Shown here one piece after another: positions 1-64,000 of a stretch of 64,000 nt of DNA. The notes beneath the pieces are model-generated. The model made no database searches, was not told the origin of the DNA, and worked only from the letters and a program-made list of their open reading frames with translations. The position numbers and the translations under genes are program-made. Each line of letters opens with the position of its first letter. Positions within the stretch are counted from its first letter, which is position 1. This DNA is from Longimicrobium sp. (GTDB taxonomy: Bacteria > Gemmatimonadota > Gemmatimonadetes > Longimicrobiales > Longimicrobiaceae). The stretch is from the NCBI GenBank assembly GCA_036377595.1, contig DASUYB010000105.1, positions 124,001 through 188,000 of the forward strand, in the 5' to 3' direction.

Positions 1-438
1 ACTCAGGTCCGGTCCTGCAAGCGGAGCGGTGATCTGGGCGGGAGCCGCACGCTTCAGAAGCTCGAGATCGAGAGGCAGTACTGGCTGCGGCGCGGGATCG
101 AGTGGAAGCTAGTGACCGAGCGGGATCTCCCGGATCCGCTGATCAGGAATCTCCGATGGCTGCATCCCTTTGTTCAACCGTCCTCTGTGGGCATCGCGTC
201 CGAACACCTCGCCTACCTCATCAAGAACCTACATCGCCGGATCCAGGACCAGCGCGAGAAATCTCTCGCCTACATCTGCACCGAGTGCGACAGGAGCCTC
301 GGGACTGAGCCAGGTGGCCACCTCGCCCTCGCTCGCCACGCGGTGGCGAGCCGGCAGTGGCGTGTCGACCTACACGCCGAGATCGATCCCTCGCGGCCCC
401 TCCTCCTTCGGGACGATACCTCGACGGAGGCATCATGA
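1..438 (+). CDS. tnsA: TnsA-like transposon endonuclease, C-terminal part (cut by left edge)
   Basis: The frame is open from base 1 to a TGA at 436-438, giving about 145 residues. It carries the segment KLEIERQYWLRRGIEWKLV, which matches the C-terminal part of TnsA, where a conserved E..YW..RGI.W.IVTE pattern occurs. In Tn7, TnsA cuts the 5' ends of the transposon so that it leaves by cut-and-paste. The catalytic N-terminal domain, normally another 120-130 residues, lies left of the window and cannot be checked. The stop overlaps the tnsB start as ATGA, so the two genes are translationally coupled. TnsA in front of TnsB argues for a cut-and-paste Tn7 type rather than a replicative Tn5053 type. 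Confidence 0.85.
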   Translation, partial: TQVRSCKRSGDLGGSRTLQKLEIERQYWLRRGIEWKLVTERDLPDPLIRNLRWLHPFVQPSSVGIASEHLAYLIKNLHRRIQDQREKSLAYICTECDRSLGTEPGGHLALARHAVASRQWRVDLHAEIDPSRPLLLRDDTSTEAS

Positions 439-2615
439 TGACGCTGCTGGTCAACCAGATACTGATGTGCACAGAGTCCGAGCGGGATCCGGTGCGCGTC
501 CTCTGGCTTGAGCCGGCACATCTGGCGGCACGGCGGGTTGCGGTCATTCGGCTGGCCCGCGACGAGAGAATCCCGGAGTGGGAGGATCTGGAGGCACTCA
601 CAGCGGCGGTCGACAACGGGGTTTACGTCATCGCCTCCGTCGACACTTTCGCGCCCCGAGCCTCGCTCGAGGAAGACCTCACGGAGGTAGAGCGGCGCGT
701 GCGGGACGCCCGGTACGGGATCATCAGACCGCTCGTCGAGGACCCGGAGCAGAGCATCCTGTACGAGGACCTGCGTGGGCCGCTGATCAAGTCGGCCGCC
801 GAGCAGAGCCACACGAGCAGGAAGAACGTCTACCATCTGCTGGGGCTCTATTGGCGGGGAGGACAGACGCCTAATGCTCTCGTTCCCGCTTACGTCAACT
901 CCGGCAGGTCCGGTTCCCGGATCACCGCCGGCGCCGACACCACCACCAAACGCGGGCGGCCGAGAAAACCGGTTCCCGGCAAGGAGCACATCGTAGGAAT
1001 CAACGTCAATGAACGCACCCGGAAGCTGCTTCTGCTGGGCGCCAAGGAATTCCATGAGAAAGGCGGGATGCCGCCGAAGGAAGCGTACGACGCGACGATC
1101 AAGACCTACTTCGCCTGCGGCTACGAAGTTGCTGCCGATGGAACCCTCGAACCGATCATCCCAGCGGAGGACGACCGGCCGTCCTTCGGCCAGTTCTGTT
1201 ACCACTACGGCGCCGAGCGGGATAGCCGTCGCGCGCTCATCACGAGAAAGGGCCACAAGCGTTTCCTGCTGGAGAACCGGCCTGTCCTGGGCACCTCGTA
1301 CCACCTCGGACCGGCACCCGGCGCGCTGTACCAGATCGACTCGACCAGGGCCGACATCTCTCTCCGGAGCTCGCTCCGCGCTTCCAGGAAGATCGGGCGC
1401 CCCATCATCTACGTCGTGCGAGACCTGTTCAGCCGGATGATTGTGGGGTTTCACATCGCTCTCGAGGGTCCCAACTGGCTGGGGGTTCGTTCCGCGCTGC
1501 AGTCAGCGTTCATGGACAAGGTGGCCTTCTGCGCACGTTTTGGCAGGGTCATCGCGGCGGAGGACTGGCCCTGCTTGAATGTCCTTTGCGACGAAATCCT
1601 TGGTGATCGCGGACCAGCCGAGATCCTTAGCAAGAATGCCGATTTCCTGATCAACAGCTTTCGGGTTCGGGTGAGCAACGCTGCCCCGAGCCGGCCGGAC
1701 TGGAAAGCGGTGATCGAACGGGTCTTCCCGCTCTACCATCACGCGTATTCATGGGAGCCGGGCGCGGTTCATGGCCCTCGCGAACGGGGAGAGCCTGATC
1801 ACCGTCTCGACGCGGTGCACACCCTCTCCAGCTTTACGCGGCTCTTCCTCGAACTGACCCTCCAGTTCAACAACTGCACCTGGCTGGGCGCCTACGATCC
1901 CGACGCCGACGTGCTGCGCGACGAGGTTCCCTTGATTCCCCGGGAGCTGTGGAACTGGGGGATTCATAACCGGCAGGGGGCGCTCCGTCCCGTGAGCGAT
2001 CCGGAAGCCCTGCGTCGTGCCCTCATGCGCACAGTCGAGGCGAGAATCACGCGGGAGGGCATCTACGTCCCCGACTTGGGCCTTCATTACACGTCACCGA
2101 CGGCTGAGGCCGAAGATTGGTTCGTTCTGGAACGCGGCCGGAAGCGCATAAAGCTGGAGCTAGGTATGGAAGACCTGGACGTTTCCGAGGCATACCTTCG
2201 CCTCGACCGCGGCCGCACCGTGGAGCGTTGCGAGTTGCTGCCGCGCTATGCCCCATTCCGGGGTCGGAGCCGCGATGAGGTCCGTGACGAGCGCGCGTGG
2301 GAACGAGTGCTGGCGAGAGATGCCGAGCGTGAGCTCGCGCAGCAGCGAGTGGGACACCTTCACCGCCGGGATGTCATCCGGGAGGAGCAACTCGCGGAAG
2401 TCGCCGCCGATCTCGCGGAAACGGGGGATAAGCCCCGGATCGCGACGCGCGCTGAAATGGCGTTGGAGCGGAAGCATGCGCGCGCGGAGCAGGCCACCAC
2501 CGCAGGCTCGAGCACCGCGAAGCACCGGGTCCCGACCGAGGCGGCCGACGACGAATCGATCGTCCCTGCGGCAAGTGAGCTCGACCTTCTCCGTTCGGTA
2601 GGAGAGGACGAATGA
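435..2615 (+). CDS. tnsB: TnsB-like DDE transposase
   Basis: 726 residues, close to the usual 700 for TnsB. The protein binds the transposon ends and joins their 3' strands to target DNA. The rve/integrase core shows the three metal ligands: D302 in LYQIDSTRAD, D391 in ILGDRGPAE and E428 in KAVIERVF. The spacings of 89 and 37 residues are very close to those of Tn7 TnsB. The N-terminal third should hold the end-binding helix-turn-helix domains, and the charged C-terminal tail (after about residue 660) is where TnsB contacts TnsC. I chose the ATG at 435, which overlaps the tnsA stop; an upstream in-frame ATG at 357 would run deep into tnsA. About 53 bp of its 3' half (2166-2218) recurs at 6011-6063. 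Confidence 0.95.
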   Translation: MMTLLVNQILMCTESERDPVRVLWLEPAHLAARRVAVIRLARDERIPEWEDLEALTAAVDNGVYVIASVDTFAPRASLEEDLTEVERRVRDARYGIIRPLVEDPEQSILYEDLRGPLIKSAAEQSHTSRKNVYHLLGLYWRGGQTPNALVPAYVNSGRSGSRITAGADTTTKRGRPRKPVPGKEHIVGINVNERTRKLLLLGAKEFHEKGGMPPKEAYDATIKTYFACGYEVAADGTLEPIIPAEDDRPSFGQFCYHYGAERDSRRALITRKGHKRFLLENRPVLGTSYHLGPAPGALYQIDSTRADISLRSSLRASRKIGRPIIYVVRDLFSRMIVGFHIALEGPNWLGVRSALQSAFMDKVAFCARFGRVIAAEDWPCLNVLCDEILGDRGPAEILSKNADFLINSFRVRVSNAAPSRPDWKAVIERVFPLYHHAYSWEPGAVHGPRERGEPDHRLDAVHTLSSFTRLFLELTLQFNNCTWLGAYDPDADVLRDEVPLIPRELWNWGIHNRQGALRPVSDPEALRRALMRTVEARITREGIYVPDLGLHYTSPTAEAEDWFVLERGRKRIKLELGMEDLDVSEAYLRLDRGRTVERCELLPRYAPFRGRSRDEVRDERAWERVLARDAERELAQQRVGHLHRRDVIREEQLAEVAADLAETGDKPRIATRAEMALERKHARAEQATTAGSSTAKHRVPTEAADDESIVPAASELDLLRSVGEDE

Positions 2616-4102
2616 GCCATCACCCGCCGCTGCCCCTGGGCACATGGACCGAGGCCGTGTACCGGGACCAGGCGCTCGACGACTATCGCGGGAATCCGCT
2701 GATCGAGGCGCTCCCGCCGATTCGCGAGTCGAAGGAGATCGCGGCGAACCTCACCTACAGGCCCGCGTACGACGAGGGCATGCGGAACCTCTCTCCGGCC
2801 GAACGCGCGCACGCCACGGAGAAAGTGCTGTCCTTCATCCAGCCGCTCTCGATCCATGTCGATCTCGCGCACCGGATCTCGCGCCTGCTTCGGAACGGTC
2901 TCATGGCCCGGAACCCCATTCGCCCGGAGTACCGCCCCAACATGGAGCGCGGGCTCGAGGCGATGCGGGCCCGCCGCTCCATAGCCGGGCCCCGGGCGAC
3001 CGGGATGGTCGTCGCCGGCCTGAGCGGGGTGGGCAAGACCACGGGGATCGAGGGGGTGCTCGGAATGGATCCCCAGGTCATGCTTCACACGGCGTACGCG
3101 GGCCGGCCATTCATCCACACGCAGATCGTCCACCTGATCCTACAGTGCCCCGCGAACAGCTCGGTGCGGGCGCTCTGCATCAACTTCTTCCTCTCCGTCG
3201 ACAAGCTGCTCGGGACGGACTACGAGCACCGTTACGTACGGTACAAGGCGACGGCCGAGGTCCTGCTGTCGCACATGGCGAGGATCGCGGCAGTACACTC
3301 CATCGGCGTCCTGGTGATCGACGAGATCCAGAACCTCGCGAGCGCGCGCAGCGGCGGTGAGCAGGTGATGCTCAATTTCTTCTCCGAGCTGGTGAACACC
3401 ATCGGCGTGCCAGTCGTGCTGGTCGGCACGCCGAAGGCAGTCGACGTGCTCACCCGCCAGTTCAGGCACGCGCGACGGAGCACCGGCCAAGGCGACATGT
3501 TCTGGGACCGCATGAGCGTGGCGGCGCCGGAACACGAGGCGGAGTGGTCGTTCTTCTGCGAGCGGCTGTGGCGCTACCAGTTCACCAAACAAGCGACGCC
3601 CCTGACCACCGAGCTCCGGAAAGCGCTGTACGAGGAGAGCCAGGGAATCACGGATGTCGTGGTCAAGCTGTACATGCTCGCGCAGCTGCGCGCGATCCAG
3701 ACCGGGACCGACAAGATCACGGTCGGGCACATCCGCACGGTTGCCCACGACAGCCTGCGATGCATCAAGCCCGTGCTCGACGCGCTCCGGCGGAATGACC
3801 GCGCCTTCCTGGCCAAGGCCGACGACGTCCTGTCTCGCGGGCTGAAAGAGATCGTCCTCGGGGCGAGGCCGCTGCAAGCACCAATCCTGCCGGCGGCGAC
3901 CCAGCCAGCGGCGGTGCCCCTGGAGGGGCCTGTCATGCCACCCAAGGCGCCACCGAAACCCCGCTCCCGGCGCCGGCGAAACGTTCCCGCCGCGCCGCAG
4001 ACGCTGGAAGCGATCGTCGCTGCCGGCCGCGCGGCAGGCACGTCCCCGTATGATGCCCTGAAGGCGGCCGGAATCGTCGCGGACGACGCCCCGGCGGCCT
4101 GA
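2612..4102 (+). CDS. tnsC: TnsC-like AAA+ transposition regulator
   Basis: 496 residues. An ATPase of the TnsC/TniB family that links target-bound TnsD to the TnsAB transposase. The Walker A motif GLSGVGKTTG lies around residues 135-145 and Walker B VLVIDEIQNL has its acidic pair at D237-E238. A sensor-like VPVVLVGTPKA follows. The C-terminal 90 residues are proline- and basic-rich (PPKPRSRRRR), consistent with a flexible tail. The ATG overlaps the tnsB stop (ATGA). Length and order fit tnsC of Tn7-like elements (about 550 residues in Tn7) better than the shorter TniB (about 300). Confidence 0.93.
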   Translation: MSHHPPLPLGTWTEAVYRDQALDDYRGNPLIEALPPIRESKEIAANLTYRPAYDEGMRNLSPAERAHATEKVLSFIQPLSIHVDLAHRISRLLRNGLMARNPIRPEYRPNMERGLEAMRARRSIAGPRATGMVVAGLSGVGKTTGIEGVLGMDPQVMLHTAYAGRPFIHTQIVHLILQCPANSSVRALCINFFLSVDKLLGTDYEHRYVRYKATAEVLLSHMARIAAVHSIGVLVIDEIQNLASARSGGEQVMLNFFSELVNTIGVPVVLVGTPKAVDVLTRQFRHARRSTGQGDMFWDRMSVAAPEHEAEWSFFCERLWRYQFTKQATPLTTELRKALYEESQGITDVVVKLYMLAQLRAIQTGTDKITVGHIRTVAHDSLRCIKPVLDALRRNDRAFLAKADDVLSRGLKEIVLGARPLQAPILPAATQPAAVPLEGPVMPPKAPPKPRSRRRRNVPAAPQTLEAIVAAGRAAGTSPYDALKAAGIVADDAPAA

Positions 4103-6003
4103 TGCTCCTCTTCCCGACCCTCCAGCCCGAGGAGCTCCTGTACAGCGCCTGCGCGCGCTACGCCGAGCTGTTCCGGTATCCGGGTAGCCGCTGGGTGGCC
4201 CGGGACCTGTTCGGAACCCACCAGGCGACAGCGGTCCTGGATCTACCCTTGGGCCTAGACACCTTCGTGTCGCACTTGCCCCAGGACACCTACGACGCGG
4301 CGGACCTAGTTCGGCTGCACACCACCTTGCCGTACTACAGCCACTTCGTGGGCGCCGCGAAGCTCGCCGAGATCACCACCCGGATGCGGACCGGCGGCCG
4401 CGGCCCCGTTCCCCACACGCTCTTGGGCGTGGGAAGGGGACGGGTGAGCCCGCCCTCGCACCTGCTCTACTGCGCCTCTTGCGCCCGCGAGGACCTGGCC
4501 ACGGCCGGTGAGCCGTGCTGGCGGCGGGTCCACCAGCTTCCGGGGGTGTACGTCTGTCCCGACCATGGGGAGCCGCTGCTGTCGGGGCCGGTGCGGCGGA
4601 AGGACCTCGTCCGCGTCTTCGACTACGACAGCCTGCGCGCCACTCAGGAACGGCCCCCCAGACCCAACCGGTTGCCGGATACCGTACCCGAACGGCTGAG
4701 CTGGCTCGCGGATGCCACGCTGCGCCTGCTCCAGATGCCTCCATGCATGCTCACCCCCGAGGAGCTCCGCGAGCGCCACCGCGCCGGGCTACGGCGGATG
4801 GGCCTGCTGTCACCGCGGGGGACGCTGAGAACCCACGAGGCCGAGCAGCTGCTCGTTGCACACTGGGGCGATTCGCTGCTCGCGTCGCTGGGCTTGCACC
4901 CTGCCTCGGCCGAACGGCGGATCAGCAGCTGGGTGCGTGCGCGTGCGGGGGCAGCGTCGCGGGTGTCGGCGGGGCACCCGCTGCAGCACCTGCTGCTCAT
5001 AGGGATCTACGGGATCACACCTGAAGAATTCCTGGAGGGTAACCGCTGCACGTCGACGGTGAAGGCAGTGGGATCGGCCAGCGAGTGCGCGAATCCGGCG
5101 TGTCCGAACTACCTGCCGAGAATCCGGCGCTCTGCCGCGAGGCGGCTCTACCACCGCACTGGTGCTGCCTGGCACTGCCGGACGTGCGGAGCGCGGTACG
5201 AGGAGTTCAGCGGCCACTGCGGGGTGCGGTTCATCGAGACCGGCGACCTGTGGGACGCGGAACTGTGCCGACTCGTGGAACTCGGCACGTCCGTTCGCGA
5301 GTTGCAGGCGTGGTGCAGCATGCGGTACGAGTTGGTTCTGTGTCACTGCGCGCGTCTGGGCGTCTGGCGCGATGCGTGGGGGAATCCGGACGACTACAGG
5401 CTCGCCGTCCGCCAAGCGCTCGCGGTGACGATGCGGGAGCGCAGGCGAGCGGAGTGGCTGCGTCTGCGTTCGAACTTCCCCGACCCCGGCGTACACGCGC
5501 TGCGAGCGCAGGCACGGGCCCTCTGGTCTTGGCTGCGTGCGAACGACAATGCTTGGCTGCTCGCCAACTCGCCGGCGCACGCGAAACGTCCGCCAACCCT
5601 CGTGAGCTGGATCGACTGGTCGCAGCGTGACCGCGAGCTGCACCCGCGGGTGGAAGACGCGATAGAAGCACTCCTGGAGCAACACCCGCCAGCCCGGCTG
5701 ACGGTCGCATCGATTGGGCGCCAAGCCGGCGCACGCACGCTCGTCGTCAGGGAACGGGGGCGTCTGCCACTTACCGCGGCGACCGTGAAGGCCGCGGTCG
5801 AGTCGGTGGCCGCGTTCACGCGCCGGCGGATCGAGGTCGCCGCCGAGGACCACGTTCGGGCGGGGATGATCCCGAACTATTCGGATTTCTTAGAAGTTTG
5901 TGGGATAGAATGGCGAAACCGGACGACCTACGAGGGCGAGTTGTGGCAGGCACTGCAGCGGATTCATGATGCGTTGGCACCGGCTCGGCAGCACGTCGGA
6001 TAA
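4102..6003 (+). CDS. tnsD: TnsD/TniQ family target-site selector
   Basis: 633 residues, the long TnsD type rather than the 250-400-residue TniQ of CRISPR-guided elements. TnsD binds one chromosomal sequence and recruits TnsC there. The N-terminus has the TniQ opening PTLQPEELLYSACAR, followed by a zinc finger C124-x2-C127 ... C152-x2-H155 (VCPDHGEPLL). A second cysteine group, C329, C334, C359 and C362 (CANPACPNY ... CRTCGARY), may be a further zinc site. The C-terminal half is variable and should hold the site-specific DNA-binding domains. The start overlaps the tnsC stop by one base. The attachment site cannot be read from this side, because in Tn7 the target gene flanks the tnsA end. Confidence 0.9.
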   Translation: MLLFPTLQPEELLYSACARYAELFRYPGSRWVARDLFGTHQATAVLDLPLGLDTFVSHLPQDTYDAADLVRLHTTLPYYSHFVGAAKLAEITTRMRTGGRGPVPHTLLGVGRGRVSPPSHLLYCASCAREDLATAGEPCWRRVHQLPGVYVCPDHGEPLLSGPVRRKDLVRVFDYDSLRATQERPPRPNRLPDTVPERLSWLADATLRLLQMPPCMLTPEELRERHRAGLRRMGLLSPRGTLRTHEAEQLLVAHWGDSLLASLGLHPASAERRISSWVRARAGAASRVSAGHPLQHLLLIGIYGITPEEFLEGNRCTSTVKAVGSASECANPACPNYLPRIRRSAARRLYHRTGAAWHCRTCGARYEEFSGHCGVRFIETGDLWDAELCRLVELGTSVRELQAWCSMRYELVLCHCARLGVWRDAWGNPDDYRLAVRQALAVTMRERRRAEWLRLRSNFPDPGVHALRAQARALWSWLRANDNAWLLANSPAHAKRPPTLVSWIDWSQRDRELHPRVEDAIEALLEQHPPARLTVASIGRQAGARTLVVRERGRLPLTAATVKAAVESVAAFTRRRIEVAAEDHVRAGMIPNYSDFLEVCGIEWRNRTTYEGELWQALQRIHDALAPARQHVG

Positions 6004-6007
6004 TTGG

Positions 6008-6135
6008 GGCATGGAAGACCTGGATGTTCGGAGGCATACCTCCGCCTTGACCGCGGCGGCATCACGGGAGCTGCCATGGCCGGTAGCGCCGCTCAAGTTC
6101 GTGCCCGAATCCGTAAGGCGATCGAGAGGAAATCA
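6008..6135 (+). pseudogene. Composite scar: tnsB fragment joined to 5' fragment of the downstream regulator
   Basis: Bases 6011-6063 repeat tnsB bases 2166-2218 with only a few changes and one missing base (both begin ATGGAAGACCTGGA and share GAGGCATACCT and TTGACCGCGGC/TCGACCGCGGC stretches). Directly after it, 6076-6135 repeats the start of the regulator gene at 6495: AQVRARIRKAIERK against VQVRARIKKAIERK. Neither piece is a working gene. The rest of the gap to 6448 holds nothing I recognise. Confidence 0.7.
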
Positions 6136-6448
6136 GTCGGAGGCCCTTCGCCGCGATCGAGGACGCGAATCGTCCCCGAGCCAATCCTCGGCTTCTCGCC
6201 AGTTTCCTCGATTACCTCGTCGCGGGTTGCAGAATCGAATGGCGATAGCGCGGGAAGTTCGAATACGTCCTGCTAAATGCAACGCATCAGATTCGCCGCG
6301 CTCTACTCGCCCCCCCACGCCGTCGCAGGGCACCGGCGGGGGCGCCGACGGAATTCTGGTCTTGCAGTGCAACAACGTGGCGTACACCTCCGCGCCACTC
6401 CATATTTGAAGTGAAGCGATAGCACACACTCAAACCTGTTGCCTGGTA

Positions 6449-6481
6449 TTTGCAATGCATAAATTTCCGTGCATCTGCAAA
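6449..6481 (+). promoter_or_regulatory. Palindrome overlapping the ribosome-binding site of the 6495 regulator
   Basis: TTTGCA-ATGCA at 6449-6459 faces TGCA-TC-TGCAAA at 6470-6481 as an interrupted inverted repeat with about 10 bases between. The right arm runs into the AAAGGAG ribosome site at 6479-6485. It could be an operator at which the helix-turn-helix protein represses itself, or an RNA hairpin hiding the ribosome site. Confidence 0.5.
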
Positions 6482-6494
6482 GGAGTTGACTCCG

Positions 6495-7004
6495 ATGTCA
6501 AACGATCCCGTCCAGGTACGTGCACGAATCAAAAAGGCGATTGAGAGGAAGCACGGGCCCATCACGCCCGGGATCCTCCGCCAGGTTGCAGCTAAGGCCC
6601 GAATCGCTGAAACCACATTGAGCCGGCTTCTCCGCTACGAGGGGGTGAAGGCAACGAAATCACCCAGGCCGTCTACGATATCGGCCATCGCCTTCGCGCT
6701 CGACGTCAGCTCGAATTTCCTGGAGACCGGTGTCAAATCAGTACAGAAGGAGATTCCGTTCGACCTGCAAGCTCGTTACGCCGAGCCTCCGAGTGACGAC
6801 CCCGTAGACAGCCTGATGAACGTGGTCAGCGGGATTCGCGATCTCCCCAAGGAGACGAAGACGAGAGCCTGCAGAGACGCCGTCGACGCCATCCTCGCAG
6901 CCGTTGCACAGGCAGGAGTGATGATGCCGGCGGCGGCGTACCTCTCGATGATGCACCTCGATGCAATGCAGCGCAGGGAACCGACGAAGGCCCGAGCGCT
7001 GTAG
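6495..7004 (+). CDS. Helix-turn-helix regulator of the transposon cargo
   Basis: 169 residues. The first half has a lambda-repressor/Xre-like helix-turn-helix: ILRQVAAKARIAETTLSRLL followed by PRPSTISAIAFALDVSS. The second half is helical without a recognised domain. The ATG at 6495 is preceded by AAAGGAG at the right distance; longer upstream starts lack a ribosome site. It stands between tnsD and the restriction-modification operon on the same strand, so it probably controls the operon, the transposase genes or itself. A palindrome covers its ribosome site. A truncated second copy of its 5' end lies at 6076-6135. Confidence 0.7.
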   Translation: MSNDPVQVRARIKKAIERKHGPITPGILRQVAAKARIAETTLSRLLRYEGVKATKSPRPSTISAIAFALDVSSNFLETGVKSVQKEIPFDLQARYAEPPSDDPVDSLMNVVSGIRDLPKETKTRACRDAVDAILAAVAQAGVMMPAAAYLSMMHLDAMQRREPTKARAL

Positions 7005-7007
7005 CCG

Positions 7008-8183
7008 GTGTCTCCCCGAACATTAACCACGGATCTACTACATATGCCAGGCACATCGACCGCCCGTTCCAAGCGCACCGTCTCAGACTGGGCGGCCCCG
7101 CGCGGACGTGGTGCGAGCGCACGCGATATCGGCTCCAGCATCCGCTACCTCGGATCTAAGGCCCGAGTCGCCGGCGAGATCCTGCGGATCGTGGGCCCTC
7201 CGCCCAACCCGGGCTCATCCTTCGTGGACGCATTTGCCGGGACCGGCATCGTCGGCCGCGAGGCTGCAATGCAGGGCTGGTCCGTGCGCCTGAACGATCA
7301 CCTCCTGTGCTCCAGCATCATGGCCGCGGGTGTGCTCGTCTCATCTTCGGAAGCAGCGTTCGATCTCTTCGGCGGGTACGCCGCAGCCGTTCGGATCTTG
7401 AACTCCTCCACGCCGGAGCAAGGTTTCCTCTGGCGCGAATACAGCCCTGCTTCCGCAGCCTTCGCCCCGGTCACGCGCACCTACTTCACCGAAGAGAACG
7501 CCGCGTTCATCGACGGCGCGAGGAAGTTGATCGCCCGCTGGTCCGCTGCCGGGTTGCTCACCTCGGCCGAGGAGCGGCTGCTCATCGCTGATTTGCTTGC
7601 CGCAGCGAGCCGGGTGGCCAACACGGCGGGGACGTTCGGTTGCTTCCTCCGCGAGTGGATGCCAAACGCGCTTCAGCCTGCCAAGTTGGTGACCCGCGAT
7701 CTACTCTCCCACACGGGGAGAGTCGAGGTCCTCAACACGGATGTTCATAAGGTGCCGATGGGCCCTAGCGACGTGGCGTACTTCGATCCGCCGTACACCA
7801 AGCGTCAATACGCCGCGTACTACCACGTACTGGAAACCATCGCCCATGGCGACGAGCCGGTCGTTGACGGCGTGACAGGTCTCCGGCCATGGCGGGCGAA
7901 AGCCTCCGACTTCTGCTACCGTTCCCGCGCCCTGACGTCGATAAAGCGGCTGGTGGACGGGTGCTCAGCCCAGAGGATCCTTCTCTCCTACAGCTCCGAG
8001 GGACATGTCGACCTCGACAGCCTTCGCGTCGCGCTCGCGGGGCTCGGGGATCTGAAGGTGCATGCGCTCGGCGAGATCGGACGGTACGCACCCAACACCG
8101 AGGCGCGGCGCGCGGGGTCGACGGTGAGCGAGTACCTGCTCGAACTGAATAAACCGGAGGGGCGGTTGGAGCAGGCAGCGTGA
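7008..8183 (+). CDS. D12-class adenine-specific DNA methyltransferase
   Basis: 391 residues from a GTG at 7008; an ATG at 7044 is the alternative start. It transfers a methyl group from S-adenosylmethionine to N6 of adenine. The D12 (Dam-type) pattern is visible: IRYLGSKARV near residue 47, motif I FVDAFAGTG at 72-80 and motif IV DPPY at 260-263, followed by TKRQYAAYYHVLE. Its stop overlaps the GTG of the next methylase (GTGA). Placed ahead of an McrB/McrC-like pair, it most likely protects host sites from that nuclease, as the methylases do in LlaI- and BsuMI-type systems. Confidence 0.88.
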   Translation: MSPRTLTTDLLHMPGTSTARSKRTVSDWAAPRGRGASARDIGSSIRYLGSKARVAGEILRIVGPPPNPGSSFVDAFAGTGIVGREAAMQGWSVRLNDHLLCSSIMAAGVLVSSSEAAFDLFGGYAAAVRILNSSTPEQGFLWREYSPASAAFAPVTRTYFTEENAAFIDGARKLIARWSAAGLLTSAEERLLIADLLAAASRVANTAGTFGCFLREWMPNALQPAKLVTRDLLSHTGRVEVLNTDVHKVPMGPSDVAYFDPPYTKRQYAAYYHVLETIAHGDEPVVDGVTGLRPWRAKASDFCYRSRALTSIKRLVDGCSAQRILLSYSSEGHVDLDSLRVALAGLGDLKVHALGEIGRYAPNTEARRAGSTVSEYLLELNKPEGRLEQAA

Positions 8184-10414
8184 GCGCGCCGAGGACAGTC
8201 GAGGAGAGCCTGCTCCAACCCGCCGAGCGGCTTCTCAACCGCATCACGTCCGGAGCGGGCGCCGAAACTAACCAGGCTCGCATCTCAATCCTTGAGGCCG
8301 CAGCCAGCCGCCTCGGCAGCTTCAACCTCTCGGGCTACCGGAGCATCGCTGGCGCGCAGCGACCCCTCTCCACCTCCGCATCGCTTGCGGCTGCGGACCA
8401 GCTCGTCACGAGTCTCCTCCGTCTGCCTTTCCATCCCTCCCTAGCGCTGACGGCACTCGCCCGGCCTGTACTCGGGACGTTAGATCGAAGAAAGACCGGA
8501 GCATACTACACCGATTACCGGCTCGCCCAGTATCTCGCCAGCCTCGTCGCGAGGCGAGAAGACCTCACCGTAATTGATCCCGCGTCCGGGACCGGCATCC
8601 TCCTAGTGGCCGTCGCGCTGCGGCTCTGCGGCAGCAACAGCGGCGCTCGATCCACCTTCGTGCGGAGGTGCGTGCACGCAGCGGATCTTTCCGAGGAAGC
8701 ACTCCAGGGAGTCGCGCTGGCGCTCGCGTCCCTTACGTCGGACCTCGGCGCGGTCGAGGAGATGCTCCCGCGGCTGAAACGGACCGACAGCCTGCTGGAT
8801 GGCCCAGCCGCATGGGCCAGGGAAGCTCCTGAGGGGTTCGGGCTGGTGATCGGCAACCCACCTTGGGAAAAGCTCAAGGTTACGCGCCACGAATTCGACG
8901 CGGCGAACGGCGCGGCGGTTCACTATGGGGCGGACCGGTTTTCAGACGCCGATGCCTCTCCCGCGCTCGCGGAGGAGAAGGAAAGGTTGGTGGCCTATCG
9001 CGACCAGGTTGCCGCCGGTCTCACGATGCAGGGCTCTGGCGAATCCGACCTCTACAAGGCCTTCCTGGAGCTCTCGCTGCAGCTCGCGGCACCAGGCGGG
9101 GAAGTCGCGCTTCTGCTCCCGGCCGGCCTTATCCGGTCACAGGGCACCGGGGAACTGAGGAAGTCGCTCTTGCGTTCGGCGTTGCACCTCGGCCTGACCA
9201 TCTTCGAAAACCGGGCGAGGTTCTTCTCGATCGATACGCGCTTCAAGTTCCTCGCAGTCCACGCGGTGAAGAGTCAGGACAGGCCGGGGCGTTCACTCAC
9301 CCTGACGCACGCGTCTGCGACCGACGGCGAAATTCGCGCAGCTCCGGCGATCCGCATCAGCCGCCCCGCGCTCGCCGTCGTCAGGCCCGACCTTTCCGTT
9401 CCTGAGCTCCGAAGCCGCGCCGAGTGGCGGATGTTCCGCCGGATGGCACGCAACGGCAGACCGTTCGGCGCGGACGACGCCATATGGAAACCGAAGATCG
9501 TACGGGAAGTAGACATGACGCGCGACCGCGCGCTCTTCGCCCGTACGCTGGCCGACGGCCGCTTTCCACTGGTGGAAGGACGCATGGTCCACCAGCACCG
9601 GTTCGGTGCGAAGGCGTACGTCTCCGGTACAGGTCGAAGGGCGATCTGGTCTCCCCTGCCGCCAGGCACCGGCACAGTCGCACCTCAGTTCTGGATCGAC
9701 CCGGGAAAACTGCGGAAGGCAGTTCGACTGCGGTGTGAGCAACCTCGAGTTGGCTTCTGTGACGTTACAGGGCAGACAAACGAACGGTCGATCCTCGCCG
9801 CCCGAATTCCTGCGCGAGTCGTGTGCGGGAACAAGGTCCCGACGATCACGTTCGACAATCCCCGGCTTTCCGCTTCCGAGCGCAATGCGCTCGGCTACCT
9901 CTGGCTGGCGACTGCCAACAGCATAGCGTTGGACTGGTTCGCGCGGCGTGTGATCACGACGTCAGTCAACTACTTCCTCCTACTGGCGCTGCCATTCCCG
10001 GATTACGATCTCGACAGCCTCGCCGCTCAGCGGCTGGTCTCGCTGGCTCGTCAGCTCGAACGGGCAGACCAGCAGCTCGGGCAGCCGGATCCATGGGCCT
10101 TGGCCGAGCTGCGCGCCGAGATCGACGTGCACGTGCTCACGGCTTATCGGCTCGGAGTTCACCACCTGCGTCTGATGCTGGATGATTTCCCACTCCTAGA
10201 CCGTGCGCAGCCACCACTCGAAGGCGAGTCGCGGTCCACCGTGACTCGCGATCTGGTGATGGCGAGGGCTGCGGAGCTCGCCGGCAGTGATCCCGGCGAG
10301 CACGGACGACGCGCCGCTCTGGCGAGGGCGCGCGGCGCAATCCCATACTTCCCCTCCGAGTTTGGCGTATTCGACCCCATTCCAGATGAGGAGGACGAGG
10401 TCAATTATGGCTGA
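8180..10414 (+). CDS. TaqI-like N6-adenine DNA methyltransferase
   Basis: 744 residues. Motif I is IDPASGTGIL (D133 onward) and motif IV is GNPPW with N226-W229, the gamma-class arrangement of TaqI and Eco57I-type enzymes. About 450 residues follow the catalytic domain; these should contain the target-recognition region, and stretches such as SILAARIPARVVCGNKVPT resemble the TaqI-like C-terminal specificity domain. I see no PD-(D/E)xK motif, so it is probably a methylase only and not a fused type IIG enzyme. It is coupled to the D12 methylase by GTGA and overlaps the next gene by 8 bases. Two methylases in one operon suggests an asymmetric or two-strand target. Confidence 0.85.
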   Translation: MSAPRTVEESLLQPAERLLNRITSGAGAETNQARISILEAAASRLGSFNLSGYRSIAGAQRPLSTSASLAAADQLVTSLLRLPFHPSLALTALARPVLGTLDRRKTGAYYTDYRLAQYLASLVARREDLTVIDPASGTGILLVAVALRLCGSNSGARSTFVRRCVHAADLSEEALQGVALALASLTSDLGAVEEMLPRLKRTDSLLDGPAAWAREAPEGFGLVIGNPPWEKLKVTRHEFDAANGAAVHYGADRFSDADASPALAEEKERLVAYRDQVAAGLTMQGSGESDLYKAFLELSLQLAAPGGEVALLLPAGLIRSQGTGELRKSLLRSALHLGLTIFENRARFFSIDTRFKFLAVHAVKSQDRPGRSLTLTHASATDGEIRAAPAIRISRPALAVVRPDLSVPELRSRAEWRMFRRMARNGRPFGADDAIWKPKIVREVDMTRDRALFARTLADGRFPLVEGRMVHQHRFGAKAYVSGTGRRAIWSPLPPGTGTVAPQFWIDPGKLRKAVRLRCEQPRVGFCDVTGQTNERSILAARIPARVVCGNKVPTITFDNPRLSASERNALGYLWLATANSIALDWFARRVITTSVNYFLLLALPFPDYDLDSLAAQRLVSLARQLERADQQLGQPDPWALAELRAEIDVHVLTAYRLGVHHLRLMLDDFPLLDRAQPPLEGESRSTVTRDLVMARAAELAGSDPGEHGRRAALARARGAIPYFPSEFGVFDPIPDEEDEVNYG

Positions 10415-11003
10415 AGCCGCGACGCAGGATGACAGGCCGCAGCGCATCTACTTCCGTGTGTTCACCGAGGCGGACGAGAAAAAGCGACGTGCGGAATCCA
10501 ACAGATCGCCGACGGGTGGTGGAGCGCGTGATATCCGCATGAACCACGAGCATTTCGGCCCGATCATGGAGAAGATGCTGCCGAATCGGCTGCGGGTGAT
10601 GCGCAAGCGTGAGGGTGCCCGGACGCAGATCGAAATCTATGCAGGGCCTCTTCACTACCCGGTCAAGCCCGATGAGCCGGAAGGAGAGGAAAGAACGATG
10701 CAGATTGAATACGAACCTCCAACTACGGCACGGGGCTCGGAAGGACGTATCCCGCGGATTCCCAATATCCCGTCCCTAGAAAACCTCCCGGAGGGCGACG
10801 TCGGCCTGATCTTTCTGCTCCTGATCCAGAACGCCCGGGGTGAACTCCGCGCACACTATGTGACCGAGAGTTCGCTTCGAACCGAGGGCTGGCACCCGGA
10901 GGTCGTGCAGACGATCCTGAACTGCGTGACGTCAACACGCCGCAACCGCATCGCACAGGGCTACATCGACTTTACGATTGGCCGGAAGTACTGCCATGCC
11001 TGA
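10407..11003 (+). CDS. Unknown component of the restriction operon
   Basis: 198 residues, not recognised. ATG at 10407 with a strong AGGAGGACGAGG just before it. The N-terminus is charged (TEADEKKRRAESN), the middle reads as beta-rich (TQIEIYAGPLHYPV), and the end has a compact segment VGLIFLLLIQNARGELRAHY. No helix-turn-helix, nuclease or ATPase motif is visible. It overlaps the methylase by 8 bases and the McrB-like gene by 8 bases, so it is made together with them. Its place matches the extra small subunit seen in multi-gene LlaI-type systems, but the sequence alone does not show the role. Confidence 0.75.
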   Translation: MAEAATQDDRPQRIYFRVFTEADEKKRRAESNRSPTGGGARDIRMNHEHFGPIMEKMLPNRLRVMRKREGARTQIEIYAGPLHYPVKPDEPEGEERTMQIEYEPPTTARGSEGRIPRIPNIPSLENLPEGDVGLIFLLLIQNARGELRAHYVTESSLRTEGWHPEVVQTILNCVTSTRRNRIAQGYIDFTIGRKYCHA

Positions 11004-12162
11004 TGTGCCGGCGCTCTCACAGCAGGCCCGGGAAGTTCTGCGCCTACTCAAAGACCAGCACAACGTGTTGATATCCGGCGCACCCGGGACGGGAAAAACG
11101 CGGCTGCTGGCCGAGGTCTCCCGTGCGTTCGAGTCGCCTCCCCAAGCGGCCGCAGTGCCGCCCTACCGTCGAACTGGCGTCCTGCTGCCAGCCGCGGCGC
11201 TTCCAGGAGAGGACTGGCTTCCGAGCCCGGACCGCACGCGAAGGGTCTTTCCTACCGTTTTCGACCAGAAAACCAAATACCGCGACTTCGTGCGTGGGCT
11301 TGTTCCCTCCGTCGCAGCTGCCGGGGAGGAGGCGGGCGTGCGGTTCCGCGTCTCCAGCGGCACGCTCTACCGGGCGAGTGAGCACGCGCGGAGCGGCACC
11401 GGTGCATCTCTGGTTACAATCGATGAGATCAACCGCGGGCCTGCGGTACAGGTGTTCGGCGACACCATTGTCGCCATCGAGTCGGACAAGCGTCTTGGGT
11501 CGGACGGCGAGAGGTTGTTCAGCACCCAGCAATTTGAGGTCATGGGAGACGACGGCGAAGCCAAGCTGTACGAACTCCCCCACCACCTCTACTTGCTGGG
11601 AGCCATGAACCAGGCTGACACGTCGGTCGAACCGCTCGACGTGGCGTTCCAGCGGCGTTGGGCACCGTACCACCTGGTTCCCGACCCGGTGGTACTGCTT
11701 AAACACTTCGGGCTCGATGCGTCAGCCGAACCAGAGACCGTTGGCGGTAGCACGGGAGACAATGGCCTCCCAGAGGGCCCCGTGTCCGCGGCAGACGTGT
11801 ATAGGGCGGCGACGCGTGCATGGCTCCAGGTCAACCGGCGCATCGCACTTGGCCGTGGTCGTGACTTCCAGCTCGGCCACGGTGTGTTCATGGCACCCGC
11901 GCCTCCACCCCCAGACGCTGCTCCCGGCGCAGCCCTCGACTACGTAAGCCGCGGATGGGCGAAGGTCCGAGCCCACGTGGACGAGGTGTTCTTCGGCGAC
12001 ACGCGCGCGATCGCGGCCGCTCTCAACGTGCAGGACAATCCCGAGCACCCGTACAAACTGACGTCCGAGGCTTTCGCCGGCGAGCGCATGCTCCAGCTCC
12101 AAGAAGCGCCCTTGACCGGTACCGACCTGTATCGACTGCTCCGGGCGGTAGGCGCGCGGTGA
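10996..12162 (+). CDS. McrB-like AAA+ GTPase of a restriction system
   Basis: 388 residues. Walker A GAPGTGKT at 28-35, Walker B TIDEINRG with D143-E144, and the McrB-family signature MNQADTSVEPLDVAFQRRW from residue 204. In McrBC-type systems this subunit forms a ring that hydrolyses GTP and moves on DNA, driving the McrC nuclease. It is shorter than E. coli McrB (459 residues) and lacks a separate N-terminal DNA-binding domain; the motor begins almost at residue 1. Recognition may therefore come from another subunit. The start overlaps the previous gene and the stop overlaps the McrC-like GTG. Confidence 0.88.
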   Translation: MPDVPALSQQAREVLRLLKDQHNVLISGAPGTGKTRLLAEVSRAFESPPQAAAVPPYRRTGVLLPAAALPGEDWLPSPDRTRRVFPTVFDQKTKYRDFVRGLVPSVAAAGEEAGVRFRVSSGTLYRASEHARSGTGASLVTIDEINRGPAVQVFGDTIVAIESDKRLGSDGERLFSTQQFEVMGDDGEAKLYELPHHLYLLGAMNQADTSVEPLDVAFQRRWAPYHLVPDPVVLLKHFGLDASAEPETVGGSTGDNGLPEGPVSAADVYRAATRAWLQVNRRIALGRGRDFQLGHGVFMAPAPPPPDAAPGAALDYVSRGWAKVRAHVDEVFFGDTRAIAAALNVQDNPEHPYKLTSEAFAGERMLQLQEAPLTGTDLYRLLRAVGAR

Positions 12163-13442
12163 ACGGGTCCGGCCTGCCGCTGAGGCTCGCCTGCACAGAG
12201 GGCGTTCCAGAGCACGGCTTCATCGGAGCTGCCGTGCGGCTCGGCGCCATGTCTGCCGCGGAGGTGCGGGAGTCGATCAGGTCGACGTCCGATCGCCTCC
12301 GCGGTCTGCTCAGGATCAAGAACGCGCTCTCCGTTACCGGTGAAACGCTGCTTGTCCGCGACTGCGCCGGTCTGATCCGGATCGCGCCAGGGCTCGAACT
12401 CGAGGTCGCTCCGAAGTTCCTCGGCGCCAACGAGCCATCATGGCGAGAGGACTTCTTTCTCATTGCATCCGTCGTTCGCACGGGAGCGATCCTTCCGCGC
12501 GAACGGCTCCGCGCCGAATCGGCCGACCGGGGCGACCTGGCGAGTCTCGTCGGGCGAGCGATGGTGACGATGTACGAGGATAACCACCGCCGGCCGTTAC
12601 GCACCTATCATCGCAAGACGTGGCACGAGTTCGCTGCCGACGGGGAACCGGATCCTGAAGACCTGATCCTGCCGGACCCCGATGGGTTCCGGCAGGAGGG
12701 CATCTTTCTCGATCGGGAGAACCGCTACAATGCAACGATCCGCGACGCTGCGCGGAGGTTGCTCCCCGAAATCCGGAACCCGGCCACACGCGTTCAGCTC
12801 ACGCGCGTGGTGGAGGCACTCTCTCCTCAAGGGGCGCCGCGGAACTCTCCTCGTCCGCGTGTGGTCCCGTCACGACACCGTCGTTGGCAGCAGATCTACG
12901 ACATTTCCCTCCAGGTTCTGGAGGGGCTCGGACTTGGCTTACGCCCGGATTTGCTTCACTCCCCTGGCTACGTTCTCAGAACCTGGTTCGCCTGGGAGGA
13001 GCTCCTCAGTCGGGCGTTGCAGTTAGGCTTGGGTGAACATCATGTGAAGGCGAAGGTCTCCTACCCGCTCGGCGTGCGGAGCGGCAAGCGCATCGTGGTC
13101 ACGCCCGACGTAAGCTACCGACGCGACGCGACGGTGCTGATCGATGCCAAGTACAGAGCACGACGCAAGGACGCTCGTACGCGAATCGCACGGGCAGATG
13201 CTTACGAGGTGCTGGCATTCATGCAGGCCGCAGGCGCGAAACGCACTGTTCTGTTATACCCACGCGTTGCACGTGCGGAAGTAACCAATGACCCTCCTGG
13301 GAGCTGTCGGCGGTTCGAGAAAATCCAGGTTGGAGAAGCGCAAATCCTCGGTTTGGAGGTCGAGTGCCGCGGGATCGCGGCGTCGGGGTTTCATATGTTC
13401 GCGGAAACACTCACACAGTCGGTCGAGCCGTTCCTCGGTTAG
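12159..13442 (+). CDS. McrC-like PD-(D/E)xK nuclease
   Basis: 427 residues from the GTG at 12159, which overlaps the McrB-like stop as GTGA; the open frame upstream (from 11955) runs inside the ATPase gene and is ignored. The N-terminal part follows McrC proteins (LVRDCAGLIRIAPGLELEVAPK, wing-like beta region). The C-terminal nuclease motif is clear: TPDVSYRRDATV with D317, then LIDAKYRA with D329 and K331. It should cut DNA when activated by the McrB-like ring. A second copy of its C-terminal nuclease region sits at 32142-32582. Confidence 0.9.
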   Translation: MNGSGLPLRLACTEGVPEHGFIGAAVRLGAMSAAEVRESIRSTSDRLRGLLRIKNALSVTGETLLVRDCAGLIRIAPGLELEVAPKFLGANEPSWREDFFLIASVVRTGAILPRERLRAESADRGDLASLVGRAMVTMYEDNHRRPLRTYHRKTWHEFAADGEPDPEDLILPDPDGFRQEGIFLDRENRYNATIRDAARRLLPEIRNPATRVQLTRVVEALSPQGAPRNSPRPRVVPSRHRRWQQIYDISLQVLEGLGLGLRPDLLHSPGYVLRTWFAWEELLSRALQLGLGEHHVKAKVSYPLGVRSGKRIVVTPDVSYRRDATVLIDAKYRARRKDARTRIARADAYEVLAFMQAAGAKRTVLLYPRVARAEVTNDPPGSCRRFEKIQVGEAQILGLEVECRGIAASGFHMFAETLTQSVEPFLG

Positions 13443-13453
13443 CAGAGCGAACC

Positions 13454-14269
13454 ATGGACCCCGACAACTTGGCCGACCTGATCGCGAGAGACGCGGGACT
13501 GGGAATTCCCGAACTGGAACCGAGGGACTACGCAGTCCTGCTCCTCCCGGACCTTGACTATGACGCGCAGCTCGTCGCCATTCGGGAGCTGCTCGCCGGG
13601 CAAGCTGAGACGGAGAAGGTGCTCGCCCGCCGACTTCGCAACCTCGAAGAGGATGCGCGCAGCCACGTAGGGCTGCATAGCCATCAGGCGCTCGACGAGT
13701 GGATGGAACGAGTCCACGCGTCGGTATATCAAGATGCTGCCCACAGCATGGCCGCTGTGGGAATGCTCGCGCCGTTCGCGGAATCGCTCTTCTACCAAGT
13801 GTTCATACGACTCGGCAAGATGTGGAGCGAGTCGGCCGTACCTCTGCCGCTGCACCCACGATTTCACCCAGTCGGGGAAAAGACGTGGGATTGCCACTTC
13901 GTGCCGTACAACAACGGGAAATGGGGCAAGGACTTGCCCGTCGGGATCAGGCAACTGGCTGACGCGACGGGACTTACATCCGTTCTACCGCGGGATCTCT
14001 GGCTTCGGCTGGCGGCGCTCTTTGGCTACCGCAACAAGATGTTCCACAACGGCTTCGAGTGGCCATCAGAGCAGCGCCGCAAGTTCGCGGAGCGCGCCTC
14101 GAAAGAGTGGCCGCCTGAGTGGTTCAGATGGGCCACGAGTGGAGGAGAGCCGTGGATCGCGTATATGGAAGAGAGCTTCGTCAGGGATACGCTCAAGAGC
14201 CTCGAGGGTGTGCTCGAAGGGCTTGGCAGGTTTGCCATGGACCTGCACGTGCGACTTGCCGCCCCATGA
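13454..14269 (+). CDS. HEPN-like protein closing the restriction operon
   Basis: 271 residues, starting 11 bases after the nuclease stop. Near residue 193 it reads LFGYRNKMFHNGFEW, an R-x4-H motif (R193, H198) in a helical setting, the hallmark of HEPN ribonucleases. A coiled stretch (residues 50-75) precedes. HEPN proteins often act as RNA-cutting toxins within defence systems; here one could be a back-up when restriction fails. The assignment rests on the motif and context only. Its first 50-60 codons recur, frameshifted, at 31942 and 41308, so this gene has moved or multiplied with the element. Confidence 0.65.
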   Translation: MDPDNLADLIARDAGLGIPELEPRDYAVLLLPDLDYDAQLVAIRELLAGQAETEKVLARRLRNLEEDARSHVGLHSHQALDEWMERVHASVYQDAAHSMAAVGMLAPFAESLFYQVFIRLGKMWSESAVPLPLHPRFHPVGEKTWDCHFVPYNNGKWGKDLPVGIRQLADATGLTSVLPRDLWLRLAALFGYRNKMFHNGFEWPSEQRRKFAERASKEWPPEWFRWATSGGEPWIAYMEESFVRDTLKSLEGVLEGLGRFAMDLHVRLAAP

Positions 14270-14294
14270 CGTGGCGAAGCACGACGTCTACTAA

Positions 14295-14564
14295 CTGCGT
14301 CATGAGCTTGGGCGCGCGACGCGCGTGCTCATCACAGCGGAAGAGGGTACCGATCTTCCGTTCGACCAGCAGATGATTCCGTGTTTCTTCTGGAGGGAGG
14401 CCGACGGCGACGCGGAGCGGCAGGAGAGGCTAGTCGAATTCTGGGCGAAATACGTCGACCCAATTGGTTCGCTGATCGCGGGAGAGAAGATATCGGGCGA
14501 CTACATCTCGCCCGACATCGAGGTTTCTCGTCTCGTCCCGCCGGCATACAACGCGTCCTGGTGA
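14295..14564 (+). pseudogene. C-terminal remnant of a TIR/deoxyribosyltransferase-like domain (tentative)
   Basis: About 89 codons open after a TAA at 14292, with no proper start; the GTG at 14325 has no ribosome site. The text HELGRATRVLITAEEGTDLPFD resembles the last beta-alpha unit of TIR or nucleoside-deoxyribosyltransferase-like effector domains (ELGxA...KPVILI...D.PFD). It follows the HEPN gene by 25 bases. I read it as the 3' end of a lost effector gene; the family match is uncertain. Confidence 0.35.
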
Positions 14565-14920
14565 CCGATACGCCGCGCGATTGCCGCAGCGATCTCGGTC
14601 GGCGCCACCTCTGAGAGATCGAATCCGGCGTTCGCCAAGCCGTGTAGAATGCTCGAGACCAACCGCCCACGGTCGATCGATCGCCCGTGGCGCATCCGCG
14701 AACGCATCCGCCCGCCTTCCACGTACTCGAATGCGCGTTGATCAAGCCGGATGCTCGTGCGGGCACCAGATCCGGAACGCCTCGGTTCAGCCGGTGTTTC
14801 CTCGAGATCAGGCCAGATCCTGTCGTTCAAACCGCCCTCCTCTCTGGACGTCGTTCCGAGCGGTTCGGGAACAAGCTGTTCTTCCGCTTCAGGCGAACTG
14901 CCGCCCTCTCGAGTAGTCAT
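14501..14920 (-). CDS. Small basic protein, possibly ribbon-helix-helix DNA-binding
   Basis: 139 residues, not recognised with certainty. The N-terminal 50 residues are acidic and disordered-looking. The rest (TSIRLDQRAFEYVEGGRM ... SIDRGRLVSSILHGL) has the beta-strand plus two-helix rhythm of plasmid-type ribbon-helix-helix proteins. No good ribosome site precedes the ATG. It overlaps the 3' end of the relic on the other strand. It may be a regulator, an antitoxin or a chance frame. Confidence 0.4.
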   Translation of the reverse strand: MTTREGGSSPEAEEQLVPEPLGTTSREEGGLNDRIWPDLEETPAEPRRSGSGARTSIRLDQRAFEYVEGGRMRSRMRHGRSIDRGRLVSSILHGLANAGFDLSEVAPTEIAAAIARRIGHQDALYAGGTRRETSMSGEM

Positions 14921-15090
14921 TTCGGAATCAGTTGCCGTGCAGGCGGGGACCGGCTATCCAGCCGATGAACAGCAGCACAGAGTAGTGGCGCAAAGCGCGT
15001 CCTCCAGCAAGAATTACCTATGCGCTCGCACGGATCCCGAGTTCGCGCGGCGAGCACGCCCGGAGGGAAGTAAACGTCCGACTCAGAGCA

Positions 15091-15124
15091 AGCGACTCGT
15101 GCGCGAGAACGCGCACGAGTCGCT
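15091..15124. terminator. Strong hairpin, probable terminator
   Basis: A perfect 14-bp stem (AGCGACTCGTGCGC against its complement at 15111-15124) with a GAGAAC loop. It lies about 70 bases past the stop of the leftward PPC gene. No long T-run follows. The remaining bases of 14921-15192 hold nothing else I recognise. Confidence 0.6.
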
Positions 15125-15192
15125 GGTCACCACAGAAGATCTTCGACCGGGATCCTGGCACGGGGTTTCACAAAGAGCAGGCCCAACCGTGA

Positions 15193-16026
15193 TTACCTCA
15201 CCCGGAGCGTGTAGCTCCCCGTTTCCCGCTGTGCGCCGGACGCCACTCCGACGCGGATAACGTAGGTGCCGGGGGCGAGTTGGGTAGCGATGCGGCCGGG
15301 CTCGCCGGCGGCCATGGCGTCGGCGACCGGCTCGCCGGTGCGTGTGAACAGCGCAAGTGTACCGGTCACACCCGGAGACTCGAGGGAAAGGGCGACGCCA
15401 CGGCGAGAGGAGACGTTCAGCAGGTAGTAGTCGTGGCGCCGCAGATCGTAGCGCATCATCGTCGGCAGGAGGCAATCCTCCACGCTCCACTCGCCGGCGA
15501 CAACGCCTGATGTCGGGAGCGGCTCCAGCTTTGGACACCCCTCGAACCCGGCCGCGTCCGTGGAGCTCCGGAGCGTGTACCTCCCGAATGCACGTCCTCC
15601 ACCGCTCGACTCGGTGCGGTTCTCCACCTCCAACCTGTATGTGCCGGGCTGCACCTGCGTCGCGAGGGTCGCAAAAGAGTTCACGAACTCGTCCGCCTTC
15701 ACCTCCACTCCGTCATCGGTCAGTAGGCGCAGGTGGACCTGCATCCCGGGCGCCTCGACCACTGCCTGGATATCTCTCCGGACGTCCGTGCGGAAGCGCC
15801 AGAAGTCCGTGGGCTGGCGCATGCCGGCGTTCAGCGTGAAGCAGTCGGAGACCGTGAACTCCCCCGCGGCCGCGGTACCCGGCACGTAGTCCGCCACTTG
15901 GCCGCAGCCAATAGCTTGGCGCGCGGGGGATGCCTGCGGATCCGTGAGTTGGTCGGTCTGCTGCGCGCGAGCGGAGGTGGTGGTGACCACGAGAAGGGCG
16001 GCGTGGGCGACGAGCAAACTACGCAT
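15193..16026 (-). CDS. Exported protein with two PPC (prepeptidase C-terminal) type repeats
   Basis: 277 residues. A signal peptide (MRSLLVAHAALLVVTTTSARAQ) is followed by two beta-rich repeats of about 115 residues, each ending in a line such as LATQVQPGTYRLEVENR or IATQLAPGTYVIRVGVAS and then GRYTLR / GSYTLRVR. This is the PPC domain pattern. Each repeat carries a cysteine pair (GCGQV...SDCF; GCPKL...EDCL). There is no peptidase domain, so it is a free-standing periplasmic or secreted protein. It is divergent from the Xre gene at 16147, with which it may share a control region. Confidence 0.75.
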   Translation of the reverse strand: MRSLLVAHAALLVVTTTSARAQQTDQLTDPQASPARQAIGCGQVADYVPGTAAAGEFTVSDCFTLNAGMRQPTDFWRFRTDVRRDIQAVVEAPGMQVHLRLLTDDGVEVKADEFVNSFATLATQVQPGTYRLEVENRTESSGGGRAFGRYTLRSSTDAAGFEGCPKLEPLPTSGVVAGEWSVEDCLLPTMMRYDLRRHDYYLLNVSSRRGVALSLESPGVTGTLALFTRTGEPVADAMAAGEPGRIATQLAPGTYVIRVGVASGAQRETGSYTLRVR

Positions 16027-16091
16027 GTGCTACAACCTCTGGGGATGGCGGTGAAGCAGTCATAAGCGCGCTTTCAGGCTCAGGTACTCCA

Positions 16092-16107
16092 AAATGTAGC
16101 GTATACC
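16092..16107. promoter_or_regulatory. Motif upstream of the Xre gene (copy 1 of 2)
   Basis: AAATGTAGCGTATACC, in the gap between the divergent PPC and Xre genes. The first nine bases and the following TATAC are repeated at 16437-16452, on the far side of the 83-codon regulator. Likely operator or promoter element of the regulator. Confidence 0.45.
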
Positions 16108-16146
16108 TTATGGTGCCGGGCGCGCCGAACCCGGTAGCGTGGGCCC

Positions 16147-16398
16147 ATGGCTCACGATCCTGGCGTTCCCGTCGGTCCCGCTCTTCGCAGGTTCAGAAAG
16201 GAACGAGGTCTTACGATCGAGCAGACCGCGTCGCGTGCGAAGCTGCACGCGGTCTACTACGGGGACGTCGAGCGCGGAAAGGAGAACCCGACCGTCAAGG
16301 TGATCGACCGAGTCCTCACCGTGCTTCGACACAGCTGGAGCGAGTTCGGCGCAGCGGTCGATGAACTGAAATCCGAGCCGCTGCAGGATCTCGATTAG
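16147..16398 (+). CDS. Small Xre-family transcriptional regulator
   Basis: 83 residues, essentially one helix-turn-helix domain: GPALRRFRKERGLTIEQTAS, then the recognition region KLHAVYYGDVERGKENPTVK and VIDRVLTVL. Such one-domain Xre proteins commonly repress their own and a neighbouring promoter. It is divergent from the PPC gene (16026) and flanked on both sides by the same AAATGTAGC-TATAC motif. The ATG at 16147 has no strong ribosome site. Confidence 0.75.
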   Translation: MAHDPGVPVGPALRRFRKERGLTIEQTASRAKLHAVYYGDVERGKENPTVKVIDRVLTVLRHSWSEFGAAVDELKSEPLQDLD

Positions 16399-16436
16399 GC
16401 CGCGCCAAGCCCATGCCTAGGCCGTTCTCAGTCGTC

Positions 16437-16452
16437 AAATGTAGCCTATACA
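16437..16452. promoter_or_regulatory. Motif downstream of the Xre gene (copy 2 of 2) with leftward promoter
   Basis: AAATGTAGCCTATACA repeats copy 1 at 16092. On the minus strand just upstream lies TTGACG, then 17 bases, then TACTAT, a good sigma-70 promoter pointing left so that the motif falls at its start point. That promoter would make an antisense transcript across the Xre gene. The gap 16453-16684 has nothing else. Confidence 0.4.
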
Positions 16453-16684
16453 CGATATAGTACCGCCGTCATCTCCCTCCGTCAACGCGCGACCATCCCC
16501 ACATGTTCTTCTTCACCAAAGGCGAGGTACGGCGGACGGAGAGCGATCCGGCTTCGTTCTCGCGGTCGTGGCGTTGGCGCTCTCCGGGGCGGGCGGTGAG
16601 GACGTACTCGGGCCGCGAGTCCATCACATTGTTTGACCTTCGGCCCACGGGCGCACGCGCTCCAGCCGGATCCCGCGCTGCTCG

Positions 16685-17791
16685 TCAATGTACTCCGGTC
16701 GAATCCGTAGCAGTCTTGAAGATTACCACCGGCTTCACGTTTGTCGTCTCAGGTTCGGCAACCAGCTGCGCCGGTAGCTCGAACCACGGCCCGGTCCACC
16801 AACGCGGGAACGTCTGCTGCCGCTGGTAGAAAAACGCGACGCCCTGACGGCGGAAGTACGTCCCCCTGGACGGCAGCAGCAGAGGAAGCCCGTTCGAGGG
16901 ATCGTATCTCGGGAATTCGGCTTGCCCGCCGGCCGCCTCGTCGGGGGCCGGCGTGTGGAAGCGCCAGTAGACGCGCTCCACGGTTGTGTCCGCACGCAAC
17001 ACCATGACGCCGCTCAGATACGGCTTCGAGCGATACTGAGATCGCGAGCAGAAGGCCAGCGCGAAACCGCCGTCCGACGTGCTCATCGAGAGTGCACTCA
17101 GGCGTCCGAAATCCGCGCTCACGAAATGCGTCGCGAGCTCGGCTTCGAGCGGCGGATAAGCCCAGGCGGCCCACGTCTGGGTCAGATCGGCGTTGACGCC
17201 CGGCAGGATGCGCGCGTACCCGTTTGTCGCGATCTCGCGCGACAGCTGCGCCCGGTAGGTCCCCCCCATGCCCCTGCTGCCGCGGCCCACGCGGGGCGCG
17301 ATGGAGAACTGAATCAGTCGGTGGTCGCCGTCGCGGCGAATCTCCTGGGTGTTCCACCCGGAAGTCGTACCGTCCAAACGGGTCGATACGGCCGTATCGA
17401 AGCGCAGGAACTCGGGGTTGGCCACGTACCCCGAGGAGGTCGACAACTCGGCGGCCCAGACGGAAAGAGAGTCCGCGCCATCCGCGTATTTCGACCGAAG
17501 CCTCTCCCACACTCCCCTCGCCCGCGGGTCGTCCCGCGAGGCACAGTCGCCCCGGCTGGCCTGCGCGAGAATTCCCGGAAGCTCGCGCGCGACGCGAGTC
17601 GTGTCCGACGGCCGCCCCCGCGTCTGACCCGAGGCGAGATCCGGGTAGAACCACCCCAGGCTACCGGCTAGGATCGTTGCCGAGACGCGAACCAGCGCAC
17701 GTCGTGCCACCGCGCGCGATGCACCGAGGAGTCTCCGGTCCTGTTCCCGGCGCCGGGGCTCAGTTCCCGCTGGCGTACGGCTGATCTTCAT
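16685..17791 (-). CDS. Exported protein of unknown function
   Basis: 368 residues from the ATG at 17791; the frame runs to 17899 but the extra residues have no export signal. The start is followed by a basic region and a hydrophobic stretch (residues 30-52, VRVSATILAGSLGWFYPDLA) ending near SGQT, consistent with a signal peptide or membrane anchor. The body is rich in tryptophan, tyrosine and arginine (WAAWAYPPLEAELATHFV; RWWTGPWFELP). No known domain is recognised. It is divergent from the DsbA-like gene across 266 bases containing an inverted repeat. Confidence 0.6.
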   Translation of the reverse strand: MKISRTPAGTEPRRREQDRRLLGASRAVARRALVRVSATILAGSLGWFYPDLASGQTRGRPSDTTRVARELPGILAQASRGDCASRDDPRARGVWERLRSKYADGADSLSVWAAELSTSSGYVANPEFLRFDTAVSTRLDGTTSGWNTQEIRRDGDHRLIQFSIAPRVGRGSRGMGGTYRAQLSREIATNGYARILPGVNADLTQTWAAWAYPPLEAELATHFVSADFGRLSALSMSTSDGGFALAFCSRSQYRSKPYLSGVMVLRADTTVERVYWRFHTPAPDEAAGGQAEFPRYDPSNGLPLLLPSRGTYFRRQGVAFFYQRQQTFPRWWTGPWFELPAQLVAEPETTNVKPVVIFKTATDSTGVH

Positions 17792-17867
17792 TCGCAGAAT
17801 GTCTGGCCGGGGGTGCTGGCCTGCGGTTGGCGAGGGGCACGCGACGTTCCAACCTCCTGTGTGTTCC

Positions 17868-17935
17868 ACAAGATAACCTGACAGACACCTCATGTTCAAT
17901 CCACGGGGCGTGGACGCGGGTGCACATTATCTTGT
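17868..17935. promoter_or_regulatory. Spaced inverted repeat in a divergent control region
   Basis: ACAAGATAA at 17868-17876 faces TTATCTTGT at 17927-17935, perfect over 9 bases with 50 bases between, and a small palindrome CCACG-GGG-CGTGG at 17901-17913 in the middle. It sits between the divergent genes starting at 17791 and 18058. Confidence 0.4.
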
Positions 17936-18057
17936 CGTGTAACCCTCCCTCAGGAGCGCTCGTCGGTTGACGGATGGTCCTGGAGCGGGTAACCTCAAGT
18001 CGTCCCATCAACTCTCTTCCCGCCGTCAAAGCGCCGCATTCCCGCGTTCTTCCCGCA

Positions 18058-18711
18058 ATGAAGTCAGAAGCCCTTCTGAACGTGGTGCTGGTCGTCCTCG
18101 CCGTTTGCGCTCTGACGGTTACCGGCCTCGTGGTCCGGCGAGAGCTCATTTCGGCCCCGGACGACCAAGGCGCTCCCGAGCCGACGAGGGTCGCGGACTG
18201 GCAGGCGTTTGCCGCGGCCGGACATCGTCTCGGCGCTCAGCGTGCGCGTGTCACCATCGTCGAATTCTCCGACTACCAGTGCCCCTTCTGCAAGCAGCTC
18301 TACGGTCGGCTGGAGGAGTTCCGGAAGTCCCGGCCTAACGTGGTCGTGATTCACCGCCAGTACCCGCTCGATGGGCATCCGCAGGCCCGTCCAGCCGCCA
18401 TGGCTTCGGAATGCGCGGCCGAACAAGGTCGGTTCGAGCAGATCCAGAGCACCCTATACGCGCGACAGGATTCGCTCGGGTCCGTCCCGTGGGAGAGCAT
18501 CGCCGCCGCGGCGGGCGTACCCGACCTGACCCGTTTCGATCGGTGCATGCAGAGCGGAAAATACTCGGCCGCGATCCAAGGCGACGTGGACGCGGGTCAT
18601 CAGCTGGGAATCCGGGCCACACCCACCCTGCTGATCAACGACATGAAAGTCGAAGGCGCGCTAACGGACGAGGCCCTTGCACACTACGTCGACGCGGCGG
18701 CACGCAAGTGA
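18058..18711 (+). CDS. DsbA-like thiol-disulfide oxidoreductase
   Basis: 217 residues from the ATG at 18058. An N-terminal membrane anchor (LLNVVLVVLAVCALTVTGLV) is followed by a thioredoxin fold with the active site SDYQCPFCKQLY (C75, C78) and, late in the protein, the cis-proline loop RATPTLLIND. This is the DsbA/thioredoxin_4 family (compare DsbG/BdbD), acting in the periplasm to form or reshuffle disulfides. The next gene encodes a tiny exported protein with six cysteines, a likely client. Confidence 0.85.
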   Translation: MKSEALLNVVLVVLAVCALTVTGLVVRRELISAPDDQGAPEPTRVADWQAFAAAGHRLGAQRARVTIVEFSDYQCPFCKQLYGRLEEFRKSRPNVVVIHRQYPLDGHPQARPAAMASECAAEQGRFEQIQSTLYARQDSLGSVPWESIAAAAGVPDLTRFDRCMQSGKYSAAIQGDVDAGHQLGIRATPTLLINDMKVEGALTDEALAHYVDAAARK

Positions 18712-18718
18712 GATCGAC

Positions 18719-18738
18719 GGCCCGCACCTCGGCGGGCC
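18719..18738. terminator. Hairpin between the DsbA-like gene and the mini-protein gene
   Basis: GGCCCGC and GCGGGCC around the loop ACCTCG, 7 bases after the DsbA-like stop. It may end or attenuate transcription before 18794. Confidence 0.5.
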
Positions 18739-18793
18739 CTTCGCAGCCCTCCAGGCTGCGGCCTTTCCCAGTCTCCCGCACCGGACGGTGGAG

Positions 18794-19012
18794 ATGAAAA
18801 AGAAGCTGATCGCGTGTTTCATCGCGGCAGGCATCACGATGGGCGGCTCGTTCTACCTGGCATCTCCCGCCCACGCGACCTCGATGTTCGGTTGCCCCGA
18901 CGGGTGGTGGAAGGCGTGCGGGAGTGCGCCGGCGGGGTGCTACATCTCGGCCAGCTGTGTCGTGGGCAACGGCGGCACGCCGTTCGTCACCTGCACGGTG
19001 GTCTGCAGCTAG
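18794..19012 (+). CDS. Exported six-cysteine mini-protein
   Basis: 72 residues. The ATG at 18794 follows GGTGGAGATG. A classical signal peptide (MKKKLIACFIAAGITMGG, cleavage after SPAHA near residue 28) leaves about 44 residues with six cysteines, in GCPD, KACGS, GCYI, ASCVV, TCTV and VCS. It could be a disulfide-locked secreted peptide such as a bacteriocin, toxin or surface ligand. It lies between a disulfide oxidoreductase and an Oar-like receptor and is followed by a strong terminator. No family is recognised. Confidence 0.65.
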   Translation: MKKKLIACFIAAGITMGGSFYLASPAHATSMFGCPDGWWKACGSAPAGCYISASCVVGNGGTPFVTCTVVCS

Positions 19013-19043
19013 GCCCGCGCCGAACCGTGCGGCGCCCGACGGG

Positions 19044-19078
19044 AGGCTCCCGGCCGGATTTCACACGGCCGGGAGCCT
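19044..19078. terminator. Strong terminator after the mini-protein
   Basis: A 13-bp perfect stem (AGGCTCCCGGCCG at 19044-19056 and its complement at 19066-19078) with a 9-base loop, followed by TTCC. Confidence 0.75.
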
Positions 19079-19214
19079 TCCCGCGTCCTGGCGCGCGTCG
19101 GGATGTACATTGACGAAATTCCGTGGTGCCGCACCCATGACGAGATACCCGTTGTCGACGAATCCCGGCCGATCTCCATTGCGGACCGAACGCCGCTGCC
19201 GATGCGTGAGCGAC

Positions 19215-22200
19215 ATGCCTCCCCGTCGTGCTCACGGCGCTGGATTCCTGATGCTCCTCCTGATCCTCTTGGGGGCGGCCGCACCTGCTCGTGGCTGGGC
19301 CCAGGTCCGAACGGACCGGATCGAAGGCATCGTGATCGGCACCGGAGCGCAGCCGATCGCCGGCGCGACGGTTCTAGTCGTCCGCGCTCCGGACCGGCAG
19401 TCGTTCACCGGGACGACGGACGCGAGCGGAGGTTTCTCAATTACGATTCCGCAGGGCACGGGCGACTATCTCCTGCATGTCTCGGCTCCGGAATGGAACA
19501 GCTACCGGCAGCGCGTTTCGGCGACGGGTGACGGTCCACTGCCCAGGCTGGAGATCCAGCTCACGCCGGTCGTGGTGAACCTGGCACCGGTGGTCGCTTC
19601 GACCCAGCGCCTGAAGCCGCAGCGGAGCCAAGGGATCATCTCCGAGACGGGTGCGGCCGAGCATCCCGCTGCCGGCGTGGTTGGGGCCGTGAACTCGGCG
19701 CACGCTGGTAACCTGGCGAGCGTAGCCGCCACCGTCCCCGGGGTAACGCCGACTGCAGACGGGTTCGCCGTACTCGGGCTCGCCGGACAGAACCAGACAC
19801 GGCTGAACGGATTGGACTTCTCCGGGGCCGAGATTCCGCGAGACGTACGCACGCGTACACGGGTCGCAACCACCACGTACGATCCCGCACGGGGCGGCTT
19901 CGGCGGGGCAGAGGTCTCGGTCGACCTCGCTCCCGGTGGCGGGTACACGTTCCGGCGCGCCCACGTGGGCGGCGACATTCCCGGCCTCGGCGGGAACTCC
20001 GTCTTCGCCGCCCCCCGGACCGGTGGTGGGCTGCGGCTGAGCACGGGAACGGAAGGCGAGCTTCCCGGCCGGTTCAACTACAATGCGGGCATTCAGATAA
20101 CACGCGAGTCGAGCGGCGCGTACTCCATCGCGGAACTTCGGAGGCAGCTCGTCGGATCTGGCCAGGCGTCGCAGGCATCGGTCAACGAGCTGGGAAGCAC
20201 GCTCTCCGCACTCGGGGTACCGTCGCTCTCCGGCGCGGGCGCGGCGCTCTCGCCGGTCCGCGCTACCTTCCTCGGGCGGATCGACCACGATCCCCGGAGC
20301 GACCGCACCTGGGGAGTGGTCGCGTACCTTGACCACTCTACTGCGAATGCTCCCGGCCTGAGCGTGGCAGCGCCTGGCCAGGGCGGCCGCCGCGAAGCAT
20401 GGAACGGAACTCTCCAGGGCACGTACTCGTTCTATTTTGGGCGCGAGTACCTCAACGAAACCCAGAGCGCCATCTCGTTCCGGCGCTCCGCCGTGACTCC
20501 GGTCTTCGCAATTCCGCGCGGCATCGTGGCGCTCGCAAACGACTCCGTGCAGGACGGGGCGGGCGCATTCGCGTTTGGCGGCAACTCGCTCCAGGAAGGC
20601 CGAAACCGCTCGTGGACCTGGGAGACGACGAACACGACCCAATGGTACACGGCTGGCAGCCGCCACAAGCCCAAGCTCTACACGCAGCTCCGGGTGGATG
20701 AGGATTCGCGCTCCGCGGGCGGTGACCTCCTGGGCACGTTCACCTATCCCTCGCTCGCGGCGCTCGCCGAGGACCGGCCGTCTTCGTTCACACGCGTGCT
20801 GAGTGACGCGACCGCGTCCGGCGGGGAGGTGAGCGGCGTGGTTTCCGTAGGGGACCTCTGGAGAGTGAATCCCTCCCTTCAACTGCTCTACGGGGCGCGT
20901 CTGGAGGAGAGCTGGTTCACCGCGCGACCCGCATTCAACCCGCAGATCTCCTCACTCTTCGGCGCAAGGACCGATCGCGCGCCCGGCGGTGTGCACGTGA
21001 GCCCCCGGATCGGGTTCACGTGGGCGTACACGCCCGGTTCTCCGCCTGCACCCGACCAGCGCAGCGTCCTCGGAACACGGGTCCGCGCGCCGGTGGGCGT
21101 GCTCCGCGGCGGATTCGGCGAATTCCGCCTTCTCCTGCCCGCCGACCTCCTGGCCGGTACGCGAGTGTTCACTGGCCTGCCGGGGGGCGCGGAGCGCGTG
21201 CGGTGCGTCGGACCCGCGGTGCCGACGCCCGACTGGGCCGCGTTCCTGGCGGGGGCGCCCCTTCCGTCAACGTGTGGAGACGGAAGCCGCTACGTCGATA
21301 CCGCGCCCAGCGTAGAACTTTTCTCCTCCAACTACTCGGCCGCGCGGAGCTGGCGCGGAAACCTGGCCTGGACCTCACGGCTCCTCCGGAGGGTGGACTT
21401 CACCGTCGAGGGCGTCTACTCGCTGAACCTCGACCAGTCCGGAACGCGGGACCTGAACTTCCGGGGGGAACCGCGGTTCACCCTGCCGGCGGAATCGGGC
21501 CGGCCGTTCTTCTCGGATCCCGCGGACGTAGATCCCGCCACGGGAGCGTCGTCAGCGGCGAGCAGCCGGATCTCGACTCTCTTCGGTCCCGTCTCGGAGC
21601 ACCGGTCGGATCTCCGCTCGACGAGCCGCCAGGTGACGCTCACGCTGACCCCCGATCTCAACTTCAGCGACTACTTCTTCAGCGTCTCCTACACCCTCGC
21701 CGATTCACGAGCCCAGGCCCGCGGGTTCGACGCACCGACCGCCGGGAACCCTTCCGAGCGGGAATGGGCACCCGGCGACTGGGACGTGCGGCACCAGGTG
21801 ATCGTGCAGGCCGGAGTGGACGTCCCGGACTGGTTCTCCTTCACCCTCTTCGGGCGCATCTCCTCGGGCCTGCCGTACACGCCCGTGGTAGCCGGTGACG
21901 TCAACGGAGACGGGTACGCCAACGACCGGGCCTTCGTCTTCGATGCCGGTCGGCACGCTTCACTGGCCACCCTGCTCCAGGGCGCACCGGCTGGAGCAGC
22001 GGCCTGCCTGCGGAAGCAGATCGGCCGGATTGCTGAGCGGAACAGCTGCCGCGGACCTTGGAGCGCCATGCTGAACGCTCGGCTGCAGGTTGCTCCGCCG
22101 CTGCCGCACACCGCCCGCAGGGCGACGGTCGCGCTGGAAATCGCGAATCCCTTGGGCGCGCTCGACCAACTCGTCCACGGCGGCGACGATCTCCACGGCT

Positions 22201-22799
22201 GGGGAACGCAGCGCAGCGCGGATCCGGTGCTCTACACCGTGCGCGGGTTCGACCCGTCCACGCGGGAATTCGATTACGCGGTGAACCGGGGATTCGGGCG
22301 TTCGAAGGCAAACTTGGGCGATCCGTTCCGCATCTCATTCGACGTGAGCATCGACCTCAGTCGTCCGCTCCCGGAGCAGCAGATGGAGAGGTCGCTCAAG
22401 AGCGCGCACGGGCGGCTGCCGGCCGATTCTCTCCTGCGGCGGTATGCCCGCAGCGTTCCGGATATCTACGACCAGATCCTGATCGAGAGCGACTCACTCC
22501 TGCTCACGCCCGCGCAGTCCGCAGCTCTCAAGGAGGCGCAGAAGGCCTACCGCTCAAAGCTCGACGTCGTCTGGCGGTCGCTGGTGGATTACTTGGCGGC
22601 GCTACCGGAGCACTACAACGGAGCGGGGGCCCTCCAGCGTCAGGAGGCGGCGCTGGACAGCGCGTGGGAGATCTCCAGGCTCGAAGGGGCTACGATCAAG
22701 AGCGTCCTGTCGCCTCTACAGCTACAGATGGTACCAGGACAGGTTGGTTTCCTCATCAACTCACCGGGGCCGGTCCACATTAGGACGTACATCCAGTGA
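19215..22799 (+). CDS. Oar-like TonB-dependent outer-membrane receptor
   Basis: 1194 residues from the ATG at 19215. This start places a signal peptide at the very N-terminus (FLMLLLILLGAAAPARGWA); an upstream ATG at 19137 adds 26 residues of unlikely leader. A carboxypeptidase-regulatory-like beta domain (RIEGIVIGTGAQPIAGATVL) leads to a plug-like region (GVTPTADGFAVLGLAGQNQ) and a long barrel with RTRTRVATTTYDPARGGFGG and periodic aromatic strands. This is the Oar/CarboxypepD receptor type, used for large substrates or protein export. The last 130 residues are helical (TPAQSAALKEAQKAYRSKLD), an unusual C-terminal extension beyond the barrel; the usual terminal aromatic residue is absent. 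Confidence 0.85.
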   Translation: MPPRRAHGAGFLMLLLILLGAAAPARGWAQVRTDRIEGIVIGTGAQPIAGATVLVVRAPDRQSFTGTTDASGGFSITIPQGTGDYLLHVSAPEWNSYRQRVSATGDGPLPRLEIQLTPVVVNLAPVVASTQRLKPQRSQGIISETGAAEHPAAGVVGAVNSAHAGNLASVAATVPGVTPTADGFAVLGLAGQNQTRLNGLDFSGAEIPRDVRTRTRVATTTYDPARGGFGGAEVSVDLAPGGGYTFRRAHVGGDIPGLGGNSVFAAPRTGGGLRLSTGTEGELPGRFNYNAGIQITRESSGAYSIAELRRQLVGSGQASQASVNELGSTLSALGVPSLSGAGAALSPVRATFLGRIDHDPRSDRTWGVVAYLDHSTANAPGLSVAAPGQGGRREAWNGTLQGTYSFYFGREYLNETQSAISFRRSAVTPVFAIPRGIVALANDSVQDGAGAFAFGGNSLQEGRNRSWTWETTNTTQWYTAGSRHKPKLYTQLRVDEDSRSAGGDLLGTFTYPSLAALAEDRPSSFTRVLSDATASGGEVSGVVSVGDLWRVNPSLQLLYGARLEESWFTARPAFNPQISSLFGARTDRAPGGVHVSPRIGFTWAYTPGSPPAPDQRSVLGTRVRAPVGVLRGGFGEFRLLLPADLLAGTRVFTGLPGGAERVRCVGPAVPTPDWAAFLAGAPLPSTCGDGSRYVDTAPSVELFSSNYSAARSWRGNLAWTSRLLRRVDFTVEGVYSLNLDQSGTRDLNFRGEPRFTLPAESGRPFFSDPADVDPATGASSAASSRISTLFGPVSEHRSDLRSTSRQVTLTLTPDLNFSDYFFSVSYTLADSRAQARGFDAPTAGNPSEREWAPGDWDVRHQVIVQAGVDVPDWFSFTLFGRISSGLPYTPVVAGDVNGDGYANDRAFVFDAGRHASLATLLQGAPAGAAACLRKQIGRIAERNSCRGPWSAMLNARLQVAPPLPHTARRATVALEIANPLGALDQLVHGGDDLHGWGTQRSADPVLYTVRGFDPSTREFDYAVNRGFGRSKANLGDPFRISFDVSIDLSRPLPEQQMERSLKSAHGRLPADSLLRRYARSVPDIYDQILIESDSLLLTPAQSAALKEAQKAYRSKLDVVWRSLVDYLAALPEHYNGAGALQRQEAALDSAWEISRLEGATIKSVLSPLQLQMVPGQVGFLINSPGPVHIRTYIQ

Positions 22800-23038
22800 T
22801 GGCTCGGCCGGACAATCGAAGACAAGGTGCAGCGACGAGGCGAATCAGTGGACCTCAACGGGCACGAATGCCGGAGCACTTCCCGGTTCTCCCGCAGGTG
22901 TATCGGTGCTCAAGGGCTCAGCGCGGGCACATACCATTCCGTGCTGACCGCACCACCGCCGACCTCGACGGCGGCGACATCACCACAGCGCACGTGGCCG
23001 AGGCAATCCAGTATCGCTCGCTGGACGCCAGGCAGTGA
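22800..23038 (+). pseudogene. comM/yifB (Mg-chelatase-like) 3' relic
   Basis: The reading ending at 23038 contains RTTADLDGGDITTAHVAEAI followed by QYRSLD, the invariant end of ComM/YifB proteins (ARTIADL...HVAEAIQYR.LD). Upstream, RISGPQRARMPEHFPVLP and, one frame over, GSARAHTIP match the preceding part (NArM...; LSARAY). At least one frameshift and the lack of any ATPase domain show a dead fragment. It follows the receptor stop directly. From 23039 to 23283 I see nothing else. Confidence 0.7.
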
Positions 23039-23283
23039 CGCTCTGATTCTCAACCGTTCCCAGCGCGACCTCGAGCGATCCCTCCTGCAACCGCCTGTAG
23101 ACCGACTCGGAACGACCGCGGTAGAACCCCACCGCAGTTCCGCGGGGGCACGCCAAGCATGCATGCCCGAATAAGCTTGGTGAAATAAACATTTGGGATT
23201 ATGTTAGCGCGGCTTCGGGAGAGGAAATATGTCATACGTTCCGCGATGTTCCCATCACTACACTACCACCAAGGACAAATTTC

Positions 23284-23712
23284 ATGACAACAAGGATGTT
23301 CAGCACAGTCGCGCTCGACGACCAAAGCTCCACTGAGGAACTGGAGCACCATCTCTCAGGCGCGTTGGACGCACAACCTGCCGTATTCACTCTCCTATGG
23401 ACGCGTGGCTTGGGAGTTCTCATTTCCGGGCTCGTCTATCGACGAACCGGTGAAACCAAGTGGGTTCAGCTCTTGACCCACCAGGTGCTTGAAGACGACG
23501 GCGAGTTCTCTCTGACGTTCGGGCCGTTCAAGGAGGGTGAAAGTATCGAAGTAATGGTAATCGCACTAGCAGTAGATGCAGACGTACCCCGCGCAGTAGG
23601 TGCAGTGACGACGGGGGGAAGCGTAAAACAGATCATCCCCACCCCACCCACACCCAGCGAGAAGATGGAGCGTGGAGTGTCGTGGATTAAGAAGGGGGAG
23701 TTCCGGGTATGA
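23284..23712 (+). CDS. Hypothetical protein paired with an exported protein
   Basis: 142 residues, not recognised. No signal peptide. The middle is beta-like (WVQLLTHQVLEDDGEFSLTF ... IEVMVIALAVD), and the C-terminus has a proline stretch (IIPTPPTPSEK). The stop overlaps the next gene's ATG (23709), so the two are coupled. The gene is clearly AT-richer than its surroundings (for example AAGTATCGAAGTAATGGTAA), suggesting a separate origin. Confidence 0.6.
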   Translation: MTTRMFSTVALDDQSSTEELEHHLSGALDAQPAVFTLLWTRGLGVLISGLVYRRTGETKWVQLLTHQVLEDDGEFSLTFGPFKEGESIEVMVIALAVDADVPRAVGAVTTGGSVKQIIPTPPTPSEKMERGVSWIKKGEFRV

Positions 23713-24824
23713 AGATTCAGCCCATTGTCATTCTCTGCCTCGCCGCTTTGGCTGACACAAGCTTGCTCTCGGCCCAGCAGACGGCCCTCCAGATGTGTCA
23801 CCTCACCGCCGGGGTCGGCGTCGACACGACCAGAGGCTGCGGCTTGCAGGACCCGCTGCCGGATCTAGCATCGGTCAGTGCCACGGTGGGCAAAGTACTG
23901 AACTTTGACTACACCACGGATCCGTATTCTTTCGTGAGTGCGGCACTGAGCTTCAGCGACAACGCTTTGAAGCAGAAGGTCTCATTCTCACCCTTAAAAC
24001 TGACGCGGGATCCCACGCGGTGGGACGCGTTGAGCCTGTCGGCCACGAACGCGAACAGCACGTCCACCTTTAGCCTCGGTGCAGGCTACGACTGGGTCGC
24101 ACACTATTCCTCCCGGCGCCAGAGAGTCTACGAGGATATTCGCCACGAGGTGCTGCCGAATCTACCGGTTATTACGCCTCTCGACGGTGAGAGTGACGCG
24201 GCTCTTCAGAAACGAACGCAACAGATCCACGATGCTTTTCTCTCGGATTACTGGGAGCGCCGGTTTCGAAACACGTGGGCGCTATCCGGCAACGCATTCG
24301 TACAGACGTTCTCGTCCCTGTCCGCGACGAAAGTAGATCTCGACAACGACCAGAAGATCGACAACGCGTATTCCACCAAGGCATATGGTGCCTCGGTACA
24401 AGCGTTGTACCGGTGGAACATGCGCACAGCCCTCTCGGTAAGCGGGCAACTCGGCCGACGACGAGTCGATGCCGTTGAAGGATCTCGGCTTCGCCCCTTT
24501 CAGGGCGCTTCGGTAACGTTCACTCGCCTCGCGATGATCTTGGATACCGCGTACCTTAGCTCAAAGGACTACCGCTCGAAGCTGTACATTCCGTCTCTCA
24601 CCGCGGGAACGTCGCTCGAATGGCAACGGTGCAGAGGCGCCCCTCTGGAGTGTGACAACCACATTCGGGAGCAACTGGTCCTCACGCCATTTCTCGATAT
24701 ACGTCTTCCCGGTGGAGCACAATTTCGGCTCGGCCTTCCCATCCGGCGAGATCGCGTCGGCGACAAAACAGGGACCCGCGTAGAAGGTGTGGCCCAGTTC
24801 GGATGGGCGATGTCTTCACTCTGA
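23709..24824 (+). CDS. Exported beta-strand-rich protein, probably outer membrane
   Basis: 371 residues. Signal peptide MKIQPIVILCLAALADTSLLSA then alternating strands with aromatic ends (ALSLSATNANSTSTFSLGAG, AYGASVQALYRWNMRTALSV, GAQFRLGLPIRRDRVGD, AQFGWAMSSL), the pattern of a small outer-membrane barrel. It has two cysteine pairs (MCHL...GCGL; RCRG...ECDN). It overlaps the previous gene by four bases. No named family is recognised. Confidence 0.65.
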   Translation: MKIQPIVILCLAALADTSLLSAQQTALQMCHLTAGVGVDTTRGCGLQDPLPDLASVSATVGKVLNFDYTTDPYSFVSAALSFSDNALKQKVSFSPLKLTRDPTRWDALSLSATNANSTSTFSLGAGYDWVAHYSSRRQRVYEDIRHEVLPNLPVITPLDGESDAALQKRTQQIHDAFLSDYWERRFRNTWALSGNAFVQTFSSLSATKVDLDNDQKIDNAYSTKAYGASVQALYRWNMRTALSVSGQLGRRRVDAVEGSRLRPFQGASVTFTRLAMILDTAYLSSKDYRSKLYIPSLTAGTSLEWQRCRGAPLECDNHIREQLVLTPFLDIRLPGGAQFRLGLPIRRDRVGDKTGTRVEGVAQFGWAMSSL

Positions 24825-24846
24825 AACGCGGGCGGGGCAGCGGAAG

Positions 24847-24945
24847 GTGGATATCCTAGAGCTCGCTGATTTGTGCGAGGCCTGCGGAACGACACCGACG
24901 GAGTTCACCACTCGCCTGGAGAGGCGGCTGGGCCCGTCCAGTTAG
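24847..24945 (+). pseudogene. 3' end of a lost Xre-type regulator
   Basis: The short open stretch VDILELADLCEACGTTPTEF plus TTRLERRLG before a TAG reads like the last helices of Xre regulators (D..EL..LCEALG.sP.eF...LE..L). No helix-turn-helix remains upstream. The rest of 24946-25419 shows nothing I can support. Confidence 0.4.
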
Positions 24946-25419
24946 CATCCAAGCAGGGCCGTCCGAGCCGTTCGTGGAGCAGAGGGGGCGACCAACGGTC
25001 GTCCCCCTTGCTGCATTACCGCTGCTGTCTACGACACTGGCACCTTATACCGTAGACGCTCCAGCAGACCATCGACTACACTGGTCGCCGCTGCGGCACC
25101 GGTGGTGTGGAGGCGACCTGGACCGATCACGGTCGCGTCGAGACAAAGAACCGCAGAAGCCCCGCCGAGAAACTCCGCTTAAAAAGCGCCCTTGCGCACC
25201 GGAAGGACACTTGTCCACTCCCAAGTCTTCATTGGGGTACCGCGTGCCGTTTCTCAGATCACCACACCTCCGCTCCTGACGTTACCCGATGACCACCCGG
25301 AAAATCGTCCGTGGCGCTTTCCTCCTGCGTTCATTATCCTGTCGGCTAACGCAGGAAACGCCACTAAACGTTCACCCTGCGAGCCTACCGCGACCCGCCG
25401 TTGATCGTATCCGTCACTG

Positions 25420-26691
25420 ATGACGAAACCGCTCCATCCCCGCCGCCGTCCGTTCAGGCCGATTCGGTCGGCACGTCCTCTGTTGCATTCACCGGGACCG
25501 CTCCGGTTCAGCGGGTTAGCCATTCTGGACGAGTTCTCGGAAGCCCACGGATTACTCCTGTGGGAATCCTTTCGGGACGCAGAGCTTTGGGCCACAGCTG
25601 AACTTCGTCGTGGTCTGTTCTCGCGCAGGAGCCAAACGCGTACAACAGCCATAGGCGAACTTCCAGCCGTCCCGTACGCGCCGATTAAGCCCGCGCTTGT
25701 TTTGTTGTCGCTCCTGCGTCACCAACGCGAGTCTGATGCACCTGCGGTGGGAAACGGCTGTGACAGTATTGCACGGTGGTCCCACGACCTCGGGCGACTT
25801 GGAACTGCCGTCGAGTATCAGCAAGTGGCCAGTCTCGCAGACCCGCATAGCGCCATCTATGCAGTACGTGCTGCGCGCTGGCTGAGAATGCGCGCCGAAT
25901 ATGCTCGCGCGTGGAGTTGGTTCGACTACGGCCTTGTTATCGCGCGCCGAGAAAACGACTGGCAGGCGTACTGTGAGGCATACGCAGGGATTGGGCACCT
26001 ACATGTACAGGTGGGAAACTATCCGCGTGCTCGCGTGGCCCACCGCCGAGTTCTTCGAGCAGCTAGGCGGCATCATCTACCGGATATGGTAGCTTCTGCA
26101 TATCACAACCTGTTCGTCGTTGAGATGGAGGTTGGTGATGTTGAGCGCGCAGAAGTTTACGCCCAGCGGGCATTGCAAGCGTATCCGCTATCGTCGGCGT
26201 CCTTACCACGATTGGCACGCGATCTGGCTTGGCGGTGGATGCTCCGCGGGTTCTTCGACCGCGCCCTCCCCCTCGCCCAGGAGGCGTTAACCCACTTCAC
26301 CGTGCCTGCGGATCGGGCGCTTCTCTGGTCTGACGTCGCCAGAGCAGCTGCAGGCGCGGGAGTTGTCGAGATCTTTGAGGATGCGTGGGCGCAAACGCGC
26401 GTCCTGTTCTCCGAGTACCCGATGGACCCGTGGCCGGCAGATATTCTCGTCAATCTGGCGCATGCTGCTGCATCCGCAGGCGAACGCAGCCGCGCGGAGT
26501 GGGCAGCAACAAAGGCCGTGGAGATTGCACGGACGCGAAAGGAAAGCACGCTCCTGCTCGCTGCGGAAGCCATTCTCGACTCGCTTGCCCATTCTCCCAC
26601 AGCACCCCTCACCAAGCCAGAGCGGACCGACACTGATCCGCTCGTTGACCGCTTTGTAGCGCGTTTGCGGGCGGCGAGGGCCGCAGCCTAG
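25420..26691 (+). CDS. TPR-repeat protein
   Basis: 423 residues. After a basic N-terminus, helical hairpins repeat from about residue 140 to 400, each with the TPR pattern (AIYAVRAARWLRMRAEYARA; EAYAGIGHLHVQVGNYPRAR; NLFVVEMEVGDVERAEVYAQ; LAWRWMLRGFFDRALPLAQE). TPR stacks bind peptides or partner proteins. There is no enzymatic or DNA-binding domain. The design resembles the TPR gene at 37231. It stands alone between a relic region and a small lipoprotein. The ATG at 25420 has no clear ribosome site, so the first 40 residues are doubtful. Confidence 0.65.
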   Translation: MTKPLHPRRRPFRPIRSARPLLHSPGPLRFSGLAILDEFSEAHGLLLWESFRDAELWATAELRRGLFSRRSQTRTTAIGELPAVPYAPIKPALVLLSLLRHQRESDAPAVGNGCDSIARWSHDLGRLGTAVEYQQVASLADPHSAIYAVRAARWLRMRAEYARAWSWFDYGLVIARRENDWQAYCEAYAGIGHLHVQVGNYPRARVAHRRVLRAARRHHLPDMVASAYHNLFVVEMEVGDVERAEVYAQRALQAYPLSSASLPRLARDLAWRWMLRGFFDRALPLAQEALTHFTVPADRALLWSDVARAAAGAGVVEIFEDAWAQTRVLFSEYPMDPWPADILVNLAHAAASAGERSRAEWAATKAVEIARTRKESTLLLAAEAILDSLAHSPTAPLTKPERTDTDPLVDRFVARLRAARAAA

Positions 26692-26727
26692 TCCCCTCGC
26701 CGCTCCGCATGCGCCAGAGGGCGCCGG

Positions 26728-26889
26728 TCAGTGTGCGCTTCCCATTCCTCCAGAGTTCGGTGTCGCACCGGGTGTCGTTACCACCTCGTCAAGCGACGGG
26801 CTATGCGGCTGCGGAGCCGTCGGGCTCTTGGATGAACACGCAGCAAGCACAACGAGCACCGCCACCGCAGCAAGCGCGCGCACCTTCAT
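26728..26889 (-). CDS. Small lipoprotein
   Basis: 53 residues. ATG at 26889 behind GGGAGGTGG. The signal peptide MKVRALAAVAVLVVLAACSS ends in a lipobox (LAAC), leaving a 34-residue mature chain with PTAPQPHSP and a glycine-rich tail NSGGMGSAH. It is probably anchored to the outer membrane; function unknown. The longer open frame upstream lacks a ribosome site and is not used. 26890-27247 holds only this gene's leader region. Confidence 0.6.
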   Translation of the reverse strand: MKVRALAAVAVLVVLAACSSKSPTAPQPHSPSLDEVVTTPGATPNSGGMGSAH

Positions 26890-27247
26890 TGGGCCACCTC
26901 CCGAACGGGGTAATTGGTCATAAGGCGGGGATTTCCCGCCCACGCCCAAGATAATCCGGACGGTGGCGGCTGTCCGCTCCAAATGCGTCTGCGGGCGCCA
27001 ACTCCCCCGCTGGTTCCCTCCATCTCCCGGTTCGGATTCCCCTCTTGCCGCTCCCCGTGGCGTGATCGAAGCGCCCACCGCACGGCAGGACAAGCACTTC
27101 CTCCCACTTCGCCTCGTAAGCTCGGCTCCCGCTGACCGTGTTATGTGGTGTCCTGTACTGAGCGCGTTACAGCGTCCATCTTTCGTCCCCAAGAGTGGCT
27201 GTGGGTGATCGCCTCCCGGCCACATGACCTATGCTTCGGGGGCAATC

Positions 27248-27949
27248 ATGGGAACGGAGTACCGCATACTCGCAGACCGCCACACTTCAACCGCAATCCG
27301 TTTTCTCTCACGTCTTGCAGCGGGAAACGGAGGTTACACGCTCTGCGGTGTCACAGGATGGGCGCACCGGCGCGACGTGGCGGACGCGGCGAGGCTTAGG
27401 CTTGACGGGGAGCTTCCGCTACTACACGCGGCGGGGTTGGCGAACAGAGTGAATGCCGGAGTTGCCACCAAGGGAAGAGAGGAGTGGCTATACCGGATAA
27501 CAGATGCAGGCGCGCGAGCGGTCGCGGAGCGTTGGGGTGAGTTGTATGAGTCGGTTCAGCCACCGGGAGAAGTGGAACCGGATCATGGCATCTACATCGC
27601 ACCCGGACCACGCAACGCGCTGCTGGTGCTGCGCCTTGCTTTTGAAAGAGAAGGGCCTGAGCGATTCCGAGAACACGGTTGGCGTACGGGGCGTGAGCTC
27701 ACGTCGCTTATCGATGAGCTAAACCGCCATCGGGCGGCGGACCACTTCCGAACCATCGACTGGATGGATTTGAAGTGGCTCGCAGGCTTCGGCCTCGCGG
27801 AGAGGCGCGAGCAAACAGTCGTGTGGGGTCGGGAGCGGCCCGTCGCCTTCTGGCGCGTTTCGGCTAGCGGACGGACCATCCCCCTCCTTTCGTGGCGCGC
27901 ACCTGACCCGTCCGGCACTCGCGAACCTACGCCGAGTGCCGAGCCGTGA
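27248..27949 (+). CDS. Winged-helix-like protein, first of a tandem pair
   Basis: 233 residues from the ATG at 27248. Two halves each look like a winged-helix unit: the first with LADRHTSTAIRFLSRLAAGN ... EWLYRITDAGARAVAERWG, the second with RTGRELTSLIDELN ... MDLKWLAGFGLAERR ... FWRVSASGRTI. The phrase 'YRIT..GA..' is typical of the wing in MarR/PadR-like folds. The stop overlaps the GTG of the next gene, which has the same two-part plan. Regulator or sensor; target unknown. Confidence 0.55.
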   Translation: MGTEYRILADRHTSTAIRFLSRLAAGNGGYTLCGVTGWAHRRDVADAARLRLDGELPLLHAAGLANRVNAGVATKGREEWLYRITDAGARAVAERWGELYESVQPPGEVEPDHGIYIAPGPRNALLVLRLAFEREGPERFREHGWRTGRELTSLIDELNRHRAADHFRTIDWMDLKWLAGFGLAERREQTVVWGRERPVAFWRVSASGRTIPLLSWRAPDPSGTREPTPSAEP

Positions 27950-28656
27950 CACCGGGACGCCAGCATGGGTGCTTCGATCCGCATGGACGTGAGGAGCGTG
28001 CGTTGATCTTCCTCGCGCAACTCACCGTCCGACCGGGTGGATACAGGATTGGCCGCACCTTTGGTTGGGCGCACGCAGATGACTTGTACCTCTTGGCGGG
28101 GACGACCTACGTATGGGCCGATGCACTGGCCCGGTTCGCGGATCGTCGGCACGCTGACGTGCGCCACGCGAACGTGCGAACTGCGGCACTCCCGTCGCCC
28201 CTGTTCCGAATCACGCAGAGCGGGATGGATACCGTTGCACGGCTTGTGGGCGAGATAGCACCTAGCGTTTGCCCACCTTGCCTGGGCGAGTGTTGCACGG
28301 ACGTGTATGCCTCGAACCTTGGCCAGTGGGCGCTGAGGGCGCTGCGCGAAGCTTACCCAAACTGGTTGACAGCGGCTGAGGTGCTCAAACCAATTAGACG
28401 CTGGAATCGCTGCGGAAACGTTCCCTACGTGACCACTGGTGATTTGACGGCGCTGGTGTCCTCCGGCCTTGCGGAATCGTGTTGCACAGGCGACCACCGC
28501 TCCACGCCCGCCTACCGGGTGTCGCGGGCAGGGTGCACGGCGACGCTCTTGGAGTGGTACGGTCCCGATCCGGAAGCCCGGATCTTCTCCGATCACGATT
28601 GGGGGCACGTGCTGAAACCTCCAATGCGAGGCTTTCTATATGGCAGTGGCAACTAG
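27946..28656 (+). CDS. Winged-helix-like protein, second of a tandem pair
   Basis: 236 residues from a GTG at 27946 overlapping the previous stop. Same layout as its neighbour: RALIFLAQLTVRPGGYRIGR ... LFRITQSGMDTVARLVGE, then ALREAYPNWLTAAEVLKPI ... DLTALVSSGLAES ... AYRVSRAGCTATLLEWYG. It adds a cysteine cluster in the linker (CPPCLGECC) that might bind a metal. The pair probably arose by duplication. After it, 28657-29102 carries no gene I can support; a minus-strand stretch near 28892-29040 has protein-like text (HHDFVRWHMGANDPKNLA) that may be a relic. Confidence 0.55.
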   Translation: MTPGRQHGCFDPHGREERALIFLAQLTVRPGGYRIGRTFGWAHADDLYLLAGTTYVWADALARFADRRHADVRHANVRTAALPSPLFRITQSGMDTVARLVGEIAPSVCPPCLGECCTDVYASNLGQWALRALREAYPNWLTAAEVLKPIRRWNRCGNVPYVTTGDLTALVSSGLAESCCTGDHRSTPAYRVSRAGCTATLLEWYGPDPEARIFSDHDWGHVLKPPMRGFLYGSGN

Positions 28657-29102
28657 CATTCGGGCGAACAGGGATAGGGCCACCGCACTCCGCGAGTTGG
28701 CGAAACAGGGGTGGCGGTCTACGCGCGGTCTGGATCATTGATCCCCGCGCTGGATTCACCAGATTCGCGATCATATCGTCCCCGGTCCTCGCCGCCTTGG
28801 TCGCGCCAGCGATGCCGACCATACGGCATCCTGGTGGCTGCGCACGTGCCAGGATCAAGTCAGGTCAGCCGAGTTGGCGTTCCAGTAGTGGTCAAGCGCG
28901 GCTGCTCCTTCCGAAAGCCCGCGCGAGGAGGCGGCGCGTGCCGCTCACGGTGACGCAGGCGAGATTCTTGGGATCGTTCGCGCCCATGTGCCACCGGACG
29001 AAATCATGGTGCAGCGTGCCCGTTCCGCGTATTCTGTCCGGAGAAGGAAAGAGAGCAGCGCACGCAACTAACATCACCTCGTCCCTGGCCGGAGTCCCTC
29101 CG

Positions 29103-30605
29103 ATGCCGAATTCCCGCCTCCTCGTCGCTGCATCCCTTGGAAGTGGACTCCTGCTCTCTGCCTGCACGGAGCGCTTCCAGAGCCCGGGCGGTCCGGATCC
29201 GAGCGGCCCGAACTTTACTGTCTCGAGCTACGCCGACCAGATCGTCATCAACGAAGTGATGGCCGATCCCAATGCAGTCACCGACACGGACGGCGAGTGG
29301 TTTGAGGTGACGAACCGCGGGACCACCGCGGTGGATATTCAGGGCTGGACGATCGCCGGCAACAACGACACGGACCACACGATCACCAGCTCGGTCTCCA
29401 TCCCGGCCGGCGGCTACGTGGTCCTGGCACGAAACGGCAACTCAAGCTTCAACGGTGGCGTTACGGCCAACTACGCCTACGGCACGATGACGATGGCCAA
29501 CACCGCGGACTGGATCGCGCTGCGAGACGACGCGGGCGCGAGCGTAGATTCGGTGGCGTGGGCGACGACCATGCCTGCGGGATCGAGCCGCGGCGTGACG
29601 GATCCTGACGCCGACAACCTCGACGCCAAGGGCACGAACTGGCATACGAGCAACGTCGCTTTCGGTAGTGGGGACAAAGGCACTCCCGGAGCACAAAACG
29701 ACGGCCGCCGTAGCCCACTTACCGTTCGGATACTCGAGGTGGGTCAGGGCGACGCGATCTACATCACCAACGGCTCCTCGAAGGTGATGGTTGACGGCGG
29801 CCCGTCGATGACGACGATGGCCAGCCGGATCAGCTCGCTCGGGCTGGACAACCAGACGATCAACTATATGATCCTCTCACACGCTCACGACGACCACTAC
29901 GCGGGGCTGCGAGAGTTCTTCAAGACCAGCCATAGCATCCGGATCGGATACTTCTTCGAGAACAAGGACGCCTCGGCCGCAAGCACATTGGCCTCACTAC
30001 GCGATTCCATCAACGCGCGGGTCGGCCGCGGTGAGCTGACCTACCGCGACACCGACGACCCCTGCGCTACCGGCGCGTCTGTCTGCACGATCCTCCTCGA
30101 CGGCGGCGCCAGGCTCCACGTCCTCAAGCCCAAAACTTCCGACACCAACCCCAACAACCGCTCGGTGGCCGTGAAGTTGGTGGGCCCTGACAGCGCCTCG
30201 TTCACGATGTGGATGGCCGGCGACGCTGAGCACGAGGAGATCGAGTGGTTCGACAACACGGCCGGCTACGACACGTCGCTCGGGATGAACGTTGACGTGC
30301 TCAAGGCCGATCACCACGGGTCATGCAACGGCATTACCAGCCGCTTGCTCGACTTGCTCACGCCCACGTACGTCACCATGGGCGTGAGTTCGACGAATAC
30401 CTACCACCACGTACACACCCAGACCAAGACGCTGCTGACGAGCCGGTCGATCCCCTGGTACCGAACGGATGAGAACGGGCAGATCACGTTCACGAGCTCC
30501 GGCGCGCCGGGGGGCGGGTACTCGGTCAGCATCAGCCGCGGCAGCGCCAGCATGAGCGGCTCAGCGGACGCCGCCTCGTCCGACACCAGCTGCAACAGCC
30601 TCTAG
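29103..30605 (+). CDS. Lipoprotein with lamin-tail and ComEC-type metallo-beta-lactamase domains
   Basis: 500 residues. Signal and lipobox LLLSAC at residues 15-20. A lamin-tail domain follows (DQIVINEVMADPN ... GEWFEVTNRGTTAVDIQGW ... PAGGYVVLARNG), residues 45-190. From residue 210 a metallo-beta-lactamase domain of the ComEC/Rec2 kind: VRILEVGQGDAIYI, the metal motif SHAHDDHYAGL (H260, H262, D264, H265), and LKADHHGS. Secreted enzymes with this pair are thought to be surface nucleases or phosphodiesterases. It is followed by a strong hairpin. The upstream open frame to 28479 is ignored because it lacks a signal peptide. Confidence 0.85.
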   Translation: MPNSRLLVAASLGSGLLLSACTERFQSPGGPDPSGPNFTVSSYADQIVINEVMADPNAVTDTDGEWFEVTNRGTTAVDIQGWTIAGNNDTDHTITSSVSIPAGGYVVLARNGNSSFNGGVTANYAYGTMTMANTADWIALRDDAGASVDSVAWATTMPAGSSRGVTDPDADNLDAKGTNWHTSNVAFGSGDKGTPGAQNDGRRSPLTVRILEVGQGDAIYITNGSSKVMVDGGPSMTTMASRISSLGLDNQTINYMILSHAHDDHYAGLREFFKTSHSIRIGYFFENKDASAASTLASLRDSINARVGRGELTYRDTDDPCATGASVCTILLDGGARLHVLKPKTSDTNPNNRSVAVKLVGPDSASFTMWMAGDAEHEEIEWFDNTAGYDTSLGMNVDVLKADHHGSCNGITSRLLDLLTPTYVTMGVSSTNTYHHVHTQTKTLLTSRSIPWYRTDENGQITFTSSGAPGGGYSVSISRGSASMSGSADAASSDTSCNSL

Positions 30606-30607
30606 GC

Positions 30608-30652
30608 CGCCGGCGCGGTCCACGATGACGCCGGCGCTCATCCGCGCCGGCG
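30608..30652. terminator. GC-rich hairpin after the metallo-beta-lactamase gene
   Basis: CGCCGGCGCGG at 30608-30618 pairs with CCGCGCCGGCG at 30642-30652; a third GCCGGCGC in the loop allows alternatives. It begins three bases past the stop. From here to 31072 I see no supported gene. Confidence 0.65.
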
Positions 30653-31072
30653 CTTCAGGCATGCGGACGTGTTTCCGCCATATCCTTGATGGCGCCGGCG
30701 AGCGCATCTGCCTTCTCCTTCGCCTCCTCGCCTCCTCGCCGCACGCCGCATCGCACACGGTGCGTGAGCTCGCCCAATGCTCCGACCGAGCGAAATCGCT
30801 AAGCTGCGTGGCGCGGGTCGGGGCTGCGGTCGAAACGTACGGCACGACGCGGCGTGGCCCAGGATGTGTTTCCCGGGGATTGTGAAATTTCGTAGCGGGC
30901 GCCTACCGAACGGAAAAGGGCTGACGCGTCTGCGCACTGGTTTTATCGCCAAGCTGGACTCGCCAGCATGCCCTCCGAGACACCCGTCGACGGCGATGAC
31001 CCGAGTGAGGGAGGATCGGATCCGGCGGCTGATTGACGGCAGACAGGAGGTCGGTATAATCGGGGAAGGGAG

Positions 31073-31669
31073 CTACTCCATTTCTCGCGCGAACTGACGC
31101 AGGCCCGCCACCACATCGTCGCCGTAGGCAGGGATCGACGCGATCATGAGCTCGGCACCGCGGGGCAGCGCCCTCTCGAGTTCTTCGGTAGCTCGAAGGA
31201 TCGCCTCACTGCGCGCTCCCCTCGGGGAACTGACCGCCCGCCGCTGGCTCTTCTTACGCGCCCGGCTGAGGTGCCCATGGAGATGCGGGTCAGCGGCCTC
31301 CGTCGGACGCACCCACCCGCGCGATTCCTCGACCAGACCACGGGTGAGCAGGGCGCGCAGGACACGTCCGTCGAGGTGGTCAACCGGCACTGCGCCGGTC
31401 TGGCGAACGAGGTAGCGAAGCACCTCCTCCTGGCTTTTGCTCAGATCATTCGGAGTCACCACCCCCAGCCCCCGCCCGACAGATCGAGGATCTTCTTGGC
31501 GCGCCATGCTCTGCCCGGCCGGCGTCGCACTGACGCTCCCACCACACTCCACGATCAGGTTCAGTCTGAGAAGAGGTCGCAACACCCGTCCATCGATTTT
31601 AGATGCCAGGACGGATCTACGGCTGCAGATTCCGCGGAGAACTTCGAGCTGATGGGACTTTAGCGACAT
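31073..31669 (-). CDS. Protein with two winged-helix-like repeats
   Basis: 198 residues from the ATG at 31669. Two repeats share one plan: LKSHQLEVLRGICSRRSVLA...DGRVLRPLLRLNLIVECG and LSKSQEEVLRYLVRQTGAVP...DGRVLRALLTRGLVEESRG. Each looks like a helix-turn-helix plus wing. A basic linker (SRARKKSQRR) leads to a C-terminal helical tail (SEAILRATEELERALPRG). It may bind DNA. A frameshifted copy of its second half lies at 36803-37173, also on the minus strand. The gap 31670-31941 contains nothing else clear. Confidence 0.55.
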   Translation of the reverse strand: MSLKSHQLEVLRGICSRRSVLASKIDGRVLRPLLRLNLIVECGGSVSATPAGQSMARQEDPRSVGRGLGVVTPNDLSKSQEEVLRYLVRQTGAVPVDHLDGRVLRALLTRGLVEESRGWVRPTEAADPHLHGHLSRARKKSQRRAVSSPRGARSEAILRATEELERALPRGAELMIASIPAYGDDVVAGLRQFAREME

Positions 31670-31941
31670 CGGGCGGAAATGATATGAGGAAGGTCGGGCA
31701 TTGATACATACGCAATCTGCACTGTCAGTCGGTGTCGGACCAGAGCGTGCAGCCCTGCCCACCGTAGCCCATCCGCCTGCGGGGGTGGCGTGCCCGCCAC
31801 TCTGGAGCGACAGACATTCAGTTCTGCCGCAGAGCGAACGGTTTCTGCGCGCTCATTTTCGGTCGTCCCTCTGCGGGCACAAACAGGGCGGTCCTTTCCC
31901 TAAGCACAGGGGCTGCACCCGCGCCGGGAGAACACGGATCT

Positions 31942-32582
31942 ATGGACACCAACGACTTCGCCAGACTGATCGCGAGAGACGCAGGGTTGGGAATTCCTAA
32001 TCTCGAATCAAGGGATTACGCGGCTGGCTCCTGCCAGATCTCGACTACGACGCGCAGCTCGTGGCCGACACCGCCGTCCCAGCGCTGCAGGCCTGGTGCA
32101 GCATAGTCTACCCCGTTCGCATACCTACCAGAATCTCTGCAATGGAAAAGTGGCGGGCGCTGCAGTCCAGTCTGGGTGAACAGCATGTGGAAGTGCAGGT
32201 TTTCCTACCTCTCGGCAGGCGGAACGGCAGGCGCCTCGTGGTCACGCCCGACGTGAGCTACCGAGGCGACGCGATGGTGATCATCGATGCGAAGTACAGA
32301 GCGCGGCGGACGGAAGCTCGTACGCGAATTGCAGCGGCAGACGCTTACGCGGCGCTGGCGTTCATGCACGCCGCAGGCGCGAAGCGGACCCTTCTGTTGT
32401 ACCCGCGCGTTCCGCGCGGCGGAACCAGTGATCCTCCCGGAAGCGGTCAGCAGTTCGAGCAAATTGAGGTTGGAGAAGCGCAAATAATGGGTTTGGAAGT
32501 CGAATGCCTCGGCATCGCGGCGGACGGCTTCCAGACGTTCGCGGAGAGACTCGCACACGCGGTCGAGCCGTTCCTCCGTTAG
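31942..32582 (+). pseudogene. Fused relic: start of the HEPN gene plus McrC nuclease domain
   Basis: 31942-32070 repeats the start of the 13454 HEPN gene (MDTNDFARLIARDAGLGIPN, then a one-base loss in the DYA.LLPDLDYDAQLV segment). From about 32138 to 32582 it repeats the C-terminus of the McrC-like gene, in one open frame usable from the ATG at 32142: TPDVSYRGDAMV and IIDAKYRARR keep the D, D and K of the nuclease. The order is the reverse of the intact operon (nuclease, then HEPN), as expected if a tandem copy lost the DNA between. The nuclease piece alone (146 residues) might still be made. Confidence 0.75.
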
Positions 32583-32686
32583 CAGACGAAGCGTACACCT
32601 CAGCAGCGCAGTCGCCCCCTTCGAGGGTGGCCGCGCACCTCTCAGTGGTCGCTCCGTTTCTGCTCCACCTTAGATTCACCCCTAAA

Positions 32687-34768
32687 ATGATCCAGATCAC
32701 CTGCCCCCAATGCAAACGCGAGCTCCGCATCGAGGAAAGTGACCTCGGCCGAATGGCGAAGTGCCGGTTCTGCGAGCACACATTCCTGTTGGAGCTTCCG
32801 CGTACACGCATGCTCCGCTTCGCCAGGAGGGGGATGATCGCCGCGGCGATTGCCACCGCTGTGGCGGCGTGGTTTTCCTTTTCGGTCCTGGTGGCGTTCC
32901 TCTACTGGGGTTCACTCCTGGCGTGGGCAGTGCTGAGAAGAAGCAAACGACTGGTACCGAAGGCTGCAGCGGCAATCCTCGGGCCCGCGACGATCGGGCT
33001 GGGGCTGGTCGTCTGGACGCTCGTTCGACTTAACTACGCCGCTGACAGCGACCCGCAGGGCCCGCGCTGGCTCGCCACGGAACAGGCTTTCTTTCTCGAC
33101 GCCTGGACGTATCTGAAAATCGCGAAATCACTATCGATATTCCTGCTCGTGCTCGCTGTGGCCGCGGTAGTTCACAACTTCTGGCCGCGGACTGAGGCAC
33201 TAAAACGCGTGCTCACGCTGAAGGGCCACGTCGGCCGCTTGTGGCTGGTGGTAGTCACCGTCACCACCTTCACGTTCATTGCGGGTAGCGTGGGCACGGC
33301 TGAAGCAGCGAGGCTCGACGAGATCGCCAGGCAATCATATCGGGCGGCGTTCAAAGAGCGTGCGCACGCCAACCAACGCGTCCAAGCAAGTGCTGCAGTA
33401 GATAGCCAGGTTCCTACCGCCGTACGGCCTCTCGATGCCGCAGCTCTCTACGCAGCGTTCAAGGCGGCCGTCGCGGGGTGGTCGAGCGACACGATCCGTG
33501 TGTGGGTACCCACTGAAAAGCCACCTGCCGAACGGATTGCTGAGCGCGTCACGTCGCGTACGTTTGCCCGCCTACGGGGTTCGTACGATCCAGGCCCAAG
33601 GAATGAACCCACGGGTCCCATCAGGGGTCCTGAGTCCCCCCGACCTCAAGACGGACGTGGCGGTGTTGTTCCCAGTGATACGCGCAGCGGTTCGACATCA
33701 GGCGCTGAGCCGCACGTACAGCCTTCTAGGCCTGTAACGGTTCCCCGGGAAAAACCCGCGGACCGTGAGATTGCCGGACCCGGCCCTACTTCGGGTCTCA
33801 GTGACGAGCACAACGAAGTTGCGTCGGGGGCAGTCACCCCCGAACCGCGACTCGAACCTGTCAACTCCGCCGCCGAATGGAAGGCGCGGCGCGAAGCGGC
33901 CTCGACCATTGAAGCCGAGGCACAGCAACTCGACGCAATGGCTGATCAGAACGAGGCTGCCGCGAAGAAGGTGATCGTTGAAGCGGCAGGAAAGGTATTC
34001 TCGTCTGCGCTGGCCGACGTAGAGTTCGGGGATTTTATTTCCGCGTTCTTGAAGAAAGTTCTCGATCTCTACGCCACGAGCGTACGCCCCGGGAGGCTCT
34101 TCAACCTTTCCCAACGCTTTGCTCGCACCTTCATGTCGACGGAGGTGACACGGGACGCCTTCGCAGCAGACCTAGAGCAGCAGTTGCTCAAGCAGGCGCG
34201 GGATGCCGCTGCCGGTGGGCAGTGGTCCACCGCTCTTGAACAACTCGACCTCCTCCTCAATCTGGATGACTCTGCACCACGCCGCGCTGCGGCCGCGTTG
34301 CATCCCGAGTATATGTACCGGCAGGGAGCGTATCTACACAGCAGTGGATCGCTCGACGCAGCGGCCACCCAATACCAGAGGACCATCGAAAAGCATCCAG
34401 CTACGCGATGGGCCCGAGAAGCTCGGCGAGGTCTCGCCGACGTCAATATTGCAAGGCAAGTCAGAGACATTGAAGGTAGTGATCATGAGCCACTCGCAAT
34501 TCCAGAATCAAAGGGTCCCAGTGGTCGGCGAGGTCAAGCGGCCGTCTCTATCGAAAATGGTACGGGAAGGACGCTTACCGTCTACTTCTCAGGTCCGCGC
34601 TCGGATTCGGCCGTTATCGGCGTAGGACAAACGACCACACTGTGGCTACCAGTGGGTGCGTACAGCGTCGCAGCACGCGTGAACGATCCCGATGTACTGC
34701 CATACGCCGGACCGGCTAACTATACGGCCCGGATCTACCCTTACTACTTCTACATTGGGCGTAGATAG
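32687..34768 (+). CDS. Zinc-ribbon membrane protein with helical C-terminus
   Basis: 693 residues from the ATG at 32687 (the frame upstream is part of the relic). The N-terminus is a zinc ribbon: ITCPQCKREL ... AKCRFCEHTF. Four to five membrane helices follow (AAIATAVAAWFSFSVLVAFL; AAAAILGPATIGLGLVVWTL; LSIFLLVLAVAAVVHNFW; LWLVVVTVTTFTFIAGSV). A proline/arginine-rich linker of about 150 residues leads to a TPR-like helical region (WSTALEQLDLLLNLDDSAPR; AATQYQRTIEKHPATRWAR) and a beta C-terminus. It resembles sensor or scaffold proteins; no enzyme domain. It ends 53 bases inside the convergent AraC-like gene. Confidence 0.6.
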   Translation: MIQITCPQCKRELRIEESDLGRMAKCRFCEHTFLLELPRTRMLRFARRGMIAAAIATAVAAWFSFSVLVAFLYWGSLLAWAVLRRSKRLVPKAAAAILGPATIGLGLVVWTLVRLNYAADSDPQGPRWLATEQAFFLDAWTYLKIAKSLSIFLLVLAVAAVVHNFWPRTEALKRVLTLKGHVGRLWLVVVTVTTFTFIAGSVGTAEAARLDEIARQSYRAAFKERAHANQRVQASAAVDSQVPTAVRPLDAAALYAAFKAAVAGWSSDTIRVWVPTEKPPAERIAERVTSRTFARLRGSYDPGPRNEPTGPIRGPESPRPQDGRGGVVPSDTRSGSTSGAEPHVQPSRPVTVPREKPADREIAGPGPTSGLSDEHNEVASGAVTPEPRLEPVNSAAEWKARREAASTIEAEAQQLDAMADQNEAAAKKVIVEAAGKVFSSALADVEFGDFISAFLKKVLDLYATSVRPGRLFNLSQRFARTFMSTEVTRDAFAADLEQQLLKQARDAAAGGQWSTALEQLDLLLNLDDSAPRRAAAALHPEYMYRQGAYLHSSGSLDAAATQYQRTIEKHPATRWAREARRGLADVNIARQVRDIEGSDHEPLAIPESKGPSGRRGQAAVSIENGTGRTLTVYFSGPRSDSAVIGVGQTTTLWLPVGAYSVAARVNDPDVLPYAGPANYTARIYPYYFYIGRR

Positions 34769-35411
34769 TCGCCACAATGCGAAGACGCGCGGGGCACCCC
34801 AGTGCTGGAGCGCCCCGGTGGCGTTCACCTGGTGAGTCTGTCCGTTCGCGGCGCGCACGCAACTCCCTCGCGAATGCGGCAAGCGCATTCGCGAAGGCGT
34901 GCGGACGTCGGTCGGATAATGCGTTCACCTCGCCCACGAGGCGCTTGATTGCCCGCCGCAGACCGCCTTCGTCGACGTAACCCGTCGCGTGGCCAACGTT
35001 GCGCCACGTGCGGGCCGGCTCCTCCAGCAGCCCCACTGCGAGGAGCACGCGCGTCCACGCGAGCAGTCGCCGTGGCGGCGGCAATGCCTCGCGCGTGCAC
35101 CAGCCCGCGAGCGTGCGTTCCCTCACCCCGAAAACCGCTGCCACATCGGTACTCAGGCCACCGTCTGCGGTCACTCCGCGGCCGCCCGGATGAGGCGTCA
35201 TCGCGTTGCCGGAAGCATACCTGGAGAGCTCCTCGAGCCGGCGTTTGAAGGGGCGCGCGTGCGCAGCACGCAAGCGGGCGACGAGCGCTTCCGGAGGAGC
35301 CTCGATCGGCAAGTCCACCAGTTCGCTCACTCCCCACTCCAGCAGGGGGACGGACTTCGACAGCTCCGTGGAAGAGTCGGTGACGCTTGATCTACCGAGT
35401 GCTTTCCTCAT
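34716..35411 (-). CDS. AraC-like DNA-binding protein
   Basis: 231 residues. The middle holds an AraC-type double helix-turn-helix: VAAVFGVRERTLAGW, PPPRRLLAWTRVLLAVGLLE, ARTWRNVGHATGYVDEGGLR and RAIKRLVGE. The N-terminal 80 residues are a short domain without a recognised ligand pocket. Probable transcriptional regulator. Its 3' end overlaps the membrane-protein gene tail-to-tail. On the other strand 35410-35610 is open (66 residues) but unsupported; 35412-35688 otherwise shows nothing. Confidence 0.65.
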   Translation of the reverse strand: MRKALGRSSVTDSSTELSKSVPLLEWGVSELVDLPIEAPPEALVARLRAAHARPFKRRLEELSRYASGNAMTPHPGGRGVTADGGLSTDVAAVFGVRERTLAGWCTREALPPPRRLLAWTRVLLAVGLLEEPARTWRNVGHATGYVDEGGLRRAIKRLVGEVNALSDRRPHAFANALAAFARELRARRERTDSPGERHRGAPALGCPARLRIVATIYAQCRSSKGRSGPYS

Positions 35412-35688
35412 GCGCGAGATGCCGCTGCAGTGGAATGGCCAAGGGCGCTACTCCAGCAGCGGTGGGTCGAACTCCGCGATGGATCCCTCGGTGCGACGCG
35501 ACCGTGACAAGGAATGGCATGGCCGCACATACCTCCGTGGGGCTTATAGTTGGTCCCCAGGGCAGACCATCGAGGGAGCCTACGAGGTGGAGTTTCGGTC
35601 TAAAGGCTAATGGGTAGGCGTCGAGACTGAGTGCCCTGGTACGCACGTCGTCCTGGGTGCGGCCGTTTGCATCTGGCAGAGTCCTGGG

Positions 35689-36780
35689 TCAAAGATTTCC
35701 GCCGGAGAAGTAATCCTCGATTGAGACTCCGTGGGCCGATGCGTTGCCCAACGCATCGTTGACTTGAAAGGAGCAGCAGAAGCACTGCACCTCATAGATG
35801 TACCACCATGCGTCCCCGGTTTCCTCGTCATGATCGCGCTCGACGAACAGCACGAGTGCGTTAACACCGCACACGGGGCACTTCCTCGCTTCGCGGACAT
35901 CATGCTCCCGCTCCAGAACTGAACGAGCGACATTCTCGTACCGCAGTCGATAGCGCTCATTGAACGCTTTGGCGATCGGGTGTGCCCGCATCGGGCTGGC
36001 GTAGGCCGCTCGACCGAGCTCCTTCAAGTAGGCTATTTGCCTGAGGTCATACCGACCTGCTGCGAAGTGCATCTCCACTTCAGAGAGAGGGTCGATGCCG
36101 GAGGCGAGTGGGGCATGGCGCCAGAATCCACCCATCGTACTGTACTGGGGCAATGCGACGACGGCAGAGACGAAGGGAAGGATGTACTCGCCCACGAGCT
36201 GATCCAGGGCCGGGTAAAGCAGAACGAACGTGCCCTCGTGGATCAGGTGATTGCGGAGCCGGGCCAGCTCCCGCAGCGTGTGCTCGTGTCGCGAGGCGAT
36301 CTGCTGCGCTACGCGTGCCGGCGAGTGCGCAACCAGCAGGTCGAGCACGTTGCCAAAGTTGAGCCTATGGACGTTCTTAGCCGGGCGTGAGAGCTGTCCG
36401 GCCGCGATCTCTTCCACCAGAAGATCCTTGCAGGTCAGCTCGGCGAAGTGTTGGAAGTGGAGGAGACACTCCGTGCTGGCGGCGGCATAATCATGGTTAT
36501 GATTGAACTCAATCGTTGGACGTTCCAGCTTGGTGTTATCGAAGAGATGAAGCGAAAGCCGCATTGTTTTGTAGGTCGAAAAATAAGCCTTTACCGCGCT
36601 CTCGAGGGTGAGCAGGGCGACGCTCTTGAGATGACGCTCCTGAGCGCCAGCAGCGAGATCGAAGCCGTCATTCGTCAAATTCCGCAGGGTAACCATCGGT
36701 TCGCTTTGGTTCCAGTGTGAACTGTCGTGGGCAGAATCTCCCAGTGGCTTCGTAAAGAAGTTCCGAGCCGGAATATACAC
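35689..36780 (-). CDS. HEPN-like protein with C-terminal zinc ribbon
   Basis: 363 residues (a shorter start at 36696 is possible). Residues 170-182 read LARLRNHLIHEG, an R-x4-H motif (R176, H181) in a long helical region, as in HEPN/Abi-type proteins. The C-terminus has a cysteine set CPVCGVNALVLF ... CFCCSF that looks like a zinc ribbon. HEPN proteins with such ribbons occur as RNA-targeting toxins or helper subunits in defence islands. The gene is clearly AT-richer than the chromosomal part, and its neighbours are relics and a SIR2 module. Confidence 0.55.
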   Translation of the reverse strand: MYIPARNFFTKPLGDSAHDSSHWNQSEPMVTLRNLTNDGFDLAAGAQERHLKSVALLTLESAVKAYFSTYKTMRLSLHLFDNTKLERPTIEFNHNHDYAAASTECLLHFQHFAELTCKDLLVEEIAAGQLSRPAKNVHRLNFGNVLDLLVAHSPARVAQQIASRHEHTLRELARLRNHLIHEGTFVLLYPALDQLVGEYILPFVSAVVALPQYSTMGGFWRHAPLASGIDPLSEVEMHFAAGRYDLRQIAYLKELGRAAYASPMRAHPIAKAFNERYRLRYENVARSVLEREHDVREARKCPVCGVNALVLFVERDHDEETGDAWWYIYEVQCFCCSFQVNDALGNASAHGVSIEDYFSGGNL

Positions 36781-36802
36781 TCCATCTCGCGCACCAACCT
36801 TC

Positions 36803-37173
36803 TCAACCCGGCGACCACGTCGTCCGCATACGCTGGGTGAGCGGCATCATCAGCTCAGCATCACGCGGCAGAGCCTCTTCGAGCTGCTCCACTGCGCGGA
36901 GGATCGCTCCACGCGCGCTCCCCTCGCCGAGTGGCCCGCGCGACGTATGCTTCGCTCCCGTTCCTTCCGGGTATGACTCAGGAGGTACGGCGGAGCGGAC
37001 TCGGTTGGACTCACCCACCCCCATTGACTCTTCCACCAAGTCGCGGCTTAACACAGCACGAAGCACCCGGCCAATCCGCCGGGACCTCGCCAGTCTGGCG
37101 CACCAGGTAGCGCAGCACTTCCTCTTGGGCAGCGCTCAGGCCCACGCCTGTCGGGAGCTGCCGCGATGCTCTT
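36803..37173 (-). pseudogene. Frameshifted copy of the 31073 winged-helix gene
   Basis: Read leftward, AAQEEVLRYLVRQTG matches the second repeat start of the 31073 gene (SQEEVLRYLVRQTG); after a frameshift MLRAVLSRDLVEESMGV matches VLRALLTRGLVEESRGW, and GAILRAVEQLEEALPRDAEL matches EAILRATEELERALPRGAEL. The first repeat and the linker are lost. It lies directly before the TPR/SIR2 pair. Confidence 0.7.
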
Positions 37174-37230
37174 GATGCAACCGTCTAGGCGATGCAATCT
37201 GCGCCGACTGGCCGCGCTCGACCAGACCAC

Positions 37231-38448
37231 ATGGCTCGGCGATTACTCCTGCTCGGTGATGTCGCGATTGTCCAACGGGGAGGCATCAAACAGCCGGTCT
37301 TTTTCGTCGGTGGAGCAACGTGGATCCTGGACCTTGACGCGCCCCTCCTGCCGGGCCCATTCCTCAAGCGTGGAGCTTTTTCGGGACACTCCTCGCGGGA
37401 GCGGGATGTGAGCTCGCTGGAGCAGTTCGCGGTAGACTCGAGCGCATCGAGGTACCGAGAGACGCTCGGAACACTCGGTTCCGAAGTGGGGGGTGGGGCG
37501 GGGCCGCCGCTTCCCCATTTTGCCGAGGCTCTCGCCCACATCGCGGAGGGGTATCGTCGGATCGGCGATATTCCGCGGGCGCTTCGTCTGTTCGGGACCT
37601 CCTTCTCCCTGTGGCGCCGTCTCGGACAGCGCAGCCGAATGTGCTGGTGCCTCTGGGGACTCGGCAGCACCCTCCGGGTAGTCGGCCGCTACCCTGAAAG
37701 CACGTACTGGCTGCGGCAGGCGTTCGACATCGCGCGTTCCTCGGGCGAGAGGCGGTGCGCGTTGTGGTCGGCCGCGGAGATTGCCGAGGTCGATCGCATC
37801 GTCGGGAATCGCCGCCGGGCGCTCGCTGCCCATTTTGACTTGATGGACGAGTTCTGCAAACTCGGCGACGAGCGCGGGGTCGCATGGGCCTATTCAGGAA
37901 TCGCGCAGATTTACCGAATGGAGGGAGAATTTGCCCGGGCGGCGCAGATGTTCTGGCGTGCTGAAATTCAGAGTGTCCTGATGGGGGATCCGGTGGGGGT
38001 TGCCTGGGCGCACCGAGGCCAATCGGAAGTCGCCAAAGAACGCCACGACCTCACCACCGCAGAGGGGATGGCGGCACGAGCGATCCAAGGATTCGAGTCG
38101 AAAGGCTACCCCACAGGGGTGGCATACGCGAAGAAGACGCTCGCGGAGATCCAGCTCGCGAGAGGGGACCTGATCTCCTCTCACGCGACGATCCGCTCCG
38201 CGATCGCAGACTTCAAGCAGGCAGGTGAAACTCGCGGCTATGCGCTCGCGCTCAAGACACTCGGTGACGTGCACCGAGAGAGTGAGGAGTTCTCGGAGGC
38301 GCTGCTTCAGTACCGAACAGCTCGGAGCCTGATCGGCGAAATGCGGTTGCGCCTGTCCACGAGCTTTGATCCGACGGCATCCTGGGTCGCCCTGCGCCGG
38401 CGGTTTGAGAAACGGCGCTTCTTTCACGGTGGGAGGAGGCCGGGTTGA
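37231..38448 (+). CDS. TPR-repeat partner of the SIR2 effector
   Basis: 405 residues from the ATG at 37231. From about residue 95 onward TPR hairpins follow one another (HFAELAHIAEGY-like text RRIGDIPRALRLFGTSFSLW; GVAWAYSGIAQIYRMEGEFA; GVAYAKKTLAEIQLARGDLI; GYALALKTLGDVHRESEEFS). The first 90 residues are unique. The stop overlaps the TTG start of the SIR2 gene (TTGA), so both are made together. A TPR protein coupled to a SIR2-TPR enzyme suggests a sensor or regulator for the effector, possibly a toxin-antitoxin-like relation. Confidence 0.7.
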   Translation: MARRLLLLGDVAIVQRGGIKQPVFFVGGATWILDLDAPLLPGPFLKRGAFSGHSSRERDVSSLEQFAVDSSASRYRETLGTLGSEVGGGAGPPLPHFAEALAHIAEGYRRIGDIPRALRLFGTSFSLWRRLGQRSRMCWCLWGLGSTLRVVGRYPESTYWLRQAFDIARSSGERRCALWSAAEIAEVDRIVGNRRRALAAHFDLMDEFCKLGDERGVAWAYSGIAQIYRMEGEFARAAQMFWRAEIQSVLMGDPVGVAWAHRGQSEVAKERHDLTTAEGMAARAIQGFESKGYPTGVAYAKKTLAEIQLARGDLISSHATIRSAIADFKQAGETRGYALALKTLGDVHRESEEFSEALLQYRTARSLIGEMRLRLSTSFDPTASWVALRRRFEKRRFFHGGRRPG

Positions 38449-40625
38449 TCGCGACTTTGTTCGGCGACCCTTCCCGTCCAAAGACATTCCTCGTGGGCGC
38501 TGGCATCTCGCGGGATGCTCCCGCCTCCCTTCCAACTGGGGCCGAGTTCTCGGCAGCGATCCTTGATGCCGTCGTCGCCGGAGATTCGTTCCTCGCGGCG
38601 GCCGTGGCTCCGCTGATGACAAAGCTGTGGGCGGGTGCGCTGGGTTGCCGCCTAGAGGTTTTGCTGGAGATCGCCAGGGACGGCCTCGGAGATGCCGTCG
38701 TGGGAATTACGGAATGCCTGCTGGGGGGCTCCCCCAACCAGTACCATTTCGAGCTCGCCGCGGCGCTGAACGCCGGTCACACAGTAGTGACTGTGAACTT
38801 CGACATGCTGATCGAAGCGGCGTACGAGGCGCTCTATGGCCCGCATGGCCTTCCAGTGGTCGCATCCACCGCGCATGGATGCGCATCGCTACTGCGGACT
38901 TGGCCTCCGCGAACCGGCTTGCTCTTCAAGATCCACGGGTCGCTGCGCGACACCCGGGGGAGGCGCGCGTGGGGCTCCATCCAGGCGACGCTTGCCTCAA
39001 TGAGCAACGGGCTTCCGGGCCCCAAGAAGAACCTGCTGCGAAAGGTACTACGCGATCACGACGTTGTGATCATGGGGTACAGCGGGATGGACGACTTCGA
39101 CATCACGCCGTGTCTTCGCTCCGACCTGCCGCACGCCCGGGTCCTCTGGATCCACCACGAGGCAACCCGAATGCGCCTCCGTTCCTCGACAGCCCTCGCA
39201 CGAGCCACCGCTTCCGCGTACCCGAGCACCACGATGGTCGCCCGGGTGCCGGAGGGACTGCTCGCGACCGGCAGAACGCGCGCCGTCGTGGGACGCATCC
39301 CCTTCTATCCGCGGGTCCCTACTGGACGCGGAACACACGGAGTTACGGTAGACTGGAAGCGCAAAATGGTACGGGCGATCGCCTCGTTTTCTCTCTCGCG
39401 CTATCAACGGCTGCGCTACGTCGCGAAGCTTCTGCAGCACAACGGACTGCTCGCCGAGGCCGAAGCGTGCTTCCTGGAGATCCTTCGTTCGGTTTCGGGG
39501 TTCGACCGCGCGACCACCCTCGACGACCTCGCACAGTGCAAGTACCTGCAGCGAGCGTTCGCCGAGGACCTTCGGCTCCGCGCTGAGGCGCGACGAAAAG
39601 CTCGCGCCGACCACAGCCGGAGCGCCGCCGTCTTGGTCGGGGGTACGTGGCTAGGTTCCGGCGAAAGCTACCGGAATATCGCGAATTACCGCTCCGCCCG
39701 TGCCGCGTTCGAACGGGCACTGGCGTGTCTTCCCCCTGATGGCGAGTTCACCAAGCGAGGGTATGCGCTCTCCGGCATCGCCGGCATCGACCGCATGAGG
39801 AGCCGGTTCCCGGAAGCCTACGATTCGTACCAGGCGGCGATCGCCTGCTTCAAGCGGAGCAGGCACTTGGCCGGAGCGCTCTACGCGGAATGGGGAATCG
39901 CCGAGGTGCAGAAGTACTGGGGAAACCTGGACCGTGCGATGCGCCACCATGAATCGGTGCACCGGTCTGCCGAAGCCATGGGGCATCGGACGCTCACCGG
40001 CGGGGCATTGTGGGGACGCGCGGAACTGCACCGCATACGCGCAGAGTTCGGAGAGGCTGCGAGCCTTTACGAAGAGGCGCTGGACCGGTTCCCGCCTGGC
40101 GATCTCGCGGGTTGCTCCTGGGTCAAGGAAGGCATCGCGCAGGTCAAGGCCGCGACGGGTAAGTCACCTATTCGGGAACTTACCGAGGCGGAGTCCGGCT
40201 TCGTGCATCTTAGAGCGACACTCGGGTTCCATGCGGTCCTCCTCGATCGGACGCTATTCCTTCTTCAGGAAGGTCGGCCGGCCGACGCCCGCGCGGAGCT
40301 CGGACGTGCCCGGGTGAACGAGCTGCCCCCCAGGGACCGGGCGAACTACTATGTCGTCGCCGGCCAGGCATACGGGATTCCCAGGGGTGAAGCGATGCTC
40401 CGGAAAGCCGAGAGGATTTACCGAAGGCTGGAAATGCACCACGCACAGGTCGGCGTGGGCATACTCCTCCTCGAGTCCCGTGGCGTGCTGTCGACCCACG
40501 ACGGAAACTTCGCCGCTGTGCGCCGCTTGGCGCGGGCGCACGACTACTCCGTAGAGCTACGTGCCCTATCCGCGCTCGCGCTCTCGGGCGGTGGGAAGTC
40601 GGGGTACAGGTTTCCTCTCTACTGA
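38445..40625 (+). CDS. SIR2-TPR protein, probable NAD-depleting defence effector
   Basis: 726 residues from a TTG at 38445. The N-terminal 250 residues are a SIR2-type NAD-binding domain: FLVGAGISRDAP (G18-S22), VVTVNFDMLIE (N118, D120), LFKIHGSLRD with the likely catalytic H164, and VIMGYSGMDDFDI. This is the prokaryotic defence sirtuin group (ThsA, DSR, SIR2-APAZ), which destroys NAD after phage sensing. From about residue 300 TPR hairpins fill the rest (LLQHNGLLAEAEACFLEIL; NYRSARAAFERALACLPPDG; RMRSRFPEAYDSYQAAIACF; YWGNLDRAMRHHESVHRSA). No membrane segment. The pairing with an upstream TPR gene does not match a system I can name. Confidence 0.8.
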   Translation: MIATLFGDPSRPKTFLVGAGISRDAPASLPTGAEFSAAILDAVVAGDSFLAAAVAPLMTKLWAGALGCRLEVLLEIARDGLGDAVVGITECLLGGSPNQYHFELAAALNAGHTVVTVNFDMLIEAAYEALYGPHGLPVVASTAHGCASLLRTWPPRTGLLFKIHGSLRDTRGRRAWGSIQATLASMSNGLPGPKKNLLRKVLRDHDVVIMGYSGMDDFDITPCLRSDLPHARVLWIHHEATRMRLRSSTALARATASAYPSTTMVARVPEGLLATGRTRAVVGRIPFYPRVPTGRGTHGVTVDWKRKMVRAIASFSLSRYQRLRYVAKLLQHNGLLAEAEACFLEILRSVSGFDRATTLDDLAQCKYLQRAFAEDLRLRAEARRKARADHSRSAAVLVGGTWLGSGESYRNIANYRSARAAFERALACLPPDGEFTKRGYALSGIAGIDRMRSRFPEAYDSYQAAIACFKRSRHLAGALYAEWGIAEVQKYWGNLDRAMRHHESVHRSAEAMGHRTLTGGALWGRAELHRIRAEFGEAASLYEEALDRFPPGDLAGCSWVKEGIAQVKAATGKSPIRELTEAESGFVHLRATLGFHAVLLDRTLFLLQEGRPADARAELGRARVNELPPRDRANYYVVAGQAYGIPRGEAMLRKAERIYRRLEMHHAQVGVGILLLESRGVLSTHDGNFAAVRRLARAHDYSVELRALSALALSGGGKSGYRFPLY

Positions 40626-40737
40626 CGGACTGAAGGAACGGCGCTGCCCCGCACCGGTGGCGCCACGTCAGTAGAACAAATGTGCTCGGCGCGCGCTCCA
40701 CGACTTGACGGGGGGCGCCGCTACCCGCGAGAGGACG

Positions 40738-41271
40738 ATGGCAGGACACAAGACGAAGCGTCTCACGGCGGAGAATTGGCTTGAGCCGGATCCCGTCTCC
40801 ACGCTTTTAGCGGTGGTGGACCGAAGGGACGGCTCCGTTCGTCCATTAGCCCCAGAGGACTATGTCCAGCCTGCGCTCCAACCACAGCTGACGTCGATGG
40901 TGCCGGAAGATGTCCACGATCTTTTCGAAGTAGCCAGAGGCGCGCTGGCTTACGGGTACTACTTTTACCCGCTCCTCACTATAGCGGCAGACCAGTGCGT
41001 CCGGGTGGCTGAGGCCGCCGCCAAGCTCAAGGCAGAAGATCTAGGCTGTCCGAAACGGATCTCGACCTTCAACGACCAGATCGACTGGCTGGTGAGCGCG
41101 GGTGCCATTTCCACGCGTGATCAGGAGTACTGGCACGGGCTGCGGTACTTACGAAACGAGAGCTCGCATCCGCGGTGCCAGCACATCTTCACGCCGGGTA
41201 TCGCGTTCAACACGTTTCATCATGTTGCCGATCTCGTGAACGGCCTGTTCGGCACCGCCCCTTCGGGATAA
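40738..41271 (+). CDS. HEPN-like (DUF4145-type) protein
   Basis: 177 residues, ATG at 40738 with GAGAGGA upstream. Mostly helical. GLRYLRNESSHPRC carries R139-x4-H144, the RNxxxH form of the HEPN motif (more exactly RNESSH), and the region FEVARGALAYGYYFYPLLTI resembles DUF4145-like HEPN proteins. It follows the SIR2 gene by 112 bases on the same strand and could be a third member of that module or an independent toxin. Confidence 0.55.
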   Translation: MAGHKTKRLTAENWLEPDPVSTLLAVVDRRDGSVRPLAPEDYVQPALQPQLTSMVPEDVHDLFEVARGALAYGYYFYPLLTIAADQCVRVAEAAAKLKAEDLGCPKRISTFNDQIDWLVSAGAISTRDQEYWHGLRYLRNESSHPRCQHIFTPGIAFNTFHHVADLVNGLFGTAPSG

Positions 41272-41307
41272 GCGACCGCACAGGTTGCTAGAGAGAACAA
41301 GAGCCAT

Positions 41308-41484
41308 GGACACCAACGGCCTCGCTGGCTTGATCGCGAGCGATGCGGGGATTCCCGATCTCGAACCGAGGATTACGCAGTCTTGCTTCTACCAGACCTC
41401 GACTACGACGCGCAGCTCGTCGCGATAAAGGAGCTGCTCGCGGGCCAAGCCGAGGCAGCGAAAGGGCGGCTTGATGCCGCGTGA
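41308..41484 (+). pseudogene. Third copy of the HEPN gene start (frameshifted)
   Basis: MDTNGLAGLIASDAGIPDLE matches the start of the 13454 gene (MDPDNLADLIARDAGLGIPE) minus two codons. A one-base loss in CCGAG-GATTACGC shifts the frame, after which LLLPDLDYDAQLVAIKELLA continues the match to a stop at 41482-41484. Dead fragment of about 175 bases. Confidence 0.8.
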
Positions 41485-41550
41485 GCGGGCTCAGCGGATG
41501 AGACTGGCCGAGGCCGCTGGGTTGTCACCCTCCTCCCGGTATCGCATTCA

Positions 41551-42387
41551 GTGCGACACCATCGCTTGCACCGGCTGGCCGAGGAAATCGAGATGGCGGA
41601 ATTTTCTTCCGTTTGGAGTTATTGGAAGTTTGCCCATGCCGTGCGGCGGGAGTGGAGGTTCACGCGGAATGCTGAGCAGACGGCCTTCCTCGAAGCCGTG
41701 CTTGCCACCAGCGAACGGCGGCGGGAAGTTCTGCCTGCAGGCAGTCTGGTCTTTCGCGCGCAGCTCGGCTGCGAGTGGCCTGCCGACGCCGAGGAGGAAG
41801 CCGAAGACCCCGGCCCACGCCCATTTCCGCCGGCGCGCATGAAGCCCCTCAGCGACCGCGCTTCGGAAGGTAGAGTCAATCCGCGAGGCATCCCCTGCCT
41901 CTACACCGCTACGCATGCCGAGACCGCGGCCGCCGAGGTTCGGCCGTGGATCGGAGCCTACGTTTCGGTTGCGCAGATGAAGATCGTTCGCGACATCACC
42001 GTGGTAAACTGTACATCGGACGACAAGCGGAACATGATCTATCTCAAGGAGCCATCACCCGCAGAGCGTGAGATTGCGGTGTGGAGGGACATAGACCGCG
42101 CGTTCGCCCAGCCCGTCGATCGGGACGACCAACTCGCCGAGTATGTCCCGACCCAGGTGATTGCCGAGATGTTCCGAGGCCAAGGACTGGATGGTGTTGC
42201 CTATCGAAGCTCGTTGGGGGACGGTCACAATATCGCCTTGTTTGATCTGGACGCTGCCGTCGTAATCAACTACACGGTCCACGAGGTTCGTGAGATCCGT
42301 TTCGACGTGCCGGAGGTTGCGAATCGTCGATATGTTAGGGAGCACTATCCGCAACTCACCCAGAATGGTGATAGCGCGGACCTCTGA
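41551..42387 (+). CDS. RES-domain toxin-like protein
   Basis: 278 residues from a GTG at 41551 (alternative ATG 41593). The RES core is clear: GRVNPRGIPCLYTATHAETA followed by AAEVRPW, with the conserved arginine, tyrosine and glutamate. RES proteins use NAD, either degrading it or ADP-ribosylating a target, and are usually toxins beside an Xre antitoxin. No antitoxin gene is present next to it; the DNA just upstream is the HEPN relic. The N-terminal FSSVWSYWKFAHAVRREWRF and LVFRAQLG are typical of the longer RES subgroup, so the gene looks full length. It is the last gene before the transposon end. Confidence 0.8.
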   Translation: MRHHRLHRLAEEIEMAEFSSVWSYWKFAHAVRREWRFTRNAEQTAFLEAVLATSERRREVLPAGSLVFRAQLGCEWPADAEEEAEDPGPRPFPPARMKPLSDRASEGRVNPRGIPCLYTATHAETAAAEVRPWIGAYVSVAQMKIVRDITVVNCTSDDKRNMIYLKEPSPAEREIAVWRDIDRAFAQPVDRDDQLAEYVPTQVIAEMFRGQGLDGVAYRSSLGDGHNIALFDLDAAVVINYTVHEVREIRFDVPEVANRRYVREHYPQLTQNGDSADL

Positions 42388-42497
42388 TGAGTCCGTGCCG
42401 TGGTGTCTCGCGAGGACGAAGAAGAGGACTCCTGCTGCCCGTGCGGCGATCCCAGTCCAGCGAAGACAAGCACGCCGGCGACTCGCGGGTTACCGCG

Positions 42498-42648
42498 AGG
42501 TACCAACTAATTTCGGATGGCCAGAACAGAACGGGAGGTTGAGTGTCGATTCAGTTACCAACTTTCAGGTCCGTTGACGCCACGTGGCTCCGCCGTAAGT
42601 TGTTGATAAACCAGGGGAGCTAGTTACCAACTTTATTTCCCTGGCACA
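42498..42648. mobile_element. Left end of the Tn7-like transposon with three TnsB-type sites
   Basis: Read on the minus strand from 42648 inward: TGT, eight bases, AATAAAGT, four bases, AACT. Tn7 ends have the same TGT-N8-AATAAAGT-N4-AACT spacing. The core AAGTTGGTAACT occurs at 42622-42634 and 42553-42565, and a diverged copy (TTAGTTGGTACC) at about 42498-42513. Three spaced sites over about 150 bp is the layout of the Tn7 left end. A 5-bp target duplication would be CCACG at 42649-42653. Confidence 0.75.
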
Positions 42649-42836
42649 CCACGGTGGCCTTGGGTGGAAGACTGGCGATCCCATGAACGGACGATCCGAT
42701 GATCCACCGAGGCTCGATCCCGCCCCTGCGCAACCGCCGCGTCGTTACGCGTCATCCCTGAGTGGTATCCGGCCGTGTGCTCCCGCATGGGAGCGCGCGG
42801 CCGTTCTCGTTCCACGCGACCACCGGAGGAGGCCCC

Positions 42837-43133
42837 ATGCGAAAACTGACGCTGGACTGCGACGCGCTGCGGGTGGACTCGTTCGAAACCTCGCCCGAGA
42901 GGGCGCACAAGACCGGGACGGTACGCGGCCACGCGGAGGCGGGCATCTTCTGGACGGTGGTGCGGGAGATCACGAAGACGCAGGTGAGCGTACAAGGCTA
43001 CAACTCGTGCGACCCGGACGTGTTCACCTGCGGCGACACCTGCGGTGATCGCTGCCACACGCTCCCCGCCACGTGCATGACGTGCACGCTGGACGTCTGC
43101 TGCCCTCAGCAGACGGGTGACGGCGGGCTCTGA
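42837..43133 (+). CDS. RiPP-like precursor peptide (pinensin-type leader), copy 1
   Basis: 98 residues with GGAGGAGG just upstream. The leader RKLTLDCDALRVDSFET matches the 'LxxxxLRVESFET' leader of pinensin-like lanthipeptide precursors common in Bacteroidota and Gemmatimonadota. The C-terminal half is cysteine- and threonine-rich (SCDPDVFTCGDTCGDRC, CMTCTLDVCC), suited to thioether or disulfide crosslinks. No modifying enzyme is encoded in this window. It is the first gene right of the transposon end. Confidence 0.7.
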   Translation: MRKLTLDCDALRVDSFETSPERAHKTGTVRGHAEAGIFWTVVREITKTQVSVQGYNSCDPDVFTCGDTCGDRCHTLPATCMTCTLDVCCPQQTGDGGL

Positions 43134-43184
43134 TATGAGCTGTCGCTTGGGCCGAAACCAGAATCGGAACGAGGAGGAGCCGAG

Positions 43185-43412
43185 ATGAAGAAGATGACGC
43201 TGAGCCTGGACGCGCTCCGGGTGGAGAGCTTCGAGACCGACGCCGACCACCCCGCGCGCGGCACCGTCCGCGGCCACGATGGCTCGGACGTGGTGATCGA
43301 CGGCAGCAACGACATCAGTTGCGACACCTGCCAGACCTGCGACGACTCGCAGTGCGACTCATGCTGGTTCAACACCTGCACCTGCCACAGGTACTGCGTC
43401 GGCGAAGCGTGA
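43185..43412 (+). CDS. RiPP-like precursor peptide (pinensin-type leader), copy 2
   Basis: 75 residues, ATG at 43185 behind AGGAGGAGC. Leader KKMTLSLDALRVESFETDA, then a cysteine-rich core (SCDTCQTCDDSQCDSCWF, TCTCHRYC). It is clearly a paralogue of the peptide 51 bases upstream, with a different core. A GC hairpin follows. Export or modification genes must lie elsewhere. Confidence 0.75.
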   Translation: MKKMTLSLDALRVESFETDADHPARGTVRGHDGSDVVIDGSNDISCDTCQTCDDSQCDSCWFNTCTCHRYCVGEA

Positions 43413-43442
43413 CCCGACGGCGCTCCGGAGCAACAATCCCGC

Positions 43443-43470
43443 GGCGCGGCTGGAGAAATCCGGCCGCGCC
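43443..43470. terminator. Hairpin after the precursor peptides
   Basis: GGCGCGGC at 43443-43450 pairs with GCCGCGCC at 43463-43470, 31 bases past the stop. Confidence 0.6.
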
Positions 43471-43584
43471 ATGTCGTTTTCTGCCCGGCGGCAGAGTGTT
43501 GCCTCCGTGCCCTTGCGAGACGGAATCCACCTCACCAACTTCGTTCACCTGTTTCTCCGGCGGACCATCCACCACGACACCTCG

Positions 43585-45501
43585 ATGAGCAGGCCCCAGC
43601 GAAACGACCCGTGCCCGTGCGGAAGCGGAAAGAAGTACAAGGCGTGCTGCATGGGCGTCGATCGCGACATCGACCGCACCCTGCGCGTGGTGGGCGGCAT
43701 GCTTTCGCACGGGGAGGCACCGTGGAATCCGGCCGCGCGCGCGGCCGACGCGTGGGAAGCGGACGTGGTGCCGTTGGCCGGCGGGTTCCGCGACGAGCCC
43801 GACGCTGCTCCCGCCGTGGTGATGGTCGGGGCGGCGGGGTTCATCCTGCGCGCGGACGTGCTCGGCAACCGGCCGACCGACGTGCAGGGGCGTGCCCGGG
43901 CGGTGGCCGAGGCGGTGCTGGCGGCCGGACGCCAGGTCGGCGTGCTGCCCCCGACGCTGCACGTGCGCGACGAGCCGCTCGCGGGGGCGCTGGGTCCGGA
44001 GCTGGAGCCGCGCGGGATCGCGGTGGTGGCCGCACCCATGGCGGAGCTGGACGACGCGATCCAGAGCTCGATCGAGCACCTGATGGACGACCGTGCCCTG
44101 GCGTTCATGCGCACGCTCGGCTCGTGGCGCGAGACGGAGACTTCGCCAGCGGAGCTGGCGGCGTTCCATGCCGCCGCGGCGGCATTCTACCGCACCGCGC
44201 CATGGAAGCGCGTCAGCTCGGACGAGGTGCTGGTGATGACCACCGAGGGCGCGGGCACCTTCCTGGCGGTGGTGATGGGGAGCGGCGGGATGGAATTCGG
44301 GCTGGTGCTCTACTCCAACGAGGCGGACCTCGACGACCTGTACGAGCACGACCACGAGCCGATGGCGGCGCTGCGGCAGATGCGCGGTTACGCGCTGACG
44401 GTCGGCTTCGAGCGCCGGTCGCGGCTTCCCCGCCCGATGCAGCGCGAGGTGGCCTCGGCGGGGTGGGAGATCGCCGGCGACGCCGCGTATCCCATGCTGT
44501 ACGGGCTGCGCCTGCCGGGCTTTCGCGTGACCGCCGAGCACGTGCGGCTGATGACGGGCGGGCTGGCGGCGGTGGCGTTCGATGTCGGCGGCGCCGAACT
44601 GCCGGCCACTGTGCGCGAGATCCTGGACCGCATGGTGATCCGCGTCGAGCGGGAGGACGAAGACGAGCTTCCCTGGGCGGAGCTCGAGGAGGCGCACGTC
44701 ATCGGCCCCACCGGCCCGAATGCGGACCCCGGAGCCGTGCTGCCGTACGTGTGGGCCGCCGACATGAACGAGTACGAGCGGCTGCAGAGCGCCGAACTGG
44801 AGCGGGCCGGCCGGTTCGAAGGCTGGCTGCGGGAGCGCGGGCTATCGAAGGCCGCGCAGCGGCGGCACCTGCGCAACGCGCGCACGTGGTGCGAGTACCT
44901 GGCCGGGATGGCCGTTCCCGCGCAGGCGGCCACCGAGATCGATCTGCGCAACTACCTGTACGACTGGTTCCCGCGAAAGGAAGCGCTGCCGAAGGACGTG
45001 GAGCGCGTGATCGACCAGTCGCTGCTCGTGTTCTTCGGTTGGCTGGAGGCTGAGGAGGGAATCGGGTATCCGTGGGCCGCGGCCGTGCTCCACGAGTTCG
45101 GCCGCGTGTCCGGCGAGCGCGGCCCGGCGCCGGAGGGCGCGTACTGGGAAGCGGAGGTGCGGGAGTGGCGCGGGATGTTCTTCGGAGACCTGGACGACCG
45201 CATGATGCTCCCGGACCGCGACCTGCCGGGCACCGAGCACGGATGGCCGGCCATGATGAACGCCGAGATCGCCCATCTCCACAACGAGTTGCAGCGCCGG
45301 TGGCTGATCTGGTACGACGAGGCGGTGCGCGGCGGGGTGACGGACCTGGAGGAGCTCTACGTGACGCTGGCGCTGCGCCAGCGCGGCTGGGAGAACACGC
45401 CGCATCCGCAGGTGGGCGGACGCACGCCGCGGCAGGTCGTGGCCGCGTACGAGCAGGAGCAGGAAGGAACGCCGCAGCTGTCGTTCGCGGACTTCGGGTG
45501 A
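43585..45501 (+). CDS. Large protein with N-terminal SEC-C zinc motif
   Basis: 638 residues from the ATG at 43585. It opens with the SEC-C motif RNDPCPCGSGKKYKACC (residues 5-21), the metal-binding tail known from SecA and from many otherwise unknown proteins. The long remainder has no recognised domain; it includes acidic stretches (EREDEDELPWAELEE) and a helical region with RRHLRNARTWCEYLAGMAVP, faintly like the N-terminal SAM-like domain of phage integrases. Function unknown. A clear terminator follows. Confidence 0.75.
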   Translation: MSRPQRNDPCPCGSGKKYKACCMGVDRDIDRTLRVVGGMLSHGEAPWNPAARAADAWEADVVPLAGGFRDEPDAAPAVVMVGAAGFILRADVLGNRPTDVQGRARAVAEAVLAAGRQVGVLPPTLHVRDEPLAGALGPELEPRGIAVVAAPMAELDDAIQSSIEHLMDDRALAFMRTLGSWRETETSPAELAAFHAAAAAFYRTAPWKRVSSDEVLVMTTEGAGTFLAVVMGSGGMEFGLVLYSNEADLDDLYEHDHEPMAALRQMRGYALTVGFERRSRLPRPMQREVASAGWEIAGDAAYPMLYGLRLPGFRVTAEHVRLMTGGLAAVAFDVGGAELPATVREILDRMVIRVEREDEDELPWAELEEAHVIGPTGPNADPGAVLPYVWAADMNEYERLQSAELERAGRFEGWLRERGLSKAAQRRHLRNARTWCEYLAGMAVPAQAATEIDLRNYLYDWFPRKEALPKDVERVIDQSLLVFFGWLEAEEGIGYPWAAAVLHEFGRVSGERGPAPEGAYWEAEVREWRGMFFGDLDDRMMLPDRDLPGTEHGWPAMMNAEIAHLHNELQRRWLIWYDEAVRGGVTDLEELYVTLALRQRGWENTPHPQVGGRTPRQVVAAYEQEQEGTPQLSFADFG

Positions 45502-45531
45502 GCACCGGCCGGTGTGAATGGTGACGAAGAG

Positions 45532-45557
45532 CGGCCCGCGATCGACCTCGCGGGCCG
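45532..45557. terminator. Terminator after the SEC-C gene
   Basis: CGGCCCGCGA and TCGCGGGCCG around TCGACC, then TTTCG. It stands 30 bases past the stop and may also serve the convergent hydrolase gene. Confidence 0.7.
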
Positions 45558-45581
45558 TTTCGCGTTCCAGGTGGCGTGGAG

Positions 45582-46301
45582 CTACGCGCCCGCCGCGCGC
45601 GAGACCGGCTCCTCGTCGCCCAGCCGCTCGAGGATGAGCCCGGCGGTGGTGAGGTGGTCGCGCGCCAGGTTGTGGCCCGCGTCGAGCAGCACCGTCTCCG
45701 CCACGCCGGCGGGGAGCGCGGGGGCCAACGCGGCGGGATCGTCGCGGCCGTTGACGACGAGGATCCGCATTCCGCGGAGCGCCTGCAACTCGGGGAGGAC
45801 GGGGACGTCGCCCGGACGCTCGTGGTGGCCGAAGAGATCGGCCCAGCGGAAGCGGAAGCTGCCCAGCCGCGCGGGCGAGAGGAGCGCGAGCAGGCGCACG
45901 CGTTGCCGCAGCCCAGGATCCATCCGCCGCGCGACGAACGGCAGCAGGTCCGCGCCGCGCGAGAGGCCGATCATCATCACCGAATCGGCATCCCACGCTT
46001 GGAGATAGTGTCGCAGCACAGCCTCAACGTCGCGTGTGACGCGCGCAGGCGTGCGGCCGAAGAGCAGATAGGTGCGCGCCTTCAGGCCGACGGTGGAGAT
46101 GCCGTGCTGCGCCAGCTCGCGTGCCAGGCCGCGCACCAGCATCGCCCAATTGCCGTCTCCCGTGAAGACGAAGGCGAGGGTGCGTCCCGGCTCCTCCGCG
46201 CGCTCCTCGACCAGCGGGAGGTGGCGCAACGCGCGGGGCTGCTCGTCGCGCCGGCGGCGGAGCAGCCTACGGATCGCATCGAACGAAGAAGAAAGGGGCA
46301 C
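45582..46301 (-). CDS. VirJ-like alpha/beta hydrolase
   Basis: 239 residues. The text follows the VirJ/AcvB domain: LAFVFTGDGNWAML, GISTVGLKARTYL, the nucleophile region MMIGLSRGADLLP (serine in GLSRG) and the late DAGHNLARD histidine. AcvB/VirJ proteins are periplasmic and some hydrolyse lysyl-phosphatidylglycerol. No signal peptide is obvious here, so its place is unclear. It faces the SEC-C gene and lies downstream of a terminator from the phosphoesterase. Confidence 0.75.
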   Translation of the reverse strand: MPLSSSFDAIRRLLRRRRDEQPRALRHLPLVEERAEEPGRTLAFVFTGDGNWAMLVRGLARELAQHGISTVGLKARTYLLFGRTPARVTRDVEAVLRHYLQAWDADSVMMIGLSRGADLLPFVARRMDPGLRQRVRLLALLSPARLGSFRFRWADLFGHHERPGDVPVLPELQALRGMRILVVNGRDDPAALAPALPAGVAETVLLDAGHNLARDHLTTAGLILERLGDEEPVSRAAGA

Positions 46302-46374
46302 GCGCGCTCCCGTTCGCGGTAATCGTCATCTCCCGTAAAAGCAGGCGGCGTACCAGCATCCATGGGAAAGAACC

Positions 46375-46402
46375 GAGGCGGGCCCGACTCCGGGCCCGCC
46401 TC
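46375..46402. terminator. Terminator after the metallophosphoesterase
   Basis: A 12-bp perfect stem, GAGGCGGGCCCG with its complement, around a 4-base loop ACTC, 26 bases past the leftward stop at 46429. Confidence 0.8.
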
Positions 46403-46428
46403 GCATCACATCTCAAATATCCAGGAAA

Positions 46429-48345
46429 CTACGCCGCGACGCTCGCCTCGGGCTGCTTGCCGTCGGACGGCGGGCGGTCGATGGTGAGGCGGTCGATCAC
46501 CCGCACCTTCGGCTCGTGGACCGCGTCGAAGTAGGGGGTGCCGGCGGGGGCGCTCGGGTGGAACTTCCACTTGCCCGGGCCGTCGACGCCGTACGACCAC
46601 AGGTGCAGCTCGCCCGTCTTCGCGATCTTCAGCCGCACGAAGTTCTTGTACGTCTCCAGGTGCTGCGCCGAGAACGCCTCGTTGTAGTTCAGCGCGGGCA
46701 GCAGGAACAGGCTCAGCAGCAGCGACCCCAGGATCCCGCCCAGCCCCACCATCCCCACGATGAAGAGCAGCGCGTTGCCGAGCGAGTTGACGTTCGCCAG
46801 CGGCTGCGACAGGAGCCAGGTGAGCCCCACCGCCAGCCCCAGGTGCGCGAAGCCGTGGACCCCGCCGACCCCCACCTTCACCGCCGTGCGCAGCTTCTCG
46901 TAGCGCAGCAGGAGCTTCGAGCGCTCCACGTCGGGCGTGGTGAACGCGATCATCCCCGTCACGAACAGGAGCGAGAAGGCGATGACGGCGGGGGAGTACT
47001 TGGCCACGTTCCAGAAGCTGGCCGCCACGTCCATCCAGCGCACGCCATCCTGGTGCACCTCCTCGATGAAGCTGGTCTGGATGTATGCCGAGGTCTTGCT
47101 GGCGCTCTGGAGGAACCAGGCGAAGAGCGCGTACATGGCGCCCAGGAAGATGGCGAACGACGGGTTGTGCCAGAACGAGAAGATCGCGCCCCACTTGATG
47201 CCGGTGGACGCCTTCAGGTCGGGGTAGAGCGGGCCGCGCTGCCAGGACTCCTTCGTGTCCGCCGGCGTCTCCAGGTCCAGCGTCTCGGGAAGGAGCTGCG
47301 TGCCCAAGAGGTACGCGCCGCCGCCTCCCGCGGTGATCTTGTGGCGCGCGGTGCCGGACTCGCCGCCGGTGCTGTAGCGCGCGTAGTGGTGCAGGTCGCC
47401 CGTGAGCGTCAGCGCGAGCTGGGCGCCGGTGGGCGCGATCACCGTCTTCTCGAAGTACGCCAGGTTGTCGAACGCGTCCACGTCGCTGCGGGTGTGCGCC
47501 CACGCGGGCTCGGGGGTGCAGAGGATCACGCGGTCGCCCTCGCGCAGCTCGCGTGCGACCTGGCAGAAGTACTCGATCTGCGGGCGGTCGATGTCGGACT
47601 GCAGCTGCACGTCGACGCCGAACACCCACCAGCGGTGCGGCAGCCGCAGCGCCCAGTAGCTGCGCGACTGCCGCGTGCGCCACGCGCCGATCCAGCGGCG
47701 CTGGCAGAACTGGCGGATGAAGCTGGTGAGCCCGTCGTACCAGTCGTGGTTGCCGGGGATGGCGAACAGGTGCGGCGGGTCGGCGTCGGTGACCCAGGGG
47801 AGCGCCGCCTCGTACGGCCCGGCCAGGCGGTTGGCGTACTCGTCGCGGCTGGCGGTGGGATACACCTGGTCGCCGCCCATCACCAGCACGTGGCCGCGGC
47901 GGGTGCGCTCGCCGTCGATGGCGCCGTCGGCGCGCACCGCCTCCTCGCCGAACGTCGGCGCGGGGAGCTCGGGGCGGCCGAGGAGCCAGGCGACGGTGTA
48001 GGTGGGATCGAACCCGTCGCCCAGGTCGGCCACGAAGTCGAGCCAGAAGTCGCCGTCGGTCTCGACATGGGCGTCGTAGGTGAAGATGCGGCCGTCGGCG
48101 GTGTCGGGACCGGCCTCGTCGGCGTCGTGCTGGTGCAGCGCGGCCAGCGTCTCGCGGCGGTCGGCGTATTCGCCGAACGCCGCCGACAGCACCGCGCGCA
48201 CGGCGGTGACGGCCAGCTGCCCCGGCGCCAGCCAGCGCACCATCTTCGCGGGCGTGAAGGGGAGCTCGGCCGGGCCGGCCGGCGCCGCGATCTTGCCGAC
48301 GGGCACCTTTTCGGGGGCGGTCGTGGCGGATGTGACTTCGCTCAT
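46429..48345 (-). CDS. Membrane-bound calcineurin-like metallophosphoesterase
   Basis: 638 residues. Metal motifs of the family are visible: VMGGDQVYPTAS, FAIPGNHDWYDG, and late TLTGDLHHYARYS. The first 350 residues form the catalytic domain. The C-terminal part has several membrane helices (FLGAMYALFAWFL; YSPAVIAFSLLFVTGMIAF; LGLAVGLTWLLS; GNALLFIVGMVGLGGILG). Substrate unknown; such proteins are often annotated only as phosphoesterases. The ATG at 48345 lies behind TCCCTCCAATG-type sequence on the minus strand (CCCTCC) with no perfect Shine-Dalgarno. Confidence 0.85.
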   Translation of the reverse strand: MSEVTSATTAPEKVPVGKIAAPAGPAELPFTPAKMVRWLAPGQLAVTAVRAVLSAAFGEYADRRETLAALHQHDADEAGPDTADGRIFTYDAHVETDGDFWLDFVADLGDGFDPTYTVAWLLGRPELPAPTFGEEAVRADGAIDGERTRRGHVLVMGGDQVYPTASRDEYANRLAGPYEAALPWVTDADPPHLFAIPGNHDWYDGLTSFIRQFCQRRWIGAWRTRQSRSYWALRLPHRWWVFGVDVQLQSDIDRPQIEYFCQVARELREGDRVILCTPEPAWAHTRSDVDAFDNLAYFEKTVIAPTGAQLALTLTGDLHHYARYSTGGESGTARHKITAGGGGAYLLGTQLLPETLDLETPADTKESWQRGPLYPDLKASTGIKWGAIFSFWHNPSFAIFLGAMYALFAWFLQSASKTSAYIQTSFIEEVHQDGVRWMDVAASFWNVAKYSPAVIAFSLLFVTGMIAFTTPDVERSKLLLRYEKLRTAVKVGVGGVHGFAHLGLAVGLTWLLSQPLANVNSLGNALLFIVGMVGLGGILGSLLLSLFLLPALNYNEAFSAQHLETYKNFVRLKIAKTGELHLWSYGVDGPGKWKFHPSAPAGTPYFDAVHEPKVRVIDRLTIDRPPSDGKQPEASVAA

Positions 48346-48465
48346 TGGAGGGAAAGTGGATCGATTGTGGAGGGAGGATGGCGCGGGAGGAGGCGCCGCT
48401 CACACGTATGTTTCTCTGCGAGAGGCGGATAGGCAAGGCTTTCGATCGAAAACCGCCGCACTTCG

Positions 48466-48963
48466 TCAGGAAGGAGGAAGCTCCAGATCGGCGATCAGGC
48501 CGGTTTCAGGATCGAAGATCTCGAAACCGCGAGACGAGGCAGCCCGGCGAAGCTTCTCGTCGGAGCAGACGAACGAGATGGTTTCCCCCGGGACCAGGCT
48601 CTGGAGCCATTCGGCGGTGCAGATGTGAAGCGTGTCCGCGGCACCGACGCCGCGCTCGCGCAAGGTGTGCAGCGCCGCGAGCGTGGCGTCGTACACGAAC
48701 CTCGGCAGCGGGACGACGAAGAACCGGGTGCCGAGATCGCCGAGAAAGTCGTTACGGGCAGTCTGATAGGTACGGGTGGAGATCTGCTCCTTTCGCCAGA
48801 GCTTGGCGAAGCTGGCCATGGTCTCTACCGCGACAAGATCGGAGATGAAGAGTGAGCCGTGCAGGCGGCGAAAGGCCGCGTTCACGGTGTCCGTCCCCTT
48901 CTCCGGGATGTATGCCTTGATGACTGCGCTCGCATCGAGGAAGTACACGTCCGCGTTGTTCAT
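48466..48963 (-). CDS. PIN-domain ribonuclease toxin (VapC-like)
   Basis: 165 residues from the ATG at 48963. The PIN acidic residues are in place: YFLDASAVIKAY, VAVETMAS, GAADTLHICTA and FVCSDEKLRRAA. PIN toxins cut tRNA or rRNA and are held by a co-expressed antitoxin. The start overlaps the stop of the small gene upstream (ATGA), the normal antitoxin-first order. Confidence 0.85.
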   Translation of the reverse strand: MNNADVYFLDASAVIKAYIPEKGTDTVNAAFRRLHGSLFISDLVAVETMASFAKLWRKEQISTRTYQTARNDFLGDLGTRFFVVPLPRFVYDATLAALHTLRERGVGAADTLHICTAEWLQSLVPGETISFVCSDEKLRRAASSRGFEIFDPETGLIADLELPPS

Positions 48964-49136
48964 GAGAACAGGCGAATGAGCGCGGCGAGCCACCACGGAC
49001 GGCGGCGACCGGCAATTCGGGGCGGCCGCGGTGTACCGCTGGGGATGCGAACGCCGGCCTCGGCGAGACGCCGGTTGCGCTCCGCGGTCCGGTCGTCCAG
49101 CGGCATGGTATCCTGTGGCGTCACGGTCTCCGGCAT
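48960..49136 (-). CDS. Small protein upstream of the PIN toxin, probable antitoxin
   Basis: 58 residues from the ATG at 49136, behind GGAGGAGAGTC. No family recognised. It is not an ordinary VapB: there is no AbrB or ribbon-helix-helix domain, and the C-terminus is basic and aromatic (RRRPWWLAALIRLFS), which could fold as a toxin-binding amphipathic helix. The antitoxin role is inferred from the four-base overlap with the toxin. Confidence 0.5.
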   Translation of the reverse strand: MPETVTPQDTMPLDDRTAERNRRLAEAGVRIPSGTPRPPRIAGRRRPWWLAALIRLFS

Positions 49137-49234
49137 GACTCTCCTCCCCCAGGATCGTATGGTCGCGATGTTCCGGGAACGTTGTCTCAACCCGTTCAGG
49201 CCGTCAAGTCATCCGAAGCTGAACGATAAAAACA

Positions 49235-49268
49235 CGCCACCCGCGGAGCGCTTGCTCCACGGGTGGCG
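49235..49268 (-). terminator. Rho-independent terminator of the beta-lactamase-like gene
   Basis: CGCCACCCG with CGGGTGGCG, plus inner GGAGC/GCTCC, around GCTT. On the minus strand a T-rich run (GTTTTTATC) follows the stem, a complete intrinsic terminator. Confidence 0.85.
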
Positions 49269-49290
49269 AGTTGGGACAGGCCGGATTCGA

Positions 49291-50589
49291 TCAGTCCACC
49301 GTCTTCGCGCGGGGTTCGACGTCGAAGTCGTCGGCGGCCACGGCCACGCGGTCGTTCACGCGTCGGCGGAGCGCCATGATGGTGTTGGGCGCGCGCGGCT
49401 GGTACACGCGGTTGCTGAGCAGCACCGACCAGGTGTGGCGCTCGGGGTCGATCCAGATCGACGTCCCCGTGAAGCCGGTGTGGCCGAACGACGCCTGCGA
49501 CGCCTTCACCCCGAACCCGCCGCTGCCGTTGGGGCCCGGCGTGTCCCACCCCAGCGCGCGGGTGCCGGCGCCCGGCTGGCGCGCGGTGAACATCCGCACC
49601 GTCTCCTCGCGGAAGACGCGCACGCTGTCCAGCTCGCCGCCGTTGGCCAGCATCGCCGCGAAGCGACCCAGGTCGTGCGCGGTGGAGAAGAGCCCCGCGT
49701 TGCCCGCCACGCCGCCCAGCGCGCGGGCGATGGGGTCGTGCACCAGCCCCTGCACCGGCTCGTCGTTCTCGTCGCGCAGCGTGGGCGCGCAGGTCTGGCA
49801 TCCCGCGCCGGGGAGGTAGGTGGTCGCGCGCATCTTCAGCGGGCCGTACACGCGGCGGTCCAGCAGCCGGAACAGCGGCTCGCCGGCGGCGCGCTGCGCG
49901 GCGGCGAAGAGCACGTTCATCCCCACGTCGCTGTACACCACCGCCTCGCCCGGCTCGCGCACCAGCGGGGTGCGCAGGAGCTGGCGCCACGCCGCGTCGG
50001 GGGTGGCGGCGTCCAGGGCCACGCCCGCGGGGAGCCCGGAGGTGTGGGTCAGCAGGTGGCGGATCGTCACCCGCTCCTTCGCGCCGCCCGAGAACTCGGG
50101 GAGGTAGCGCGACACGGGCGCGTCCAGGTCCATCTTCCCGTCTTCCACCAGCAGCATCACCGCCGGCGTGGTGGCCAGGACCTTGGTGAGCGAGGCCAGG
50201 TCGTACACGGTGCGGTCCGCGTCGACCTTCGCGGCCGACGCGCTCCAGCCGATGCGGCCGATGCCGCGCTCGAGCACCGTCTGGTCCTCGCGCCCGATGG
50301 CGAGCGCCGCGCCGGGGAAGGCGCCGGCGCGCACCTGCGCCCACACCGCAGCCTCGGCCTCGTCGAGCGGGGCCAGCGCGAGCTTGCGCGTCTTCGCCAC
50401 CTCGTGCGCGGCTGCGACGTCGGCGCGCGGGGCCGTGGCGTTCGCGGTGAGGCGGCGCGTGACGGCGGCCTCGTCCACCGTGGCGGCCGCGCGGGTGCTC
50501 GTCGCGATGGCGCCGCCGTAGGCCAGCGTGGCCACGGCCGCGGCGATCAGCAGCGACTTCGGATCAGCCTGACGACGATGTCTATCCAT
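49291..50589 (-). CDS. Class C beta-lactamase-like serine hydrolase, exported
   Basis: 432 residues. An N-terminal hydrophobic segment (SLLIAAAVATLAYGGAIATS) suggests export. The catalytic SxxK is in YDLASLTKVLATT, the Y-x-N equivalent in VYSDVGMN, and the KTG-like box is HTGFTG. This is the beta-lactamase/transpeptidase-like (AmpC/EstB) family, which also includes esterases and D-peptidases; the HTG in place of KTG favours a non-lactamase role. Good intrinsic terminator downstream. Confidence 0.85.
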   Translation of the reverse strand: MDRHRRQADPKSLLIAAAVATLAYGGAIATSTRAAATVDEAAVTRRLTANATAPRADVAAAHEVAKTRKLALAPLDEAEAAVWAQVRAGAFPGAALAIGREDQTVLERGIGRIGWSASAAKVDADRTVYDLASLTKVLATTPAVMLLVEDGKMDLDAPVSRYLPEFSGGAKERVTIRHLLTHTSGLPAGVALDAATPDAAWRQLLRTPLVREPGEAVVYSDVGMNVLFAAAQRAAGEPLFRLLDRRVYGPLKMRATTYLPGAGCQTCAPTLRDENDEPVQGLVHDPIARALGGVAGNAGLFSTAHDLGRFAAMLANGGELDSVRVFREETVRMFTARQPGAGTRALGWDTPGPNGSGGFGVKASQASFGHTGFTGTSIWIDPERHTWSVLLSNRVYQPRAPNTIMALRRRVNDRVAVAADDFDVEPRAKTVD

Positions 50590-50775
50590 TCACGCACCTC
50601 CATCCGGAGGACGTCCAGCGTACCCGTCCTTGACAGTACGATCTGTAACCCGTTGTGGTTGCACATCTTACAACCTGCGTACACGAAATGTAGCAGAAGG
50701 CTTCCAACGGCTGTACCCTTGCCTCCCAGATCTTCACCGGCCGCTAATCTTTCGTTCAGGGATGAACTGATGGTT

Positions 50776-50859
50776 TCACACAGAGGTCACAGAGACGAAA
50801 AGAGAGGCACGGAGAACTCAGCGCGGTCCTCTGTGCCTCTTCTTTTCCCCTCTGTGTGA
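50776..50859. repeat. Intergenic hairpin element, family member A
   Basis: Outer arms TCACACAGAGG and its complement, inner arms AAAAGAGAGGCAC / GTGCCTCTTCTTTT. Lies between the 50589 start and the 50871 stop. Related to members at 51665, 53065 and 55412. Confidence 0.8.
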
Positions 50860-50870
50860 TTCGTTTCTTC

Positions 50871-51641
50871 TCACGCCTCGCCGTTGAGCAGGGCCTTGAG
50901 CGTGTCGCGGTAGCCGCGGGTGGAGGTGACCTCGGCGCCGTTCTGCATGATCACCACGTAGTCGCCGCGGAACCAGGGCTGGATCTCGCGGATGCGGTCG
51001 ACGTTGACGATGGCGGAGCGGGAGATGCGCAGGAAGCGGCGCGGGTCCAGCACCTCGGCCAGCTGCGTCATGGTCTCGCGGATGATGTACGTCTTCGGGC
51101 CGGCGTGCACCTTCACGTACTTGCCGTCGGCCTCCAGCCAGTCGATGTCGGCCACGGGCTGCAGGAAGGCGCGCTCGCCCACGCGGATCACCAGCCGCTC
51201 GCGATAGGCCCGCCCGCCGCGCAGCTCCTCGAGCAGCGCCAGGATCTGCCGCCGGTCGCCGCCGGCGTCGGGGCGGCGGAGATGGGCGCGGGCGCGGTCG
51301 ATGGCGCGGGCCAGGCGCTCCTCGTCGAACGGCTTGAGCAGGTAGTCCAGCGCGTGCACGTCGAAGGCGCGCAGCGCGTACTGGTCGTAGGCGGTGACGA
51401 ACACCACCTCGGGGATGTCGGGCGCCAGCTCGGAGAGCACCGCGAACCCGTCGAGCCCCGGCATCTGCACGTCGAGGAAGATCAGGTCGGGACGGGTGGC
51501 GCGGATCTCCTCCACCGCCTGGGTGCCGCTGGCGCACTCGCCCACCACCTCCACGTCGTCGTGCGCGCCGAGCATGCGCCGCAACAGCTCGCGCGCGAGC
51601 GGCTCGTCGTCCACGATCAACGAGCGTAGCGTCGTTGTCAT
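50871..51641 (-). CDS. LytTR-family response regulator
   Basis: 256 residues. Receiver domain at 5-125: LIVDDEPLAR, phospho-acceptor D57 in LIFLDVQMPG, VFVTAYDQYAL and the lysine in YLLKPFDEE. LytTR DNA-binding domain at about 150-250 (DIDWLEADGKYVKVHAG; RFLRISRSAIVNVDRI). It is the partner of the kinase upstream on the same strand, 111 bases away, with a hairpin element between. LytTR regulators bind direct repeats at promoters of envelope or secreted-factor genes. Confidence 0.93.
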   Translation of the reverse strand: MTTTLRSLIVDDEPLARELLRRMLGAHDDVEVVGECASGTQAVEEIRATRPDLIFLDVQMPGLDGFAVLSELAPDIPEVVFVTAYDQYALRAFDVHALDYLLKPFDEERLARAIDRARAHLRRPDAGGDRRQILALLEELRGGRAYRERLVIRVGERAFLQPVADIDWLEADGKYVKVHAGPKTYIIRETMTQLAEVLDPRRFLRISRSAIVNVDRIREIQPWFRGDYVVIMQNGAEVTSTRGYRDTLKALLNGEA

Positions 51642-51664
51642 CTCGATACGATCAACGGATTTGT

Positions 51665-51742
51665 CTCACGCAGAGGGCGCAGAGGACGCAGAGAGCCCGG
51701 CACGACGTCTTTCCTCTGCGACCTCTGCGGCCTCTGCGTGAG
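51665..51742. repeat. Intergenic hairpin element, family member B
   Basis: CTCACGCAGAGGGCGCAGAGG facing CCTCTGCGGCCTCTGCGTGAG. Lies between regulator and kinase genes; arms are built of short CAGAGG-type units. Confidence 0.8.
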
Positions 51743-51752
51743 GATTTTCATC

Positions 51753-52931
51753 TCAATCCCCCTGAATGCCGCTCGGCGTGCGCTCGTGGACGCCGGCGGG
51801 GAGCTCGATCAGCACCTCGCAGCCGCCTTCGGGCCGGTCAGCGATCTCGAAGCGGTGGTCGGCGCCGTACAGCTGCTCCAGGCGCGCGCGGGTGTTGCCC
51901 AGGCCCACGCCCTCGCGCCGGATGCCGCCGTCCAGCCCGGCGCCGTCGTCCAGCACGCGGATGGTCAGCCGCCCGTCCTCCGTGTGGCTCTCGACGCGCA
52001 CGTGGCCCGGGCGCTCGAGCCGCGAAAGGCCGTGGGTGATGGAGTTCTCCACCAGCGGCTGCAGGAGGAGGCGCGGGACGAGCAGCCGCCGCGTCTCCGG
52101 GGCCAGGTCGTAGTCCACGGACAGGCGGCCGCCAAAGCGGATCTTCTGGATCTCGGCGTAGCGGTCCAGGAACTCGACCTCCTCCTCCAGCGACACCTCG
52201 TAGCGCGAGTCGTCGTCCAGCGACAGGCGCAGCAGGTCGCTCAACCGCGTGATCATCCGGCGCGCGGCGGGGACGTCGCGCTCCATCAGCGCGGAGACGG
52301 CGTGCAGGGTGTTGAACAGGAAGTGCGGCTGCAGCTGCATCCGCAGCAGGTCGCCGCGCGCTCGCTCGAGCTGCGTCTGGAGCTGCGCCTCGCGCACGCT
52401 GCGGCGCTGGTTCTCGCGGTACGAATGCACGGCGTGCGCGGCCGCCAGGATCACCCAGTAGATGGGGATGATGATGGCGAAGATGCGCCGGTACTCGCGC
52501 AGCATCGTCAACCACCACGGGTTCGTCAGGGGGAGGGGAGCACCCTCGAGCCACGGGAACTTCACCATCCCGATCAGGATCAGGGTGATGAACACGGTGG
52601 CGGCGCTGAGCGGCAGGTGCAGCAGCAGGTTGCGCCAGCGGTGCGGCCCGTGCACGGGAAGGCGCCGCGCCAGCCAGAAGATGCCCGGCGCGATCAGCAG
52701 CCACATGAACCAGACTGGGAGCTCCCAGAGGAACAGCTTCGGCCACGTCTCCGGCCGCCCCGCGCGGATGAACGCGAAGTAGTTCTGCGTCGCGACGAGC
52801 GCCGACAGCGTGGTGGCCGCGGCGATGCCGGCCAGGGGCCCCGACAGCGGCCGCGCGGCGCGGCCGCGCAGCGTGAACGAGCGCGGCGGCGAAGAGGTCG
52901 GGGACGGCACGGGCGAAGGCGGCGGTGTCAC
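51753..52931 (-). CDS. LytS-type sensor histidine kinase
   Basis: 392 residues from the GTG at 52931 (an upstream ATG at 53048 is possible). Four membrane helices (LAGIAAATTLSALVATQNYF; LPVWFMWLLIAPGIFWLA; LLLHLPLSAATVFITLILIG; IFAIIIPIYWVILAAAHAV) precede the His_kinase domain with MQLQPHFLFNTLHAVS, the phosphorylated histidine. The ATPase part has PLVENSITHG (N box) and DDGAGLDGG and GVGLGNTRARLEQLYG (G boxes). It should phosphorylate the LytTR regulator. No extracellular sensor domain; sensing may be in the membrane. Confidence 0.92.
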   Translation of the reverse strand: MTPPPSPVPSPTSSPPRSFTLRGRAARPLSGPLAGIAAATTLSALVATQNYFAFIRAGRPETWPKLFLWELPVWFMWLLIAPGIFWLARRLPVHGPHRWRNLLLHLPLSAATVFITLILIGMVKFPWLEGAPLPLTNPWWLTMLREYRRIFAIIIPIYWVILAAAHAVHSYRENQRRSVREAQLQTQLERARGDLLRMQLQPHFLFNTLHAVSALMERDVPAARRMITRLSDLLRLSLDDDSRYEVSLEEEVEFLDRYAEIQKIRFGGRLSVDYDLAPETRRLLVPRLLLQPLVENSITHGLSRLERPGHVRVESHTEDGRLTIRVLDDGAGLDGGIRREGVGLGNTRARLEQLYGADHRFEIADRPEGGCEVLIELPAGVHERTPSGIQGD

Positions 52932-53064
52932 GGTGCGACGGATCGGCGGCGTAGCGGGGAATCTAGCGCCGCGCGGTCTCCCGTCACCCGCGCGGGCGCG
53001 AGGGCCGTCACCGGCGGCGTGAGTCCGTTGGGCGGCGGTGTAGATCAAAACGAGGAAGAAAAAT

Positions 53065-53150
53065 GATCACACGGAGGGAACGGAGGGAACGGAGGTGGCC
53101 ACGTCGCCGCACCGTCATCCCTCCGTTTCCTCCGCTCCCTCCGTGTGATC
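53065..53150. repeat. Intergenic hairpin element, family member C
   Basis: GATCACACGGAGGGAACGGA facing its complement ending in CCTCCGTGTGATC; units of GGAACGGAG. Between the kinase start and the M3 peptidase stop. Confidence 0.8.
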
Positions 53151-53171
53151 CCTTCTTCTCCTTGAAAAGCC

Positions 53172-55217
53172 CTACTCCGCGCCGAGGTTGCGGCGGAGGA
53201 GCGCCTCGGGGTCGGGGTCGCGGCCCATGAACTCGCGGAAGAGCTCGTCGGGGTCGGTGTCGTCGCCGCGCGAGAGGACGGCGTCGACGAAGGCGCGGCC
53301 GGTCTCGCGGTTGAACAGCCCCTCGTGCTCGAAGCGGCTGAACGCGTCGGCGTCGAGCACCTCGCTCCACATGTAGCTGTAGTACCCGGCCGCGTATCCG
53401 CCCGAGAAGATGTGCGAGAAGCTGGTGACGAAGTGGTCGTCGGCGAACTCGGGGCGGTGCTGGAAGCGGCCCAGCACCCGCTGCGCCCGCGCCACGGGGT
53501 CCTCGCCCGACGCGGGGTCGTAGCCCACGTGCAGATCCAGGTCCACCGTGCCGAAGGAGAGCTGGCGCATCTGGAAGTGCGCGGCCATGAAGGTGCGCGC
53601 CGCCTGCATCCGGGCGAACAGCGCCTCGGGAAGCGGCTCGCCCGTCTGCCAGTGGCGGGCGAACAGGTCCAGCGCGGGGCGCTCCCAGGTCCAGTTCTCC
53701 ATGATCTGGCTGGGGAGCTCCACCCAGTCGTTGGGCACATGCGTGCCGCCCAGTCCCGCCACTTCCACGCGCGACAGCATGTGGTGCAGCATGTGCCCGA
53801 ACTCGTGGAACACCGTCTCCACCTCGCGGTGCGTGAGCAGCGCGGGGCGCCCGCCCTCGGGCGGCGAGACATTGGCGGCGATCAGCGCCAGGTGCGGCGC
53901 CCACCCGTGCGGGCGCGGGCCGCCCACCACCAGCCCGTTCATCCACGCGCCGGCGCGCTTGCTGTCGCGCGGGAACCAGTCCGTGTAGAAGCGCCCCAGC
54001 ACCTCGCCGGACTCGTCCTCCATCTCCCACATCTCCACCTCGGGGTGCCACACCTCCTCCGAGGGCACCCGGCGCACCACCACCCCGAACAGCCGGCGCG
54101 CGATCTCGAACAGTCCCTCCAGCACGCGGTCCATGGGGAAGTAGGGGCGCAGCGCCTCGGCGTCGAGGTCGTAGCGCGCCACGCGCATCCGCTCCACCGC
54201 GAAGGGGAGGTCCCACGGCTCCAGCCGGTCGATCCCCAGCTCGTCGCGGGCGAAGGCCTCGATCTCGGCCTTCTCGCGCTCCCAGTACGGCCGCGTGCGC
54301 GCGGTGAGGTCTTCCTCGAAGCGCATCGCCCGCCCGCCGCTGTGCGCCATGCTGTCCTCGAGCGCGTGATCGGCCCAGTCGCGGTACCCCAGGATCCCCG
54401 CCAGCTCGCGGCGGATCTCCAGCACCCGGCGGATGATGGGGCGGTTGTCGTGCGCCCCCTCGCTCGCGCGGTTCATGTAGGCCAGGTGCATGGCCTTCCG
54501 CAGGTCGCGCCGCTCGGAGTACTGCAGGAACGGCTGCCACGAGGGAAGGTGCAGGGTAAAGCGCCACCCCTCGACCCCCCGCGCCTCGGCCGCGGCGCGC
54601 GCCTGCGCCCGCGCCGACGCGGGGAGCCCCGCCAGGTCGGCCTCGTCGGTCAGCACCAGGTCCCACGCGTTGGTGGAGTCGAGCACGTGGTTGCTGAACT
54701 CGGCCAGCAGGCGCGACGACTCGATGTTCAGCTCCTCGACCCGCGCCTTCTGCTCGGGCGGCAGGTCGGCGCCGGCGCGGCGGAACTGGCGCACCGTCTT
54801 ATCGCGATGCCGCGCGCGGATGCCGGTGAGCGACCGCGCCTCGTTGGTCTCCAGGTAGTCGCGCACCGCCCGCCACAGGCGCGGGTCCAGCGGCACGCGG
54901 GCGTAGAAGGCGCTGAACTCGGGGAGCACCGTGTCGTAGGCCGCGCGCAGCTCCGGCGAGCTGACCACCGACACCAGGTGCGAAACGGGCCGGATCACCC
55001 ATCCCAGCCGCTCGCCGATCTCCTCCAGCCGGCCCAGCGTGTTCTCGTACGTCCGCGGCTCGGTGGACGCGACCAGCTCCTCCAGTTCGCGCTCGGCCTC
55101 GGCCAGCGCGTACCGGACGGCGGGAACGATGTGCTCCGGCGCGATGCGGCCGAAGGGAAGGGGCAGCTCCCTGCGCAGGAGCGGGTTCGTTTCGACGAGA
55201 TCTTCGGTGACCGTCAC
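53172..55217 (-). CDS. M3-family oligopeptidase (oligopeptidase A-like)
   Basis: 681 residues from the GTG at 55217, the family's usual length (about 680); the frame runs on to 55733 but the extra text is non-coding. The zinc site is FHEFGHMLHHM, with the third ligand in ELPSQIMENW (glutamate) region. N-terminal NPLLRRELPLPFGRIAPEHI is typical of OpdA/Prp. These cytoplasmic enzymes cut short peptides, including signal-peptide fragments. A hairpin element lies on each side. Confidence 0.92.
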   Translation of the reverse strand: MTVTEDLVETNPLLRRELPLPFGRIAPEHIVPAVRYALAEAERELEELVASTEPRTYENTLGRLEEIGERLGWVIRPVSHLVSVVSSPELRAAYDTVLPEFSAFYARVPLDPRLWRAVRDYLETNEARSLTGIRARHRDKTVRQFRRAGADLPPEQKARVEELNIESSRLLAEFSNHVLDSTNAWDLVLTDEADLAGLPASARAQARAAAEARGVEGWRFTLHLPSWQPFLQYSERRDLRKAMHLAYMNRASEGAHDNRPIIRRVLEIRRELAGILGYRDWADHALEDSMAHSGGRAMRFEEDLTARTRPYWEREKAEIEAFARDELGIDRLEPWDLPFAVERMRVARYDLDAEALRPYFPMDRVLEGLFEIARRLFGVVVRRVPSEEVWHPEVEMWEMEDESGEVLGRFYTDWFPRDSKRAGAWMNGLVVGGPRPHGWAPHLALIAANVSPPEGGRPALLTHREVETVFHEFGHMLHHMLSRVEVAGLGGTHVPNDWVELPSQIMENWTWERPALDLFARHWQTGEPLPEALFARMQAARTFMAAHFQMRQLSFGTVDLDLHVGYDPASGEDPVARAQRVLGRFQHRPEFADDHFVTSFSHIFSGGYAAGYYSYMWSEVLDADAFSRFEHEGLFNRETGRAFVDAVLSRGDDTDPDELFREFMGRDPDPEALLRRNLGAE

Positions 55218-55411
55218 CTTGCGGCTCTTTCGATTCGTGTCTGGTTTGGTGCCCTGACGCGGCGCGTGTTGTAACCCGGCGGGGCCGATCGGGTCCCCAG
55301 CTGGAAAACCGCGTGCCACGCGTTTCGCCAGCAAGGCGGGGGGAATGCCCCGTCCGCGTGTCTGATTCTGCGACACGCGGCGCCGGCGCGCATCACGATC
55401 ATCCAGAAATC

Positions 55412-55496
55412 TCTCACAGAGGGCACGGAGGACACAGAGAACGGAAGAAACGTGATGACCCTTCTTTCTCCGCGTCCTCCGTGCCCCTCTGTGAGA
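55412..55496. repeat. Intergenic hairpin element, family member D
   Basis: TCTCACAGAGGGCACGGAGG facing CCTCCGTGCCCCTCTGTGAGA. Lies between the divergent M3 peptidase and sigma-factor genes. Confidence 0.8.
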
Positions 55497-55539
55497 ACCC
55501 CGTAAGACAGGTGGCCGGCGACGGTGATCGGGAAAAGAA

Positions 55540-56283
55540 GTGGCTACCGCACACGGGGAGGGGGAGATTAGCTTGGTGGAACCCACGTCCATGGGAGCGG
55601 CGGGCTTGTCACAAAGCCTTGCGGCGGCACGTTCTTCCCACTGCCAGAAGGGGAAGACGACGGCGCCGCGCGCGCCCGCCCCGCCCAGCGGACCAGCACC
55701 AGATGGCGCCCAGCCCGTGGCATCGATACCCACCCTGCAGGCCCGGCCGGCGGCCGCGCCGCGATTGACTCGCGGCGAGCCCGTGGACTACGACGCGCTG
55801 TTCCGGCGGCTCTACCCGTCGCTGTTCCGGTACCTGCACCGGATGACGGGCGATTCCGACGCCGCCGACGACATCGCCCAGGAAAGCTTCGTGCGCCTGC
55901 TGGGGCGCGACATGCCCGAGGACGAGGCGCGCCTCTGGCTCTTCACCGTCGCCACCAACCTGTTCCGCGACGGTGCGCGCACCCACAAGCGGCGCGAGCG
56001 CCTGCTGTCGGTGCGCCCCTGGGCGCCCACCCCGCTCCCGCGCCCCGACGAGGCCGCCGAGAAGGCCGCCACCGTCGAGCGGGTGAGGGAGGCGCTGGGC
56101 CGCCTGGCCGCGCGCGACCAGCAGATGCTGCTGATGCGCGAGGAAGGCTTCCGGTACGACGAGATCGCGAAGGTCGCGGGCGTGGCCCCCGGTTCGGTGG
56201 GCACGCTCCTGGCACGGGCCGCACGGCGGTTCGTGGCGGCCTGGGACCATGAGGAGACCGATGGTGAACAGGCACTTGGATGA
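55540..56283 (+). CDS. ECF-type RNA polymerase sigma factor
   Basis: 247 residues from a GTG at 55540; the first 80 residues are a long proline/alanine-rich leader, so the true start could be later. Region 2: DYDALFRRLYPSLFRYLHRM, DAADDIAQESFVRLL and RLWLFTVATNLFRD. Region 4: ALGRLAARDQQMLLMREEGF, YDEIAKVAGVAPGSVGTLLA. Its stop lies inside the anti-sigma gene, coupling them. With the TonB receptor after that, the trio resembles a surface-signalling unit. Confidence 0.9.
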   Translation: MATAHGEGEISLVEPTSMGAAGLSQSLAAARSSHCQKGKTTAPRAPAPPSGPAPDGAQPVASIPTLQARPAAAPRLTRGEPVDYDALFRRLYPSLFRYLHRMTGDSDAADDIAQESFVRLLGRDMPEDEARLWLFTVATNLFRDGARTHKRRERLLSVRPWAPTPLPRPDEAAEKAATVERVREALGRLAARDQQMLLMREEGFRYDEIAKVAGVAPGSVGTLLARAARRFVAAWDHEETDGEQALG

Positions 56284-57046
56284 CGGCACGCTGCAGGCGC
56301 TGATCGACGGCGAGCTCCCGCAGGGAGAGCGCGCCGCCGCCGAGGCGCACCTGGCCGCCTGCGCCGCCTGCGCGGCGGAGATGCGCGGGCTGGCCGGGGT
56401 GCACGAGCGCGCCGGGATGCTGCTGGCGCGGACGGACGTGCCCGCGCCGGTGGCGCAGGCCACCATGTCGCTGCGCGCCCGCCGGCTCCGCGCCGGGCGC
56501 TACGCCGAGGCGCGCCGGACGCTGGCCCGCGCGGCGGTGCTGGTGCTGGCCGCCGTCGGCGTGGCCGCGGCGGTGCCCGGCACCGGCGTCCGCGAGTGGG
56601 TGGCGGAGACGATCCTCCCCGGCGAGAAGGCGCCGATCGACCCGCAGATGCGGCAGGCGCCCGCCCCCGATCCGGCGGCGCAGACGGCGCCCCCGGCCGA
56701 GGCGCCGCCCTCGGGCGTGTCGATCCGCGCGGACGGCGGCGCCGTGCGCGTGGTGCTGAGCCGCGTGGCCCCGGGCGTGGAGATCCGCGCCCGGCTGGTG
56801 GACGGCGAGCTGGCGGGCGTGCTGGCCCGCGGGCCCGCGGCCACGGGGGCACGTTTCCGCACCGCGCCGGGTAAGATCGAGGTGCTGGACGCGGGCGCGG
56901 GGGTGCTGGAGGTGCGGGTGCCCCGCAGCGCGCGCGCGGCCAGCGTGGAGGTGAACGGCCGGGTGTACCTGGCCAAGGATGGCGGCGTGCTGCGGGCCAC
57001 CGCGCCCGCGCCCGCCCGGGGGCCCGTCATCCGCGTGGAGGGGTGA
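56261..57046 (+). CDS. Membrane anti-sigma factor with zinc-binding N-terminus
   Basis: 261 residues. The ATG at 56261 has GAGGAG four bases upstream, better than the ATG at 56249. The zinc anti-sigma motif is HLDDGTLQALIDGELPQGER followed by AHLAACAACAAEM (H, C, C). One membrane helix follows (ARAAVLVLAAVGVAAAVPG), then a periplasmic beta-rich domain (GVSIRADGGAVRVVLSRVAP). It should hold the ECF sigma factor until an outside signal. Overlaps the sigma gene by 23 bases. Confidence 0.88.
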   Translation: MVNRHLDDGTLQALIDGELPQGERAAAEAHLAACAACAAEMRGLAGVHERAGMLLARTDVPAPVAQATMSLRARRLRAGRYAEARRTLARAAVLVLAAVGVAAAVPGTGVREWVAETILPGEKAPIDPQMRQAPAPDPAAQTAPPAEAPPSGVSIRADGGAVRVVLSRVAPGVEIRARLVDGELAGVLARGPAATGARFRTAPGKIEVLDAGAGVLEVRVPRSARAASVEVNGRVYLAKDGGVLRATAPAPARGPVIRVEG

Positions 57047-57104
57047 GCGCGGGCCCCCGTTCCGCGCACTCCCTTCTTCCGCACCACGCAGGACGGCGTA
57101 CCCT

Positions 57105-59303
57105 ATGCTGGCTCCGCTCGCCGCGCTCCTTCTGGCCGCCGCCGCCCCGGACACGTCCTGGGGCGAGATCCGCGGCAGGGTGGAAAGCGACCCGGGCGGA
57201 TCTCCCCTCCCCAGCGCCGTGGTGGAAGTCACCACCGGCGGCCAGGCCCTGACCGACAGCTCCGGCAACTACCGGCTGGCCCACGTGGCCGCCGGGCCGC
57301 AGACCGTGCGCGTGCGCTCCCTCGACCACGAGCCGATGGAGGTGCAGGTGTTCGTGCCCGCGCGCGGCGAGGTGGAGGTGGTGGTGGCGCTGCGCTACCG
57401 CCCCGTCGTCCTGGCGGCCGTCACCGGGGTCAGCAAGGGGCAGGGCGGGCCGGAAACGGACCCCGCGCCGCGCGGCGAGGCGGCCATCACCGACTTCCCC
57501 GCGCTGGAGGGGCCGGGAACGGGGCTGGAGGCGGGGCGCGGCTCCTCGTCCGGCAACGGCGGGGGATCGGGGGGCGACGTGCTCCTCGTCCGCGGCTCGG
57601 CGGCGAACCTGAAGCTGGTGCTGCTGGACGGCGCGCCGGTGTACGCGCCGTTCCACATGGGCGGGCTGATCGACAGCTTCGAGCCGGGGCTCCTTTCCTC
57701 CGCGCGCCTCTACCTGGGCGGCGCGCCGGCGCGCTACGACGGCGGGGTGAGCTACGTGCTGGACCTGGCCACGCGCGCGCCCGCGCACGACCGGTGGACG
57801 GGCGCGGTGGGCGCGGACATGATGTCGGTGCGCGGGCAGGCCGGCGGGCCGCTGTGGAAGGGCGCCGCGCTGCTGCTGGCCGGCCGCGGCGTGCACGGGG
57901 CCACGCTGGCGCGGCTCGAGGGGCACCCCTTTCCCTACGCGTACGGCGACGGGCTGGCGCGGCTGGACATGGACCTTCCCGGCGGCGCCTCGCTCTCGGC
58001 CACGGGGTTCGCCAACGCCGAGGGGGTGCGCATCGACACGCAGCCCTGGCGTGACAACTTCCTGCGCTGGCGCAACGACGCCGGCTCGCTGCGGCTGCGC
58101 GGCCGGGTGACCGGCGCCAGCGCCGAGCTGACGGCCGCGCTCTCGGACTTCGACGCGTGGCTCCCCAACGCGGCCCACTTCTACGTGGTGCAGTCGCACC
58201 TGCGGCGGGCGCGGGTGGCGCTGGACCTCACCCGCGACGTGGGCGGCGTGCGGCTGGGCTACGGCTACGCCTACGACCGTCTCTGGGCGCACCACCGCGT
58301 GCTCGACCGCAGCGCCGGCGAGCGGCTCTGGTTCACCCGCGACACCTTCGGCACCGTGGGCGGGTGGTACGTCGACGCGCGCTGGGACGCCGGCCGGCAG
58401 TGGGTGCTGCGCGGCGGCCTGCGCGGCGACATGTACGCCAGCGGCCCGTTCATCTCCTTCTCCCCCCGCCTTTCCGCCACCTGGCTGGCGGGGCGGCACT
58501 CCACCTTCACCCTGGCGGCGGGGAGATACCACCAGCTGGTGCTGGCGCGCATCCGCCCGCCCTTCGACTACGGCGTGCACGACGTGGCCGACTCGCTGGG
58601 GATTCCCACCGTGCCCGTGGTGGCCAGCTCCAACCACCTGACGCTGGCGGTCGATCACGAGCTCCTGCCGGGCACGCTGCTGGGGCTGGAGGGCTACCTC
58701 AAGCACTTCCAGGACATCCCCGACGGCGACGCGGTGGGCGACAACGCGTGGGGGATGGACGCGTGGGTGCGCCGCGGCGAGGGCGCGGTGCGCGGCTGGG
58801 TGGGCTACTCGCTGGCGTGGTACTGGTCGCGCGTGGACAGCGTGACCTTCAATCCCACGGCCGGAACGGGCGCCACCCGGCGCCGCATCCTGGGCCAGCG
58901 GCGGCAGACGCTGAGCGCGGGGGTCACCGCGCAGGGGCGGCCGGGGAAGGTGGAGCTGCGCGTGGCCTACGGCGCGGGCCTGCCCTACAGCACGCTGGGC
59001 GCGCCGCCGGGCACCGAGAGCGCCACGGTGGCCACGCCGGGCTCGTTCGACCTGACGGACGGCTCCACCTCGCTGACGGGGGTGGCGCGGCAGGACTTCC
59101 TGCGCCTCGACGGGCAGGTGTCGCGCACCTTCACGCCGCGCATCGCCAGCCGCGAGACGGAGCTGACGCCCTACGTGCGCGTGATCAACGCGCTGGACCG
59201 CCGCGACGCGCTGTTCTACCGCTACACCCCCGGCGAGGACGACGCGCGCCCCGTCGCCACGCTCCCGCTCCTTCCCGTCGTCGGGCTCGAGTGGAAGTTC
59301 TGA
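57105..59303 (+). CDS. TonB-dependent outer-membrane receptor with carboxypeptidase-like N-domain
   Basis: 732 residues from the ATG at 57105, which gives a signal peptide (MLAPLAALLLAAAAPD). Residues 18-100 are a CarboxypepD-reg domain (GEIRGRVESDPGGSPLPSAV). The plug has GGDVLLVRGSAANLKLVLLD and GGAPARYDGGVSYVLDLATR, and the barrel ends in a terminal phenylalanine (VVGLEWKF), the outer-membrane insertion signal. Likely takes up a large or chelated substrate. It is 58 bases from the anti-sigma gene in the same direction. Confidence 0.9.
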   Translation: MLAPLAALLLAAAAPDTSWGEIRGRVESDPGGSPLPSAVVEVTTGGQALTDSSGNYRLAHVAAGPQTVRVRSLDHEPMEVQVFVPARGEVEVVVALRYRPVVLAAVTGVSKGQGGPETDPAPRGEAAITDFPALEGPGTGLEAGRGSSSGNGGGSGGDVLLVRGSAANLKLVLLDGAPVYAPFHMGGLIDSFEPGLLSSARLYLGGAPARYDGGVSYVLDLATRAPAHDRWTGAVGADMMSVRGQAGGPLWKGAALLLAGRGVHGATLARLEGHPFPYAYGDGLARLDMDLPGGASLSATGFANAEGVRIDTQPWRDNFLRWRNDAGSLRLRGRVTGASAELTAALSDFDAWLPNAAHFYVVQSHLRRARVALDLTRDVGGVRLGYGYAYDRLWAHHRVLDRSAGERLWFTRDTFGTVGGWYVDARWDAGRQWVLRGGLRGDMYASGPFISFSPRLSATWLAGRHSTFTLAAGRYHQLVLARIRPPFDYGVHDVADSLGIPTVPVVASSNHLTLAVDHELLPGTLLGLEGYLKHFQDIPDGDAVGDNAWGMDAWVRRGEGAVRGWVGYSLAWYWSRVDSVTFNPTAGTGATRRRILGQRRQTLSAGVTAQGRPGKVELRVAYGAGLPYSTLGAPPGTESATVATPGSFDLTDGSTSLTGVARQDFLRLDGQVSRTFTPRIASRETELTPYVRVINALDRRDALFYRYTPGEDDARPVATLPLLPVVGLEWKF

Positions 59304-59308
59304 AAGCA

Positions 59309-59433
59309 GAGTGCGAGAGTGCGAAAGTGCGAAAGTGCGCCGGATCCCAGCCGATCCGGCGCACTTCTGCTATCCCGACGCACTCAGGTACTTTCGCACC
59401 CTCGCACTTTCGCACTCTCGCACTCTCGCACTT
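59309..59433. repeat. Hairpin element of GTGCGAAA-type heptads
   Basis: Left arm repeats GAGTGCGA / AAGTGCG units; right arm is the complementary CGCACTTT / CGCACTCT series. An inner 14-bp perfect stem, AAGTGCGCCGGATC at 59333-59346 with its complement at 59353-59366, sits inside. Between convergent ends of the receptor and the 59443 gene, so it may also terminate transcription. Confidence 0.8.
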
Positions 59434-59442
59434 CAGTTCATA

Positions 59443-59706
59443 TCACAGCCGCGGATGGCGCTCGTGGTCGAGCGTGTCCGCGTCGCGGCTGCCGGGGCGC
59501 GCCTCGGGGGCGTCGTCCTGGTCCACCTTCCCCTCGCGCTTCAGGTCCAGCCGCTCCTGGTGCGTGGCGTTCGGCTTCGCCTCGGTGCGCTGCTTGCTGG
59601 CGCCGGTGGTGGCACCCACCTCGCTGGCCAGCTTCCCGTGGTCGTGGGCCTCGCGCGCGGCGTCGCGCCGCTGCTGCTCGTCGCCTTCCATCTTCTTGCC
59701 GCCCAT
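59443..59706 (-). CDS. Small very hydrophilic protein
   Basis: 87 residues from the ATG at 59706, preceded by AAGGAGGAACGTG. Nearly all residues are polar or charged (EGDEQQRRDAAREAHDHGKL; ATHQERLDLKREGKVDQDDA). It looks intrinsically disordered, like small stress or desiccation proteins (hydrophilin-like). No family recognised. Confidence 0.6.
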   Translation of the reverse strand: MGGKKMEGDEQQRRDAAREAHDHGKLASEVGATTGASKQRTEAKPNATHQERLDLKREGKVDQDDAPEARPGSRDADTLDHERHPRL

Positions 59707-59836
59707 CACGTTCCTCCTTCGTTTGAGGGGGGCGATGGAGGCGGCAAGCATCGTTCCCGCGCCGCGGGTTTCGCGGGGAGTGGAGATGAGTTCATCTTCA
59801 TCCCCCCACGCTCTTCATCCCCCGACTTGAACGGCG

Positions 59837-60274
59837 ATGGACGATTCGATCACGATCCGTGGCGCGCGCGAGGACGATGCGCCCGCGCTGGCGGAGCTGG
59901 CGACGCACCTGGGCTACCCGACGGACGCGGCGGCGATGGGCGGGAGGCTGGAGCGCGTCGCGGCGATGCCGGACCACCGTACGTTCGTGGCGGAGCGCGG
60001 CGGGACGGTCGTGGGGTTCGTGGGGGTGATGCGGGGATGGACGTACACCAGCGACGACGCGTACGCGCGCATCCTGGCGCTGGTGGTGGCGCCGGGCGAG
60101 CGGGGGCGGGGGACGGGCGCCGCGCTGGTGGACGCAGCCGAGCGGTGGGCGCGCGGTGTGGGCGCGGGGTCGATCCACGTGACCACCGCGCTGCACCGCG
60201 AAGGGACGCACCGCTTCTACGAGCGGATCGGCTACGCGCGGTCGGGGCTGCGCTTCGTGAAGAAGCCGGTCTAG
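59837..60274 (+). CDS. GNAT-family N-acetyltransferase
   Basis: 145 residues. ITIRGAREDDAPALAELATH at the start, FVAERGGTVVGFVGV, the acetyl-CoA loop LALVVAPGERGRGTGAALVD and HRFYERIGYARSG near the end are the standard GNAT motifs A and B. Substrate unknown. Its stop overlaps the stop of the convergent small membrane-protein gene by three bases. Confidence 0.9.
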   Translation: MDDSITIRGAREDDAPALAELATHLGYPTDAAAMGGRLERVAAMPDHRTFVAERGGTVVGFVGVMRGWTYTSDDAYARILALVVAPGERGRGTGAALVDAAERWARGVGAGSIHVTTALHREGTHRFYERIGYARSGLRFVKKPV

Positions 60275-60450
60275 CGCGTCCAGGTGAGGAACATCAGCCC
60301 GCCGCCGACCAGCAGGAACAGGCCGAGCATCCGCGCCATCGCGGCGCCGGCCTCGGGCCCGCGCGGCGCGCGCCGGCCGATGCGGTCGTCGCCGAGCACG
60401 AGCACCAGGCCCAGGACGATGGCGATGATGGCGGGGACGAGGAGAAGCAT
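60271..60450 (-). CDS. Small two-helix membrane protein
   Basis: 59 residues, ATG at 60450 behind CAGGAGC. Two membrane helices (MLLLVPAIIAIVLGLVLVLG and MLGLFLLVGGGLMFLTW) flank a basic loop (DDRIGRRAPRGPEAG). Convergent with the acetyltransferase and overlapping it by four bases. Function unknown; typical of small inner-membrane proteins. Confidence 0.6.
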   Translation of the reverse strand: MLLLVPAIIAIVLGLVLVLGDDRIGRRAPRGPEAGAAMARMLGLFLLVGGGLMFLTWTR

Positions 60451-60598
60451 GGGGGCGGGCTCCTGCGCGGGGATCTGCTGCGGGGATCTGCGTTCGCCGG
60501 TCGAGCGCCGGCACGGCTACAAGATCAGGCGCCGCAGCGGCTTGGGCAAGGGTGACGATGCGGCGTCGGAGAAACGCGAGTTCCCGCGGCCCATGTTG

Positions 60599-60790
60599 AT
60601 GTCATTCCGAGTGGAGCCGCTTCACCGCCGCCTGTCCACACACCGACGTTGGGCGGCTCCCGAGGAATCTTTAGCCAGAGTCCGAGCGAATGCCTGACCC
60701 CTGCGCCGACGATGCCAAAGATTCCTCGGGCGCCGCCAACCGCTGGTGCTGAATCGAGTCAGGCGCAGCGGCGCCGCTCGGAATGACATA
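60599..60790. repeat. Large palindromic GTCATTCCGAG element
   Basis: Outer ends ATGTCATTCCGAG (60599) and CTCGGAATGACAT (to about 60790). Inner arms GGCGGCTCCCGAGGAATCTTT at 60651-60671 and the near-complement AAAGATTCCTCGGGCGCCGCC at 60717-60737. A MITE- or REP-like intergenic repeat of about 190 bp. No gene inside. Confidence 0.75.
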
Positions 60791-60817
60791 CCGTGGGTTA
60801 GTCACCCCAAGAATGAA

Positions 60818-60845
60818 GCGCCGCTCCGGATTTCCGGGGCGGCGC
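60818..60845 (-). terminator. Terminator of the M23 gene
   Basis: GCGCCGCTCCGG with CCGGGGCGGCGC around ATTT, 21 bases past the leftward stop; TTCATTCTT follows on the minus strand. Confidence 0.7.
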
Positions 60846-60865
60846 CTCGGCTTCATCGTCCGCGA

Positions 60866-61552
60866 CTAGCGGCCGCCGCCTTCGCTGGCGGTGCGGCGCG
60901 CGTAGTCGCCGGCGAGGAGGGGGTAGGGGTTGGTGTTCTCGCTCTCCCACCACCGCCGCGGGTCCGTCAGCCGGCCGACGGAGAAGTGGAGGTGGTAGTT
61001 GCCCGCGCCCGCATTCCCCGTATCACCCACGTACGCAATGACCTGCCCGCGCCACACGGGCATTCCCTCGCGCAGGCCGGCGGCGTAGCGCTGCAGGTGC
61101 GCGTAGTAGTACAGCGTGCGCCCGTCCGGCCCCACCTGGTAAATGGTGATGCCGCCATTGCCCCCCGTGCGCAGCTTCAGGATGGTGCCGTCCGCCGCGG
61201 CGACGACGGGCGTTCCCCCCGGCGCCATGATGTCGATGGCATGGTGGACGTGCCCCGAGCGCGGCGATTCGTACGAATCGCGCAGCTGCTCCGGACGCAC
61301 CCCGCGCACTGGGATCACCAGCGACGCGCCGGGCGCCACGTACGCGTCGGCTCGCTCGCGCGGAGCGGGGCGCTCGTATGCCCGCTCGCGCACGGGCGTG
61401 GGCGCAGGGAAGGAGAAAGGTTCGGCGGGTGAGCCGTGGCCCCAGCAGGCAGCCAGCAGCAGGGGAAGGAGCGCCATACCGGCCTTCGGAGCGCGCGCGA
61501 GGATGCCGTTCGTGGACGCACGAACGCGCGCGTTTCCGGGGTGGGGAGTCAT
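60866..61552 (-). CDS. M23-family metallopeptidase lipoprotein
   Basis: 228 residues. The signal ends in a lipobox (LLPLLLAAC). The peptidase domain shows HHAIDIMAPGGTPV (H and D zinc ligands), the core beta text YYAHLQRYAAGL and HLHFSVGR with the last histidine. M23 enzymes cut glycyl or cross-bridge bonds in peptidoglycan, or act as LytM activators when degenerate; here the ligands are present. The ATG at 61552 precedes a 24-residue basic leader before the hydrophobic core, so a later start is possible. Confidence 0.85.
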   Translation of the reverse strand: MTPHPGNARVRASTNGILARAPKAGMALLPLLLAACWGHGSPAEPFSFPAPTPVRERAYERPAPRERADAYVAPGASLVIPVRGVRPEQLRDSYESPRSGHVHHAIDIMAPGGTPVVAAADGTILKLRTGGNGGITIYQVGPDGRTLYYYAHLQRYAAGLREGMPVWRGQVIAYVGDTGNAGAGNYHLHFSVGRLTDPRRWWESENTNPYPLLAGDYARRTASEGGGR

Positions 61553-61662
61553 GTGACCTCCTCATCCGCGGTGAAACGGAAGTGCGGTGTTTCCGAAGGT
61601 GGAACGGTACGGGTGGGGGCATCCGTGGGCACAACATGCGCTTGTAACCGCCGAACGCGCAA

Positions 61663-61693
61663 GGGTGACATTGCGCCGGCGGCAATGTCACCC
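61663..61693. promoter_or_regulatory. Perfect palindrome in a divergent intergenic region
   Basis: GGGTGACATTGC at 61663-61674 and GCAATGTCACCC at 61682-61693, a perfect 12-bp inverted repeat with a 7-base centre, extended by GCGC on both sides. Between the M23 gene (start 61552) and the hotdog gene (61822). Operator or hairpin. Confidence 0.55.
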
Positions 61694-61821
61694 CTCGCGC
61701 GGGGCAATGATCGCCCCGCTTCACCCGTTTTCGGCGCGCGGCGGCGGCTGGACTTTCGCCGCCGTGGCGCCTATGCTCCGGCGCGCTCCATCACCATCGA
61801 TCCATCGCCGACGACGCAGAC

Positions 61822-62295
61822 ATGGCAGCGAGCCCCGAGAGCATCATCCGCAGGCAGTGGGAAACCTGGAGCGGGCGCCCGGGCGGGAAGAAGATCTTCA
61901 GCTTCCTGATCGGCCGCGTCGTGCCCTACACCGGCACCATCGGCGCGACCGTCGAGGAACTGCGCCCCGGCTACGCCCGCGCCACCCTGCGCGACCGCCG
62001 CCGCGTGCGCAACCACCTGCGCTCGGTCCACGCGATCGCGCTGATGAACCTGGCGGAGCTGGTCACCGGCCTCTCGCTCAACTTCGCGCTGCCACCCGAC
62101 GCGCGGTCGATCCTCAAGGGGCTCTCGATCGAGTACCTGAAGAAGGCGCGCGGCAAGCTCACCGCCGAGGCGAACGCGCCCGTCCTGCAGTCCAACGAGG
62201 AGCGCGACCTGCAGGTGACCACGGAGATCAAGGACGAGGCGGGCGACGTGGTGGCGACCGCCACCGCGCACTGGCTCGTCGGCCCGCGCAAGTAG
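61822..62295 (+). CDS. DUF4442 hotdog-fold protein
   Basis: 157 residues. The sequence follows DUF4442 (PF14539-type) hotdog thioesterase-like proteins: GATVEELRPGYARATLRDRR, RNHLRSVHAIALMNLAELVT and ILKGLSIEYLKKARGKLTAE. It probably acts on acyl-CoA, but no experimentally known substrate fits. Followed by a hairpin. Confidence 0.85.
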   Translation: MAASPESIIRRQWETWSGRPGGKKIFSFLIGRVVPYTGTIGATVEELRPGYARATLRDRRRVRNHLRSVHAIALMNLAELVTGLSLNFALPPDARSILKGLSIEYLKKARGKLTAEANAPVLQSNEERDLQVTTEIKDEAGDVVATATAHWLVGPRK

Positions 62296-62312
62296 ATCCG
62301 TCTCCAGCCAGC

Positions 62313-62352
62313 CAGCGCCGCCGCTGCCCACCGACGGGCCGCGGCGGCGCTG
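62313..62352. terminator. Terminator after the hotdog gene
   Basis: CAGCGCCGCCGC at 62313-62324 pairs with GCGGCGGCGCTG at 62341-62352, 18 bases past the stop. Confidence 0.7.
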
Positions 62353-62612
62353 CGTCGTTTCTCTGATTGTCCCCTAGCGTGCCAAAGAGAACAGAATAGG
62401 CGTGAACGGCTCGCAGACTGGCCAGGCTGCAACGGTTTATTGTTGCACAATCCGCCCAAAAGCCTTGCAGGGACGGGGGAAATGCCCCACATTATGTCCC
62501 GGCGCCCCTCCACGCCGTCTCTCGGCCACGCTTCGCCCGCCCTCCTGGACGTCCGCGCGCGGCTTCGGTTACCGGCCACCCTGGCCGGGGTTCCGCCACA
62601 TCGACCACTCCC

Positions 62613-62828
62613 ATGAGACTCCTTCCGCTCTTCACGGACGGGCATTATTGCCCTCGCTGCGGCAATCGTACCGAGCGCGTTCGCACCCGCTTCTACCTTC
62701 GCCCGGTGCGCTGGCTGATGCCCGACGTCAAGCGCCGCGCGTGCAACAACGCCAGCTGCTTCTGGCGCGGGTTCGCCTTCTCGCACCACGTGGAGGCCAC
62801 CGACACCGCGCACGCCGCCGCGCGCTGA
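62613..62828 (+). CDS. Small zinc-ribbon protein
   Basis: 71 residues. GHYCPRCGNRTERVRTRF and RACNNASCFWRGFAF give two CxxC/CxxxxC pairs, a four-cysteine zinc ribbon, with basic residues between. Could bind nucleic acid. Function unknown. 62353-62612 before it shows no feature. Confidence 0.65.
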   Translation: MRLLPLFTDGHYCPRCGNRTERVRTRFYLRPVRWLMPDVKRRACNNASCFWRGFAFSHHVEATDTAHAAAR

Positions 62829-62878
62829 TCCGGATCTCCGGGCGCACCGGGCGCGTCCGGCAATGGCAGAAGGACGAG

Positions 62879-62910
62879 AGGGCCGGTCTCCCCAGGCGGA
62901 GACCGGCCCT
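62879..62910. terminator. Strong hairpin after the zinc-ribbon gene
   Basis: A 13-bp perfect stem (AGGGCCGGTCTCC and its complement) with a 6-base loop, 50 bases past the stop. 62911-63100 has no gene. Confidence 0.75.
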
Positions 62911-63100
62911 CGCGCGCGTCCGTAGCCCTCGCCCGCGTCATGCCAGCTCCGGGCGAAGCAGCGTCCCGCCGAATCTCGTGCTGCCGCGGTTATAGATCCT
63001 TCGGCCTGCAAACGCTTGCACAGACGCTGATTACGGTCTGGCCGGCCTCAGGATGACGTCGGCGTGGCGTCCGGCGGGGTGCATCAACCCGGATTTCGCG

Positions 63101-64000
63101 TCAGGCGGTGAGCACGGTGAAGAGCAGGGTCATCACCGCGCCGAAGGAGAGCATCACCACGTACGCCATCCCCAGGAAGCCGTACTTGAGAAGGGTGGCG
63201 ATCCATCCCTGCGCGTACACCTTCTTCATCGCCAGCACCACGTACAGCATCATCCACACGCTCAGCGCGGTGACCAGCGGCGGAAAGCGGATGGCGAGCA
63301 TCGCCAGGTAGCAGAGGAAGGCGAAGGCGTGCACGTGCAGCGCGAACACGAAGTGCTCCACGTAGAAGCGCCGGCTGCCGGCGTAGATGAGCTTGAGCAC
63401 CCCGGCGAAGATCGGGAGGAGCACGAACATCATCTGCGGCACGTGGCCCAGGTAGTCGGACACGATCTGCCGCGCCGCCTCGCGCGACTCCATCCGGCTG
63501 AAGTGCTCGACCCGCGCGTTGCCGATGCTGTCGATCGTCGGCTCGCCGGTGTTGAAGCGGATGTTGCCGATCCAGTTGCGCGGCGGCGGGGGCGGCAACG
63601 GGGGGCGCGGCACCTCGCGAGGCTGGTCGCGGCCCGCGGTCCGCGGGGGCATCACCGGCGCGGGCGGCCGCGCGGCCCGGCGCGCGGCGGCGGCCGAGTC
63701 CGTCACGCCCACGTTCACCGTCATCGCGTCGAGGTCCAGGTTGGCGCCGCGCAGCTCCGGGAGGAACGAGAGCGTCAGGAAGAAGGCCACGCTGGTGACC
63801 AGGTACAGCCGGAAGGGCGGGATGTAGCGCACGATCCGCCCGGCCATGTACTCGCGCGTCAGGTGGCCGGGGCGCAGCATCAGCGAGCCCAGCGTGCGCG
63901 GGAGCGCGGAGTTCAGCGAGAACTGGTCGTCGAGCGCCTCCATCAGCATGCGGCGCAGCGACACGTGCACCTCCACCTTCCGCTGCCCGCAGCTGCGGCA
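63101..64000 (-). CDS. DUF3667-type membrane protein (cut by right edge)
   Basis: At least 299 residues; the frame is open through base 64000, so the start is outside. The visible N-terminal end reads CRSCGQRKVEVHVSLRRM, the second half of the zinc ribbon of DUF3667 proteins. At least five membrane helices follow, such as FRLYLVTSVAFFLTLSFLP, MMFVLLPIFAGVLKLIYAG, FVFALHVHAFAFLCYLAML and AYVVMLSFGAVMTLLFTVL, with a proline-rich loop between the first and second (residues 110-145). YVEHFVFALHVHAF is the family's hallmark. Function unknown. Confidence 0.8.
   Translation of the reverse strand, partial: CRSCGQRKVEVHVSLRRMLMEALDDQFSLNSALPRTLGSLMLRPGHLTREYMAGRIVRYIPPFRLYLVTSVAFFLTLSFLPELRGANLDLDAMTVNVGVTDSAAAARRAARPPAPVMPPRTAGRDQPREVPRPPLPPPPPRNWIGNIRFNTGEPTIDSIGNARVEHFSRMESREAARQIVSDYLGHVPQMMFVLLPIFAGVLKLIYAGSRRFYVEHFVFALHVHAFAFLCYLAMLAIRFPPLVTALSVWMMLYVVLAMKKVYAQGWIATLLKYGFLGMAYVVMLSFGAVMTLLFTVLTA

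Follow-up and report, generated by a model that had tools for sequence, protein, structure and literature searches.

The 64,000-nucleotide stretch of Longimicrobium DNA analysed here (the window) encodes, in order on its + strand, a membrane-anchored DsbA-like oxidoreductase, a six-cysteine secreted peptide and an Oar-like receptor of the TonB-dependent-transporter (TBDT) fold (Table 1). An earlier note had read this arrangement and the CPFC motif from the letters, and both were borne out. Sequence comparisons indicate that sets of peptide and DsbA are found again in many members of the class, the peptide differing from set to set, and that the real unit is wider than this trio. We propose, with about even confidence, that the locus is dedicated to maturing and delivering a single secreted, disulfide-rich and hypervariable peptide, which an outer-membrane partner exports or recognises. 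No published description of such a module was found in PMC, which holds part of the literature.

Table 1. Features of the peptide locus, in window coordinates
Feature	Position	Strand	Evidence or remarks
Membrane-anchored DsbA-like oxidoreductase, 217 aa	18058..18711	+	N-terminal TM, Thioredoxin_4; PF13462 E 2e-27, PF01323 E 5.3e-16
CPFC redox motif	18280..18291	+	sequence
Two short stem-loops, dsbA-peptide gap	18719..18760	+	RNA fold, z -2.96
Six-cysteine peptide precursor, 72 aa	18794..19012	+	signal peptide predicted to end at residue 28, leaving 44 aa; passes signal-peptide/Cys filter
16-bp stem-loop directly 3' of peptide gene	19041..19081	+	RNA fold, z -5.58; no shuffle as stable
Oar-like receptor of TBDT fold, 1194 aa	19215..22799	+	PF13620 E 8.7e-12, PF25183 E 3.5e-15; model pLDDT 81.1
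CarboxypepD_reg domain, receptor N-terminus	19320..19562	+	PF13620, residues 35-115
Receptor plug and barrel	19623..22358	+	model residues 136-1047; VIA-align Z 34.8 (Fiu), 32.8 (Cir)
C-terminal helical tail	22368..22796	+	weakly CnrX/Spy/CpxP-like

The earlier note's suggestion that the three genes form a unit can be judged by their recurrence in other genomes. In 21 genomes from the family to which the window belongs, there are 22 strong anchored-DsbA genes; 11 of them adjoin a receptor of the Oar-like type, and 10 of these 11 pairs are accompanied by a secreted cysteine peptide, as defined by a filter (signal peptide plus cysteines) drawn up after the first examples were known; the recurrence of the trio is therefore more than chance. 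The 11 pairs are diverged and represent both relative orientations, and the other 11 DsbA genes, some of them on short contigs, have no such receptor within 5 kb. Of 73 anchored-DsbA genes examined across the class, 54 have a same-strand peptide no more than 1.5 kb away, compared with 9 that have one on the opposite strand; 19 lack a same-strand peptide by the filter, and more than 3 kb from DsbA only six filter-passing ORFs occur in total across those loci, counting either strand. DsbA matches below 150 bits (L110, for example) were left out, the 60 class regions were taken in order of DsbA search ranking with G251:C89 and G181:C67 skipped at near-equal scores, and the duplicate rows L037, L045 and L047 do not enter the locus counts. 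A profile built from one peptide subfamily led to ten contig places beyond those used to build it. At eight of them DsbA, a partner gene or both lie no more than 1.5 kb away, three of these being already in the DsbA set and one a near copy of a profile locus. The unit stands to this extent, but the receptor is not an obligate part of it, being present at 14 of 69 DsbA loci in a set collected partly by receptor similarity.

The window peptide bears marks of secretion, as the earlier note supposed: its gene is immediately preceded by an SD-like GGTGGAG, its predicted signal peptide ends in AHA and contains the seventh cysteine of the precursor, and the other six lie in the putative mature part, where they are probably disulfide-bonded. 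It gave no toxin match in Pfam or NCBIfam, no relative in a search of the genome-collection contigs and, apart from itself, only weak matches in 198 class genomes (best other E 9.7e-4). One weak match, G153:C93 (E 0.07), corresponds to the peptide in L060, a partner locus reached by way of its receptor. Peptides of different loci are hardly alike, and in the four most similar pairs the mature peptide is in every case less conserved than DsbA (52.6/78.0, 47.8/71.1, 30.9/67.3 and 55.1/60.2 percent). That peptides diverge far more than DsbA would suit a signal by which cells recognise or antagonise one another. Fast evolution of the peptide does not hold at every locus, however: between L058 and L062 its conservation (55.1) slightly exceeds that of the receptor (52.7), and between L097 and L116 its conservation (56.7) exceeds that of DsbA (51.5). 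Tandem, diverged peptide copies occur beside a single DsbA, three in L078 and L090 and two in L074, L102 and L116. Cysteine counts are even in 56 of 59 peptides (binomial p 1.2e-13), compared with 32 of 45 filter-passing ORFs in 76 module-free loci (Fisher p 0.0017); against a small local control of antisense and distant ORFs, 11 of 14 even, the difference is not significant (Fisher p 0.08). Taken with the same-strand preference, this parity suggests dedicated oxidative folding as the simplest reading, in keeping with the earlier idea that the oxidoreductase folds the peptide.

The window DsbA combines a Thioredoxin_4 domain with a CxxC motif, and three relatives 47–49% identical to it each have the same anchor. 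A CPxC-type motif is present in 67 of the 73 anchored relatives and a hydropathy anchor in 70. The window's genome encodes three DsbA copies (E up to 1e-32) and a VKOR (E 3.1e-30). The locus resembles DsbA/VKOR systems in having a CPxC thioredoxin-fold envelope enzyme with VKOR in the same genome, but differs from them in the three copies and in the pairing of dsbA with the gene for one hypervariable small putative substrate.

For the receptor, ATG 19215 is the best start that gives a signal peptide. The predicted model has the plug and large beta-barrel of a TBDT, aligning with Fiu over 564 residues (rmsd 4.8), and the N-terminal CarboxypepD_reg domain corresponds to the Oar architecture; the PF25183 match is to OMP_b-brl_4. 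The extra helical tail described in the earlier note appears in the model as helices from residue 1051 onwards, but it is not peculiar to the trio, as solitary receptors also have it. By TBDT topology the tail would be periplasmic. Its profile search returned Spy/CpxP-type proteins in six of eight PDB matches, all weak (E 0.3–0.83), whereas structure comparison placed an unrelated helical protein first (Z 7.0), ahead of CnrX (Z 6.5–6.6) and Spy (Z 4.9–5.1). LTXXQ matched two of 35 receptor tails (best E 0.0067), and Foldseek with the tail alone reached a best E of 1.3. Whatever its likeness to the periplasmic Spy/CpxP/CnrX family, the tail differs from it in being fused behind a TBDT barrel.

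The place beside peptide and DsbA can be filled by other proteins, most commonly an exported NHL/6-bladed propeller (NHL fold by profile, E 1.2e-30), and also by CarboxypepD-Plug proteins and by MacB/FtsX permeases (8 of 69 loci). Such a swap is visible between L056 and L057, which read peptide-PDZ-dsbA-receptor, and L070, in the window's own genome, which reads peptide-PDZ-dsbA-propeller. The receptor was rejected as a marker of the module: among the best 80 of 257 matches in the genome collection (79 loci kept), 3 of 79 relatives have an anchored DsbA in the flanking DNA covered. A FastTree receptor tree of 45 rows requires nine changes of trio label, with 16 solitary receptors forming one branch, the solitary label resting for many rows on flanks of about 1.5 kb. 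L055 and L063, counted as solitary, have a cysteine peptide upstream and no DsbA. A looser look for peptides beside the solitary receptors L130, L131, L132, L139 and L053 gave nothing convincing; in L139 a single candidate with three cysteines lies 2 kb upstream.

In Bacteroidota, small cysteine-containing NVEALA proteins lie beside 6-bladed propellers and TlpA-like thioredoxins. The present loci likewise have small exported peptides alongside a propeller and a thiol oxidoreductase, and four of five propellers weakly match PF17170 (DUF5128; best E 0.039, with member 1 scoring 13.4 against a curated cut-off of 22.9). They differ in having a TM-anchored DsbA of the Thioredoxin_4 type as oxidoreductase and in the TBDT-type partner. 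Membership of NVEALA (PF14055) was rejected for the window peptide, the only peptide covered by that scan: it had no match, its genome had 0, and the control Bacteroides ihuae was positive. A PMC search, partial in coverage, found no literature on NVEALA or DUF5128.

An island of lower GC surrounds the trio and carries Tn7-like TniB and TnsD/TniQ genes (2612–6000) together with defence genes. The trio may be transposon cargo, as the earlier note supposed, but an inverted-repeat scan showed no recognisable ends of a Tn7-like element, and the GC content of the trio itself is close to that of the flanks. Within the locus, a U-tailed terminator 3' of the peptide gene was sought and none found there on the + strand. 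Strong stem-loops follow 16 of 62 peptide genes compared with 1 of 62 dsbA genes, and the one in the window may act as an attenuator or RNA-stabilising element, probably allowing peptide mRNA to exceed receptor mRNA.

In the mechanism that we favour, Sec would export the precursor and signal peptidase would free the 44-residue peptide into the periplasm, where the inner-membrane-anchored DsbA, probably re-oxidised by the genome's VKOR, would form three disulfides. The folded peptide would then meet its outer-membrane partner, here the Oar-like protein, whose tail would sit on the periplasmic side; elsewhere in the class the peptide and DsbA core occurs beside an exported propeller or some other protein of the envelope. 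TBDTs normally import. By analogy with Oar and PopC in Myxococcus, however, the Oar-like protein would most likely pass the peptide out. In Myxococcus xanthus, Oar is a TBDT required for secretion of PopC, a 50.8-kDa protease that lacks a signal peptide (PMC6434023). The window receptor shares with Oar the CarboxypepD_reg domain and TBDT fold, and there is precedent for a part in secretion by a protein of this kind; unlike that pair, the locus joins a tailed receptor to a paired DsbA and to a small cysteine peptide that is encoded next to it and bears a signal peptide.

It is also possible, though we think it rather unlikely, that the receptor or propeller binds the peptide from outside, the two serving as a pheromone system or for kin recognition, with a private peptide and a matching receptor in every cell. 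Hypervariable peptides with a co-inherited partner would suit such a role, as would the import receptors that come closest to the receptor in structure, among them Cir with microcin V, and the exported propellers of the same neighbourhood, for which a loose pattern finds a lipobox in 12 of 25. Against it, no signal-transduction gene is among the named recurrent neighbour clusters, and receptor relatives are usually solitary among the best 80 of 257 matches. Still less probable is that the peptides are bacteriocin-like toxins matured by a dedicated DsbA, the third gene providing immunity or release. Their hypervariability and occasional tandem copies, the MacB/FtsX permeases and the defence-rich island are consistent with toxins, but immunity would be an unusual task for a propeller or for a TBDT-type protein of 1194 aa, and the window peptide matches no toxin in Pfam or NCBIfam.

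The receptor may serve something else, because its relatives are mostly solitary and the solitary ones are also tailed. In the extreme case the unit would be peptide and DsbA only, next to a nutrient transporter by a lineage-specific accident. The scarcity of DsbA near those best-matching relatives and the half of family DsbA genes with no receptor close by, some of them on short contigs, favour this; we nevertheless consider it very unlikely, given 11 diverged pairs in both orientations, ten with a peptide, and a receptor that occupies the place held by the propeller in L070. A more far-reaching reading, which we hold tentatively and with well short of even confidence, is private-peptide recognition throughout the class: each locus would make a one-off disulfide peptide, fold it with an anchored DsbA of its own and pair it with a protein of the outer membrane or surface that matches it and fills a modular slot (TBDT, propeller, CarboxypepD-Plug or MacB), and the peptide would be variously exported, displayed or sensed.

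Annotation readily overlooks secreted peptides that are small and evolve fast. The TM-anchored DsbA is an easily detected marker for them and yields about 60 candidates for disulfide peptides in a class that has been little studied. The Oar/PopC work raised the question of peptide export by TBDTs (PMC6434023). If TBDT-type or propeller partners bind the neighbouring peptides, these loci would offer a tractable model for such export or for peptide recognition between cells.

The three genes lie on one strand in the order oxidoreductase, peptide, receptor, as the earlier note described. The first encodes a Thioredoxin_4 protein with a CPFC motif and an N-terminal anchor; the second a 72-aa peptide with a signal peptide up to AHA, the remaining 44 residues carrying six cysteines; and the third a receptor, best started at ATG 19215, that matches CarboxypepD_reg and an Oar-type barrel. 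The earlier note also suggested that the trio is transposon cargo. GC content in 2-kb steps is 0.59-0.69 across ~0-43 kb of the window (0.66-0.69 across the trio) and at least 0.685 right of ~43 kb and, to the left, at 104-120 kb of the contig, and this lower-GC stretch holds Tn7-like TniB and TnsD/TniQ, methylases, McrBC, SIR2-like and RES genes. The trio thus sits within a lower-GC island with Tn7-like genes, although the transposon ends could not be placed.

Coordinates of the trio and of features in the surrounding island
Feature	Position	Strand
TniB-type ATPase and TnsD/TniQ, then D12 and Eco57I-type methylases and AAA/McrBC pair (defence-rich Tn7-like island)	2612-13439	
DsbA-like gene	18058-18711	+
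Cysteine peptide	18794-19012	+
Oar-like receptor	19215-22799	+
Lamin-tail domain and metallo-beta-lactamase protein, inside island	28479-30602	
SIR2_2-TPR protein near island's right edge; with the gene in the next row, possible defence and toxin-antitoxin genes	38445-40622	
RES-domain protein near island's right edge; see the row above	41551-42384	

Sequence searches of the genome contigs and class genomes yielded no homologue of the window peptide at a convincing score. For the receptor, by contrast, 18 of the 21 family genomes, own genome counted, contain matches (E up to 1e-20), and a scripted search near tailed receptors found small exported cysteine peptides and anchored DsbA genes. The receptor type lies within 5 kb of 11 of the 22 A1-type anchored-DsbA genes detected in the 21 family genomes (E below 1e-40, with a profile built from four of the 22), namely in the window and at L052, L056, L057, L058, L059, L060, L061, L062, L064 and L072; three of these pairs are divergently oriented. 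Ten of the 11 pairs have a peptide by the signal/cysteine filter; in the eleventh, L059, a peptide start resembles that of L072, but the frame runs off. The trio, which the earlier note took for a unit, is therefore recurrent, even though its peptide is hardly recognisable from locus to locus.

The association of peptide and oxidoreductase extends beyond the family. A1, a four-row anchored-DsbA profile, hits 119 of the 394 class genomes (E up to 1e-32). We took 60 regions, drawn from the best class-wide hits and from the family list, plus 18 receptor regions, and sought predicted exported peptides with at least four mature cysteines no more than 1.5 kb from a DsbA of at least 150 bits. By this filter, which was devised after the first examples had been seen and was thus not blind, 54 of 73 anchored DsbA genes have a peptide on the same strand and nine on the opposite strand; a few of the peptides look spurious (e.g. 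the second in L064). The window peptide is 3′ of dsbA; at most other loci it is 5′. Full disulfide pairing predicts even cysteine numbers, and the 62 distinct peptides contain four (9 peptides), six (27), eight (19), nine (1), ten (4) or eleven (2). A recount limited to a single DsbA for each locus gives even numbers for 56 of 59 peptides, versus 32 of 45 filter-passing ORFs in 76 solitary-receptor loci, three DsbA-bearing loci being omitted (Fisher p 0.0017).

A5, a profile of the CC..CC..C..C peptide subfamily, matches 29 places in 17 of the 394 class genomes, and 25 have a DsbA and/or partner gene within 1.5 kb (exceptions L220, L226, L229 and L236). Among ten contig places not used in building A5, eight have DsbA and/or partner and two (G041, G093) neither; of the eight, three (G194, G281, G242) were already in the DsbA set, G181 nearly duplicates one of the loci behind the profile, and G153:C6 and G038 have a propeller but no DsbA. 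In a phylum draw of 395 genomes, A5 matched 13 (E up to 1e-4), every one of them among the same 17. The window's genome has two further modules with different six-cysteine peptides and a propeller, L070 (G000:C133, ~70 kb) and L071 (G000:C105, ~66-68 kb), and the peptide profile marks two adjacent peptides at C105:66 kb. Diverged tandem cysteine peptides stand beside one DsbA at L078, L090, L116, L102 and L074, several with a CC-CC-C-C pattern that, we presume, recalls animal toxin frameworks.

Peptides can be less conserved than DsbA: for the four DsbA pairs of highest similarity, mature-peptide versus DsbA conservation is 52.6/78.0, 47.8/71.1, 30.9/67.3 and 55.1/60.2 percent, where "mature" may include some signal residues since the script set cleavage only approximately (at position 14 for both L056 and L057). 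In the fourth pair the peptide (55.1) is slightly above the receptor (52.7), and in L097/L116 it reaches 56.7 percent, above DsbA at 51.5. A 16-bp stem-loop (z -5.58) lies 3′ of the window peptide gene; stem-loop scores of at least 27 occur in 16 of 62 peptide 3′ flanks versus 1 of 62 dsbA 3′ flanks, a control that counts a multi-peptide locus repeatedly, and 0 of 310 mononucleotide shuffles. A terminator scan gave no U-tailed site 3′ of the window peptide gene, so a classic terminator is a less likely explanation than attenuation or stabilisation of the RNA.

The earlier note had the oxidoreductase folding the peptide and the receptor possibly exporting or recognising it. VKOR is present in the window's genome, a 7.2-Mb draft. 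The receptor model (50 alignment rows, pLDDT 81.1, pTM 0.76) places a predicted plug and barrel at residues 136-1047, followed by a helical tail, with Z of 34.8 against Fiu and 32.8 against Cir. Outward transport through a TonB-dependent transporter (TBDT) has a precedent in Oar export of PopC (PMC6434023). The TBDT fold is silent on direction, which leaves a role in import or sensing as a serious alternative to export. Modelled by itself the tail reaches pLDDT 92.4, but its best Foldseek E is 1.3 and it leans only weakly to the CnrX/Spy/CpxP family, with an unrelated protein topping the Z ranking (7.0); this likeness is a hint only. A second Oar-like receptor in the same genome (L021, G000:C94:48811-52029) has a Gly-rich linker and helical tail, and its branch-mates from other genomes of the family have no DsbA in the flanks examined.

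A receptor-alignment scan of genome contigs, some of them short, retained 79 loci (from the best 80 of 257 candidates), labelled, where the label is readable, as Gemmatimonadota (Gemmatimonadetes, Gemmatimonadaceae, Gemmatimonadales, Gemmatimonas, Roseisolibacter) or just "bacterium". Among these, anchored DsbA occurs in L140, L142 and L200 only, the last with a six-cysteine peptide immediately 5′ of the receptor. In a FastTree tree of 45 receptor rows, one branch comprises 16 solitary receptors, and among the other 29, 16 receptors that have the module are mixed with 13 that lack it. The rarity of DsbA beside receptor relatives argues against placing the receptor at the centre of the system.

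Partner genes were tallied by neighbour clustering and small HMMs in 69 loci, a receptor-biased set because nine loci entered via receptor similarity. A propeller (E up to 1e-4) occurs in 38, 25 of them above 100 bits (12 being HMM seeds); an Oar-like receptor in 14 (10 by HMM, the distance limit dropping L052, L061, L064 and L090); a PDZ protein in 10; a MacB/FtsX permease in eight; and a CarboxypepD-Plug protein, scoring over 80, in seven. Pfam and PDB profile searches agree with these names. All 25 high-scoring propellers pass a loose signal hydropathy test, though the result for L081 seems spurious; a loose pattern detects a lipobox in 12, and in seven the start overlaps the dsbA stop as ATGA. 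At L087, L117 and L126, ~800-aa proteins beside anchored DsbA combine CarboxypepD_reg with a C-terminal Plug-like match and no barrel match, an odd TBDT-like architecture.

The literature searched held no description of this module. The nearest known kind is the NVEALA-propeller-thioredoxin neighbourhood of Bacteroidota; the window peptide, however, falls outside the NVEALA family. Gene order is peptide, propeller, dsbA in L071 and peptide, PDZ, dsbA, propeller in L070; L056 and L057 share peptide-PDZ-dsbA with L070 but end in a receptor instead of a propeller. We read the last position as one slot taken by interchangeable envelope proteins.

Follow-up and report, generated by a model that had tools for sequence, protein, structure and literature searches.

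Genes at the locus

The window, i.e., the whole 64,000-bp stretch of DNA analysed here (C105:124001-188000 of the 7.2-Mb Longimicrobium genome G000), opens with a set of transposition genes on the + strand. Positions 1-438 hold the 3′ portion of tnsA, which in full covers C105:123665-124438 and encodes 257 aa; it was recognised by the Pfam TnsA N and C domains and by similarity to Tn7 TnsA (1f1z, E 4.6e-30). It is followed by tnsB at 357-2615, encoding a DDE transposase (Tn7 TnsB 7pik, E 3e-78) of 752 aa when counted from the first GTG; the actual start may be later. In alignments, the E/D/K catalytic residues of TnsA line up, and D328, D417 and E454 of TnsB are invariant. Next come tnsC (2612-4102), encoding an AAA+ regulator (Tn7 TnsC 8glu, E 4e-86; Pfam AAA_22/TniB), and tnsD (4102-6003), encoding a putative target selector of 633 aa with a TniQ and a TnsD DNA-binding domain (Pfam TnsD, E 2.3e-43; Tn7 TnsD 8glu, 5.8e-17). 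The cysteine/histidine motifs of TnsD are kept, and its AlphaFold model reaches fair confidence (mean pLDDT 79, pTM 0.52). Adjacent tnsA, tnsB and tnsC with a tniQ/tnsD gene are a mark of the Tn7 clade. A search of the genome with TnsE_C, run without a positive control, gave no match. CRISPR-guided transposition (a CAST) was also considered and rejected: the element has no clustered direct repeats of ≥20 nt, and the scanned ORFs contain no Cas domain save a weak type IV Cas6 match (E 0.0011), which leaves neither an array nor a convincing Cas gene.

Domain searches show that the cargo, also on the + strand, is rich in restriction and other defence-like genes. D12 methyltransferase, Eco57I-like methylase, AAA and McrBC-type restriction genes occupy 7008-14266, and a DsbA-like thioredoxin and a 1291-aa outer-membrane-barrel protein are encoded at 17974-22799. 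The stretch from 28479 to 42387 encodes an LTD-metallo-beta-lactamase protein, a second McrC-like ORF, and TPR, SIR2-TPR and RES-domain proteins. The two McrC-like ORFs lie at 11955-13442 and at 32061-32579, the latter being short and possibly a remnant.

The two ends of the element

The original prediction for this DNA placed the far end of a Tn7-like element at 42498-42648, and its terminus is borne out letter by letter. Starting at 42648 and going inward, one reads TGT GCCAGGGA AATAAAGT TGGT AACT, that is, TGT-N8-AATAAAGT-N4-AACT. This outermost part (42622-42648, - strand) comprises TGT-N8 and TnsB site 1 (AATAAAGTTGGTAACT, 42622-42637), in the same register as in Tn7 and in the right ends of glmS-attached relatives. 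The two additional cores that had been noted are present as well, one perfect (42553-42563) and one with a single mismatch (42498-42508); they belong to TnsB site 2 (CTGAAAGTTGGTAACT, 42553-42568) and site 3 (AAATTAGTTGGTACCT, 42498-42513), both on the - strand. All three sites were defined by site matches and a matrix. With up to one mismatch, AGTTGGTAACT has three matches in the window, all within one 150-bp stretch, compared with 0.17 expected from shuffles, and none of 100 shuffles reached three. The exact 11-mer occurs only four times in the 7.2-Mb genome, two copies per element end and in inverted orientation, while a reversed control pattern occurs once. Because of this excess over shuffles and the rarity of exact copies, the cores at 42498-42648 are not due to chance, and the prospect that such repeats would recur at many unrelated chromosomal sites did not materialise.

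Extending the contig to the left of the window reveals the matching end. On the tnsA side, 622 bp before the window, TGTCCCAAACAAATAAGGTTGGTAACT begins at C105:123378; its terminus reads TGT-N8-AATAAGGTTGGTAACT, and two further TnsB sites follow at exact 20-bp steps (C105:123378-123444, + strand). These right-end sites are on the strand opposite to those of the left end: the + strand copies of AGTTGGTAACT are at C105:123414 and 123434, shortly before tnsA, and the left-end pair is on the - strand. A matrix built from the six TnsB sites scores its own sites at 23-32, and nowhere else in 101 kb does it exceed 11.7; since it was trained on these same six sites, only the gap to the next match is informative. 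Both boundaries therefore carry inverted, TGT-ended arrays of TnsB sites, as in the Tn7 clade, and a Tn7-clade transposon of 43,271 bp with tnsABCD and cargo (C105:123378-166648) is present in full, the feature at 42.6 kb being its far (left) end. The idea of one mobile unit stands; its size had been put at 42.6 kb, short of the 622 bp that precede the window. GC content is 64% within the element and 71% in both flanks, with steps at both boundaries. About 100 bp into the element from its right end is a terminator-like hairpin (L003:7478-7505; C105:123478-123505). Another was spotted by eye at a similar right-end place in a glmS-attached element of the same genus (L160), and such hairpins may end transcription coming from the target gene.

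Outside both ends is a shared 10-bp sequence, CACCACGGTG, which contains CCACGG. One copy of this 6-mer flanks the left end at 42649-42654 and the other lies outside the right end at C105:123372-123377. The target duplication of Tn7 is 5 bp, and a 5-bp CCACG had been predicted here. A CCACG does lie beyond the other end. If the ends are taken as TGT/ACA, however, the flanks have the 6-mer CCACGG in common, and a 5-bp duplication is obtained only by moving one end by a single base. The length may be 5 or 6 bp.

Insertion beside dnaN

The gene adjoining the right end is dnaN (TIGR00663, 2.8e-90), which is essential for DNA replication and is preceded by dnaA, which was called from sequence and position. 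The right end faces dnaN, its TGT starts 16 bp past the dnaN stop, and dnaN is left intact. A related genome without the insertion was found, as the original prediction had envisaged: in the congener G312, the right-flank genes (window 43592 onward) start about 135 bp past dnaN, uninterrupted by any element, and the matching DNA covers most of 43592-62295. G286 has the same gene order at lower identity. As the right-flank genes directly follow dnaN in a congener, the element at dnaN is an insertion. An empty site aligned across the exact junction was found in none of 20 family members, in all of which the DNA downstream of dnaN is too divergent and gene order alone is kept.

The surroundings of the insertion have further features of their own. 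Between the left end and a SEC-C gene, 42762-43400 contains two tandem small ORFs that are missing from that place in G312. Their N-termini are leader-like and resemble each other (MRKLTLDCDALRVDSFET / MKKMTLSLDALRVESFET), their tails are rich in cysteine, the family recurs elsewhere in the genome, and by their sequences they look like precursors of peptide natural products. In two congeners, dnaN fragments of 60-90 bp lie about 1.4-2.2 kb downstream of dnaN (G273:C105:136066-136152, L062; G400:C68:266-323, L052), hinting that this region has been repeatedly rearranged. Exceptional DNA conservation of the dnaN 3′ end was considered and set aside, as it is moderate only (89% compared with a gene average of 80%; rank 84 of 385 windows).

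Relatives and the glmS site

Relatives were collected by a TnsB-profile scan of 84,980 species, from which the 80 closest TnsB loci were taken. In the fetched DNA of these 80 loci dnaN was never found, while glmS lies directly upstream of a recognisable right end in at least 33 of them. The distance from the glmS stop to the right-end TGT, as measured by script with G400 included, is 22-27 bp in 24 of 34 cases, in the same orientation as at dnaN; larger values (40-45) mostly reflect the script choosing a TGT one site (20 bp) too far in. Two of the 80 loci, L087 and L096, lie within comM, which was recognised by eye from the protein. In the TnsB tree, the window element is grouped with the glmS element of G400 and with G362 (support 100), in a tree for which the tool warns of long branches. 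The G362 match is a fragment on a 3.35-kb contig and cannot be placed, and a match in G021 is a distant Tn7-like locus. Neither the order (154 genomes) nor the phylum (about 395 genomes) yielded a second dnaN-attached element.

Among the Tns proteins, TnsD is the most divergent between the window element and the G400 glmS element, at 26% identity versus 35-41% for TnsABC. On sequence grounds, such divergence is as would be expected of a changed selector, though it falls short of proof. A search of genome contigs found no close relative of this TnsD. A homologue 35% identical to it is encoded at L159:6226-8160 (G400:C83), on a contig without tnsABC, where it adjoins a PD-(D/E)XK nuclease gene and SIR2-like genes. 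In G000 itself, glmS lies at C88:62406-64235 (L164) and no Tn7 end follows its stop. The 3′ end of glmS is present once more about 8 kb downstream (C88:54138-54326; aa 545-607, 75% identical), with an intact RNLAKSVTVE stop and no Tn7 end; it is possibly the trace of an earlier insertion at glmS. Likeness between the dnaN site and the glmS site is not above that of shuffled sequence, so the dnaN site is no obvious pseudo-glmS site, and this idea was dropped.

Proposed targeting of the dnaN 3′ end

The position of the element, its orientation and its sparing of an essential gene match TnsD-type homing, and we consider it likely that the TnsD of this Tn7-clade transposon homes to the dnaN 3′ end. 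We infer that TnsD reads this sequence because of the insertion geometry, because no other selector was recognised and because relatives show the same geometry at glmS. In the proposed mechanism, TnsB would bind the three spaced left-end sites and the three tandem right-end sites, and excision would be the work of TnsA together with TnsB. At the target, TnsD would bind to the conserved 3′ end of the dnaN coding sequence and, via TnsC, would steer insertion to a fixed short distance downstream, 16 bp past the stop. This would put the right end next to dnaN and leave the gene intact. Several points count against dnaN homing: the distance from the stop is 16 bp compared with 22-27 bp at glmS, no relative could be aligned over the precise junction, the duplication is 6 bp with symmetric TGT ends whereas Tn7 makes 5, the TnsE search had no control of known outcome, and a single insertion (n = 1) bears on site specificity.

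As the element lies behind dnaN and most of its traceable relatives lie behind glmS, it probably carries a changed aiming protein. The fuller reading, which we favour with more reserve than dnaN homing as such, is that homing was retargeted from glmS to the dnaN 3′ end by a TnsD C-terminal domain with new DNA specificity, placing 43 kb of defence-like cargo beside dnaA-dnaN.

Alternatively, a TnsD of the glmS type or another ordinary kind may have arrived at dnaN accidentally or by a pathway that is untargeted or linked to replication (TnsE-like), making the position incidental. With only a single dnaN example found, a rare off-target insertion is possible, and Tn7 does have a second pathway, which runs through TnsE (PMC11406308). 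Against this stand the site 16 bp past a stop codon, the Tn7 orientation and the preservation of an essential gene. The search for TnsE, which lacked a positive control, brought up no such gene, the glmS site of the genome has no Tn7 end, and the 3′ ends of dnaN and glmS are unlike each other. On balance, we regard an incidental position as unlikely.

The unity of the island can also be questioned. Nesting of Tn7-like islands is possible, and the cargo here is long and mosaic, so a short Tn7-like core could have been mistaken for a large element if the repeats at 42.5 kb were remnants of another element at the same site. Both ends, however, share a TnsB site whose exact 11-mer is found nowhere else in the genome, no internal TnsB site scores near the end sites, CCACGG is common to the flanks and GC steps at both boundaries, which makes a composite origin very improbable. 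The chance that unrelated pieces were joined by misassembly or contamination is smaller still, and close to negligible: this is a draft genome of 208 contigs with 4.8% estimated contamination, but the element lies within one contig of 242 kb, and in G312 its two flanks adjoin each other.

Homing of TnsD to dnaN remains the preferred reading. In nature, TnsD proteins serve as sequence-specific guides by which large DNA is inserted harmlessly behind essential genes, and a dnaN-homing TnsD, if confirmed, would make a new safe site available, one in a gene that to our knowledge is present in essentially all bacteria. It would also bring mobile cargo close to dnaA-dnaN, a region that usually has the highest gene dosage.

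Comparison with known systems

The closest model is Tn7 of E. coli (TnsABCDE, attTn7 at glmS). Both elements encode homologous TnsA, B, C and D with the TnsA/TnsB catalytic residues kept; both have a TGT-N8 terminus, three spaced left-end sites and tandem right-end sites at 20-bp steps; and in both the right end faces the 3′ end of the target gene. In a plasmid copy of the Tn7 right end, TGT is followed by ATAAAGTC..AAACT, in the register of the window element. Unlike Tn7, the window element lies at dnaN, 16 bp after the stop, instead of at glmS; it has three right-end TnsB sites rather than four, no detected TnsE, a duplication of 6 bp or an offset 5 bp, and other cargo.

Insertion guided by TniQ/TnsD at genes other than glmS is known from Tn7017 (parE), from CASTs at tRNA genes and from Tn6022 (comM) (PMC11406308). 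CASTs have CRISPR components, whereas no CRISPR array and no convincing Cas gene were found in the window element. Sites of Tn7-like elements named in the same review are glmS, yhiN, comM, parE, tRNA genes, guaC, yciA, ffs and rsmJ; dnaN is not among them (PMC11406308). The main text of two surveys does not mention dnaN either (PMC8649781, PMC10293859), and their supplementary tables might list it. No published dnaN attachment site for Tn7-like elements was found in the literature searched. The element is of a well-known kind, and its dnaN attachment site appears to be new.

Cyanobacterial glmS-attached elements (L110, L134, L135) share the outer TnsB site of the window element, AATAAAGTTGGTAACT, letter for letter and in the same register, but differ in their glmS target and in TnsB, which is 32-35% identical to that of the window. 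The G400:C200 element (L160), from the same genus, is together with G362 the closest TnsB branch (TnsB 41%, TnsC 36% and TnsA 35% identical). It differs in its insertion 24 bp after glmS, in a tnsD that lies upstream of tnsABC and is 26% identical, and in having four TnsB sites. This glmS-using sister element and the window element form a natural pair for studying how TnsD specificity changes.
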